From Xiphophorus maculatus (lineage: Eukaryota > Chordata > Actinopteri > Cyprinodontiformes > Poeciliidae): a stretch of 64,000 nucleotides of DNA. The translations under genes were made by a program, and so were the position numbers. The notes under the pieces are model-generated. The model was not told the origin of the DNA. It ran no database searches and was given only the letters and a program-made list of their open reading frames with translations. Location of the stretch: positions 28,745,213 through 28,809,212 of the forward strand of contig NC_036453.1 in the NCBI RefSeq assembly GCF_002775205.1, in the 5' to 3' direction. This document shows, piece by piece, positions 1-64,000 of this stretch; position 1 is the first letter of the stretch, and the number at the start of each line of letters is the position of its first letter.

Positions 1-1
1 T

Positions 2-1577
2 GAGGCCTCCATCTGTGGCCATAGCCTCCAAAGGCCCAGCCTCTCTGATGGTCATTGCCCATCGGGGGCAGTTGTTCCCCAAAAAGAGAGACCCTCGCTC
101 GGAGTGCAGCCTCTCTCACCACAGGCACTGAAATCACTTTCACAGGATCCAGAAAGACTATCTCCCACAGGTCAGAAGGTGCTACCACCAATATTTGGGT
201 ATGTTTACATATTTTTTCTATCAATATTTTTTATCAGTGTTTAATTATGTTTGTCCCATCTAGCTTTAGTAAACAAGATACCATATTCTTTGTAGCTATC
301 GTTTGGCTCAGCAGCAGCTGAAAGAGATGAAGAAACAAGGGTTAAAAGAGGCCACACAGATGTACCATGTCTCTTCAAGCCCTGTCCATGATACTGTGGT
401 AGAGACCTGCGCCTCACCCACCACCTCACCAATTCCTTCACCTACTGAGTTTGCTTGTTCTGCCCTTCCCTTGGGTTTGCAGGACAATGCCAACCACAGC
501 CATTTTTGTACATCGACTCCCTTATCTGGGACATTGGGGGTCACATCAGACAGACTGAGTCCAAGGGTGGAGATAGTTTTGGGTCCTCCTCCTGTCTCTG
601 GGAGGAGCTCTAAATGGCGTGACCGCACAGCTGACTGGGTGGAGATGGTAGAGAGGAGCAAGATGCCCAGTCTTAGGGGAGAAGGAGATGAAGCATCAGC
701 AAATAGTTTCCACAAGAATCCAAACTTCAGACGGACCTCCAGTTTTAGTGACACCAAACTCCTTTCAACTTCTTCAGCTCAGTCCACGCAGTTTAGAGAA
801 AGGAGCATGACCCAGGTCATCCACTCATTTTTATTACTTTTTACTTCAATTTTTATCCAGTTTATATACTCTAAAATATATTGACTCAAGATCAATAAAG
901 ATGTGATTCCACATTGTCCTTTTCAGGTGGGATCGCGGACGCTTCCAGAAGGAAGTTCTTGGACCAAAGAAAGATGGGAGAGACAGCCTCACCCGTCGTA
1001 TCCCATCCCAGAACATAGAGTCTCAGACTGGAGTACTACCAAACCCCAGAGTAATGAGCAGAGGAAGGTTTGGATGGGGACAGCACATAATAGTCAAGTC
1101 AAGCACACTGGAACAAACACTAACAATATTTCAACATCTGAGAAAAATGCTAAAGACTTTAGTGGCAGAGGTGAAAGAAAGAGGCTTGCCGACCCTGACG
1201 GCAGAGGTGGAGAGTTGGTCTCAGGGATTGGTGGTCCATCCCTTACACATCCTTGGTCTCATGAGGTGAAACAGCTGGGTGTAGACCGAGCTGAGCGGGC
1301 TGAGCAGAACTGGAACCGCCGTGGCCCATCACCTATCCAAAGGAACATCCTGGCCCGGAAACTGAAAGAGGCTCAGTCCTGCTCTGGAGCCAAGGGACGC
1401 CAGCGCAGTTCCAGCTTTAACGTCTCATCATCTGATCGAAGGAAAGATTGGTGCAACTCTCTGCCAATGTCTAGAGACCAGAGCAGCAGCGGTGGCTCCC
1501 CCTATAGGCTAAGTGAGGTGGAACAAAGGATGCTGGACTTGGATCTATCCCCAAATTTTGTACAGGAGAAGCAGTAG
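2..1577 (+). CDS. 3' end of an unrecognised Ser/Pro-rich protein gene (three last exons)
   Basis: Three exons can be joined in one frame: 2-198 (donor GTATGT), 296-815 and 927-1577, ending in TAG. The 5' part lies outside the window, so the first exon's left edge is unknown. The roughly 455 visible residues are rich in Ser, Pro, Arg and Gln with no transmembrane segment, so they look like a disordered cytoplasmic tail. A short charged stretch (RLAQQQLKEMKKQGLKEA) begins exon 2 and may be helical. Several RxxS-type basic Ser clusters (FRRTSSFSD, GRQRSSSFN) look like kinase or 14-3-3 sites. The last residues are LSEVEQRMLDLDLSPNFVQEKQ-like, acidic and helical. I do not recognise the family and assign no function. 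The 815 donor (GTCATC) is weak, but the frame continues cleanly across it. Confidence 0.7.
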
Positions 1578-1756
1578 AAAGTCATTTATTTTTACAATAT
1601 TATGTTAACAATTTGTATATGTTGAAAGAACAAATAGAACAACTAACTCTTTAACATTTTTAATGCATTACTTTTAATATTTCCATGGTATAATGAGCAC
1701 ATTCACCCTTCTGCAAGGTTAAACACCAGTTAGATTGGTGATAGATTTCAAGATGC

Positions 1757-1762
1757 AATAAA
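1757..1762 (+). terminator. Polyadenylation signal AATAAA for the first gene
   Basis: A canonical AATAAA lies 180 bases after the TAG stop of the plus-strand gene, inside an A-rich run, so it is a plausible 3' end. The UTR between stop and signal is AT-rich and has no other open frame worth calling. Confidence 0.5.
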
Positions 1763-2359
1763 AAAAAGGTTTATATCAACTGTAAATCTACAGTTTCAGC
1801 AATGCTGTGAAGTCTCAATGCTTATTACAGTAACAATTGGGGTGTGCTGTTGTTCAGGCAGGGATTTTGTATTCCAATTTGTGTAGTAGTACATATGCAG
1901 TATTGAACTGCAATTGTGTTCAACAGCTGACACAGTGCCTTTGATTGGGGTTAAGAGGGCTGAAGACAAATACATTTTCAAATTCATACATTTTTGAGAA
2001 CCACATATCATTTTCTTCCATTTCCTAAGTATGCTATAATTAATGTCTTCATCACATAAAATCACATTGAAATACATGAAGTATGGGGTTTTAACATAAA
2101 ATGTGAAAAAAGTTGAGGGGCATGAACTCTTTTGCAAGAGTAGGAACACTGGTGAAACAATGAAGCTAAAATACTGTTTGTTTAAAAATCTGGCAATTTT
2201 ACATTCTCAGAAATGCTCACTGGAAAAAAAATAAAATTATGTTTTGTTGATTTTAGCTATAATTTGAAGTTGAAGCAAAGGAAGTAATTAAAATACAATG
2301 AATACATTTTCTTTTTAAATACCTTGTTTTCTTTAATTTTAGACAGAAATCTAGGATTT
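1763..2359. other. Convergent intergenic region, nothing coding seen
   Basis: This spacer lies between two convergent genes and holds their 3' untranslated sequence. It is AT-rich. The open frame on the minus strand here (1796-2149) has no family resemblance and no splice support, so I treat it as chance. Confidence 0.5.
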
Positions 2360-5075
2360 TTAAATGTCCCCTGCTCCACTTCCTGCACTATCCAAAAAAA
2401 CCAGGGGGCGCACCTTCATAGTGGTGTGTCTAAGAGAGTACCAGAGGCCTTTCCAAGTCCCCCACACCACACCATTGTCATACTCAGCCTTGTATTTCCC
2501 CCTCCCATAGAACTTGCCATTTAGGTTGGCTGCATGACACCTGCAGATAGAAGGCAGTTTACAATCTTAAACGAACAGTTTAATATCTTCTGAGACGCAT
2601 TTTTATGTGAATAGAAACTGAAGACAATACCTGTTGAACCACCAACCAGCCTGATTCTCTTTGGCACAGCTTCCCTGAAGGAAGCGGTCATTATCCTGAA
2701 AATAACAATTTTCATCAACATGATTTGTGCACCATAAAAAATACAATCAGTAGCACCTGAAACCTAAAACAAAGGAGTGCAGATGGCTGACCTGATCTCC
2801 AGTGCTGAACTGCATCCCACTAAGGCTGGAAGACCACTGCTCCACCATTCCTCCACCACCAGTCAGAGCATCACCAGCTTTCCCACTGTACTGCCCGTAC
2901 TGGAGACGATACTTATCCTGGAGGGAGAATTTGTAAAAGGCTCAGTTATATTATAGTGTTTCTCCAGAAAGTATAGTTACTTAACAATGGTTTTGTGATT
3001 ACAGCTTCATCTGTGATCCTGAAGTTCTCATAAAATGCAAAACTTCTCTTTCCATCCCAGTCCATGAGATCAATCTTCACCAGGTTTTTATCTGCAGGGA
3101 GACAAAAAAGGGAAATTAATTTTTTTTTTATATACATATCATTAGGCATTTACGGGAATACAATGGATCTCAAAAGTGTGCATAACCCTGCTATACCTCA
3201 AAGTTTGCGTGATTTAAAAAAAAAAGATATTTAAAAAAAAATTCACACTAAAATGTGCAGGTAGTGTGTATAATCCACTTGAAAGAATAATCTTTTAAGG
3301 GGTAAAAAGAAAACTAAAATAAGAAAGCTACAATAACCTGGCAGCATGGAGGTGCACACTCCTAACCCCTAGCTTAATGCTGTCACAATTTTGCCTCAAA
3401 GAAGCACATAGCTAAAGTGGCTTATGACCTGCCACTCGTGACTGCTAAAGAAGAACAATACTTACCTAAGTTTATATACATTATGCCTTATTTAGCTAAT
3501 TTACATACCCACTTTGCAAGACCTAAACCTCTAATTTAATCTTAAAAATACTTGTGTGCACACTTATGCAACTAGGTCTTACAGCTTCTCTTTTTTTTTC
3601 TGAAGAAATTGGTTTGTGTCAGTTGAATAGTAAAAGATATATCTCATGTGAAAGATGTTTTCTTTATATTCTTTATATAGTTTAATATTCTTTTTACATC
3701 ACAGATACCAGATTTTTACAGATACCAGCTTTTTTACAAAAGCTGATATCTCAATAGAAGTGTATAAAAATTAGAGAATCACTGTCTCAATAACATAATT
3801 ACCATTGTTTCTAACCTTCTGACAGTAGAGCATTCATGTGCTCATTCCCCAACCAAAACTCATCATTCCACAGTTTGAATTCTCCAAACCCATCTCTGTA
3901 GTCCACCCAGTCTCTAAAAGAAGGATTGAATTGATATTTTACTTCAGACAGATCTGCTGCCTGTGAAGATTTTCTTCTTTTGTAACTGGAGAATATCAGC
4001 TATTTATCTGGTAAGGTAAATAGTACCTGTTAAAGTCAACTTTTCCATGCCGACGCCTCTGAAACACTGTCCATCCTCCTCCGTCCTCCATGTCACAGTA
4101 GACTAAAAACGGCTCCTGGTGTAACTTGGGTCTGATGCGGTAAAAGCCGCTTGGTGATCTCAGCCTATCATAAAGTTCGGAGCAGTCTAGGAAAACAAGA
4201 TTGAAAAGATTTTAATATAATGATGAAAATGAATAGATAAAAACAATGAAAAAATATGATTTTTGTAAAATATTGTAACAAAGGGAAGAAAACAAGTATA
4301 AGTGAAAAACAAGTGTTAATTAAAGAAAATATGAAATGAAATAGATATTGGTTAGTCAGTTACTGTTATTATTATAAAAGTATAATTTTTCATGTCATTT
4401 TGTTTGTTTCTGTGTGCTGTAGTTAATTATTCTTTCCATGTGTGCAGGTTATATGTTTAGAATCGAGTAATATAACTGATATTAATTCCTTTCTTACCTT
4501 TGTCATGGACAATCAAATTTCCAGCTGGAGGAATTGGTTTCATCATTTTGTTGTCCAAGGTGTTGTTGTTTTTGTTTACATCGGGTGCCGGGTCAGTCTG
4601 AGGTTTACTGTCGGATGCAGAAAACTCAAGCGGTTTGAAGTATCTGTACATTTGGAGATGCTCGGTCATCCAAGTTGTGATCAGCAATTTATTCTCTAGT
4701 TTCCTTATGTTAGTCTTGAGAGCTGCAGCCTCTGGTCCGCATGGATCAGTTTCCTGAAATAAGAAATTTTACAGTTAGAAATTACAAATGTTTTCAAGAT
4801 GCAGACATTTGTCTGTTCTGTTGTTGATTCATAACATCGTTTATGGTCAGAAGAGGAGGTATATCCCTTCTGAAAAATGATGTGAAGTACTTACGAAAAG
4901 CTGCCCAGGAGCTGCTATAGTTGAGCAGACCAGATGCAGTAGCAACACTGCTATGGTACTCACCAATAACACGCTTCCAGTAATATTTGTCTAAAATAAA
5001 ATTACAAATTATTGACCACATCTAACAGATTCAAACACTTTTTATGAAACAAAACTGCTTCAAGCCTACCTTCAT
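2360..5075 (-). CDS. fgl1: Fibrinogen-like protein 1-type secreted protein
   Basis: Nine coding exons, all GT-AG: 5070-5075, 4895-4990, 4498-4753, 4027-4186, 3816-3913, 3003-3091, 2792-2917, 2631-2695, 2360-2540. They give 358 residues. A signal peptide fills residues 1 to about 28 ([20 protein letters not shown]). A short helical stretch follows ([18 protein letters not shown]), then a polar Asn/Pro linker. A fibrinogen-related domain runs from about residue 120 to the end, with the landmarks [34 protein letters not shown], a Ca-site-like [22 protein letters not shown] and MKVRPLVF. Its four domain cysteines are present. Length and layout suit FGL1, a liver-secreted factor and LAG-3 ligand in mammals. 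The linker is longer than in human FGL1, so a related fish paralogue or an angiopoietin-like member is possible. The first coding exon holds only Met-Lys. Confidence 0.85.
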
Positions 5076-6760
5076 TTCACAACACTTCCCTTTTGTTTTC
5101 TCCATACCATATGTTCTTTCATCTCTAAAACATGTCAGTCTTATTTATAGGCTGAGTTGGTTCTGCATGGATCACATTAGGTAAATCAGACCTGAACATT
5201 CCATACAAATGCTGAACTTGGACCAGCTTGATTTCTTTTTTTCATTTTGTTACTCAAAAATGGCAGTGGTTCTAAATCATGCCTAATCCAAGAATTCACC
5301 ATGTCCTATTGGACATGAAGTACTGAAAATTCTTCACATGCTGTTCTAGGGAGGGAGTTTTTTTTATTATCAAGCAGGCATTCAATTAAAATACAGTCAA
5401 GATTGTTACATTTTGGAAAGGGATGTAATAGCACAAAACAATTCAGTCTCAAAACAGTGTTATTTAAAATTCTGCACATATAAGGAACATTAATATTACC
5501 ATAAAAACATGGGAAAGTCAATGGAAATACACAAACAAAATGTATGTAGCCCACTGGAGTTTCTAAAATTTCAAACTACAGGTGTTGTTCTCATTGTTGT
5601 TTACTTGTGTGAAGATCTAAAGGTTAAAAGATATACAGTAGTGCTTAAAATGATTCCAACTCTACTGCAAATTATCTTTGGCACACTGTAGTGCACATGT
5701 ATTGAGAAGCCATTTTTCTAAATAATATTATTTCTGTGATAGAACGTCATATCAGCCACTAGAGTGCTCTCTACTGCCACACTCCGTCGAGTTTAATTCA
5801 GTGGTCAGTCATTTTACCTGCAAGTAAATGTCCTCTTAAAGCCGCAGTACATAACTTACAAAAATATATATATATATTTTCCCATTTTTGTTAAAAGTGT
5901 CACCATTTTGTGATTGTATAATTTGGGTCAGATAACCTGTGCAATATATGAACACTTGCTATCAGGCAAATTTTCAGCCTGCAGAAGATAATAATAGATT
6001 TTATTTATAATGCCCAAAAGGTTAGTGGCCTTTAATGTTAGTACTTGTTGATTATGGGGTTCCATTCGTCCCAAAAATATGTATACCGGTGGTATGTAAG
6101 GTGTGTATGTAGCTCCCATATGTCATGTAATGTGTATAAGGTTTTGGGGTGCATTGATATAGGTAGGAGTAAATGTTATGGAACACATTTTATTTCAAAC
6201 ACATGTAGCCTAATCTTTTTATTTTGTTTAGGCTACAAACCAGTATTATTTTTAGTAATACAAAAATATGTCAAAAATAGCATAAGAAGAGTGTTTAAGT
6301 TTCAGTTTTAATTCATGCTAATATTTTGTTTTGTTTTGCAAAAACTACCAACATATGTTGCATTCAGCTGAAGAAGCAAACGAGGAATACTGAAAATATG
6401 ACCATGAAAAAACTCCGTGTGTTTGGGAATGCACTTAATTAGAACCAGATGTGTCAGAGAGCAGGGAGAAGCGAGAGGATCGTGGTCTATTTGTTGGCCT
6501 ACTTTTTGAAGTTTCAGGTGGTGTAAATAGCTTTGTGGGGTAGATTTATGGGCAAGTTCAGTCTGTTTTTAACGAAAAAGTAAGCAGAGAGGGAACGATG
6601 ACTCATAACTGACAAAGGGGCTGAACTTTTTTTTTCTAGTGAAGTCCAGGAAGTCAGAAACTACAAGGCTTGCAAAAAAATGATGAGGTATAGTGGATGA
6701 AAAAAAAAAAAGAATCTGCCCTGTTAACCTTTGAGCTGTCTTTCTTTGTGCTCACAAGAA
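5076..6760. other. Intergenic region between fgl1 and the VSP gene
   Basis: These divergent promoters are AT-rich and hold no convincing exon. A short (AT)n tract lies near 5864-5878. The small open frames here (for example 5509-5691 and 6045-6311) have no splice context or recognisable domains. The region presumably carries the upstream sequences of both flanking genes. Confidence 0.4.
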
Positions 6761-6807
6761 GTCACAAGACGAACTGTCGTATAATTTCACGGATGACACT
6801 CCTAACG
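6750..6807 (+). other. Probable 5' noncoding exon of the VSP gene
   Basis: The sequence ends in CCTAACG followed by a consensus donor GTAAGC. The next exon (7061-7219) has a good polypyrimidine acceptor and contains the first Met codon of the phosphatase. The left boundary (transcription start) cannot be read and is a guess. Confidence 0.4.
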
Positions 6808-7175
6808 GTAAGCAAGCGGTGCAATTCAGCTTGTTTTCCAGGGTTTAATCTGCTGTTTAAGTGTTGACATTTAAAGTCAAAGGTTGGGTGCTAAACAAAT
6901 GGTGGCTAGAAATTTTAATTTTAATTTTGCGTATCTTTCTTTTTAGCATAACTTATTTGTTTTGGCATGAAAAGGACCACACTGACCGTCTTGAGCATCA
7001 GTGGATAAATAAATAGATGCGACGTAAATGAATGCGATGCATATATTTGTTTTGTTTTAGAGCAGAAAGGAGCTTCTGTAACCGCGTTGCAGAAACCGAA
7101 TTGAATGTGGTTTGGCACGACTTCAGTCCAAATCAGAAACTCCCCGGTCCAGACAACTCCAGGAATACATTCATC

Positions 7176-10100
7176 ATGTCCGTCTACTTCGACCCAGGAC
7201 CAGATCCAGAAGTAAATGGGTAAGAGAGCATAATTTATTTCATATGTTCTTGGTGGGTTCTGCTTTTTCTTTTTCTGATTTAAAGAAAAAAAAACAGAAG
7301 GTGTGATTGTGGTTAACTGACAGGTGCAATAAAAAATCGGAAAGTAACTCATATCCTTAACCCAAAGTGATGGGTTTTATTCTGCTAATTATGAGAATTA
7401 TGGCATAGACCTTTTGATATAATATAGTTTCTCATAAATATTGAACATTACTTGGTCTTTTTTTTTTTTTTAAATGACCAGTCAAGCAGTGGCGGCTGGT
7501 CCATAGGGGGCGCTGCCCTACCTGATGTCGGAGTTGTGGGTATCTAAAAATGATCTATGAACATGATTTTAAAAAATGTATTAGTCTAAGTCTGCAGTAA
7601 CTTTTATATATTTTTTTATACATTTGTTGAAACTGTCATTGTCTAACATTATGGAATAAGACGGTTTATCTGTGAAAAAGAATCAAGCTCCTCTGTCTCC
7701 CATCGCTAACTAGAAACAATCAGAACAGGGTCGAGCTGTCAGTTACAATCTCGTGTGGCGCTGCTCATAAAAACTCCCGTTCCCGTCATCCTTCTGCTCT
7801 CTGCTACCGCCACAGCTTTTCGTTTCATCAGATCCTGTTATGAATGCTCAAGCTAGTTAGCATAGCCACCGATGAGCACATGAAGCTGAGTGACAGTTTT
7901 ATTCCTCTTGGCTCTGATTGGTTGTTTGTGGTCGAAGAGGCTCAAAATAGTTCAGGGCATTAATCAGTAGCTCAGGGAGGAGGAGGAGGCGGAGATCTAT
8001 ATTTTCATCCATTATCTGTCTCACAGCGTAGTCATGACAGGTGACAGTTTAAACAAATATGTAGAAACCATATCTTTATAAAAGGTATAACAGTGATTCC
8101 TCCACCCCCGCCCCCCACTCCTCCTGACAAATAGTCAAATTCTGGGGGCGTCCCAGAAATAAAGCTAACTAGCCAATAGTTTGTGGTTACTAGGGCAAAA
8201 TAATAAACATTTAACCAATCGGCATCGCTGATTGGGGCGCACAGTTCTGCGTTGCTATGGTGTTAAAGTGGATAATGGCGACGATGGCAGCCGAGGGGAG
8301 GGTTTTACTGACGGCTGGTAAGCTTCAGCTTCTGTTCCCCTGTATTTTTTTAATTAGTTTTAGCAACCTACTGTCTGAAAGACAGAAAAACTAAACAGAT
8401 GCTACTATGTGTTCATTGCTGATGATCAGTTATTGACGTAGCATTTATGCTCATATTACTCTGGTTAGCATAATGCTAACCAGCTGCTCTAGATAAATAC
8501 TAAGATTTCTCTTTTTTTATTTTTAACATTGATGCTGCTGCTCTTATAATGCTAATGTTTGGTTTATATCCTTTTGTTTGGCAAGTGTCTTTTGGTGACT
8601 CAGATGTATTACTATTCATTTTTTATATTTTGCTGAGTTTTTCTGATTGCCAGATAGATCCGGGGGTTTGCTTGGTTTTGTGGGTTAGCAGATCCTGAAT
8701 AAGTCCTTCTGATTTGGGGGTTAATGTTAGTAGTTGATTCAGTATTAGCTGTTGACACTAATTTAATAAGTAAATTATTTAAACTTTTAACTTATTTAAC
8801 TCTTTATTTTGCTGTATCAATGATGTTCTATTATTGTGGAATTGCAGTCATTTTCCTACAGTTCATTTGAATCTTTATGCTGTACAATCAAGATTTTGTT
8901 TTCACCAATCAGGTATAATGATGACAGGGTCTGTAAAGTAGGTATTGGTATTCTTAAAAGTATGAGGCGGTGCCAATTCTTAATATAAAATGAAATCTGC
9001 ATGTTCAAAAAGTTTTAGTACATGTGATCTGAAATTTCTTGATTATATGGTAGCTCTGACTTCCAACTTTAGACTTTTTCAGACTTTATTCATTCTCCAT
9101 ATTTTTTTTCCTTTCTGTTTGTCAGAAACATTACGAAGATGGAAGATGCTAAAGTAGAGATTGATGATGGAAAGGAGAAGAGTTTGGAGCCAGTCACGAT
9201 GTACCAGTAAGTAATTTGCAGCATTCTGAAAATTAGTGGTCAGATTTGCACAGAATTACATTTGATGAAAATCCTGCTTCCCCTCTCTCCCCACTCCTTG
9301 TTTTATAGGAAGATTCGGAAAATAATCACTCCATTTGTTATGTCCTTTGGGTTTCGGTGAGTTATTTTGCAGTGAATTGTAATGAATGTTTTACTGCATT
9401 CTTGTTGAAAGAAGTGCTAATCTTTCCCTAATTATGTTTTTCTTCAGTGTATTTGGAATGATCCTGATTATTGTGGACATTGTTCTCGTCATTGTGGACT
9501 TCACGCTGCACACTAATATTATAGAAGTTGTGTCACTCGTCATCTCCTTCTTCTTTCTTGGTGATGTTCTCATGCGTGTCTATGTGGAAGGGTGAGAAGA
9601 AAAGCATTAGAATTAACCTTTGTAGTCAAAGTAAGGACTCATGATTAGAATCAGTTACTTGTTTCTACCTTCTCTATATGAATGATTTCATAAAAACTTT
9701 CATCATTAAAGTGCTTTCCTATGAATGTGGGAACAGAGAATGTTCAAGAGTGAGCTTTCCCAAGCTCCTGTGTCAGCAGAACAGTGTGTTTAGCTGTTAA
9801 GCAGGAAATTGTGAAAAGGAAGCTGTACAGGAAATGTGTGGCATGTCTTGGGCTGATTCTTTGGAATACTAGTGCAGAGTCACTCAGTACATCCAGTCCG
9901 TTTTATCAACAAACAACTCAAATGTACAGCTTATGCTTTTTTGTTGACTATTAATCTCTTTTGGCTCTCTTTTAGCTTCAAAGTTTACTTCAGCTCGAAG
10001 TTGAACATTATGGATGCGTGTGTTGTCGTCATCACGCTGATTGTCACCATAGTCTATACTTTCACCGACCTTACAGGGCCCAGTCTCATTCCCAGGTGGG

Positions 10101-13100
10101 TGTTATCCCTCCTTAGCTAATTACTATGAAACATTTTTAGCTATTTTGCATGTAAAATATTGTAAAAAGAAAAGAAAAAAAACTCCTAAAAATTGCATTT
10201 AAAGCTTTACAATCTTTTTGTCAATTTGTCCATATTACAAACGAGTGGCAGTCATTGTTTCATGTTCTAAAAATGCAAGATTAGCATTTTACTGCTTTTA
10301 AGATGGTTAAATGTTACATGTATTAGGTGTGATGTAATTTTGTTTACATCGTTTTTATCTTGCTGAGAAGCATTTTTAATTGTATAAGGACGCAGGACAA
10401 AAGAGGCTTGCCATTTGTCAATGTGAGAAAAATATTTCATATTGTTTTTAATCCTTGTTTGACAGGGCTCTGACATTCTTGCGCTTCTTGAGAATAATAA
10501 TTTTGGTGAGGATTTTCAGATTGGCATCTCAGAAGAAAGAGCTGGAGAAGGTCACTAGGAGGATGGTATGTTTTCTGAAAGCCAGAAAAGAAATAAATGA
10601 CACACTTATGTACTGTCCCTGTGTTGATAACTGTTGTATTTAGCCTTCAGAGAATATTTTTTTCATCCAGGTATCCGAGAACAAGAGACGTTATCAGAGG
10701 GATGGATTTGATCTTGATCTTACATATGTCACAGGTACGAGTGATGTATGTTTCAGAAATATGTATTAAACTTATTTAGCATCCTTTTTTTTACATTAAT
10801 ATACAGTAATTGAAAAAAATACTTTAAATCCCATTAAATATTTAGTTAGTTGCTGATGTCTAACCATCCTTTTTATATATGTGGAAAGGAAACCAAATTT
10901 ATTGCAGAAAAAAGAACCTTGTTAACCGTAAGGCATTCAGGGGCCAGTAAAATTCTCAGAAACTTTAGTCTAACCAAGAACAACAGGAAACCACTCAGTT
11001 TAACCACTGACAAGAAATTAAGCCATAAAGACAAAAGAATGTCCTCACCACACCTACTATTCCCCTCTAGATGTCACCAAAGAGGCTAATTGGTGTTGAA
11101 ATGTGCCAACACATTTACACAGTTACTTCTGGGCAGTGCACATATCCACACAGTTATTGAGAAATCTAATTTTGAAAAAGTTGTGCATTCTTTGAACATT
11201 AGTTCCTTACTTTTTCCACAGGTTCTTTCTGGCAAGCTATTGTTTGGCCTTCATGTTTTTTTATTCCTTAGACTTTTAATGTTTTGACCTTGTACGCCCC
11301 CTATGACAAATAAACCTGTGGTGTCTTTTTGTGACGCATCAATATGCTCTCTCATATTAAATATAGCAAGAGACTGCTGTAAGACGAGGAACGTTTTAGA
11401 GACTTCTTTTAGTATCTAGCCCATATATTTGTATGTGTCAGTTTTACTAAGATGAATGTAAATATCCATATGTCCAAATATATTAGAAAAACATGCAGGT
11501 CATCATAGGGTGTGTTAATTTGTTCATGTTATCATAGGGTGTGTTAATTTGTTTATGTGAACTTTGGAAGAAAATTTCAGGTGAAATACTTTCTTTGCCC
11601 ATCTCTCTAGATCGTGTCATTGCTATGTCTTTCCCCTCCTCTGGGAAACAGGCTTTCTACAGGAACCCAATCCATGTAAGTAAAATGGCCATGAACAAAA
11701 CTATTGAAATACAGTAAATAAGTCCTTGGCCACATTTTATGCTCACCATAAAAAAATGTTTCTGCAGGAGGTTGCGAGGTTCCTGGACACTAAACACGGA
11801 GGGCACTACAAAGTTTACAACCTATGCAGTGAGTTGGACTGTGCGCTCATCTCATTCCGCATTTCTTCTTTATGAACCACGTCAACCATGTCAAGTGATA
11901 CTTTTTATTTTCAGGTGAAAAAGGGTACGACCCCAAGTTCTTCCACTACAGAGTTGAACGGATTTTTATTGATGACCACAATGTGCCCACCTTAACGTAA
12001 GTAATTTTCAGTTTGATATTTGGGTTGCAGGTTTTCTTTTATGTTGATCTCATCTTGGAAGTGTTTGCCCACTCAAGGTACCTTTTTAAGTAACGTCTAG
12101 TTGATAAACATAGGAATGTATAGACTATTTTATGTTTAACAGCCTGGTAGTTTATCATGGTTTCTTCCTATTGAATTTTACCAGAGACATGCTGAAATAC
12201 ACAGAAAGTGTCAGGACTTGGATGTCTGCTGATCCCAAAAATATTATTGCTATTCACTGCAAAGGAGGGAAAGGTGATAAATGAATCCTACTTGTTTGAC
12301 TATCTTGGAGTTAGCTGTGTCTGAGTGTCTTTATACCCACCATTTACCATACTGCTGTCCCACAGGACGCACTGGAACCATGGTGTGCACATGGCTCATT
12401 GACAGTGACCAGTTTGAGAATGCGGAGGTTAGTTTCTGAATTGTTCAAAGCAGGGTTAATGAATGAGGTGAATATTTTAAATACAGAGCCACTTCCTATT
12501 GTGTGTTTGTGCACCAGGACAGTCTGGAGTATTTTGGTGAGAGGAGGACAGACAAGAGTCGGAGCGCCAAGTTTCAGGGAGTGGAGACTCCCTCTCAGGT
12601 GAGAAAAGCAAGACATGTTTATCTGGTGCATTTATTTAAATTGAACTTGGTTCAAAGGGTTTTACTGAAATCTGGCCTTTTTGTTTCACGCCTGAATAAC
12701 ATTTCCTTGTGTTGGATATAAGGAATGACAAATGAATATACATTTCCCACATTTGATTGTTTCAGGATTACTTTTCTTCCTAATTTGGTGCTCACAACAC
12801 ATACAATTTTTTCAATTGATCTTTTTTATATGTTTAGAATTATTTGCAATACTTTTATTCATAAGTAAAATAAAAGACATTTATAAGCTGCCAGGGTACA
12901 CAATTGCACCATTTAAAAATTATGACTTAAAACTACAAAATAGCAGGAAATTCTGGCGGTTTTTGTTGAGCATGTCAGATTAGTAATGGGGGCAGGCTTA
13001 CAATGAATAAATGGCAATAATCTTCAGCTCACCAGCAGCATATTAGAAAACACAATTTAAGTTTTGTTATCACAAAATGCACCACAATTCATTGTTGCAT

Positions 13101-14141
13101 CACAAAAATGTTATTCAGTTATGACAAAACATTTTAAAGATTGAGACAAGCAGCAGAATTCTCCTCATCTAGGTTAAATAGAATAAAAATACTGAAAATA
13201 AGGTTTTAAACGTATTTTGTGTACAAAGTAGAGTGTGACGTTTGTTTTTTTTTTTAAATTTGTTTTCTTCCCAATCATTAAAAAAAAATTCTAGTTGCTT
13301 AAGTATTTGTTCTGTTTGCACCACAGAGCCGCTATGTGGGCTACTACGAGATCATGAAGACCAAGTACAACCGAAATTTGCCTCCATCTATAAGCCTGAG
13401 GATTAAAAGCATCCGGATTCACTCTATAGCAGGTGACCCAGAAAACCTAAGTCTACTCAGATCAACTGCTTCAGCAGCACAGGGTTTTTAGTACATGTGT
13501 GTTTTCTTGTTCCTGCCCAGGTGTGGGTAAAGGGGATGGCAGTGATCTGAGAGTGAAAATAATAATGAAGAAAAACTTGGTGTTTCAGTGTGTTTGCAGC
13601 ACACAGGAGAACTGCAAGGTGGGCTTCATTAGACTCATTTGGTTGTGCATCATCATTTAACAGGTGTGTAACTTTATTCATTCTTGGTTGTTTTTCCAGG
13701 TGTTTCCTGATGCAGGCAGCAATGCTGCAGTAATCAGCCTGCAGAATGGGCCTATGGTTGAAGGCGACGTGAAGGTTATGTTTGAATCAAGTGCAGTGAG
13801 TCCTTTTAGAACTTTAACCTGCAAATGTTAAAAGTTGGTGTTTATCCTGACTGTTGCGTTTTTGTCTTTCACCAGTGCCTTCCGAAAGGATATGAAGACG
13901 TTCCGTTTTACTTTTGGTTTAATACGTCTTTTATAACAGAAAACAAGTAAGTTTCTTTCGGACAATATTATTTCTAAAGCCTTTACATTCTTCTCAGACC
14001 TTAGCAACATCTGACCTTTTTTTTCTTCCATTTAGGCTGTTTTTGTCCAGAGAAGAGTTGGATAACCCACATAAATCTAAAACCTGGAACATATACAAAG
14101 AGGACTTTGGTGTCACCATGTTCTTCTCAGATTCTGACTGA
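7176..14141 (+). CDS. tpte: Voltage-sensing phosphoinositide phosphatase (VSP/TPTE)
   Basis: Eighteen coding exons: 7176-7219, 9126-9206, 9309-9356, 9448-9591, 9976-10095, 10466-10565, 10671-10734, 11611-11675, 11768-11828, 11915-11996, 12185-12273, 12366-12427, 12518-12598, 13327-13432, 13521-13618, 13700-13795, 13876-13946, 14036-14141. They give 505 residues, the usual size for fish VSPs. The order is a four-helix voltage sensor (about 58-165), a PIP-binding linker ([12 protein letters not shown], then [15 protein letters not shown]), a PTEN-like phosphatase domain with active site HCKGGKGRTG (Cys295, Arg301), and a C2 domain to the end. In this family membrane depolarisation drives S4, and the catalytic domain then removes phosphates from PI(4,5)P2 and PI(3,4,5)P3. 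S4 carries Arg152, 155, 161 and 164, with Ile158 between. All catalytic residues I can see are intact, so it should be active. A 5' noncoding exon probably ends at 6807, and exon 7061-7219 holds the start. Confidence 0.95.
7487..7520 (+). mobile_element. hAT-type terminal sequence in VSP intron 1 (fragment)
   Basis: CAGTGGCGGCTGGTCCATAG followed by GGGGGCGCTGCCC resembles the terminal inverted repeat of a widespread hAT family. I found no matching inverted end before the next exon, so only one terminus can be supported. The roughly 800 bases after it are richer in GC and CpG than the surroundings. Confidence 0.4.
8215..8317 (+). promoter_or_regulatory. Inverted CCAAT pair plus first-exon-like ORF (module A)
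   Basis: CCAAT (8215-8219) and ATTGG (8231-8235) form an inverted pair 11 bases apart. Forty bases further on, ATG at 8275 opens a short frame ([14 protein letters not shown]) that ends at a consensus donor GTAAGC (8318). It looks like a CpG-rich promoter with a first coding exon, but no continuation exon is visible. It is probably part of a transposon or retained promoter inside VSP intron 1. See the matching module at 41504. Confidence 0.35.
11502..11559 (+). repeat. 29-bp tandem duplication in a VSP intron
   Basis: Two adjacent 29-base copies beginning ATCATAGGGTGTGTTAATTT differ at two positions. This is a recent local duplication with no evident function. Confidence 0.85.
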
Positions 14142-14732
14142 AGTAGCTTTAGAAAGAAAAGAGGAAAAAAAAACATGTAATTTTGGAAAAAGCTGTGAAG
14201 AAATGAATGCATTCAACACTAAAGTATTTGCTATAATCTTCCAAATGCCCAGATCTTCCATTTAGATGATTATTCTGATTAGAGCTGGATGCACCTGTGA
14301 TTAAAATAACAAAGGTATTGCTCTGATGTATGTATGGCACTTGACTATGAAATGTTGGAACACTGATGATTAAACAAGTGATGCAAACCTCTAGTGAATC
14401 AAACTCTTTCCTATACGCAACTTGTTTATACAATGTTTTTCATTTAGGCATCAGGAAAACATTTGCATGTAACCTTTGTTTGTATTCAGTCTTTGACTAG
14501 AACAAAATTAAAGTTGCAGTAATCAGTTTGCTTTTATCGAAGGCCTGCTTCTGAGAAAGTGACTAGCTCTACATATTAACAAATATGAATATTGACAACC
14601 TAGTTCATTACAGTTAAGTAAAACTTTGCGTTTAAGAGCCACCACATAAATCTAATCTAGAACATGGGCTACATCTACCAGATACCTTTTAAAATGTTCT
14701 TGAATCAGATGTTTTCACAATAGTTCTTGATG

Positions 14733-14738
14733 AATAAA
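14733..14738 (+). terminator. Candidate polyadenylation signal of the VSP gene
   Basis: AATAAA lies about 590 bases after the VSP stop codon. A weaker ATTAAA occurs near 14506. Either would give a normal-length 3' UTR. Confidence 0.4.
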
Positions 14739-15992
14739 GGATTTGAGCGTGGCTCAAAGTTTTAGCCACCAATTTTTACTAAAAACTAGATCTGCATCAA
14801 ACTTGGAAATCAAACTTTCAGACTCAAGTGGAGAGGCACAAAATTCAAGCAACTTGTTTCTATTGTCAATGATCATATAGGAGGCCATGCCATCTGCTGG
14901 TGTTGATCTACAGTGTATGTTAATTCCAAAATCAACCATAACATTTTTATTGTGGGGGAACTGTTGATGACCAAATCATGAATGAGCCAATAAGAATTTC
15001 AGTGTGTTCAAGGGCATTCTTTTAATTTCGGTGAAGACGCAGAGAATACAAATAGCTGGTTTGTACTTTTGTTATACATTTACATAAAACTAAACCCCTA
15101 AAACTTGATCTTCATGATTATGACCTTTAGAAGTAAATATGGAGGTATTAACTTGCATTAACACAAAGTAAACCGTAGACCAAAGATTTATTTTTGCAGT
15201 CATGCAGACAAGCATGTTTTTGGCTTGTTTTTCAAATTGTATCATAATTGCTAGATATTCTCACATTAAGCCAGTTCTGAAAAGAAGACATGTCCTTGCA
15301 TTGATTCATTAGAATTTTTTCTAATCAAATAAAGTGCAAGCTAAGGAAACAAACAAAATAATGTTAAAATTATGGACGGCTTTGTAACACAAAACTGAAA
15401 ATTACAAAAGTTTAATCTGTATTTGCCAGTGTCGGACTTAAAAGCCTTTTTACAATCCTTAAATCTTAGGTAATGCTAATACTGCTACAATGTCCCATCC
15501 TCAGTTTGTATGCAGGCTTTCTCAGCTGCATCTCACACTCTGAAAAGAAAATACGAGGAAATGTAAAAAAATTTAAGCAGCTGTACAGCAGCAAATTATT
15601 AGCATGTTTACTCATTCCCTGATAAAAGGCACCCATTTCATTTGAACAGCTAGAACAATAATCGCAGTACAGTAATGCAACTGCTTTGTCCATTTCAAGT
15701 AACAAAAAATGTTTCAGGGTGTTATTATGCAGACTTTGCATAATGGGTGCATCTGAATATTCAGTAAATCCAGACATCCTCCTTAACAATCTTGAACTAA
15801 AAGCCTAATTTCAACTTGGCTAAGGGGCTGATTGAAAACAGCACTCTTATAGGATTTCCAAAATGGAATATTAGCTTAACTTTTAAAATGTGTGCAATTG
15901 TTATTAATTATTTTGCAACACCTGTTTTGGCTCATATTTGGTCATGTTGCTATCCACTCCTGATCTAGTTTAAAAATCTAGCCTCCATCAGG
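14739..15992. other. Convergent spacer between VSP and SMPD1
   Basis: AT-rich sequence between two convergent genes; it should contain the SMPD1 3' UTR on the minus strand. The small open frames (such as 15466-15789) lack family resemblance. I see no transposon ends. Confidence 0.4.
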
Positions 15993-18900
15993 TCAACAAA
16001 GAGTTTTTCTTGCAGCCCGAGCCAAGTTTCCTGCAAAACCATTGAGATGGTCACACTCGTCCAGCTCGTCAGAGCGTCCACTTCGCAAAAAGCAGAGCAT
16101 TGTGGTTTTGCATGCCTCTCTGCAGGACTCTGATACATGTCCTTTATGTCTGAGGTACCAGAACTTCTGGAAGGTGCGGTCGTCGTTGATAAAGGTTCGC
16201 AGCAGTGTGTTGTAATCAGACGGGAACAGACTGGAAAGGCCGTAAGCTTCAGTGGCCCGGTACAGGAGGCTCCATTTGGGGTTCTGCTCTGGATTGTCTG
16301 GTGACTTTGCGTCGTGATTTGCCTCTGTGAGGTTGAGGATGTAGGTTTCATGGTCAAGCACAAGCCGAGAGCTGTTTTTGTAATTTCCATCGACATAATA
16401 GATGCGGTACCCTGAAAATGAGGTGAAGTTTAATATGTGGTTTACTTTTATTTAGAAAAGCACCACAGAATCACAACAAAATAAAATATTTTTATTTCTG
16501 TGTAAAAACCAAAAACACCCTCTGGGCTTAAAGTAGCTCTCAGCATAGCAAAATCTATCATAGAAAACACAACTCACTGTCCTTGCCTTCTGATTTTACC
16601 CTTAATTCCTGTGTGCCCATTGTTGTGCATCACACAGAGATACTTATGGAAATTACACTTGTTGATTCTAATAGTAAATCCTATTGCAGCAGTACACATA
16701 CTGACGACTTATTCTGCTGCTAAGCTTGGTGCGCCTGACTATAAAATCAAGCAGCTGGAATTTTCAGCAATAAAACTCATTCTGTCGTAGTAGTAGTGCT
16801 GTTAAATAATAAAAAAAAGTCACTCCTCTCTTTATGGAACGGAGTAAGCTGTAACAAATTAGTTGGAAACTTCCTCTTAACAATTTGTGTTTCTGTTTAA
16901 AAAAACAAAAACTGTTGTGTATCTTAACAAAAATGTGAAAAAAATTCTAATGTTACCAGTAAAAATCTCCTAAATATTGCCTTGAGGAGTGTTTACCCCC
17001 ACACACACTGGAAGCAGAACTTTATGCTTCATTAAATATTCCTAGTAAAACCACTAGATTGAGATCTACAACAATATGGCACCTCCCTATCATGGCTGTT
17101 TTCTGGAGAAAATTTTATCCATGGACTTTGATTTAGTGAAAATACACCTCAAAATAATGTTAGGTCACTCAGCTGGTTCACCGACTCACCTGGATTAAGA
17201 TTGACATAAGTGGTGGCACTGGGGGCAATGAAAGCCACTCCTAAAGGCCGGGTCATGGTTTCCTCATCGTAAAACATTTGAAACTCGTCCAGATGGGTAT
17301 GCCCAAAAAACTGCCCAGTAATTGTGCTTTCATATCTGAAAACAAGACATTTTTGTTAAAACAGCAAAACTCTGGCACCTCCAATAGTCACTCAGATACA
17401 AAACTACAGTACAATGACAGTCTTAGAATGTACAAACAGAGGAAGTGGAAACAGATGCTTGTAGTAATTTTATTAGCAATGCCTCCTGGTATTAGAAATC
17501 TGCAATATATCACTGACAATTAAAAAAAAAAAATCTGTTGAACTTCAATGTCCTCTCAGCAATATAAAGGTAGACCACTCCAAACCCAAGGTGTAACAGC
17601 ATCTGTTTTTTCACCACTATACATTTCACTGACAATGTAAATTATAACAGCAGCTACCTGTTGACGATGTGATAGTAGTTCCAGCTCCAGCTGCCAAGAC
17701 ACAGGCCAGGTGGAATATGACCAATGATATGCACCTAAACACAAGCAGCAAATAAGCTGACGGTACTGGCTATTCAAACGTTTATTACCCTACAGTATCT
17801 GTAATTAGACGCAATTAAAATAACAGACATCCTGCATGACCAGGACAGAAAGCTACTGACTGGAGGGAGGAAGAGAGGGCGAAGGAGGGATTAGCTTCAA
17901 CCACACTCACTTCACACTTCATATTTTAACACCAAGTGACGAAACCAACCTTCTCTCCTCTGTCTTCACTGGCCTGCAGAACTTGAACCAGCCACTGCAG
18001 CTGGTTAGCAGGGTCAGTGGAGTTCACCATCAGCCAGAAGTTTTCTCGTGCGCAGAAGTTCATGTTGAGGGAGACCACCCTCAGCCCGGGCTGAATCTCT
18101 AGTGTGTAGAACCCTCCATATCTGTTAGCAACACAGGAGGGTTTAATTCAGACTCATACTAGCATATTATATGAGGAGCAGCGTGCTGAGGGCTGTCACC
18201 ACTTCTGCTCTTCATGCGGTCAGATGTGCCATTCAGACACAGTGAAACTGCAACGGCAAACAGAGCTGCTCTTTGTTTAAAAAAACAACCAATGCTAAAT
18301 TATTAAATTTGTTTGTGAAGCTTTATCTATATACTATCAAACAGACATTCTAAATACAATAAAAATCATGACTGAAAGTAAACAAACTATCATAAACCTT
18401 AAAGTCTTCAACGCCTGCTCTGGCAACCACTGCGCCCATTCCTCTGCCATTTTATCATAGAGCCAGGCAGAGGATCGGTTGCCGTGGACGAATGGTGGCG
18501 GGAAGCTGTTCACTGGTGTACTCTCATGGTTTCCTACTGCAGGGTAAACAGTCACATTGGCTCCCAGGTACCTGGGTAGAAAAAGAGAGAATATTTATCA
18601 GTTCAGATCAGAAGGCTGTGATCACAGCAATCTGTAATTGCGTTTAAGTAAATAAGTAATAAGTTCATAAACTAAAGAATTTGTCTCTGTAAATTTAAAG
18701 CAACATTTTTGAAACTTCTCCAACAAAAAGTAGCTTTTTGTGGCCATTCTTTACCCTCATTCATTTGGACTTAATCTATCAAAGTACAACAGATTATCCA
18801 GGTGGAAATTAACCTCACAAATTGGCTCTGGTTGAAGAAAATAGTTGACGTATCCTGAACCGTTGCATGAAGTTTTATGGAGGAAGTGCGGTAAGCACTT

Positions 18901-21900
18901 GAAGTTAGTTGAATTTTCTCAGCATTAAACATTTCAGTTTTAACCCCTCTCTAAATAACGGCAAATTATGCCAACAGATTTAAAATCGTGAGGATGAGTG
19001 GAGGATGCCTTTGCCATCCTCCACTCAAACTCTTTCTTTGACTAAACTATTTCAGCAGGATTGTTTTACAGCCTTTTTTAAATCACGAGGCACAACTAAA
19101 AACAACCGATGCAGAATGTTGACTGTCAGGTTTTGGGGGGGTTTTAACAGTGGCTTAATTTATCACGCACCTTTTAATGTTGCATATTTCCTCATACGTC
19201 AGGGGAATTCTTGTACGCCGTACAAGAATAATTGGGCATAATTCTATTGCTAAAATCATAGCTATTATTCTTGAAAGGGCAGAATTTCATCCCAGTCTCT
19301 TTTGTGGTGTCTGAACACGACTGTGGAATAATTATCATGATATATTTATACAAGGTTTTGCTATGCTGCAATCTGAGACTAATGCTTTTAAGCCAAGGGT
19401 TTGGAGCATGTTAATTCATCGAAGCTGCAGGAGTCACTGGATTCAATTCAAAGCAACACTGATTTAGCTAGTAGTTATAGGAAGGAGAAGAGGAATGTAG
19501 CTTACACAGACACAGTTATATCTGGCAGTGAAACTACACACAGCAAAAGCCTATGCCTATAGTTGAATGTCTTAACATCGTTTTAGAGTGTGTGAACTCT
19601 GAGCAATATTTACTTGTGGATGAGTTTGGAGATGACTGTGAGCTCTGTCAGCTGCTGGTTTCTGGTCTGAGACCAGACATTGTGTGCTGGTATGTCTCCA
19701 GTCCAGTAGACCCAGTCCCAAGGTCCGACTTTAGCAGCATTTTCCAGGAGGTTCTCCACCGTGCGTAGAGGCAGGTCACACTTGCTGTAGGTTCCCCAGT
19801 AACCAGCCCCTCTCCGCTTCCATTTGGGAACACCTGAGTCTGCCCGACAACAGAGAGGCTCCTTGCAGTCAGCAGCGCTGCCAGTTTCATATTCCTGTCA
19901 GCAAAGAGATTTTAAACGTAAACTGCAGACGTGTCTCAAGACTTTTCTTTGCCGTACTGTACGTTATTTTTCACTGATACTGGAACCCTTTACTGACCAC
20001 GAAAAGATCGAACCCAATCATACTTAGACTTTTTAAATTCTGCACACACTCACCTTGTCCCAGTGGATATCTGTGAGAAACAGCACCCTACTCTGTGGAG
20101 AGCCAGGTTTAGGAGGTGAGGGTGGTGTAACAGGAGGCTTAGGAACCTTTGGCAAAGTGATGTTCCACGGTGCATAAATGTCAAATGTGCCACACGAAGG
20201 CCCCACCAATACCGCACATGCTTCGGTGGGCCACAGCACAGACTGCTGCAAGGCCCTGATGAAGTCGTCCCTGAACAGCTCGGTTATGTTGCGGCACACC
20301 TGCTCATCAGCCAGATGCAAACGGATGCATGCCTCGCTGACTGCATGTGCCACCCGCTCTTCGTTTGCACTGCTCTAATAGAAGCAATAAAGCAGAAAAA
20401 GACTATTAGAGCAGGACGTTGAATGTGAAATACTTCCTGAACAATAAGTGAAGCTTAAATGAGTTTATTCAAATCTATAGTGCATTTAGGGAATTCTTTG
20501 GTTTGGGCTAATAATCACAAATTCTAATGCATGTCTTAGGACAAATTATACCTTTACTGGTAAACTAAAGTAACCCAGCATATATATTTAGAAGTTCCTT
20601 GTTAATTAAGGAAATGAAAAAAACTGTAGAGGCAGAGAACAAAAGCCAAGTGACAGCAGTTTATGTTTAGTACAGACTAAAAAGGTAAAAATATACACAC
20701 ACAATGAAGCAAAAATGTTGTTCTACATCTATCTGGGATGTTAAATTGGTGTTTAATGGTGGAATTTGAACAATTTGTGTAACTCATTCTAAAAATAAGA
20801 ACACAGAAACTGTTTCGCAAGGAGCAGGAGTTCATTGGGAAGTTATTTAGAGTGTACGGATCACTGGAGTGAAAGTTGTTCTGCAATCTTGGTGAACTTG
20901 TTTTATGTGTGTTGTTGTGTGTGTGGACTAATATCTAGGCATAAATGTATATTGTGTGATTATGTAACAATGCCTAATATTGATTTGTAAACTTAATAAT
21001 TAGCACCAAAGATCAAATAAGTGGAAACTTCAACAGTATTTCTATATCATGGACAACTACGATAATACAGGTACTAATTGATCTTCTCACAGTTGCAGCG
21101 GGTATGTAAGTGTTTCAAACTGACCATGCATCAGTTTGTTCCCATCAGTGGGACATTTCTTATCCATTTTGAGAACTGAAGATTTAAAGTTTTCTTACGT
21201 ACGTTACAATGTACGTTGTTTCCGTAACATTTAGCTACGACTTCAAATGCTATAGGAGATCACTCTTAGTTATTTTGCGGTCCTATCAGTTTCCAAATAG
21301 GTATCAGAGCCTATTTAGATGTAAATGCAAAGCTTTGGAAATGACAGTGATATGCAGCTCTTTAAACAAGCAAAAGTGTCTACAGGGATGAAGCAGAAGC
21401 AGGAGCCAGCTCAGACACAAGCAGCAGAATGTATTTAATTAAAATTCAAATATGACTTTTTAATGAACCATTTATTCACATAAATATGATTAACTTAATA
21501 ATATAAGTTAACGAAGACTTTCCTTGCTAAATAGACCACCGAAAGTTGCATTTGTTCAGTCACCACAATCTTTGCTAGTTAGTTATCAGTTTAAAGAGGT
21601 TTTAACTTCCTTCAAGCATATTCTGAGGGTCTATTGCCATCTGTAGCAGTCTGCCAATAAGAAAAGATTTCACCTAGTTAAATATATTACATTTTTACCA
21701 CAATTTAAAGACTAAATAATATCGTAACCCAACATGTTGCAAATGTTAGGTTGTGCCATCCAGCATTAAGTAGATGTATAATTGCAATTTTGTTCCTCTT
21801 TTCAAACCCCGGTGTTCCGTTTGTGTTGCAAGAAAAGCAACTTGTTTGCAGTGTTCAGTGTCACAATAACAGATATAGATTTTCTACTCCACTTTGAGTA

Positions 21901-22136
21901 AGAGGCAGAAGGTTTACCAGAAGTGCGATGTCAAGAATGGTGAAGATCGCTTTGCAAATGGGACAGGTGAGGTTTCTCCAGGGGAAGCCGAGTCCGTGGG
22001 TTTCGAACTGCTCCACCAACACGGTCCTGGTCTGAGCTTGATACTGAGCTGGATGACAGGACCCGAACAGCGGCGACATAAGGAGCAAAGTACAGGTCGT
22101 CAGTCCCAGGAAGGGGCGCAGTGTGGGGAGCCTCAT
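15993..22136 (-). CDS. smpd1: Acid sphingomyelinase (sphingomyelin phosphodiesterase 1)
   Basis: Eight exons: 21918-22136, 20054-20374, 19614-19894, 18398-18571, 17950-18121, 17658-17734, 17190-17335, 15993-16411. They give 602 residues, against about 630 in human. The enzyme hydrolyses sphingomyelin to ceramide and phosphocholine in the lysosome. A signal peptide begins the protein ([19 protein letters not shown]). A saposin-B domain follows ([17 protein letters not shown], Cys58/Cys61, to VGPSCG). Next come a Pro-rich hinge ([12 protein letters not shown]) and a calcineurin-type metallophosphatase domain with its metal ligands: DIH (175-177), [14 protein letters not shown] (287-290), GHIP and GHTHLDEF. 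The C-terminal domain ends in a free Cys, as in the human enzyme. Several N-glycosylation sites occur (NIT, NVT, NST). I chose the Met at 22136 because it directly precedes the signal peptide; an in-frame Met at 22223 would bury it. No break or missing ligand is seen. Confidence 0.95.
19207..19229. repeat. Short perfect hairpin in an SMPD1 intron
   Basis: ATTCTTGTAC and GTACAAGAAT form 10-bp arms around a 3-base loop (GCC). The function is unknown; it may be chance or a small transposon footprint. Confidence 0.6.
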
Positions 22137-22515
22137 TGTTCTGACGGTAGCGTGTCTGTGCTGGAAGAAGCAAATGCAGAAGGGGAGACTTGCTGCTTCA
22201 AGGAAATGACACCAGTCTGACATTCAAACTTGCTAAAGCGATATGAGTCATTCACAACCGCAAACAAAAAATGTAAAGCCAGCTAAGAGCTAACTATTGC
22301 TCATAGAGTACCTCTAAAAAGAGAAAAAGTGCCGCTGTCTTCTCCAGGGACTCCCAGGTGTGGTGAACAAAAGCAACTCCAAGCTCCAGTTCCACTTCCC
22401 CGGGGAAGTCAACTGAGACCAGGTCAGACAAGTCTTTTATACATGATCAGCTGGGAGCAGATCTGCTTGTTCAGATGCGCAACTGTGTGTGTCCTCGCGA
22501 CTGAGGCTGCCCGCT

Positions 22516-22554
22516 GTCACGTGACCGTCTGGTCGTCAGCTGATAGATCACGTG
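22516..22554 (-). promoter_or_regulatory. CLEAR/TFEB element and second E-box upstream of SMPD1
   Basis: GTCACGTGAC at 22516-22525 is a perfect palindromic CLEAR motif, the site that TFEB/TFE3 use to induce lysosomal genes. A second CACGTG core lies at 22549-22554. They sit about 380-420 bases upstream of the SMPD1 start codon in a CpG-containing stretch. This suits a lysosomal enzyme promoter. The role is inferred from motif and position. Confidence 0.7.
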
Positions 22555-22556
22555 TC

Positions 22557-24140
22557 ATTTGTTTTTCCTTCTCTTCCTAATTGATCAAATAGCTGGGGAG
22601 AATGTTATGCGAAATAATTCTACTGAGCTCCCTTGGTGACATGGGGATTTTTTATTTATTTTATTTTGCAGAATATTTGTAGTTATTCTAATCTGTTTCT
22701 AATCTAATTCTCTCGCAACATCAAACTGCAAATCAGAAAGCCGCACAAATGTGGGATCCCGTATCAAACCACACACCTATCGTTACCTACATTGTAGATA
22801 AGAATAACAGCTTTGGTCCCAGTAAAGTGTAACTACATGGAAAATATGAGGAATTTCTTTACTGGGTGTTTTAACATTTAGAAACCGTGTTATTGCATAT
22901 GTTGCAGATCAATAATCAATTGTTCCTGCGACTTCAAAAGAACATTCCAAACATATGAAGCTTGTTTGCTTTTGACACAACACTTATTCAAATTCAACAT
23001 CTCAAAGAAGGGCTCTACATTTTGTGCTATTAAGAAAATGTTTAAGTTTAGTTGTATCTGCACTACTCATCAGAACTCTCATTACATGTTCCACCTTCCC
23101 TATATTCAAACATTGTCCTGGTCATCAAAGATAATTCAATGTATCTCAATCCTGGTGCTTAGGTCTCACTGTTCTTAATGTTTAAGGCAATTTCCTGCTG
23201 TCATACACTTGGCTTAAATAATGGGTGATAAGCATTCTTCAGCAGCACTTGATGGCATATTGAGAAAATAATGCACTCATTTGAATCAGGGGTGCTGTGG
23301 CAGAGACATTTAAAACATGAATGACACTAAGCCATGAGAATCAGAATTAGTTGAGAAACACTGCTATGCAACTGCAGTTCATGCTTTTAAGTATGTTCTC
23401 AAAATTAAACATTATTTTGAAACATAAAGATGAATGAGTCTTCCGATCTCATTACTTGTATAGCAATGTTTATTAGGTAAATTAGACATGCACAAATAAC
23501 AATTTTAATGCCGTATTTTCATTCATTTTGTCCCTGATGTTGTTTTATGTTTAAATTAATTTTTACAAAAAAATAGTCTGTTTTAACGTTCCCAAATCTA
23601 AAAAGGTCCACCAGTAAGGTAAAAGACTATAACAGACCAGAAAAACTGCATATAATATATTTAAGAGAACAAAATTGATAGGTGTTTTCATTTGCTAGAT
23701 TTGCCAATTTAGCAAAATGACACCATGGTTCAAAGAATCATTTCCTCAAATGTAATGAAATCTGACAACAAAAGGCCATTGCAAAATTTACAGTAGATGA
23801 GAAATCTACTCTACTGTATTTCTTCTTACAGTGCTAAGTGCTTCGCAAAGGGAAGATAATACATTAGAACATGTCTTTGTCATAAATATAAAATTTTATT
23901 TCATCTGCTATAGCAGGCGTGTATAAAAAGCTATAATTCTATACACATTTCTTTGGATCAGCTTCTGTCTTGTGAATCACTTAAATGTAATTCACACTGC
24001 AGATACAATTTTCAACATTCCAACAAGAACATTTGAGTGATTATATAAGAACAACACAGGCAAAGTAACACATAAACTTCAAATTAACTTGCACAAAACA
24101 AGCATTACGTGTTTAAAATACGTGCAGCTACAGTGGTTTG
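22557..24140. other. Intergenic region between SMPD1 and ILK
   Basis: AT-rich, with no coding exon found on either strand. It holds upstream sequence of SMPD1 and downstream sequence of ILK (both minus strand). I recognise no repeat family here. Confidence 0.4.
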
Positions 24141-24144
24141 TGGC

Positions 24145-24150
24145 TTTATT
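24145..24150 (-). terminator. Candidate polyadenylation signal of ILK
   Basis: On the minus strand this reads AATAAA, about 95 bases after the ILK stop codon. Another minus-strand AATAAA occurs near 23893. Confidence 0.45.
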
Positions 24151-24246
24151 TACAGTGGCGTAGCAGATACATGACTGGAGTGAAGCTAAAGAGTGGTTGG
24201 GTAATAAAACAAAACAAAAGTCTTGGACACATTGACTCTAAGACAA

Positions 24247-27200
24247 TCACTTGTCTTGCATCTTTTCCAAAATGGGAACAATCATGTCAAACTTGGGCCT
24301 CTTGGCTGGGTCTTCGTTCATGCAGAGCCTCATCAGCTTGCAGATGTGAGGAGAGATGCCTGGTGGAATGGTTGGCCGGAGTCCCTCCAGAGCAATCTGA
24401 GCAGTGGGAGGAAAATTATGTGCTGTTTAAGTGTCATGTACAGTGCATTGCAAAAATATTTCACACTTGTCACAAAACTTTTAACATCTTGTTACACTAT
24501 GTGTGGCAGAACAATCCCCAGAACCAAACTCAGGGTGGCAGAATCAAGGTGTTGGATGTTTTTCTTCAGCAATAATAGTCAGAGTTTATTGGAAGTTGGC
24601 TGAAGCTAAATACGGGGCAATTCTATAAGAAGCCAATATTGATTCAGACAAGCCCAATACAGCTGATGAAACACCGAACGCTTTCTACAGATAAAAGAAC
24701 ATTTTAAAGACAACGTAGCATTTTTTCAGCTTCACAATTATGCTCTAGTTTGTGTTTGTATAAATGTCTCATTGAAAAACAAGGAAGTTTGTTGTTCCTG
24801 TGAGGTAAAAAATTTTATATTTCAGAGGATGTAAATAATTTTGCAATGCACTCTGAAAAATATAGAGTTTGAGCATTTGGTGTGTTGCTACCTTCATCCC
24901 TATCTCCATGTTTGAGAGATCAGCAAACGGAACCTCTCTGGTAACCAGCTCCCATAGTAACACTGCGAAGCTCCACATGTCAGCAGATCTTCTGTTGATG
25001 TCTTCTGGCTTTTTCTGCAGTGCTGAAAGCGGTAGGAAGGAGAATATGAGAAAAATTAATGGAAAAGAAAGGAGACAGGTCTGGGAAGATCCAATGGGGG
25101 AATAAATACCTTCAGGGGCCATCCAGGCTGGTGAGTACATGCGCCCAGGACACTGGAAGGAGAATTTAGCATCTGCCATGCTTATTCTGGCTGTCATATC
25201 CTCATCAATCTGTAAATTAAACACAATGGGTAAAGACTCATCATACATAAAAGTGCCAAACAACACAGGATTTCCCCTGTTTGCTTATACACTGTGCCTA
25301 CCACAATTATTAGCGCATTTAATGTGTGCAAGCAGCTACACTAATGTTTTTTATGCAGAGCTGCTAATCCCAAAATGCCCCTTTTTTATTTCAGTTGTTC
25401 AATAGAAAGTTTTGGATATTTAATTTTTCCTCACCTCCCACACTGTTCTTTACAAAATCAATGTAATAGTCTTGTATTTCAGTTTCAGTTATTGATGATT
25501 AATGTTGTGACTGAGGATATAAGTAAGTTTAGGTGAGTAGTCATTTTATGTAAGCCATTTCCTGACTTATTATGACAAGTGCCAGAGAGGCAATAGAAAA
25601 TCAGCTGTTGACTGTTTTTGGGGTCATGTCATATGACCCCAAAAACATATGACATCTGGTGCCTTACCATGATATATTTACTATTGAGGTAAAGCCGGGA
25701 AACCATCGGCTCTAAGGTGTGGAGGAACGCCATCCCACTCGCGATGTCCAGGGCAAACTTGACCGCTTGGCTTTGGTCAACCACCAGAGCTGATGAAGAC
25801 AAGGCGAGGGACAAAATGTAAAACAACAAACTAAGTAACTAACAATAAAATTGATATTCAAATGTTATGGATGTCAGTAATGTGTATGCAAACAGGGTTA
25901 TATTTGTATGTAGATGTATCTCAATAAATTGACAAGACGAACAGCAGCTGTACTGTGCGCACCTTGAGCTTTCCTTTGAGTATAAAAAAAATTATATATT
26001 GTTATTTGACTTTTTATTATTTTTCTCTTTGACTATTAACAAAATTGTGGGACAAAAATATATATGTCTTTGTGTCAAACGGTCCTGCACATCTGTGTGC
26101 TTCTGTGGGGTTTTAGTGGGCACATGTACATCTTAAACCTGAATTTTATTGGTTAGTTTACTTTTGTTTATTTGGTGGCTTGGTGCTCGTTCTGTAAGCG
26201 AAATGTGACTGTGCAGTGAAGCTAGCAAAAAATGAGTAAGCAGATTCTTAAACAGCTCAGTCTAGTCAAAACGTTTGCAAAGAAAAAAAAAAAAGTGGAA
26301 ATCAAGCAAAAGTCGCTTCACTGGAAATTTCCGTCTTCCTCCTCCAGTGGGTAGGCTTTTTCATTCCTGTCTGTATTATTTCTACAAAAAAATAGGCTAT
26401 GCAGGCATGTAAGTGTGTGTGCGTCATTGTGCATGTTGGGCCTTGTGTTGATTAGGTACACTGTTTCTCTGTGGCAAGTGCATCATGCTCATGTGCCCTG
26501 TATTTGTGGAAGTTAGGCTTGTGCTTGTTTGGGGATGCATGTTGGGGATGTGGTTGTGTTCATATGGGTCAGGTGCAGTGATGGTGTTGTGCATACTGTC
26601 TGATAAAGTCCTGTTGGTGCCCCGGATGAGGAATAACCTGTATCCAGAATATTTGTGTGTGCTGGCTCTTGAAGCGCTCACCCCGATTTGAATGTAGGGT
26701 TATCACTGTTGTTTGTGCACTTTTTTTCTACCACAGATTTTCCTTCCACTCAACTTTTTTAAAATGTGCATGAACAGAGCACCCTGTGAGCAGACAGCTT
26801 CGTTAGCAGTGACTTTTTGTGCCTTACCCTTCTTGTGGATACTGTCAATGACTGTCTACTAGACACCGCTCAAGTCATCAGTCTTCCACATGATTGTCTA
26901 GTTTCACTTTTTGAATAATCTTGTTTCCCTTTTATATGTTTATGTTCACTACTAAAATACATAAACACTTTGAAGAAATTAATACTTGTTTATATGCAAA
27001 TGGCTGCACAGTGGCTCAGTTGGTAGCACTGTTGCCTTGCAGCAAGAAGGTCCTGGGTTCGATTTCCGTCCGGGGTCTTTCTGCATGGAGTTTGCATGTT
27101 CTCCCTGTGCATGCGTGGGTTCTCTCCGGGTACTCCGGCTTCCTCCCACAGTCCAAAAACATGACTGTTAGGTTAATTGGTCTATCTAAATTCTCCCTAG

Positions 27201-30200
27201 GGGTGAGTGAGTGTGTGTGAATGGTTGTTTGTCCTGTATGTCTTTGTGTTGCCCTGCGACAGACTGGCGACCTGTCCAGGGTGAACCCCGCCTCTCGCCC
27301 GGAACGTAGCTGGAGATAGGCACCAGCAACCCTCCCGACCCCATTAGGGACAAAGGGTGAACAGAAAATGGATGGATGGATGGATATATGCAAATGTAAG
27401 AAAATAGTTTGGTTTGAACTGTGTTCCAGCTAATCTGAGCAGAGGTTTTATAACCTGAGAAAATTAAGACAGCAAATTTCCTTTTATGTACTTGCACGTA
27501 AAAACAAATGACTTACTTGTGCCCTGATGGAGGATGGTGTACAGAGATCCGTATGGCATGTAGTGGGCGATGATGATCGGATGAGGAGAGGGAGGGGACT
27601 GACATGCCCCAAGGACAGGCAGAATATTTGGATGAGAAAAGATTCTGTAATGGTAAAAAGAGAAACAAACAGCTAAAACTCCACTCTGCTGTGTTAACAT
27701 AAAATTATACTTCACTCAAGGAAATAAGAACAAAACTGTAAAAGATATATTTAACAGTACGCTTGTATGATCTGGAGTCCTTTTAAGTTAAGTTTTACAC
27801 CTCATTAGCAGAAACACTTTCATTTTTTGCAATATCTACCCAAGTTAAGCCAAAGTGCTTTTATTTAAACATAAGTTCTCAAAAGAAAGCAAAAGAACTG
27901 AAGCTCACATTAAAGTAAGAACACAGCTGCGCTACTCAGTCTCTCCAGTGGGGTTTCTTTGACTTGGTTAGTTTAAAGGCTTCTCTCATTTTTGTTCTGT
28001 TTTTTTTTTTTTCCTTACAGCCTAATGAGTCTCAAAGATGGGAAACGCTGATTAAACCCAGTCCGGATGGTGAAAAGTAAAACATGCATTTTATGTTATG
28101 CATTGCTAATTGAATGCAGTGTTCTTTGCTTTCAGATGCAAGCAAGCCGCACAAACAGCCGAGAATATGGTTTATAGACGTGTTTCGGGGTTGAGCAAGC
28201 TGAGTCAGAATGGTTTAGTGTCAGCACACTAAAAGTTTAAGTTATGTTTAAATGTCATGATAACAAATCCATGCAAAAAACGCACAAAAGAAATCCAGAC
28301 ATCACAATTAGTGAGGTCAAAGAAAGTGTCAAAGATGTGTGTTTAGCCTTTTTTTGTTGCACAAACATTCTGCAACTGAACTGGAGTGAACGTCGACCAC
28401 TGACTCCAAATAAAACCGTTTTTACATAAACATGATTGTGAGTTCAAATGTTCACACCCTCCACATTTTGTATGCATACTTTTCCTTTCATAGATTTACA
28501 TTCATTCATTATTCACCATAAATATAACATTTATTTTCTTCCATTACTGATTTTGTTCTTACAAAGTGGAATAATTACAAAACAGGCAAGTTCAATTATT
28601 TTTCTAAACTAGATTTTTGTACACAAGCTTTATTGTTCAAATGCAAATATTCATCCAAACTGGTTAAATGTCATGTAGTGTCACAGATCTGCCTTTTATG
28701 CCTAGTCCTTACAGTTTCCAATGGTTTAATGTCATCCTGCTTTATCCATTCCAAAATCCATCTAGATGTGTGTTTGGGGTGATTGTCCAACTGGAACATA
28801 CAACTATGTTGAGGTTTTGATCTTCTAAGTGTTGATTTCAGGTGATATTCAAGAATTTGATGAAGTCTTCCTTCTTTTTTATTCCATTCAATGAAATAGC
28901 ACCACAGCATCATATTACCACCATTGTGCTTGACAGTTGGAGAAGCATTCTTAGGTTTGAAACCACTATCATGTCTCTCAATCACAACTACCGTTTAAAC
29001 TTTGTCTCATTTGACCATATAACATTTTAACTTTTTTGTAGTTTAAGTTTAAAATAAACGCTTACCAATTCTGCCAAGAGGAGTGAACAAACCCAGGATG
29101 ATTGGTTTGGCTTACTGGTGTGTAGTTTCTCTGCTATATATTTGAATCTGTATGTATAATTCTGGCCATATGTGAAATAGAGAAAACCACACTGGAATTT
29201 GCACAAATTCACACTTGTGCAACCAATTCAAAAATGACTGAAGTCATTTTGTTTTTGTTGTTTGCGACTGTTCAAGCAAATAATTAAAATTCCTAGATTA
29301 ATTGAAAATGAATGGCCGGTGTACTGTATGTAAACTTGTGACCATAAATTTATCTGATAATAAACACCAACAGTCTAGTTGTACGATAAATAACCTGAGT
29401 TTGGGATGCTCCTCGTTAAAGTCTCTGCTCTTCCTGGTGGTCCAGTCTCTCACGTGCAGCACCTTCACCACAATCTCATCCCCTTGCCACCGGCCCTGCC
29501 ACAACTAAAAGAAGAGCACACACTCCAGTGATCAGCCGGAGGAGCTAAAAAAAAATAAAAAAATACTGTCAATCAGCATTAAAAGCAGCTGACCTCTCCG
29601 GACTGGTTCTCATTGATCTTTGCCAGAAGCGAGAGCTGCTTAAAATCAATACCGGCTTGCTTATTGAGGGTGCCATTACCTGTGAGATGAAAAACATGAA
29701 TAAAAAAAGCATGAATCCTAATTTTGCATCATATTTTGATCTTATTTTATTAGACAAATCCTACTCACGGGGTCGCGTTCTCATTGTACCCTTCCAGAAC
29801 GTTTCCTTGTATGGGATTTTGGCCATGTTCTGGCCCATTTTCTCTGCCTTTTCTAAAATAAGCAAAAAATAAAACATTTAAAATATAAGCGTAATGTTCT
29901 TAATTTGCCTTTAAAGTTTCTTTATCTTAGTGAAAATCTGCTGCAATGTTTAAAAGTCTATAAATAAAAAATTCTGACCTTGCAGCAGCTGTTTTAGGTG
30001 AGGCTTGGCCTTATCCAGAGGTGTCTGCCCATACCTGTTACATATACACACCTGGGCACCATGGGTTACCAAGTCCTAAAAAGAGATACAACCCTAGAAT
30101 TACAACAAAATTAAGAATATACTGATAAAGGAAACAGGTCTTGCTGCAGTAGCAGTTTCTGCCCAGAAGAGGGCGGTTTTTCACCAACAGATGGAATCCA

Positions 30201-33200
30201 AAAAGAGATGTGAAAAGTGTGTGTTGGTGTGCAGTGATGCACCTCTGCAACTTCATCGTGGCCCCAGAAGCAGGCGTAGTGCAGCGGGGTGTTCCCGTGC
30301 TCGTTGACTGTATTGGGGTCCGCTTTGCACTGAATCAGCTGTCATCATAAAACAGAGCAACAAAAACACATGAGAGAGAGAGAGCATATCAGCATATAAG
30401 CTGTTTAAGAAAGCGAACCTTAGCCACAATGTCCCTGTGTCCGTGGCTTGCAGCCAGATGTAGAGGTGTGTCATCTCCACGGTTCATCACGTTGATTCGA
30501 GCCCCTCTCATGATGAGCATGTCAACAACGCCACTCCTCCCTTCCCTGCATGCCCAGTGGAGGGGGCTGAAGCCATGGTCGTCTCTAACACACAAGACAA
30601 ATGGAAAATATGAGAGGAAATGGAGTCGGGATGCCGCATCTTTACATTTATCTGGTCATCAAAACATCCAAACACAAAGAGACGCAAGTAAAACGCTTAC
30701 TGCAGTATGGAGAGAGTCTCCATTCAGGTAGTGACATTTCCAAATGAGTAGTAGGAACAACTAATTTTTAAAATAAATTAGGTATATGAAAGGTTAATGC
30801 TTTCGCAGATAAAGAGATAAGAAGTTCTGAACTTTTACAAGAGGGAAAATAACACTTTCAGACAGACATATGATCATTCCAGTCTACCATAATGAAGAGA
30901 AAAAATCATCAAGGTTCACCTCACCTCACAAGTGTAAATAATGTAATAACTTTAAAAATATTAAAAATAATAGGAATAAATTTGACTGTCTCCTTTTAAA
31001 GAGCAGAGCAATACTCTGGCAAAACTTAAACAGATCAACGTCTAGCAGAAAAACAGACGAGTACAAAGAAAACTTCAAAAAGGTAATTTTTTTGAAAAGA
31101 CGTCTCCCAAAGCAAAGGCATTGTGGTGGGATGATCATATTAAATATTTACTAATGATGTGGAAGAAGACAGAAGTAGCATTGTGAGTTCTGATGCATGG
31201 AAAACGAGAAACACTGCTCTCTCAAATGTGATTGTACTGTATTAGTAAGTGGCCTAAAAAAAGAACAAAAAATGTTGTTTTTCCTTTTAGGTAAAAAAAA
31301 AAAAAGCACATGCTTCTATGCCTGAACTTGTCTTTTGCTCTCATCTTAATTGAAATATGCTTCACTTGTTGTGGAACAAGCTGAAAGCAAGACACCCCAC
31401 ATACCAACCAGAATCAGCCCTTAAAAGCACAGCTCTACATCCCAAAAATTTTTACCTCTAAGCTCTTCCTAAGATTTTGATATGTATTTCTTCAAATGTC
31501 ACTGCTGTAAAAATACTGTGAGAAAATATGTGTACTAACTTGACCCTATATGAAAAAGTATTTGCTCCCTAAACCTAATAACTCTTTGTGGCATCCTTAG
31601 GAGCAACACCGGTCATCAAGCATTGGTAATAACTGTCAGTGAGTCTTTCACATCGCTGTGGTGAATATTTGGCCACTCTGCAGAACTGTTTTAATTCAGT
31701 CATATTGGAGGATTTCCCAGCATGAACAGACAGCGTAAGGTCACGCCACAGCATCTCAATCAGATTTAAGTCAAGATTTTGACTAGACCATTGCAGAATT
31801 GTAATTAAATTTTTTTTAGCTATTCAGATGGGAACTTATGCTTTAAACACAGTATTTCAGGTGACAAATAATAATAATAATAATAATAATAACATAATTT
31901 TGGTTTAAATTTATATAAAACAAAATTATATATTGTCTATATATTATATATTGTCTATTCTCTAATAGACAAGAGAATTAATTTTTATAAATATATTTTT
32001 ACTGCTAACTTGATGCTGAGTAAATTACATTCAGCCTTCAGCCTGTAGTAAACACATTTTAACAAAACCATAATAACATTGATGACTGTGTAAGAACGAG
32101 GAATTATATGTTGCTTACTTCAAGTTGTCAGACAGATTCTTTTGGCAATAATCATACCTAGATGGTGCCAGGGAAATTAAGTATAAAAGCCTTCCTGGAT
32201 GTATTTTTAATACGTATAATATCCTGAATATGGCTAAAATGAAAAGGTAGACTATATCTTATGGAGCGTCCTGCTAACAAAACATTCTCTGTGAGGTTTG
32301 CTCTTTGGCACAGGTTCACGCACCCACCTCCTACTAATCTTTATTTAGATTTCAGCACATGCTTCCTCTCTGTGCCTGCAGCCTCTTCCCATCTGATGAT
32401 TGGCCCGGTGATAAATACTTCTACACAGGCTGGAATGCCTGCTAACATGTCCAAGGACGCACACAGTCACGGTGTATACATGACCACTTCCAGTCTGCGA
32501 GGAGCCAGGCTGTCACCTCCACTGTGGGCCCAACGGGTCAGCTCATTACACCGACTAACCCAGAGTCTCCTGGCTGCTGGGGTTTCTCACAATGCCCTGC
32601 GAAGCCACAAACTCTGCTGTTAGTTTAACAATAAACTTCGAGGGGGTCTTTCAGCTCACACTGAAGTGAAAGAGCAGAGAGGTTCATTCTCTGTCAGACC
32701 TGATGTAGCAGCACTGTGGACAGACAACTCATAGACTAAACCACCCTGTGGGCTAAAAAAAGTAACAAGGGGGAAAAAAAATGCAAGAATGACAGAGTGG
32801 AAAATACTCTGAGCTACACATTCCTTCTAAGTCTGCCTTTTTTTCATGTGTTTTCCTGTGTCACTCGGTTCTAGAGGCAGAGTAGTTATTTAATGCTTCG
32901 CTGGCTGCTCTTAGGCGCCTCTTTCGGTTCCAACTTATTATTCCAACAACACATAAAGCGTTTATTCAGCGCTCTGGGTGCTCTGAGCAGGACAGAGGCG
33001 GCCGCGCCACATAGTTGAGCTTCCTTAGAGTAACAGCCAAAGAAGGCCTTCATCATAATGACTGCTTATTCATTTGTTTATGTGTGACTCTAGGGGAGCT
33101 GCCTAAGAAGTTCTGTCAGCGATGGGCTTGGCCCTGTATGGAGCTAAGAAGAGGAAATGGACTTGGCTGCTGCGTGGTTGGCCAGCAGCTCCGCAAACTG

Positions 33201-34459
33201 TACATATATGGCCGGGTCCAAGAATGAGATAACCAGAGTCTTTATTTAAGAAGTTTTCTTACTCCTTCTGATGAAGAGAATGTGAAAAAAGGCAAGAGTT
33301 TTAGAATTGAACAATTCAGAATAAAAAAGTTGGGACTTTTGATTCCTACAATTGTACTAATATGCACTGTTTTATGTACTATGTTATTCAACAAATTAGA
33401 ATTGCCAATATATACCCCCATAAACAGAGCTATGATAACAATTTGTGAACAGAAGCAATCTGTTGGGGCCATAAACAAGGATTTTAGGTTCCCCTTTAGT
33501 AAGCTAAAGAAACTTCTCAACCATTCAACTCTTCATAAAATCTAAGCAGCGATGCAAGCCAAAGCTCTCTGAGCAATCACAATTTTAATATCCAATATGG
33601 TATCCACGGTTACAAAAAAGGCAGCAAAAGTGGTTCATAAAAAAGCTATTTATCAGCAGATGTGGGTTTTATAGTTTTCAAACCAGTGGGGAACAGAGTT
33701 CTGTGGGGGGGAAAAATAACATGGGGAGCACGTTCACTTAGTTTTAACGACTAAAATCAAAATAAAATTATTATTATTTTGTATTGCTAAAAGTAGTTAA
33801 CTACAACAAAATCCTGGTGTTTCTGGACTTCCCTATTCCAGGTGTAACAAACTCACACTTTGTGTACCAGCAATATTTTCAGCAAGAGGGATTTAGTCAA
33901 ACTGCATCTAACATAGATGGAAGTGCCAGCGATGCTGAAGTTCAAAAAGGGAGAAGGAATGACCGTACTGACAGGTGAAAAACACGAAATGAGGAAAATT
34001 TGGAAATATCATAGCTGATGTTATCACAAATTTAATGATTTTTCTCATATTGTTTAGCTTTAATCAGAAAGTTAAAGTTTTGTTTGTGCAGATGAGTTAA
34101 GTTTAGCAACATTACCAGTAAAAAAAACAAACAAAGCAAGTTGTGTAATACAGCAGTAATATCCCACCATGTAAACTATGTGTGTATTTTTAACAACAAT
34201 CGCTGTGCATGTTGACATGCACGTTCTTGCCCATCCTATGAAAAGACCACCAGTTTTTGCAAGACATGTGTTTACCTGTCATTGCACAAACTTCACAGAT
34301 GAATTCCAGCATCCAGATGGACCAGAAATCCCTCACAATGCAAAGATTAGGGACTGACATAGGAACCTACCCTAAGTTGAGGTCATTCTCTGTGTTGTCC
34401 AGCCACAGACGGACAGCCACTGAGTTCCCTTCTCGACACTGTGTGAAGATGTCATCCAT
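24247..34459 (-). CDS. ilk: Integrin-linked kinase (pseudokinase scaffold)
   Basis: Twelve coding exons: 34371-34459, 30419-30584, 30243-30338, 29979-30075, 29769-29852, 29594-29679, 29395-29504, 27517-27644, 25668-25789, 25110-25209, 24892-25022, 24247-24396. They give 452 residues, exactly the mammalian length. ILK binds PINCH and parvin in focal adhesions and links beta-integrin tails to actin. N-terminal ankyrin repeats are clear ([48 protein letters not shown]). The central stretch reads [18 protein letters not shown]. The kinase-like domain has [10 protein letters not shown], but the usual HRD and DFG motifs are replaced ([12 protein letters not shown]), as in other ILKs. It keeps [15 protein letters not shown] and ends KMQDK. 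Start Met-Asp-Asp-Ile-Phe matches the family. A 3.8-kb intron separates exon 1 from exon 2, and several introns hold transposons. A 5' noncoding exon lies upstream. Confidence 0.97.
24441..24855. mobile_element. Non-autonomous DNA transposon in the last ILK intron
   Basis: CAGTGCATTGCAAAA at the left end is mirrored at the right end by TTTTGCAATGCACTCTG, giving imperfect inverted termini about 415 bases apart. No transposase frame is present. A TA dinucleotide precedes the left end, which suits a Tc1/mariner-type MITE. The right-hand TA is not preserved at the expected place, so the superfamily is uncertain. Confidence 0.65.
25614..25646. repeat. 14-bp perfect inverted repeat beside an ILK exon
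   Basis: GTTTTTGGGGTCAT (25614-25627) and ATGACCCCAAAAAC (25633-25646) flank a 5-base loop, 21 bases downstream of the donor of ILK exon 25668-25789 in gene orientation. In the transcript this would be a stable intronic hairpin. Confidence 0.8.
27002..27384 (+). mobile_element. tRNA-headed SINE-like retroelement with an 11-bp TSD
   Basis: The element begins with a tRNA-like region: TGGCTCAGTTGGTAGCAC resembles an A box and GGTTCGATTTC a B box. A body common in fish genomes follows (GGAGTTTGCATGTTCTCCCT, CCGGCTTCCTCCCACAGTCC, GACAGACTGGCGACCTGTCC). It ends in (GGAT)n. TATATGCAAAT flanks it on both sides (26991-27001 and 27385-27395), a perfect 11-bp target-site duplication. It lies in an ILK intron, antisense to the gene. 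Open frames across it are not genes. It could also be the 3' part of a LINE carrying a tRNA-like head. Confidence 0.85.
28671..29040 (-). pseudogene. Tc1-like transposase relic in an ILK intron
   Basis: Minus-strand translation gives [40 protein letters not shown] and further pieces that follow the Tc1 DDE transposase pattern (VKHGGGSIMLWG and QQDNDPKHTA). Upstream, a WSNETKF-like stretch (the family's first catalytic Asp region) is out of frame. The copy is broken and lacks identifiable ends, so it is a fossil inside the ILK intron. Confidence 0.75.
31540..31800 (-). pseudogene. Second Tc1-like transposase relic in ILK intron 1
   Basis: The minus strand encodes [19 protein letters not shown], matching the SPDLNPIEHLWRDLK end of Tc1 transposases, then the usual downstream [17 protein letters not shown]-like stretch. 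Frames are interrupted. It is a different fragment from the relic at 28671. Confidence 0.65.
31868..31893. repeat. (AAT)n microsatellite
   Basis: A run of about eight AAT units within ILK intron 1. Confidence 0.85.
32100..34370. other. Remainder of ILK intron 1, no feature recognised
   Basis: This long intron stretch holds several chance open frames (32261-32623, 33015-33227, 33282-33545) but no splice-supported coding pattern or recognisable repeat ends. The 32.3-33.2 kb part has a somewhat higher GC content and could contain intronic regulatory sequence, which cannot be judged by reading. Confidence 0.35.
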
Positions 34460-34932
34460 GCTTGTGTTGTAGAGTGGCTGTTTGTTCTCTCAGTCTCTTT
34501 AAGAAGCAGGGACATAGAGTCTGTAAAAGGGTTTGAGAATTCCTTAGGCGCACTTTTCTCTTCAAGAAAAGCACCACGTTTTTGTTTTTTTTACAAGTAA
34601 ATAGAGAAGAAAATCGTTTGAGCTGAACTTGAAGTTCAATCATATCAATCTCATAGCCATAGATTCTGGAATTCCTATATTTTAAACCAACCATGAGCTA
34701 TTATCTTCAGTTGAAAGAGGAAGAAATAAATGTATTGTGAAGTCAACAAATAGTTGGACTTTCCAACATTTCCTCCTTGCTTTTTCTTTCTACGTTGGCT
34801 CGGATGGGCTGGCCCCTCTGAATCATAACCCCTTGTTGCTTTATAACGAATTAAACCCACCACAAAACTTTCAGCATAAACAAAATATGAAGCATTACTG
34901 CGTAAATTGAGAGGAAGTGTCGAAAGTCTTAC

Positions 34933-35130
34933 CAGTTGGGATCTTGAGGAGTTCGTTTTTCCTTTTTTCCCCCCTCCCCAGAACCACCACCGTCTCCTCT
35001 CCACTGGTCTCTCTGAGTCCACGCCCCGCTTTCCGAGTTGATGTGGGCTCCAGATCTCCCCCTGGCAGCCACGTCCTGGGACAACGACACAGCGACGCCC
35101 CCTGCAGGAGGCAATGCAGCGCTGCGGCTG
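34933..35130 (-). other. Probable ILK 5' noncoding exon and CpG-rich promoter
   Basis: On the minus strand, CCCAACTG is followed by a consensus donor GTAAGAC (34932 downwards), and the coding exon at 34459 has a good acceptor just before its Met. The surrounding 34970-35130 stretch is the most CpG-rich nearby and has Pro/Arg-rich chance frames on both strands, as promoters often do. The transcription start is not determined. Confidence 0.5.
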
Positions 35131-35194
35131 CCTTTGGGTCAGAAATAAATGTTTGAAATTTTGGAGAAATAAAACTTTGAAAATACACAAGGGT

Positions 35195-35219
35195 TTTTAA
35201 AAATATATATATATATATT
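35195..35219. repeat. (AT)n microsatellite
   Basis: A run of alternating AT next to the ILK promoter region. Confidence 0.8.
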
Positions 35220-37832
35220 TTATTATCTGCAGTATGATCCACAAACAATCATTGGTCCCTTTAGAAGGCATATCTTGGTAGAGTCGACACATTTTTGTCT
35301 CTGTAATTGCCTTTATTTTTTGTGGCATAGACTCAAAAAGGTGCTGAACTTAATACATATCAATATGCCATCACCTGTTGTGAATGGCTATAATGGGACA
35401 AAACGGATTGCAGACCTTTTTGTAAACCGAAAATTGTAGTTATGTAATGCAAGTAACAATGGCATAAAAGGTAGAAATCAGCAGGAAATAATCACATAAT
35501 AACAAGATGGTAAATACTTGCCAATGAAGAGCTGTAGTTTATATAAATATTTCACTGTGTTTCTCCAGAGTCTGCTTTTATTCGAGAAGTAGAGTTGCAC
35601 AATGTAGCATAGCAATCACCATGTCGACATCAGACTCTGCAATACAGCAAACTCAGAGCACTGCAATATGTGGCAGGATATTATATTCATAAGAGTTATG
35701 GTTTAATTTTATAACATATTCAACTCTTTGGGTGTACTCTAAATCACCTTAATGTCCACCTAACCAGTATCTGAGATAGTAAAGGTCATGGTCAGTGGTA
35801 GATATGTAATGACCAAGGAAGAAAACTACCAAAAAATGTGGGTTGATCATTATGAGTTTAGTCAAATCGCAACTTTATAGTAGTATCTTAATTGCATGCT
35901 TTTTTAGGCCAGTGTTCACATTGATTTTTAAATTACATTTAGAAAGATATTCTCAATGCCACTATTCAGTTATTTAAGAAAATAGCCAAAGGTGTAATAT
36001 ATTTGGGTTCATGTTTTAGAAAACTCTTCCTGGAGGTGCAACACAGACATAAAGATAGATGTTGCGACCTTGGTTCTTTATTGCACTAACCACAACAAAT
36101 TTAATGTGAAATATCCTTACATGAACTAGTAGGAATGTCAGTAACCACAATAACTCCTCCCCTAAGTAGGCTGCCAAGAACCAGGATCGATGTGTAATAT
36201 ATTATTGCACATTATTGCACCAATGTGCAATAATGCAATAATGTGCACTAAAGGGCCTTTTGTATCATCAAAAGGCCCTATGATGACACAAGAGTGGAGA
36301 CAAAGTAGCCTTTTATTTTATCCATTTTTGTCCCATTATATTTACTGATGAGACAATTGTTCAAGCTTTTTAGAATGCAACCGACTGATGTTGACCATAG
36401 AATTATAAGCATCACAATTTTTTTTGGCCAACCCTATCAACTTCTTGCTGAATTTTGCAGTTGTTGTGTGTAACAGATGACAGTAGTAGATAATGCTATG
36501 TGAGATCATCTTGATAGCAACACAAAGGAAACTATGTGAGGAGGCAGATGTGACCAAGGTCATAACCTCGTTTCACAGTCATAACAGTCAGACCTGAAGC
36601 TTTGTCAGAACATCCAGCAGGATGCCCTTCAGATGTAATTCAGGTTGTCTAAGTCTCTCATGACTGATAGAACTGAAAACCTGAAATGTTGATATATAAC
36701 AATCTTTATTTCGTAATGTGTTACATGAAAAATTTGGATTTTAACTATTTCTTTTATAACTTGCGCTGTTTTTAGGCACATCATAGTGCATCAACATGAC
36801 CTCATTACCTTTCACCACTGTTTTAAATTGACCAAGCTCTCAGACATAATAACAGCAAACAGAAGTAACTATTTAAAGGCATGGGTATGAACTCTAAATC
36901 CACATTATCTTATCTTGAAATCTAAAGCTAGCAGCTAGTTCAACAGAAAGTGAGACCAAGGTGGATTTCTGAAATAACTTTTTAGCACCGTAGCTTTAAA
37001 GTTTATATCGTCATGTTTGTCCCGTTTCATATGGAAAATGGAAGTAGGAGGTGGAGCACTTCCTACTAACTTTTTACTTTTTATTTGCATAGAAGGTACG
37101 CCTACATTAGTTTTTCTGTTTCATTTTTGTGTATCTGCTCTGTCTTCTCAAACTCCCAATTGGTGGGAGATGCTTGCTTGCACTGAGCCAGGTTCTGCCA
37201 GAGCTTTTTTCTGTATAAAAGGGTAGTTCTTCCTCTTCACTGTTGCAACATGCATCAGTATGAAGCTGTATGAAGGATTCTGCTGTCACTACGTGCTCAT
37301 TTGAGTGAATGCTGCAAATCTATAACTTAATTAAATGTAAATGATTTTCTTCAATAGAAACCTTTTAAAGCTAATTTTAATAATGAGCAAAACGTATTGC
37401 ACTGTTTGGTAAATAGGATCAACTAGTAGCTATGTATGACTGAACTGAAAGTATATGTTGTGAATTGGTGCTATGTAAATAAGCTGAATTGAATTTAATG
37501 TGAACCTGAATTGAACTTGTAAGAGGATTTTAAGTCAAAGAAGCTACTTAATTGAGTTGGCATTTTTATACAAAAAAATATATAAATTACTACTTCTGAA
37601 ATGCCTTAGAATGGCATATTTCATTCTTAGGATGTATTTGGGCTTAATCACCAAAATAAACTTCCAGAAAATCCCAAAATACTGAAATACTGTTAATTTA
37701 AATATAGACTAAAGGACCATTTGTTTATAGGTACTTTTGATTAATAACTGGACCATCGTAACGTGTAGTCTGTTTTCCCTTACTTCACCACTGCAATGTA
37801 TATGTTTTTCCTTTTTTGTTTTTATTTTCCAT
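35220..37832. other. Intergenic region between ILK and TIMM10B
   Basis: AT-rich, with no coding exon supported. It contains two neighbouring palindromes near 36.2 kb (listed separately). Nothing else is recognised. Confidence 0.4.
36202..36279. repeat. Two adjacent hairpin-forming palindromes
   Basis: The first is TTATTGCACATT (36202-36213) with AATGTGCAATAA (36222-36233), perfect 12-bp arms and an 8-base loop. The second is AGGGCCTTTTG (36252-36262) with CAAAAGGCCCT (36269-36279), perfect 11-bp arms and a 6-base loop. TTGCACA/TGCAATA words repeat around the first. The origin is unknown. Confidence 0.8.
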
Positions 37833-37840
37833 CTGTAAAG

Positions 37841-38055
37841 CAGAGGCCCCCAACCTGGGTAATCAAGGTCCACTACCCTGCATATTTTAGATGTTTCCAG
37901 AATGGTAAAAATGGTGGCATTTACTCATTTGCTTAGCTCCAGTTGCTGCAGAAGTCTGTTAATCACCCATTTATTTAAGCCAGGTGTAAAGAAGCAGAGA
38001 AACACCTAAAACATGCAGGACAGTGGGGTGTGAGGACCTGGGTTGGGGACCTCAG
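37841..38055. mobile_element. hAT MITE with perfect 8-bp TSD
   Basis: The left end CAGAGGCCCCCAACC and the right end (reverse complement CTGAGGTCCCCAACC) are inverted repeats matching at 13 of 15 bases. The match continues inward as TGCATRTTTTAGRTGTTTC. CTGTAAAG flanks it on both sides (37833-37840, 38056-38063), the 8-bp duplication typical of hAT elements. No transposase is encoded. It belongs to the Charlie-like group by its termini. Confidence 0.9.
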
Positions 38056-38162
38056 CTGTAAAGCACATAAACATATACATTTTAGATTTTAATCAGAAAA
38101 CAACTTTAAAAAAAACCCTGAACTATACCTTTATGTTAACCTTGTCAGCAATCCTTTAATTA

Positions 38163-38168
38163 TTTATT
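38163..38168 (-). terminator. Candidate polyadenylation signal of TIMM10B
   Basis: Reads AATAAA on the minus strand, about 265 bases past the stop codon and just beyond the hAT MITE, so the 3' UTR would not include the MITE. Confidence 0.35.
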
Positions 38169-38433
38169 AATCTAAAATAAAAAAAAGATGACATGTATAT
38201 GACTGCAGCCACAAGACAAATCTAAAAAAGTAAAAAAAAAATAAAAATAAAAACAATAGTACTCTGTCAAAATAATCCTCATCATTTCATAAATTTCAAA
38301 GATTGTTTTGCCTGGATGTTGAGGACAGAGATTTCAGTTTGACCGGTAAGACTTCTTTGATTCATGACTCTCTTGGCCTGTCAGGCCTCATGATTTAGAC
38401 TCTGTAGGATCTGCCTTTTGGTCCATTTTCTGG

Positions 38434-39324
38434 TCATGGTGATGCTTTAGGGCTGCCAAAGTCATTCTGGATTCCAGATACAGCAGGCTGAGGAAATCCT
38501 AATCCAGTTTCTTTAAGCTCTGAGACATTTACACCATCAGTCCTGGGTGTAAGTGGTGCGCTGGCTGATAAACCTATTCCTGTGGCTACTGTATTAGCTG
38601 GAATTGCTAATGCTGCTGGTTTTAAGGGTGAGTCATGGACTTCTGATGCTACTTCAGTCACTGAAGAGGTTATCTGAGTAGGTGGAGATGAACTTATAGA
38701 TGTCTGAATTGATGGTGTGGCTTCGGCTCCAGTCCCAATGGTTCCAGGTGTAGCTGCAGCCTCGGCTGCCTTTGCATTCTCTGCAGCCTTGCTCTCCATC
38801 TCCTCCATCCTTCGCTGCACCATCCGAGGCATCAGCTGCACATACGTGCCCATCAAGCGGTGGTTTGTGCGAATCAGCTTCCCAGCACAGTTGTCCACAC
38901 AGCGCTCCTTGACAGACAGACAGTAGGAATGTTAATCACAACAAAATATTACAGTACGGATATGTTATCTATGTCACATTATAGATGATGTGATTCATAG
39001 ATAATCAAAGTATTTTCTATAAATATATACCAACTCTACGTTTGTAACAAGATGATGCATGTTACAAACATAGCATGTGTCAGTGTACTTAGATAACGGG
39101 GTTATGATTATGTCTGCTCCCAGTACCTCGTCCATTGTGAGGTTCCTGTAGTTGAAGTTGCTTGTGCAGCGCTGGAAGCAGATTTCAGTCATGCGGTTGT
39201 AAACCAAAAGGAAATCCCGCAGCTGGAAGAAATGCAGTCATTCAGAATCACCGTCCACATCTCTATTTACAAATCGGCGAGAGGAAAATCAACTTACGTT
39301 TCTCAGCTGCTGGTCAGGATCCAT
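38434..39324 (-). CDS. timm10b: Mitochondrial import inner membrane chaperone subunit Tim10B
   Basis: Three exons: 39298-39324, 39127-39222, 38434-38907. They give 198 residues. The first 80 or so residues match the small Tim family, with [19 protein letters not shown] and a twin CX3C pair: Cys24/Cys28 (CFQRC) and Cys44/Cys48 (CVDNC), followed by [20 protein letters not shown]. By family knowledge this protein sits on the TIM22 complex and hands carrier proteins from the intermembrane-space chaperones to the insertion channel. The start MDPDQQLRN precedes a good donor. Residues from about 75 onward form a low-complexity Ala/Glu then Ser/Thr/Pro tail that makes it nearly twice the human length (about 103). 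The tail is in frame with the conserved domain in the same exon, so it is not a misjoined exon. Confidence 0.93.
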
Positions 39325-40778
39325 CTCAACCGACTCGGTGGCGAGCCACTGGTTTGCTAATGTGTTCAGTAAGCTGGTCTCTAGATCTTCGGATCCGAGG
39401 AAATTCTGGACTTACCAATGCGTGACTAACTTTAATGGATAAAGTAAACAAAAAACCCCGTTAGATCAGATTTACGTTTAAACCTCCACTCTAACCAGTT
39501 ACACCTGAAATGAACTCATTCACATGAAGGATTTTAGTGGCATGACATTCACATGCGAGCGGCCATGTTTGGAGCAAAGATCGCCTCTGCTTGTGAAGAG
39601 GTCTCACTCTGCGGCTTATTTATTTTTTTTAATGAAAAAAAAAAATAAATAAAAAAGGTTGGTGTTACAGCAAAAACAGTACAGTCTATGGTTTTTTGAA
39701 AGCGTTTATCGTTTTTTTTTACGTATATCCATCATGTATTTATGTATCACTACTCCTGTAATCAGTATTTGAAAAACTTTAATAAGATATTAAACTGAAA
39801 CGTGGTTTTAGTAGTTTCTCTTTTCAGTCTAGCTTATTTTATTTGTCGTATATTTATACTTATCAAATACTACTTTAAATCATCTTTAGCGGACCGTGCT
39901 CAATTTCAATTAAAGGTGAGCACTGTATTAATGAGTTAATGAGCTATATGAAATAATTCATTAATTCCCTTATTGCATTTTTTTCTTCATTAAACCTAGA
40001 AATTACACATCTTTTGAATTACCAGTGTCCCTGCACCTGGCTAATAGTTTGAAAACTTGCTGGCAATGCCCTATTTAAAAGTTGCTTAAAGCTAAATTTC
40101 TACTGAAAGAATAAATGAGTATGAATTAATATTTATGAAATAAATGTTTGTTTTAGTCAAAGATACAGCATTATGCATTCAAAAATTGGCTGGACAGGAA
40201 AATAAAATTCAGCAGACTTCCTATTACTTCAATCGCTTTAAGGAGAAATGACAATCCTCCTATGTTTCCAGCTGTAAGAATAACAGGTAAATGTCGAGGC
40301 CCTTTTGCTCAAAAATTAGCACTGCTATGGACTTATTAAATCAAACTACCACGACAACAATCTTGACTTCTCTATGACTATTTATTTATTTATTTATTGG
40401 AACTGAAGGTGCAATTTGTGTTAGAAGGCTACGAATTTGATTACTTAACTCCCCATTCAAAAGATCTAAAGCATATACTTACATTTTTTTTTAATATTTG
40501 AGTAAGGTGATGAAGAGTTAATATATCTGCAGTAAATCAGTGCCAAATGTAAATGAGATAACTACTGATCAAATGAACTCAGCGTAAAACACATTGATAT
40601 TTTTAAATTAGAGTTGAATTCTACTTTTTGTCTTGGTTCCTTCACAGCTCTATTGCAACATCCTCTTGGATCAGTCACACTGGATTTAGATTAAAGAAAG
40701 ACTTCTACTGATATCAGTAGCTTTTACCCAAAGCTCTGTTCAAAAATCCTGAACTATTCTTTTCATGTTTCTTGGTGC
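39325..40778. other. TIMM10B upstream region
   Basis: The first 250 bases should hold the TIMM10B promoter and 5' UTR. The rest is AT-rich and contains a short (ATTT)n tract near 40379-40398. No gene is seen. Confidence 0.35.
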
Positions 40779-40786
40779 CCTTCGAT

Positions 40787-42421
40787 CACGGGTGTCCAAA
40801 CTTTTTGAAACAAGAGCCACAACTATGAAGCTAAAAAGTAGCAGTGGGCCATAATTTTTAAATAACTTATATTATGTAAAATGCAAAAAAACCCCCAAAA
40901 AACAACATTCTATTGTAAAAATAAACAAATATACACAATATTTTAATTAAAAGTATTTGTCTGATTTCTATGCAGAAATGATCTGTACATCATTGTTGAT
41001 GCATTTTAGGCTACAAGAACGCGAGTCCCTCTTTTTTTAAAAAAACACTTTTACTTAAGTTTTAAATATTCTACTTTCGAGTAAAAGTTACTGGGTGTTT
41101 GTGGTACTATGCATTAAACACCTAAACTCTTGCTCATTCAATGCACTGCCCACCACTCAAAACCCCCTCCTCAGCCAAACTCCCACCCCCCACTCTGAAT
41201 ACCCCATTCCTCTTCCTCTTCTTCTTGTTGAAATATATTGGCGGTTGGCAAAAAACGTTGGGTGAGCATTACCGCCACCAACTGGTAAGGAGTGTGGACC
41301 ACATGACAAAACAAACAAAAACAACAACAACAACAACAAAAAACAACTATATCCTATCATATAACTTATTCTGTTTCAAAAAATCAAATATAACCTGATA
41401 TCTTCTGCTTCCCCATTCCTCAACCATACAGCCCCAACTTAGCGGCAGCAAGCAATTAAAACCTGCCAATCATTCTAGGGGGGGCGGAGTCGTCAGCAAC
41501 TGACCAATCGGCGTTCGCAATTGGGACTCGCGTTTGTACCTTGACGGTTTGGCGACATATTTACCATAATACCGGAAATTTTCGGGAAAATGCTAATACG
41601 CGAGCATGGCGGGGAAAAGAGATAAAATATCCAGTTTCCCTGCCAAAACGGGTATGATTACATTTCCAACAACTAAACAGAGTATGGAGTAATGCAAGAA
41701 ATGCATCAAGGCCTGCAGCCGACCTCATGACCAGTTGAGTGAAACTGTCATCGACATCAACAACCACTGCTAAGGTAGTAAACATCCCGTTTTTTTTTTT
41801 GTCAAATCAAAGATCAATAGGTGAAAGTAGTTATGCTTGATTTTATGTGTGTGAATTCCAATGGTAGCTCTATAGAAGCATGAAAACATGTGGTGCAGAA
41901 ACTGGGCGTTTACATTTAAGAACCTTTTTATGCAACTTGTTTTTAAGCATTTTCCTCCAGGAAGATGCTTTTCACAAGCCGGTGTAATTTAAGTCATTAC
42001 TCAACCGTTTTGTAAGTGCAAAATGCATCTGACACACACTTTCACACTCACTTCCAATGATACTTTGTGCCCCTCATTCTTACGCTGGCTCGCAAAAGAC
42101 TTGGGTTTTAACGTCGATTTCCATATTTATTTTTGATAAATATACAGACTTTTCATATCACCTGAATGTAAAATAATTATTTGATTGTGGTACAAAATGA
42201 CGGCATGTGCTTGGAAAATACACATTACCCCCTCTTTAAGTCTTCCACTTTAAGACTGTTTTAATTTGTCTGCACCTTTTTTTGATTATTGAACATTTCA
42301 CTATAATTTGTTTGAAGTTAATAACCATTATCAGTCTGGTGAGATAAATGTGAGCTATTCCTGAATTGTGGACTGCTGTCTCATAAAAATCTTTCCAAAG
42401 GCTGCATATTGGGCACCTCTG
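40787..42421. mobile_element. hAT-like DNA transposon, about 1.6 kb, 8-bp TSD
   Basis: The left end CACGGGTGTCCAAAC and the right end (reverse complement CAGAGGTGCCCAATA) resemble Charlie-type hAT termini. The flanks CCTTCGAT (40779-40786) and CCTTAGAT (42422-42429) match at 7 of 8 bases, as an aged target-site duplication. No long transposase frame survives. Inside lies a CpG-rich promoter-like block with a short first-exon-like frame (41504-41651). The terminal pairing is imperfect, so two independent fragments cannot be excluded. Confidence 0.55.
41504..41651 (+). promoter_or_regulatory. Inverted CCAAT pair plus first-exon-like ORF (module B)
   Basis: CCAAT (41504-41508) and ATTGG (41520-41524) are 11 bases apart, as in module A at 8215. 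ATG at 41606 opens a frame reading MAGKRDKISSFPAKT that ends at a donor GTATGA (41652). No continuation exon is found. The short N-terminus resembles the starts of transposon-derived proteins (KRxxISSF). It lies within the hAT-like element and may be that element's own promoter and first exon. Confidence 0.4.
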
Positions 42422-42429
42422 CCTTAGAT

Positions 42430-45252
42430 TCTTTGATTGGTGTGTATTACTGACAAGCGCACTTAGTCTATAGAGCATAGGACTCATAGGATATAAATCT
42501 GACATATAGTCACAATGGGTTTGGGTCCTATTTGCATAACATGTCTGTAATTTAAATGAAATTGATTAAATGTCTTCTCATTTATTGAAAAGGCAGCAGT
42601 TTTAAAGATGTGCTATTGGCCCTCGATCATGACTAGTCATCCATGTGTAACCTTGCTGCAGCTACATTCATTAAGAAACAACTAAAGGATTAAAGCACCA
42701 ATAAAAATTGAATCGTGTCTAAATTTACAATCAACTGGGAACCTTTTTGTAAAGCACTATTCACTCATTTTTGCTGCCATGCAAAAAGTCATCAGAGTAA
42801 TTTAAAAAGAAACAACTCAATGACACAGAGGCACAAGCAAGACAATCATAAATGAACATTACAGTGGCAGTGGTGTTTTATCACTAGAACCCATTAGACT
42901 GGCTGAAAAAAGTGGCATAATTTTTTAACTGGTCTTTTGATCAGTAGCAACATGACAAAATTATGTACAATGAATAACTTGAAATCTTTAGAAAATCACT
43001 CAGTATTATTAAACAATATAAGAATATTAAACTTGCCAAAGACAAACTTTTATCTTGGACAAGTAATAAAATTTGTTGAAAACTATTGATTGGATATTCT
43101 TTCTATAAAGAATAAAATAACATTTATTTCTCAATTTGTACAACACAGTGGAATAAAAATGTAATTTTGACATTTGCTGCTGCTGTTCATTATAATAAAT
43201 CACTCTTTCAAGTCTCGTCAGAGAGGAGCGTCTGCGCACATTAAGCCGTCACTGTCAAGTGTCAGTGGCTCACCTTTCTGACACATACTTTTGTTTTTTG
43301 TAAAAAGAGGAAAGGACTTGAAAGGATTTTCCTGTCACCTTTCATCGTGCAATCATCTGCTGTCGCAAGAAACTTTAAATCTGTAGCTCAACCAACGGAA
43401 GCTGGGATTAATCCTGTGCCTCCTTTCCGAGGAGCGAAGTCATATATGACTGAAACTTTGACGGAATTCAAAGTTTCATTCAAATGGCGGCTGTCTTTTT
43501 CTAGTAGTATATGTAGGCCTTCATCTGTTGCAAACTGTTGCTCATCAGACACTTCTTAGAAGTTGAATTTACAGAGCATTGGAAAAGTATTTACAGCGCT
43601 TAAACTTTAACATTTTGCACTGTTACATGCCCACAAACTTCAATGTGTTTTTTTTTGTTGTTGTAATTATACGTGATAGGCTAACGTACAATAAAACTTA
43701 ATTATTAGTTGAACAAAAAAAATGACCTATAGTTTTAAAATATGAAAAATCTGAAATCTCTTGGAGTTTTCTTGGATTCATGATAATCTTTGCAAGGCCT
43801 GTCAGTTTAGATACATCGACATGAGCCGGTAGGTTTGCAGTTGCGACATACTCTTCTCTCTAACTACTAGTACATCTCGGACCTGTGTGCTGTGGTTCTT
43901 GGTCTTTCTGATGCGTTGTGGTAATATTCTCAAAAGCCTCTGAGAAACAAATCACGTAGACTTATTATGAGATTGACTTTTACATGCAAGAAATTCTATT
44001 TATTGGTTTTGAAAGCAGTCGGTTGACTTATATTTTGTTAAAGTGTATCAGAGTAAAGAGTTGTGAATCCAAATGCTGAACATATCTTTTAAGAGTTTTT
44101 TTGCTTAAAATTTTGAAAGCCATGAATACGTTTGCTTCCTATTCACAATCGTGGGCTAGTTTGTGCAGGTTTTATCTTTGTCATATAAAATCAATCTTGA
44201 ATAAGAAATCAATTTAAATTTGCAGTTGTGTTGGAACAAAATATCTTGGACTTTAGAGGATGTGAATCCCTTTACAAGATATTGAATCAAAATTTTACAT
44301 GCAAAAGGGTGACTGTTATGAAAAGGGGACTTCTACTTGTTATTGTGTTTTTTTGCAGCTTTCTGTCTATCCATAATGCTTAGGGGTCACATATAATTTG
44401 TAAGTGTGAGATAGACTCGTATCTTTTGAAAAACTGTCAACAGACATTGTGCTTAAAAACCTGTGAGTGCTGAGTTCACCTTCAAGCTTATGCTGTCAGT
44501 AGACACCAGGGCAGTAAATTACTCTGCAAATTGGGGATTACAGCGAGGGAGACATTCATTTAAACAGCTGGAGCATTAGCTCAGACTGTAAACATAATGA
44601 CCTTTATCATAGCTTTTTACATGGAAAATCCATTGTGGGCGACATTTGCAATTTTAACAGTGTGACAATTCTCCCCATGGGGAAGATTAAAAGGAAACTG
44701 CTATTTATTGTCATCGTTATTTGTTTGCTTCCAATTTCTATACTGTTAGCTTAATTTTTTATAATGATTTGCCCGTGGAACAGGAAAGTGCAGTTATTCA
44801 AACTACAATCGCCCACACCATTGAAAACAGAAATGCTTTTGTTTTCTGCCTTCATACTTTTTTATGAGACATCTGCTGATGGACGAATAAGAGACATCAA
44901 AGGAGTGAAAGTTCCTCTGTGTCCTGTGATGATTCAATCTTTTCCCTGCGTTTCACAACAATCTACACTTTCCACATGGTTCTTGACCTCTAAATGTCAC
45001 GCAGAATTTCCTCTTTCTTTTTTAAAGTAGTTTATTACAGAGAAGTATAGTTATGTTCCTATTGCTCAATATGGAGACTTTAAGAGGTAGATTGTCTGTG
45101 TCAAGGAGGAAATTGCTCAACTCTGCGAAGCGTAGAGAAAACCGAAGATGATGGTTACATTTTTTGCCCTGAAAATATGAAAATAGTTTCACATTTTTCT
45201 AGAATACAGGTTGAAAAGTTTTAGAATAGTAATATAATACTTAAATATATAG
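42430..45252. other. Intergenic region between the hAT element and the TRAT1-like gene
   Basis: Mostly AT-rich with no supported exon. The block near 43577-43800 begins like a degraded DNA-transposon terminus (GGAAAAGTATTTACAGCGCTT), but no partner end is clear. The 3' UTR of the TRAT1-like gene would extend down from 45253. Confidence 0.35.
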
Positions 45253-48200
45253 TTAGTCACAATCATGGCTAAAGCTGTCAGGTACTTGATCTGAGCAGCT
45301 CTGAGGATTTTCTACCTCTAAAAGCTCTATACATATATTCCCATTGCGATCATCACAATGATCTTTTCTGTCCTCACTTTCTTGATCTTCATCCCAATCT
45401 ATTCTCCGTCCTTCCTCACTCTCTCGTAAGCCATCCCATCCCACATTGTCCTTGTCCATGTTGATGCCTCTCTCTCTTTCCATCTCCTCTGCCTCCTTGG
45501 CTATCTGTAGACTGTTGAGATAGATGCTGCTGTGTGAGACCATGACACTGGTGTCTCTGGATGGCAGGTGAGCGTCCACTTCCATGTCCACCTCTAAGAA
45601 AGCGTTCAAGGGTGACGTCGGGAGGTCTGCCAGCGGATCGTGCTTCTTGTGGCGTCCTTGTGCCTGGCCTTGCATGTGTCTGTTTTTCTTGCGATTCTTT
45701 GCAATCTTCAGATCCAGTGAGGCGTAATTCAGGTCAGAGTCTGGAGGCTGGTTTTGGAGAGAACAGATGAACATGTGAGACAGTTTCTTTCTCCTTTTTG
45801 CTTCAGACACACTTCTATTTTTGTAGAGCTTGTCTAGTTTATTTTTAGAACAATTTCTTCTCAACAGTGTTCACTGGTTTGCAGTTCCGCTGACCACAAT
45901 GTGTGTCAGAGATGCTAGCTGCCTTCCGTTCTGAAACGAAATCTGTCAGCATGGTCTCAAATGATCTGCGTGACATGTCCAACAAATATAATGCAATGAT
46001 AAACTTATTCTTGTGTGAACAGAAGGACAAATATACAACCAGCTTTCAGGTTTCTGCTATATAAAAGCATTACCACAGCATGGCTGCCACCCCCATGGTT
46101 CACAGCAGGGAGAGTGTTTTATGTGCAGGGTTAGGTTTCCTTCAAATATTTTACAAACAGTTTAATTTTGGTCTCATCCGCAGAGCATTGTTTTTCACAT
46201 AATTTGCCTCGACCAGAAATTATGTGGTCGAGGCAATTTTAATTGCAACTGCGAAGCTCTTGAAAATAATAATCAATGTGATTTATTTCAAAGGGCATTT
46301 CTGAGTGAAATACATGCAAATCAGCTGTATGATTATAACAAAATTTAAGAGCTGAATCAATCATAAGCAGAGCCCCAACCCTATTAGGACTCTTGGTGAA
46401 GATGTGTTAGAAATGTAAAAAAATATTTTAGTGCAGTAATAAACTTTTCTCACAGCATATGCTGTGTGTTTTTATTTTGTCACAGTTTTATTTGTTTTTA
46501 AGTTTCTGGGGAAGTTTAAATGAGTAGCAACTTTCTTGTAACCATTTCTTGATTTATGAAGCTCAACACTTATTAACATATTATTATACCATGTTCTCTT
46601 GGTTTTTTTTCTCTCCCAATGTTGACTAGTGGCTCAGAAAAATGGAGCTGAGCATCTTGTCCAATTTATACCATTTTGAGATTTAAATAAATGTATTTAT
46701 TGTTTTCTTATTTTGTAAAAACTGTGAAAGGTGCTAGTAATTTGATATAAGACATACTTATTTAAAATAGGACAAAATAAATAATTTTAAATATACTTAG
46801 ATTTACAGATTGGTTTTTGTTAAAGAAAATTGTGAGATTATGCTTCTGAAATAAGATTTATTTATTAGGTTTTATTATAGGTGCCGAAGAATGTGGAAGG
46901 CCCGTAATTCAAAATGTACAGTTTGCTAATTTGATTAAACATGACATTAAGTCTTCATTGTAACAGTTGAACTAATACAGTGTAAGAAGAAAACTTTCAC
47001 ACTGAAAATGTTAGTTTACAGTACATTTTTGTTTATAGTTTCTGAACCAATGATTTCATTTCCACTGAGGGCAAATTAAGTCATATTTTGTTTTCTCAGT
47101 AAAGCAAAGATCACCACTAAGGTGAACTTCAACAGCATTTAAATGCTGGCTTAACTTGTTAGCAGAACAGAATAAAATATTCATCACGTCTCAGCAAAAT
47201 GCCACTGGTGAAGAAACTACAAAGGTACGGAGCCATCGGTCACCTTGAGGCTCCTTTGAGTGCAAGAAACTCTGATGAGGCAAGTTAAAGTCGGTCTTTT
47301 CATGAAAGCGCATCTGTAGCAAAAGCAGCATTTAAGTCAAAGCAGTGCCAGCCGTGTGCTAATGCTGCTCACTTGAATTAACAAAGCCCCAACAAATTGA
47401 AAGCAACATCAAAAATTAAAACCACCCCTAAAAAACCAAAATGAAACTGGAAGATAAAAGTCAAATGGCTTTATATTTCTGACTCTTTGCAGCCTTATTT
47501 TGACTTCTCAAATTGTGACTATATTAAATTTTACTGATAAAAGTCAATTAGGATTATGTCATATAACTGAAATGGATGACTTTTGAATTATAAAAAAAAA
47601 GAAACTGATTTCTTAAACTACAGTTACCTTAAGACAATCTCTATTGCGCTGCATGGACATCGTCTCGTAGAAAACCTCTGAAGAACCTGCCGTAACACAC
47701 ATTTGTCAATTACTTGACTGTATAAATATATATATATATACATTTGTTTTTTTCTATTTTACAAAACTGATAAAGAATTCTAAATTCCAATTTGTGTTTT
47801 AAAGACCCTAACAGACCCTATTCACTGGATGTACATCTCAGAAAAGGAATTCAAGGTGCAACTTCTTTCTGATTTTGGAGTGCAAAATGTTTAAAATAAT
47901 GAATGTGAAGAAGAAGGTAAATTTTGTTCAAAAACAGGAGAACCATTCACAGCTTTTTTTTTTTAAACCATTCTTTTTTCTTCTCGGTTGAGTCATACAA
48001 TGATAAACAGATTCACAGATTTCCCCTTTTTTTAATAGGTGTCAGAAAGCAGATTTGTGCTTACCACGTCTTTCTGTGCTGATGTTGCCATAGATTGGAT
48101 TTTCCTGTCGCTCATGATGATTGTGGGGATTTTCCTGCTGCTCTTGATGTCTGACGTTACCAATATATTGCCCTTCGATTTGTGATAGGCTGCAATGAGA

Positions 48201-49126
48201 TGTGAAAAGACGAGTTTTACACTTTGTTTTAAATAGGAATTTAATGCATTTTGAATTGCATTGTATTTTGCGCAATTAAGTCTAATTCCAAAACGAATTG
48301 AAAATAAACATACGTTTCTTCTTCCGAACTGTGTGGATGGCAGCAGTTATGTGGTTCTGAGTAAACAAAAAGGCAACAATTTGTAACAAATTTTAAACAG
48401 AAAAAATCACAAAAACATGTGGGAAAGGGAACCTTTTATTTACCTTTACATGAAATGTGTCTTTGTCTTAAGCAGAAGATGATATTCAGACACACAGAGA
48501 TTAGCAAGGCCAGAGATACCACCACCAGGGCTATATGTTCTAAACAGCAAACATGACATGACAAAAAAAACCCAACAACTTTAATCTGTGTTGAAATTAA
48601 GATTGAAATATTTGTAAATTTACGTCTTCTTTACATCTTTTTGAAGTGTCATATTGAAAACATACTTTTAAGCTTGTGACAAACACCCAACAACTGACAA
48701 TTGCAGTCTGAGATTCTTCATGACAAATTGAAAACAATTTGTCGTTTTAGCCACTGAAAGAAATAATGCAGTGCTGAACAATAGTTATTTCTGTACCCCT
48801 GTTTTTTTTGTGTTCCTTTATCATTTGTCTCCTTATTTACCACAAAAAAAAAAAAACAAGGAGACAAGTTAGGATTCTTTCTTTAAAAATCTGATTTTTG
48901 TTGTGACTTTGTGCATATTCCTGTGTAAGAAACACAAAGACGTTTCATTGCCACTATTTTCTTTCCTGTGACCTTTTCTCTTGACACGTTTTTTGCTCAA
49001 TTCGTGATCTGGCCTTTGCGACATTCAGATTGACGGTAAAATGTCCTTGAATTATGTATATATTATAAAACGTATTGTGTCTTTCTGCTGTACAAATTTA
49101 AAACAAATGTTCTTACCTGATCCCAT
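45253..49126 (-). CDS. trat1: TRAT1-like T-cell transmembrane adaptor
   Basis: Six exons: 49117-49126, 48444-48539, 48314-48356, 48065-48189, 47628-47686, 45253-45747. They give 275 residues, against about 186 in human. There is a five-residue outside segment, one transmembrane helix (about 6-27), a cysteine group just inside (Cys34, Cys40, Cys41; possible palmitoylation), then a long cytoplasmic tail with phosphotyrosine motifs. These are Tyr58 (YIGN), Tyr83 (ENPIYGNI), Tyr98 (FYETM, a PI3-kinase p85-type YxxM), Tyr119 (LNYASLD) and Tyr187 (SIYLNS, Grb2-type YxN). Human TRAT1 has the same order of PIYGN, YxxM and CYASLD followed by a basic run. That order plus the CD96 neighbour is my basis. 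In mammals TRAT1 associates with the TCR-CD3 complex and recruits PI3-kinase. The extended acidic C-terminus is additional. An alternative is another TRAP-family adaptor (SIT1, LAX1). Confidence 0.75.
46074..46200 (-). pseudogene. Tc1-like transposase relic in the TRAT1-like gene
   Basis: The minus strand gives fragments reading DEMRPKLNCL, then KEPNPAHKTLSLL and TMGVAAMLW, spaced as in the mid-part of Tc1 transposases (DETKxxLFG, then VKHGGGSVMVW) with stops between. It is a small fossil in the last intron. Confidence 0.55.
46204..46236. repeat. 12-bp perfect inverted repeat
   Basis: TTGCCTCGACCA (46204-46215) and TGGTCGAGGCAA (46225-46236) flank a 9-base loop immediately next to the Tc1 relic. 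It may be a remnant of the element or an independent hairpin. Confidence 0.8.
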
Positions 49127-49920
49127 TTCTCCGGTTGTCCTTAACTAAGCTGGTTGTCTCGTTGTCACAGTTTTCCTCATTCTATGGGGCATCACTGCGC
49201 TCCGTTGGTGAGGTATACTACACCGTCTATTTTTACCCCGCCTCTGCTCCCTCTCTGCTTTCACATTGCTTTGAAAACTTGCTGCTTTTCAGTTACAAAC
49301 AGGAAACAATGTAACCTCATTTTGAAGCAGATTGCCTCAATGCCATTTGGGGGGGAACAATATAATTTCATCATATCACCTAAGCTTAGCATAAAATTTT
49401 ATCAACATGAAGTAAAAGGAGGACATTAAAGTTAGGTTGCCAGAGCAGATAGTTGTTGTTGATGTTAAGACCAGCTGTTCAGTCAGCAAAACCATTTTTT
49501 TTTACTTTGATTATTCATTATATTTGCATTTTCACGGTGAGGATGCAACTATCAGCACTTGCCCAAATTTCTTTTTCTACAGTACAATATCACTTTACTG
49601 TTGTAAAACTGAAAAGCAGCGCAGATGGTGTATCTCGAATTTATATCTTGCATGCGCAATAGCATGTGGTTTTGCAAGTGTGGTCGGAAAATCAGAAAAA
49701 AAACCTGCTGTCGTGAATTTTTTCTCTGTAAAACTAAATAGGAAACGGTGTGTGTGAATACATTGTACACACGTCCGTGTTAGTATATTGTGACAACATT
49801 TGGGTGAGGTTGCGAGAGTTGGGGGTGGAATTTATGTAGAGTACATTTAATTTTCATTCAATTTTAATTTTAATTGACGAAAATGAATTGCAAAAGAAGA
49901 AGGAAAAAAATATACCAGGT
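49127..49920. other. Upstream region of the TRAT1-like gene
   Basis: This should contain the promoter of the TRAT1-like gene on the minus strand. Small open frames on the plus strand (49154-49429, 49437-49757) show no recognisable domain or splice context. The region is AT-rich. Confidence 0.35.
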
Positions 49921-49925
49921 TTGAT

Positions 49926-50846
49926 AGTTTGTGGTGAATCTGTTTGCTAGCCTTTACGTTCATTGTGGTTTGTGGTTTTAGCCCTGCTTTGTCAACAGAA
50001 GCGTCAATTTGTGGTAGCTGTGGACAACAGTGGTCTTTGATATTGGGCTCCTCGTCTATTGACAACAAAAACAGCTACATCAAAGAGCCTCACTGGGCTT
50101 TCAGGCTGAAAATCCTCATTCATAAGTTTCATAAATGGGATCCAGGAATGCAATGTCAATGTCATTGACAAATGTGAAGTAGAAAAACATAGGAATTATA
50201 CATTGTCTGATTTCCTGAGCCAAAAAGGACAAATATGAAAAATGTATAAATGGGAAATTTGTTGACAAATATTTGCAAATGCAATAGTTGAGTAAAATGG
50301 TTCTCAATAAGTTTATTGTAAAATTATCATCAAACATAAACGGTCAAACCAATTATTTAATAATTCTGGAGAAAAGTTTAAAGTCAGTGCAATAGCTTTC
50401 ACGAACACTATCAACAGTCAAACATGGTGGATGGGGCTGTTTTGCTGCCATAGATACCAGCGCTTCACACAAGGTGGCTGAATGAGATGCCAATCATTTC
50501 TTGATTTGAAAAGAAGAAAATTTGAGGCAAATCATTAAAAGCCCAATAACATGGCCTCCATGCCAGTGATGCATGTATTTAAACTTCTGACTGACACGGC
50601 ACGTGTCTAACCTTTATCACTTGCTGAATATTTTGCCTAAAAAGTGAGAATTTGTGCCTTGTCTTTGGGACTATGTGGTGAATATGTTAACTTGCTGTGG
50701 TTTGTAGGGTTTAGCCTAGCTTTACAAGTGGCATTAACATTGGACCTCTGGTTATATAAACCATATAAACAGCTACATCAGAAGAGCTCCAATGGGCCTC
50801 ATGGCAGGAAATCCTAATTCACTGGTTATAAAGATGGAAAATCATA
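49926..50846 (+). repeat. Diverged direct repeats flanking a transposase-like relic
   Basis: A unit at about 49926-50150 and another at about 50672-50846 share the same order of words: GTGGTGAAT, TTTAGCC, ACAGCTACATCA, GAGCC/GAGCT, GGGC, GGAAAATCCT-type and ATAAA-ATGG. Between them, near 50420, the plus strand reads VKHGGWGCFAA, similar to Tc1 VKHGGGSVMVWGCF. The arrangement could be a duplicated element or two copies of one repeat family. Boundaries are approximate. Confidence 0.45.
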
Positions 50847-51363
50847 AATATAGTTATACAGATGACAGTGGGCGGTCATTAGAGGATGCAGGAAACAAAT
50901 AGAAAACACACTCTGAAACGAAGCTTCCACAAGAAAACACAGTGGTTTTCTATCATTTACAGGCATAAAATAAGCCCTTAAAAATGTCTCAGTCAGAGTC
51001 AAAATGATTTTCCTTTTATTTACAACTTTTATGAACTTGCTGCATTTGATACATTTAGCAAAACACACTGAAACTGCATTATACAAATGTACAAAAAAAG
51101 AACACAAAGAGAACAGTTTCATACAAACGCACAATAAAACCAACTTGTGTATCTTAATATATATATATATTTTATTTAATCATCTTGATACCACTATGAT
51201 CACGGTGTACATCTATCCTACTGATGGTGGTGGTTGTGTCGCCCATTAAGGAATGTGTATCTTGACCCCATCTAGTGGGTGTGGTGTGAACTACATCTGT
51301 TTTCGAAAGGCGGAAGTGTTTGTTCAGAGAACTGAAAATATTTTGGCTGATAAACTCGATAAA

Positions 51364-51964
51364 GTTTATCAGCGGGAGCGGGAGGTCGACAGGCGGATTG
51401 GTGCAGCGTCTGCCGTTAAGCGGGCGTTGTACCGGTCCGTCGTGGTGAAGAAAGAGCTGAGCCAAAAAGCGAAGCTCTCGATTTACCGGTCGATCTACGT
51501 TCCCACCCTCATCTATGGTCATGAGCTTTGGGTCATGACCGAAAGAACGAGATCGCGGATACAAGCGGCCGAAATGAGTTTTCTCCGTAGGGTGGCTGGG
51601 CTCTCCCTTAGAGATAGGGTGAGAAGCTCAGTCATCCGGGAGGGACTCAGAGTAGAGCCGCTGCTCCTTCACATCGAGAGGAGCCAGTTGAGGTGGCTTG
51701 GGCATCTGGTCAGAATGCCTCCTGGACGCCTCCCTGGTGAGGTGTTCCGGGCACGTCCCACCGGGAGGAGGCCCCGGGGAAGACCCAGGACACGCTGGAG
51801 GGACTATGTCTCTCGGCTGGCCTGGGAACGCCTCGGGATTCCCCCGGAAGAGCTGGAAGAAGTGGCCGGGGAGAGGGAAGTCTGGGCCTCCCTTCTGAAG
51901 CTGCTACCCCCGCGACCCGACCTCGGATAAGCGGAAGAAGATGGATGGATGGATGGATGGATGG
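51364..51964 (+). mobile_element. 5'-truncated LINE with open RT C-terminal frame and 12-bp TSD
   Basis: AAACTCGATAAA flanks the element at 51352-51363 and 51965-51976, a perfect 12-bp duplication. The sense frame is open from the left edge to the stop at 51930. It encodes the C-terminal part of a non-LTR retrotransposon polyprotein: YRSIYVPTLIYGHELWVMTE, RWLGHLVRMPPGRLPGEVFR and RGRPRTRWRDYVSRLAWERL, the region after the reverse transcriptase core. It ends GGATAAGCGGAAGAAGATGG, then (GGAT)n. The intact frame and perfect duplication suggest a recent insertion. I do not assign the LINE clade with certainty. Confidence 0.9.
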
Positions 51965-51976
51965 AAACTCGATAAA

Positions 51977-52740
51977 TTGTAGGAATTTGTAGTAATTGTG
52001 CACTAAAAATATTCACCAGCTTATAGAACTGCTATATTTGAGTAGGCAACATGTAACAAAAACTCTTAGTTATTAGCATTTCTTTGGTTTGTTGCTTTTT
52101 TACAACATTGGGCAGTAATGGAATATAATCGTAGAATGAAATCAAATCTTTTAGAAATATTGAATTTGAACCACTGATGATGGCAACACAATGGTTGTTG
52201 ATAGTATTACTCTTTTGCGCCTATTGTTGCACTTTTATACCCTAGATTTACAAGCAATTTCAGCTACAAGATTAAAATAAGTAGTCAGCCTTTGACTAAC
52301 AGGAAAACATAAATTACATTCTTTTTATATTTATATAAAGCTGATTTAAAACATGGCAGCAATGCATAAGGATATTAGCTATCTCACCACCAGTGGGAAT
52401 TATAGCAACAGAGCTATATTTATTTATTTATTCATTCATTTTGATGTAGCCCTTTATAACGAAGATTATTCAATTGCAATCAAGAGGAATTTATTTCAAG
52501 ACTCTTTACACATGCTTCCAAAAGGTGCCAAATTGGCAGTGCCAGTAAATGTGGGGTAGAGGGCTGAGTCTGCGTGTGATCTCATAAAGATACGCCGTCC
52601 TGCTCTAATGAAAAAATTCTGGCACATGCGTCCACGCAGCAAAAGCACAAATATTTTCTTTCTGCGTAAAACACCTTTCAGCTGACCACAACAAGTACAA
52701 CAGATATTGCTGTCATACAAAACAAGTTACTATTTGTTTA
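51977..52740. other. Downstream region of the CD96-like gene
   Basis: AT-rich sequence between the LINE and the CD96-like stop codon, presumably its 3' UTR and beyond. No other feature is supported. Confidence 0.35.
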
Positions 52741-55700
52741 TCATACAAAAATTGGTCTCGTAGGGGCTGATAAAGAGTTGCACCTTGAAGTGGGGTAAAG
52801 CTGCGTCTCGCTTCGTCTTGCAGCAGTGTACTTGACAGGAGGTGGGGGAGGCTTGAACGAGGGTGGTAGGTCCATGCTGCAGGAGTGTGAGAGCAAAAGT
52901 ATTGATTGCCACCATTGGTGGACATTAAAATATGCACGAGTTACAGTTCAAAGCATGAGAGATGTTTGCATTTTTCATGTCTGTTAAATCAGTTTGGCTA
53001 CAGGGAACTGGCAAAAGACAAACATTTTAGTTTTACCTCTTTTTTATGAGTTGTTTCCTGTAAAGAATTGCAACCACGAGAATCAATAGCAGCAACAGAA
53101 CGATGATGAACACCAACAGGATATGACGCCGTTCGGTTTCTAAGGAGTAGATTGCATAAATAAGAATTGGTTATTTTGAGGATACAGGCAGCTACAGAGA
53201 AATTCCTGACATATTGATCATCTTGCCTCCAGATTCCACTCTTAATAAATGCAACACTATATTACAAAACTTTTAGCCTTGAGGCTGAAAAGTGTTACTT
53301 GTAATTCCCGTCCCTCGGTTGTCCATTAATTTTGGATGGTCCGTCTAATGAGTATTTCACCTGACAAGTAATCAAACATGAGGCTAAGAAAGTTAGAGTT
53401 TATAAAGATCCCATATTTGAGGAATTTGTGGCTTTTTGGAGTTTATTTTTTGTGCGTGTGATTTTGCTTCAAGCATGTCTTGTTCTTAAAATGTTTTTAT
53501 GGATTACCTTCTGACCCTTTGACCTGGCCTGGATTACAGCAAATCAATGTCTCCAAAGGCAAACAGAAGAATTCAAACTTTTTAAAAACAATAGCTTGTT
53601 TCAAATAGAAAGAAAATGTAGCTACCAGATGGAGACTTGCAATAAAATGATAATAATAAATGACTCCTTTTAGTATTAAAGTTAAATAAGCAAGATTGAT
53701 TGAGTATTACCTGTCTTTGTGCTGGTAATAGGGACAGTTGAAGTTGTTCCAGTACTTTCTATGCTTCCTGCTATCCCGGACTCCGTGGTGCTCATTGAGA
53801 AAATGTTCTCTGTGGGCTGTCTGTTAAATCTGGATTCATTCTTCGTGACATCACTAGCCGTTCTCTGTGTTGGTGTGAGCTCTGTCACGTCATTATTCAA
53901 CATGCTGGAGTTGAGTAGGAGATGGGTGATGGTTTGGGTGTCAGGGGATGATGGGACACTGACAGATGTTAAAGTTGCCGGAGGGGTTACATGCCCTGAA
54001 GCAGGGACTCTAACAGTGCTGGAGTATGGTTGAGTGGTCCATTGTGTGTCTGTTGAAAGTGTGGTGGTTAATGATATTGCAGCGCTGGTGTGCAATGAAT
54101 TAGTTGGATGCTGAGTTGACTCTGTTGGACCTGAAAGTGGGAAAACAAGAAATAAAAATCAAAATCAATGGCTTAGATAAATTAGGTTCTGTTTGTTACA
54201 TGACATAGGCTTATTAACTGCAGTAATAACCTATGAACCATGTGCAAAAAATGCAATTTAGCTAGGCCACTTTACCTAACATGCTTGTTTTTTTTCTGTA
54301 AGAGGAAACTGGAGTACCATGAAAAACCAAAGTAGGGATATTGCTACAAAGTCACCAATTTAATGAAATCAAATGTTCACTGTGGTCAAACTGTCTTTCA
54401 GGTGAGGGGATTGTTGCAAAGTCAGTTACTTGATTCTTACAGGTGAACTTCCACAAAAAAAATAAAACATGCAAATAAAAAAAAGGCTTTTTTCAAATAC
54501 TTAAAAAAAAAAAAAAAGATGTCTTAGTTATTAACAGAATCACCAAAGATAAATTTGCCTTCCAAACAATTCATGTTAAAAATAGCTTTTTGCAATTAAG
54601 GCTTTGCCTTTTTGATCAGAGTCGAGGAACATTTGATATTAATTTGTGAATTCTCCCTTTCCCAAGGTATAAATACACTATAACATAGAGAAAGTTCTTG
54701 TAGCCACTTTTTAAGATTGGAAAGACAAAAGGATTTGCCATTTAAGGAAGAAGATGGATGCTGATCCTCTCAGTTCAGAAATTTCATACAAAAACTATAC
54801 TTACTTGCCAAAACAAGTTTAGTCAGAGCAAATAAAAACACATTTTGAAGGAGGAATATTTCTTTAAGAGTGAATACAATGTTTAACAATGAAATTTGGC
54901 TTTGTCCAGAGGCAACATAATTATTATTTGGGGGGGGTCCATTGAAGGTCGCGACTTAGCATCTTTTGTTTCAATAGTCCACACATTAAAATGTACAAAA
55001 AAATCCAGACTGTGAATAACTTCACGCTTGGTGAGACTTTTTAAGGTTGTGCTAAAATCTTCTAACAAACAAACATGACATAACCCATAATCGCATGTTT
55101 ACTAATGATCGATGTTTATCTGTTGCGGTGGTTAGTTGGAAAACTGAGCAGTTTGGTATAGCAGTCTCCTTTGAAGCACCATTCAGTTTGTTTTAGCTGC
55201 TTCTTGCTGTACTTCTCTACTCTGACCAATAGACTGTGCTCTCGCATCACTCCGTTTCTCTGTTTATTTCTGTGGTTTGAACATGGAGCTGAAGGAGAGG
55301 AAAGAACTTTTGACACCTAGATGGTTTACCTGTAGTTATTTATGAAACATGTATATGGACTGACATGTAGACATTATTTTCTCACTTGACTACAGCCAAC
55401 TCACAGTAGTTGTAAAATTGTATTGTTAAAAGACACAGATGGATTTGGGGATGAATTAAATCCCGTGAGTTCTGTATCACATGAACTCAGTTTAATTTTC
55501 ACGCATATCTCTTTGAACAACTGATTTGCAGAAAAAACAGTTGGGTTCTGTTTTTTGTTTTATTTTTTTAAATTCTCAATCTATTCACAGTTACTTCCTC
55601 ATGACCTGCATGACAGCTTTAAATCCTTTGAATCACTATCATCCCTTTCAGCTAATTAAAATTAAAAATGAGTAAGCTACAGCATAATAATGGAAGTTCA

Positions 55701-58700
55701 AGTATCAGCTTTTTGATCCAGTACAGCTTATTAAGACATTCAATCTCTTTGGCCCAGAGTCAGATTGTTAATCCAGTCCTGAGGATCTGACGAAATTGAG
55801 TATGACACAAAGAAGCAGTTAGGAGCAAAGAAATGGGGAGGCTCACCTGTCCTTAAAATGGTGGTTGTAGTCAGCACAGAGATAATAAAATCTTTATGCA
55901 GACTTTTGTCTCCTGTGTTGACTGTCAGGTTGTAAATTCCTGCATGGGCTTCTGTCACCTCCCAGAGCTCCAGGGATTCATTGTCTGACACAAACTTGTT
56001 GTTCTATGCCAGAAATAGATAGCTTAGAACATACAAATCTTGCTGTGAAAGTAGTTTTGCATTTACACTTAATACCAGATCATTTTACACAGTACATTAT
56101 ACAAAGCAACACATAAGGCTGGACAAAAAATCAATAACAATCTATATCACATTAGGCACGTTATCAAGATCAACCGAAAATACGTCAGATAGATTGTTTG
56201 ATCATTTCACTGAACATCAACCCAGAACTGCATAGCATTCTGGGGAACATAGACGGAGAAAGGCTTTGGCCACTCAACCTCTCAAGGTCAGCTAAGCCAG
56301 GTGGTTGACATCAACTACGTCACTCACTCTGTGGTGTAAGCTAACAACAACCTGTTGCATAATTTGCTCAGCAGTCATTTAAGGTTTTGCCACCATGCCT
56401 CATAACTGCTTAAGAAAATGTCTTCCCAAAATGGTATAATGGCTGGAATTTCCCATGGCACTTATGTTTGGCAGAGTGCCCTCTCTAGGTTGAGGACTAA
56501 ATCCTGCCCCAAATGCAGGAGTTTAAGTATATCTGGGTCTTGTTCATGAATGAGGGGAAAATGGAGCAAGAGATCAATAGATAGATAGGTGCGGTGTCTG
56601 CAGTGATGCTAGTGCTGTACCAGTCTGTTGTGGTGAAAAGAGAGCTGAGTCAAAAGTTGAAGCTTTTGCCCTACTGGCCGGTCTATGTTCATCTATGGTC
56701 ACAAGCTCTGGGTAGTAACTAAAAAACAAGAGTGCGAATAAAAGCGGTCAATAAGTTTCCTCTGTTGGGCATCCGGGCTGTCGTTCAGAGAAAGGGTAAG
56801 AAGCTGGTCATCCAGGAGGACCAGCGGCTCAGAGTGGACCCACCTCTCCTCCATATCAAGAGGAGCCAGTTGCAGAGGATTGGGCATCTGGTTAGGATGC
56901 TTCCAGGACGCATCCCTGTTGAGGTGTTCCGAGCACGTACCAAGGGAAGAGCCAGGACACGCTTGAGGGAATACGTTTCTCAGCAGGCTTGGGAATGCCT
57001 GGGAATTCTCCCAGAGGAGCTGACCCAAGTGGCTGGGGAGAGGGAAGTTTAGACCTCTCTGCTTACACTGCTGCCCCTGCGACCTGAACCGGATTTCTTT
57101 TTTCTCTTCTCTTGTTGACCCAAAGCCCTTTAACTTTGGGTCAACAAGTTTTTCCATCATTAAGCTGTTCCTGTTTTCTACCAGGTACAAAAAATGGTGC
57201 CATAATGCAATTTAAAAATGTTGCTTGCCTAACTGAATGTTGTCAGCCAGTGTGATCTTTTCCATTAGTCACTTCCATCATACAACTGGACAAAAAGTCA
57301 AAAACTGCTTCCTTTTTTAATTCAAAATTCAAATCTAAAATGTAGGCACAGGGTGTTAAGCTTTAAGATAATATAAGAAAGCTCAGCTGGAGACTGCAAC
57401 TCCAGGGCAAAGTTTTGGGAAAATAGGCAGCACTTTTCCCACGCCTAAATGGTTGGCATGGGAGGTTCAAGTGTTCCTCAAACATGTATGACACAGTTGA
57501 GGCAACACTCTAGGTATGTTTTTTTGATAATGGAATAACATTAAAACATGATATAAAGCTAAAAAAAAGTACATTTTACATTACATCCCTCCAACCCCTG
57601 TTTAAACGTTCTTGCAGTTATCCCTTTGCACTGACTTTGATGCGAAGTACATAATGGTTTGGAGAAAAGCTGATATAAAAGTATTATGTGGTTGCAGCTT
57701 TTTTGTAGAAAATGAAATTTTCCCTTTTTCTAACATGTTCTACAAAACTCTTCCAACAAATTTGTACCTAATTTTTATTCACTGCACTTACACTTCACTT
57801 CAGTGGAAATTCAGACAAGAACAGCCATGAAGGGATTATGAATTACTTTCCATTCAGGGTAACATAAAGAAATTACATCTTTTTTGTTTTGTTTAGTTCT
57901 TTTTTATATCTATACATTTCACTTACCTTGGTCCACTTGTACTGTGCTTTGGAGTTGACTGTGCATTTAACTGTAGCGTTGTCTCCAATGTGAACCTCAA
58001 CAAGTTTATCAGTATTGCACAATAGTTTGAGCTCATCTGGGGAGAAAATTTTAGATAAATATGAAATCTGTACAAATCAACAATGAAGCAAAAGCCATAA
58101 AATGATTTGTTGCTTCAGTCCAAGCCCACATAAAAACTGACAATGTGATCTGTCCTACACTAACATAGTTATAGATTCCTCATAAAAACTGTTATAGTGT
58201 CTGGGAAACAATAACTTTTTATACAGAAATAATTTACATTGTGCTGAGATACAAGCATTTTGCTTCTTTTTTTTCTTTTTTTTTTTTTTTACAAATAAGC
58301 AAGCAGGCTTACCTTTCACTGTTAACTTTGTTTTATTCCTAAAAGAACCTAAAAGAAATGTCGAGATCTCACAGATATAGATTCCACTGTTCCATTTGTT
58401 CACCCAAGGAAGGTGTAGATATGAACCAATTAACTTGTTTGCATAATTTTTCTTCTGTTGGATGGTCACGTTAGGCCAATACTGGTGAGGTCCATAATTG
58501 AGGTCATACACAGCAAGGTTTGTTCCTTCACTTTTCATCCATTTAATTCCGACAATCATGTGATCAGCACCATCTTTCACGAAGCAAGGTAAGGTAATGT
58601 TCTGACCCACCTCAGCTTCCATTGTTTCATTAAAAAACAGCTCAACATTCTTGGCTCCTGTTAAGTAGATCAGATAATGTTGAAAGTAAAAAGAAAAAGA

Positions 58701-58968
58701 AAAGTGAGGAGACAAAAATCTATTGCATTTTAAAGCAAAAAAGGCTGCTGGGCACTATGATGTAGACAAATAAAGTACATTGCTAGCGATGTAACCTGTG
58801 ACTCCAGACATCAACAGACATTTTAAATCAAATGGTTAACATCTTACCATTGCTGGTATATTAACTAGAGCACATGTGCAAGTGCACTGGATTACCTTGG
58901 AGAAAAGAAGCAAGGAGCAGAAGAGAGTAGGCTGTCCCCAGTATACATCCAGCCATGTTTGTACTCAT
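52741..58968 (-). CDS. cd96: CD96 (TACTILE)-like immunoglobulin receptor
   Basis: Seven exons: 58896-58968, 58313-58657, 57927-58036, 55847-56003, 53711-54130, 53037-53139, 52741-52876. They give 447 residues. A signal peptide comes first (1 to about 24; an alternative Met is at residue 5). An Ig V domain follows with Cys49, Trp64 and Cys120 (SGIYICEIS). A second Ig-like domain is split over two exons (Cys164, Trp174, but Leu202 where the paired Cys is expected). Next are a Ser/Thr/Pro-rich stalk of about 140 residues, a transmembrane helix (375-395), and a short tail. The tail reads LPPSFKPPPPPVKYT, nearly the human CD96 tail PPPFKPPPPPIKYT. That match, the V-domain plus mucin-like stalk layout and the TRAT1 neighbour identify it. 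Mammalian CD96 on T/NK cells binds the nectin-like PVR (CD155). The third Ig domain of human CD96 is absent and no YxxM or ITIM is visible in the tail. Confidence 0.8.
56440..57095 (+). mobile_element. Older, broken LINE copy in a CD96-like intron
   Basis: The same LINE family as at 51364 but diverged and starting further 5'. Stretches such as LLHIKRSQLQRIGHLVRMLP and RTRLREYVSQQAWECLGILP are recognisable among stops and frame changes. It lies in the intron between the two exons of the second Ig domain, antisense to the gene. The (GGAT)n tail is not preserved and I found no target-site duplication. Confidence 0.8.
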
Positions 58969-61900
58969 GATTACAGTCAATCACTTTGAATCCATAAAGA
59001 GATTTAGCAAAGATAGAAACGGTTCATCGTCATCTGATGTTGAAGAGCGGGTCTGGCAGACTGTGAGACTGTGAACAGGATGTCCTATGTTAACAGGAAG
59101 CCACACAAAAACGAAGCACGTTGCACGGAAACCTTGAGGTCGAAACTTCTCATACAGAGCAGAACTTTGCTGTTGCTCTAAATCTTTGCAGTGTTTACTG
59201 TTACTCATTGTTTGTCAGCAGGGCTAAGTAAAAATATGCAAATCATAGATTTGAAATGATTCGAGAATGGTACCAAGGGAAATCACAAACCAAACAAGAC
59301 AGAAGAATTAATTAATTTTGTTTATTTACTGAACTCCATTCCTTCAAACATGCTCATTTCCCTTGTGCTGAAGTGCAATATTGTCTTGACTTGAGTATCA
59401 TCTTCCCTTTGAGCCTCTGTAATAATGTTACCTGCTCCTTTTTGTACCACAATTATAACTGTCACCACAAGAGGGTTCTATCATATGAACCTAAATGCTT
59501 ACTAGCTCTTCAGACAGCCAATGTTGTGCCATGTGCTGTTGTGACGCACATGAAGTATTTTTCTTCAGTGAGGATGCCTGAAAAAAAAAACAACTTAGAC
59601 AGTTATTTGTAATGCAAGATGGGCTCAAACAAACAAAAAAAACTACATCCTTAAAATCACCCTGTGAATATCCTACCACATACTGAGCAAGCTCAGAACA
59701 AACCCAACAATACAATGAAACAAAGAAATATTATTTCAGTGTATTTTCTTTGCAATGTATGGCACTCAAAAGATTAATGAGATACCATGGAGGCCTTCCA
59801 ACCTCAGAGATTTCATAACCAAAGATAAATTATCAATATTCATGTGAAAACATGCAAAATGCAGGTCAAAAATGATAAGAAAGGTCAATCTATTTTCATA
59901 CTGATTTTGCATTGATAATATTAATAATTTTCAACATAATTTTGTATTTCATCTAGATGAGTCTAAAAGATAAGCATTAACTTTTATGAGATTCTTTCTT
60001 CACACAGCACTCACCTTCATTCATTACAAAGAGTCACTTCTGACCAAACACTGCATTCACATGATTGATCATTTTGAAGTCATATAATGTGTCTGACCTT
60101 TATCACTTACTGTATATTAGGGCTAAGAAGAGCGAGTGTCATCTAGTAGATTTCTATCAGTATTCTGCCAGGATTTAGAGAGGGACCTTGTTGCTCTGCT
60201 CCATTAGATAAGGGCAATGTCACTTCCACTGGGAGTCGTTGCATTCTCAAAAATTTCTAACAGGAGGTAATATTACTCAGACTGCTTCATTCAGTTGTCC
60301 AGGAGAAATCCTGATAAGATATACAGCTTTGTATCAGCTGGCTTAGTATCTGAAAAATCCCATTTCATTTCTCACTACAAAGTAATGTGGAGAATATTCT
60401 CATGATTTATTGCATAATGACAGGGTAATTAGTCCTTTTTGTTTTAGCCTTATTTCTTGTTTTTTTATGTACTGTGAAAGTAAGAGCTAACCAGGTGATA
60501 TACTCAGACCATCCTCCACACATTTGCAGGTAATTGTTAAACACTGAATTCATACAGGCTCTTTAAGTCTCGAGGGCTCCCAGGTATCCCTGAGAGCCGC
60601 TGCAAATTAGACTTTGAGAAGCATTTTACATGAGCACCCAGACTGCCAACTCTGAGTAAAGGTATTTAGGTGTGTATGAAAGAATGTGGTGTATATTTGC
60701 ACATCGTCTGACCTCAAGGGGGTGTGTAAGCTGCATAATGTGTTCATACATTGTCCATGGCTTATTCTGACAGATTTAGTGCTGCTACAAACATACTCAC
60801 ATCCCTCAGTGAGAGTTTTAATGTGGGTGCACCTCCATCACTTGTGATCAAGCTACCAAGATACATGAACTCCTCTGATTTCATAACACAAACCCTGACA
60901 AAAATGATGGAACCGCTAGTCACTGAGGATGTTCAGTCATTTGTTTTACATTGCATCTACCAAAGGACATTGAGAAATGCAATGTCAAATGAATTACTGT
61001 ATATACAACTAACGATCAAAAATCATCATGTCTATATATTGGGTCTCAGGCTTTTTTGACTTCTTGAATTAAATAAACAAAAAACAATATTCTTCAACCG
61101 AATTCCAACACGTTGACAGGTCAGCTTTACATGATGGAGCAATCCTGTCCTAATGTTCAGCTTACATGTTCAGTGTGGAATTTCTACTATGTTTAAGTTT
61201 TGTTTTTGTGACCCCAAAGTACAAGACACACCCAAAAAGTAAGCAAATTATAAGGATTTATAGTAGGCAGTTTGAATACTTGCACAAAACAAGCAGAGTA
61301 AAAACTAAAAAGTCTTGGGTTCCTGTAACTAAGACATTTGCAGGTACATTTGGAGGTAACTGTCTTACTTATATCTTGGATGGATATCAGTATCGCAGCC
61401 AGGCAATATTGTGTGATTGTTAGATTTAAACAAGTGGATAAGGCTGGTAAATCTCCAGGAAGGTATTCTTAAGATGATTAAATTTAAAGAAGTATTTTTT
61501 TTAAATAATAAAAATAAGTTTTAAAGAAGTAGCTAGTGAACACTGAGGTTTCTCTGGAGGTAACATGAGGTGAGTTCCAAATCATTGTGTTGTACTCTGG
61601 TGATTTTTTGTTTCCCCTCTGTTTTATTATTTTAATTGACTTAGCCCCCTTTTAAATTAGTGATTGTATATTTTTTGCCAGGGGCTCTGTAAAACCTTGA
61701 TCCTAACAGAAACATTTATTCTCTACATTTAGGTAAACCAAGGTAATTTGGTTTGGCTAGCATGTTTTCAGCAACAAGGAAATTCAATGTGCTATACAAG
61801 ATTATAAGGAAAAAAAAAAATAACAAGCACGTTTTTTGCTGGAGTCGTTTTTACAATTCAACACATTAGATTACAATAATGTAAAAGTGAATAACTATGA

Positions 61901-64000
61901 TATATTAAATTGTAGCAGGGTTATGATATTTAATATTCACTGTTTAACAAGGCTTAGCTCTGTTATTAATCTGCAAACCAATGACCCAGAGCTACATACA
62001 AATACAAACAAGCAAACTGTTTTCCCAGACCCTTGTGGTGAAAATGTTTTCATGCACAAGTTGCAGACTTATGAAAAACTCAGTATTGGAATTCAATACT
62101 TAACCTCGTCTGCTGTTCTGCCTCTCAGCCATTCTCCTGAAAAAGACAAAACAAAAAATACAATGCTTTCACAGTTAGGCATAATTTTTTGTAAATGCAG
62201 ATAAACAGTGTAAATACCTACACCCTCAAGGAAAAAATAGCAAGTTATGCATTATCCTTTAAGTCTTGCCCTATTTTGTTTTGTTTACCGATGCAACATA
62301 GTGTTGGAGGAAGTCTTACAAGGTCATTTCACAGAAGAATAGTAAATGTAATAGTAAATAGTAAACAGAAAAATAGTAAATGTTCAACGAGCATCACTAT
62401 GTGCTCATTGGATACATAGCTGTTTGTGAGTTCATTGACTCCTGACTCTAAAAGTTACTCAAACCATTAATTTGAGATTGTGAGATTACTGGAATTAAGG
62501 TTTTTAATTCTATTTGTGGAAATGGTTAATGGGACAAGGACAGGTGCATTCACTTATGAGAGTTTCAGTACATTTCAACTGACTTTTTCTGATTTCTCAG
62601 GCAGACTGTAACTTAACAGTTTTCATATGAATATTTGTTTCATGTTTGAAGTGATAGAAATCTAACATTGTTGTACAGAGCTGAATCTTTGCAGATAGTT
62701 CTCTGTCTAAAAATTTCCCTTCACTTTTTCTTTTTCTTGTCACTTCACTTTTAAATACTAGGGACCCTTTTCTGTTGTAAGCAGGTATGCTGAGTGCACT
62801 GTTTTATGGATGACATCTCACCTTTAAGATCTACTACAAAACAAAGTTTTACTTGTTTCTCTGTGATTCTGGTAAAAGATAATTAAATGAAACATTTCCA
62901 CCAAGAATGATCAGCTTTGCTATTTTGTCTGTTTCTTTTTTCATGTGTTTCTATTTTTTTTTAATTCCATTGTAATTAGTAAAGGTGCGATAACACATCC
63001 AGCTAAAGTGATGAGAAGATGCCCAACATTTGGCTCAAAACAAGAAAAGACAAAATTTTATACTGTTGGAAAAACTCAGAATCATGTTCAGAATCTCAAA
63101 ATACTGATTGCATAATCATGGTTGAATAACATGGCAGGGGACGGCAGTGAATAATTGTATAATACTGAATGTATAATCACTGTAAAATGATTCACTCCCT
63201 TTTTCAGAAATGGAGTGAAGGTTTCATAAATCTAAACTCTGTTTTAAAGAATCCATACCACATTTTTGGCATGTTTACAAATTGTATTTGAATCTTGTCT
63301 GTCACTGTGTTGCTGCGTCTTTTTTTTCACTGGGTAGCCAAAATGCTTTCAGGCCAACAATTCAAAAGTGGTTAGGGGTTCTTCAATGTTTCTCCAACCC
63401 ATTGTTGTCAGTCACCTCATTAGCGTTTTTTATTAGTTGATTTCCTCATATGTAGCAGGACAACAAGAAAATAATTTATTCCTTTCTGACTTCAAAATAA
63501 GAGTGCTAAATATGGTAAAGTAAAGTTTCACTGGGACTTGAAGCTTTGTCCAAGCTTGGCTTCTGTAATCAAGCTCTACTCTTGCCATGATCCAAGTGTT
63601 TTTGAGTTATTTAAATTTTTTTTCCTGCGCTGTGCTGATCTTGCTATTACTAACCTACCGCCATCATCGATAGTACCATCAGCTTCATAAATTCCAAACC
63701 AACAATTACCTAATCACCGTCAACGTTTTTCACCTCAGAGCTTATGCAACTTTTATGCAAAATGAAATAAACTACATATTTTACAATGCTCACTTACCTA
63801 CATTATGCTACAGTATTCTGATTGTGCTATTTCTTAGGATCCTCACTGAACTGCTCAAGGAAAACGCGTTTTACAAAAACTACATAAACTGATCATAGGA
63901 AAGAGATCTGTTTCCAAATCTGTTTTGTCATCATTGCTCCAACAGATCTTGAAAAGCCTATGTAGTAAAAGTATGCTATAAATTCAAACTCTAATAAGTG
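58969..64000. other. Region upstream of the CD96-like gene, no gene recognised
   Basis: About 5 kb of AT-rich sequence. The open frames here (59373-59612, 60751-61059, 61836-62204 and others) have no recognisable domain, splice pattern or conserved motif. The frame at 60751 reads as a plausible soluble peptide (FSAATNILTSLSESFNVG) but stands alone. The promoter of the CD96-like gene should lie in the first part. Confidence 0.4.

Follow-up and report, generated by a model that had tools for sequence, protein, structure and literature searches.

On the minus strand of the window, a stretch of 64,000 nucleotides of Xiphophorus maculatus DNA (contig NC_036453.1), lies a gene coding for 447 residues which, to judge from its sequence, is probably the fish orthologue of CD96. 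This is the best reading because of the cytoplasmic tail, the stalk, a second immunoglobulin (Ig) domain (D2) spread over two exons and the TRAT1-like gene lying next to it. Taking structure and setting together, we infer with considerable confidence an intact orthologue, a type I lymphocyte receptor that would recognize a ligand of the nectin/PVR family and carry an SH3 docking tail.

Gene model and neighbourhood

The gene extends over positions 52741-58968. Its seven exons join in a single frame, all six introns are bordered by GT and AG, and the intron phases (1,1,0,1,1,2) are mutually consistent. The coding sequence of 1344 nt specifies 447 residues and a stop, free of internal stops and frameshifts across its 447 codons. 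Re-joining the minus-strand exons thus gave the length and exon count of the initial annotation, and each of the parts that it had listed was recovered: signal peptide, V domain, second Ig-like domain, Thr/Ser stalk, transmembrane helix and tail. The stalk comprises 23 serines, 33 threonines and 11 prolines (67/140 residues, 48%), and a single strong hydrophobic helix starts at about residue 375 (Kyte-Doolittle mean of 3.9 over 19 residues). A repeat, LINE-like by eye, is present in two copies that are 79-80% identical, one downstream of the gene (51641-51920) and the other within intron 3 (56823-57087); Pfam gave no match for the open frames of either copy.

Table. Coordinates of the CD96-like gene and of its neighbours in the window
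Feature	Positions	Strand	Remarks
CD96-like exon 1	58896..58968	-	start codon and signal peptide; hydrophobic N-terminus
CD96-like exon 2	58313..58657	-	V-set domain (D1), residues 25-139; AX6G lock 73-80, FG loop 124-128
CD96-like exon 3	57927..58036	-	first half of D2; phase-0 donor at end
CD96-like exon 4	55847..56003	-	second half of D2; GIYNL (198-202) at F-strand cysteine position, not YxC
CD96-like exon 5	53711..54130	-	stalk rich in Ser/Thr/Pro, 140 residues
CD96-like exon 6	53037..53139	-	transmembrane helix and beginning of tail
CD96-like exon 7	52741..52876	-	cytoplasmic tail and stop codon
Tail motif LPPSFKPPPPPVKYT with PxxPxK (PPPPVK)	52825..52869	-	residues 406-420
TRAT1/SIT-family adaptor gene, three exons (48539-48444, 48356-48314, 48189-48065)	48065..48539	-	membrane helix then PIYGN; one frame
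TRAT1-like last exon(s)	45253..45870	-	NYASLDLK... to stop; open frame, acceptor site not fixed
TIMM10B-like exons	38437-39237	-	Tim10/DDP zinc finger 2e-5 at 38998-39237
ILK (integrin-linked kinase)-like exons	24772-30655	-	ankyrin repeats 5.1e-17; kinase domain piece 3.2e-6
Tc1-type transposase-like fragment	28674-28994	-	by eye only
SMPD1 (acid sphingomyelinase)-like exons	15968-22223	-	ASMase_C 1.5e-8 at 15996-16451; rest by eye

The minus strand also carries, about 4 kb downstream, a TRAT1/SIT-like gene (45253-48539), of which neither the start codon nor a middle part was found. Taken singly, its pieces match the Pfam SIT model (PF15330) at 0.029 and 0.11, both weak; joined, they reach 0.001 in two stretches, with 20.0 bits, below the cut-off of 27.6, whereas human TRAT1 matches the same model at 2.6e-35. 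The neighbour aligns to TRAT1 with a score of 57 and to SIT1 with a score of 39, and the TRAT1 score is not significant alone, since the maximum of 500 TRAT1 shuffles is 61. Two lymphocyte signalling genes, CD96-like and TRAT1/SIT-family, stand side by side. The wider neighbourhood is mixed, because the SMPD1-, ILK- and TIMM10B-like genes point to human 11p15.4; the TIMM10B-like gene has an Ala/Ser/Thr-rich C-terminal extension in its following exon. In human, TRAT1 and CD96 are both located at 3q13. Linkage of TRAT1 to NECTIN3 has been reported from gar to human, in a passage that does not name CD96; the TRAT1-like neighbour agrees with this linkage, the SMPD1-, ILK- and TIMM10B-like genes do not. 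Human ZBED2 sits within intron 5 of CD96 on chromosome 3 (PMC3606216).

A proline-rich tail motif shared with human and mouse CD96

The fish tail carries LPPSFKPPPPPVKYT (residues 406-420), in which PPPPVK (413-418) forms a PxxPxK motif. The core of the human CD96 tail, RPPPFKPPPPPIK, is in print as common to human and mouse (PMC5966540). Against the human tail the 53 residues of the fish tail give a local score of 90, when 5000 shuffles of the human tail reach 56 at most. By contrast, the scores of the other tails are attained by 60 (CD3E), 728 (FASLG), 926 (CD2), 2107 (TIGIT) and 2872 (CD226) of 5000 shuffles. Identity to human CD96 is 13/18 in the core and still 8/13 outside its run of five prolines, so that the match is more than low-complexity proline. 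A pattern of F[KR], four or more prolines, up to two further residues and [KR]Y has a single occurrence across all six frames of the window and none in 200 shuffled windows, a weak control since shuffling kept only base composition. In a single BLASTP comparison with composition adjustment, human CD96 also gave a low-scoring colinear piece across stalk, transmembrane segment and tail (E=0.30). The tail had been claimed to be more conserved than the ectodomain: the core (13/18), set against the V domain (22/110), both relative to human CD96, supports this in part.

The fish tail has no ITIM of the form [SIVL]xYxx[IVL], the corresponding position reading VKYTAA where human CD96 reads IKYTCI; it has no YXXM, and the transmembrane cysteine of CX8RK is absent, no cysteine being present between residues 164 and 435. 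In mouse CD96 YXXM is likewise missing (PMC5966540). The motifs of the mammalian tail are themselves described as of unclear functionality, the ITIM being putative (PMC12412668), and several overlapping candidate motifs are recorded in this tail (PMC12412668; PMC5966540). The idea that the proline motif is an SH3 ligand is plausible in view of PxxPxK at 413-418, but it is not new, having been published for human and mouse (PMC5966540).

The ectodomain and the competing readings

The first Ig domain (D1) is a V-set domain (residues 35-138, Pfam 1.7e-12 with the whole protein). With the AX6G lock and the FG key defined after PMC5966540 and PMC12066663, the lock reads AVYDLNYG (73-80), to be compared with AVYHPQYG in human CD96 (6arq alignment), and the FG loop reads TFLLG (124-128), with its proline missing. 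That key is closer to the nectin TFP than to (L/T)YP, given as the form of CD96, CD226 and TIGIT (PMC5966540); inspection by eye showed no (V/I)(S/T)Q motif. Among PDB sequences the fish ectodomain matched JAML (6.6e-6), nectin-4 (7.7e-6), CD226 (6.7e-5) and nectin-3 (0.00012), with neurofascin in between, and no CD96 chain figured among the 54 sequences found up to E=10. The pairwise D1 scores are nectin-4 95, nectin-3 91, nectin-1 84, JAML 67 and nectin-2 63, then mouse CD96 at 50, level with PVR, the control CAR D1 at 45 and human CD96 at 40, this last score falling inside its 400 shuffles (maximum 46). The BLASTP match to human CD96 is weak: its best piece has 17 residues at E=0.004 and is out of register, with fish D1 lying over human D2, and a D1-D2 piece stands at 0.049, for a single comparison. 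A single-sequence AlphaFold2 model of D1 had a mean pLDDT of 35.7. As expected, tblastn found no viral relatives of the domain.

In a maximum-likelihood tree of 12 D1 domains the fish domain stands beside nectin-3 with low support (64/39), and when it is constrained to join human and mouse CD96 the tree is worse by 1.0 log unit, a difference that does not lead to rejection (p-AU 0.274). Identity to the fish domain is 22/110 for human CD96, 14/102 for CD226 and 21/105 for TIGIT. Human and mouse CD96 share just 66/116 positions in D1, so that the domain is weak evidence either way: at the distance of a fish, a clear signal of orthology in its sequence is not to be expected, and it cannot decide the matter. 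As proof of CD96 it was dropped, nectins being favoured in the pairwise scores and the tree having low support. Better matches to nectins, which the initial annotation had named as telling against CD96, were thus obtained in the pairwise comparison, and for D1 only, while the tree leaves a CD96 grouping unrejected.

D2 covers residues 152-207 approximately (Ig_2 at 1.6e-11 with the whole protein, 9.2e-9 with the domain alone) and a phase-0 intron separates its exon 3 part from its exon 4 part. In human CD96 variant 1, exon 4 is said to give D2 16 residues (PMC9866520); a second account has about 18 residues and mentions a truncated exon 4 (PMC9263721). Since exon 4 contributes residues within D2, the human domain also needs more than one exon. 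In a panel of five domains, the highest local score is with human CD96 D2 (46, reached by 9/1000 shuffles), followed by PVR D3 (33, reached by 36/1000), a similarity that is no more than suggestive. The fish domain has Cys164 and an extra Cys146 and is missing its F-strand cysteine, so that any disulphide in it (55847-58036) would be non-canonical. Human and mouse CD96 have three Ig domains (PMC5966540). A third domain was sought in the longer minus-strand open frames inside intron 4: none of seven frames of at least 45 codons, nor one of 41, matched a Pfam Ig model, and the sole Pfam match among the first six was to a WAK model (0.17). With no sign of a third Ig domain there, the claim that the domain order is that of human CD96 is not supported.

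Two other explanations have to be weighed. The protein could belong elsewhere in the nectin/PVR group, as a nectin-like immune receptor peculiar to fish that gained its proline tail independently or by shuffling. Early vertebrates do have nectin-family proteins with no apparent human counterpart (PMC7286890), and the V domain, closest to nectins in sequence and placed beside nectin-3 at low support, goes the same way, sharing with nectin-4, -3 and -1 and PVR the AX6G lock and a TFxxG-like FG loop. Yet only two Ig domains and a mucin-like stalk set it apart from nectins, which have three Ig domains, as does a short proline-rich tail where nectins have a long tail of their own. The nectin-like reading would also leave aside the tail residues identical to CD96 beyond the five prolines, a D2 made from two exons as human CD96 D2 is made from more than one, the adjoining TRAT1-like gene and the p-AU value for a CD96 grouping, and we hold it to be unlikely. 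It is far less probable still that the reading frame is a relic of a gene no longer expressed. The missing F-strand cysteine of D2 and the repeat copy in intron 3, LINE-like by eye, might hint at decay, but the uninterrupted codons and six regular introns argue otherwise, and in tilapia (PMC8818700) and salmon (PMC8415484) transcripts bearing the name cd96 are reported with T cells.

CD96 being preferred, its likenesses and differences can be set out. Human and mouse CD96 have, as the fish protein has, a V-type D1 with the AX6G lock, a long Ser/Thr/Pro stalk, one transmembrane helix and a short tail with a tandem proline motif ending in KYT. The fish protein is unlike CD96 in having no third (C-like) Ig domain found, no ITIM, YXXM or CX8RK cysteine, a different FG key and a D2 deprived of its F-strand cysteine; within the proline motif, human PPPPIK is replaced by PPPPVK. 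CD226 and TIGIT belong to the same receptor group, and the fish ectodomain matches CD226 in the PDB, but their tails resemble that of the fish no more than shuffles do, and their D1 identities are those given above.

Proposed signalling and evolution of the CD96 tail

We predict that the product is a membrane glycoprotein of type I, present on T and NK-like lymphocytes, whose V domain would contact a nectin/PVR-type ligand of another cell through the CC'C''FG face, with D2 and the stalk, presumably O-glycosylated, acting as a spacer that holds it outward. The tail may serve chiefly to dock an SH3-domain protein on its proline-rich PPPPVK, which a tyrosine follows; this emphasis on docking stems from the absence of the ITIM, YXXM and transmembrane cysteine named in mammals. 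Tyrosine 419, next to PPPPVK, could regulate the interaction. Because the fish receptor keeps the docking site without these three features, we tentatively suggest that the ancestral signalling part of CD96 may have been this SH3 docking site rather than an ITIM, and that tyrosine-based inhibitory or PI3K readings may be later mammalian additions onto a receptor with an adhesive or co-stimulatory role that diverged from a nectin-like ancestor; the ancestor is proposed because the V domain is still nectin-like, with its TFxxG FG loop. As a whole, this scenario is possible, rather than probable.

Much of the background is already in print. It is published that human and mouse have the proline tandem in common, that this tandem can be read as an SH3 site and that CD96 has diverged between the two species (PMC5966540), and there is disagreement over whether CD96 acts on lymphocytes as an inhibitor or as a stimulator (PMC12412668). 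CD96 had been described as little known outside mammals, which fits the functional work found, but the name cd96 is used in fish transcriptomics, for a marker of T cells in Nile tilapia (PMC8818700), and also in Atlantic salmon (PMC8415484) and a cichlid (PMC8256507). In the CD96 literature searched, leaving out the salmon papers PMC7593592 and PMC8763012, no characterization of a fish CD96 protein was found; the fish experiment described in PMC12412668 concerns medaka T cells expressing human CD96. What is new here is one fish sequence keeping the proline motif without the tyrosine-based motifs, together with its TRAT1-like neighbour. This makes a useful comparison but does not amount to a new kind of system, and for the window itself what it offers in practice is a clean gene model with a TRAT1-like neighbour. 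Should the proline motif be all that fish CD96 retains, comparing vertebrates would amount to a natural dissection of the tail, and the SH3 interaction would outrank the ITIM as the function that has been conserved.
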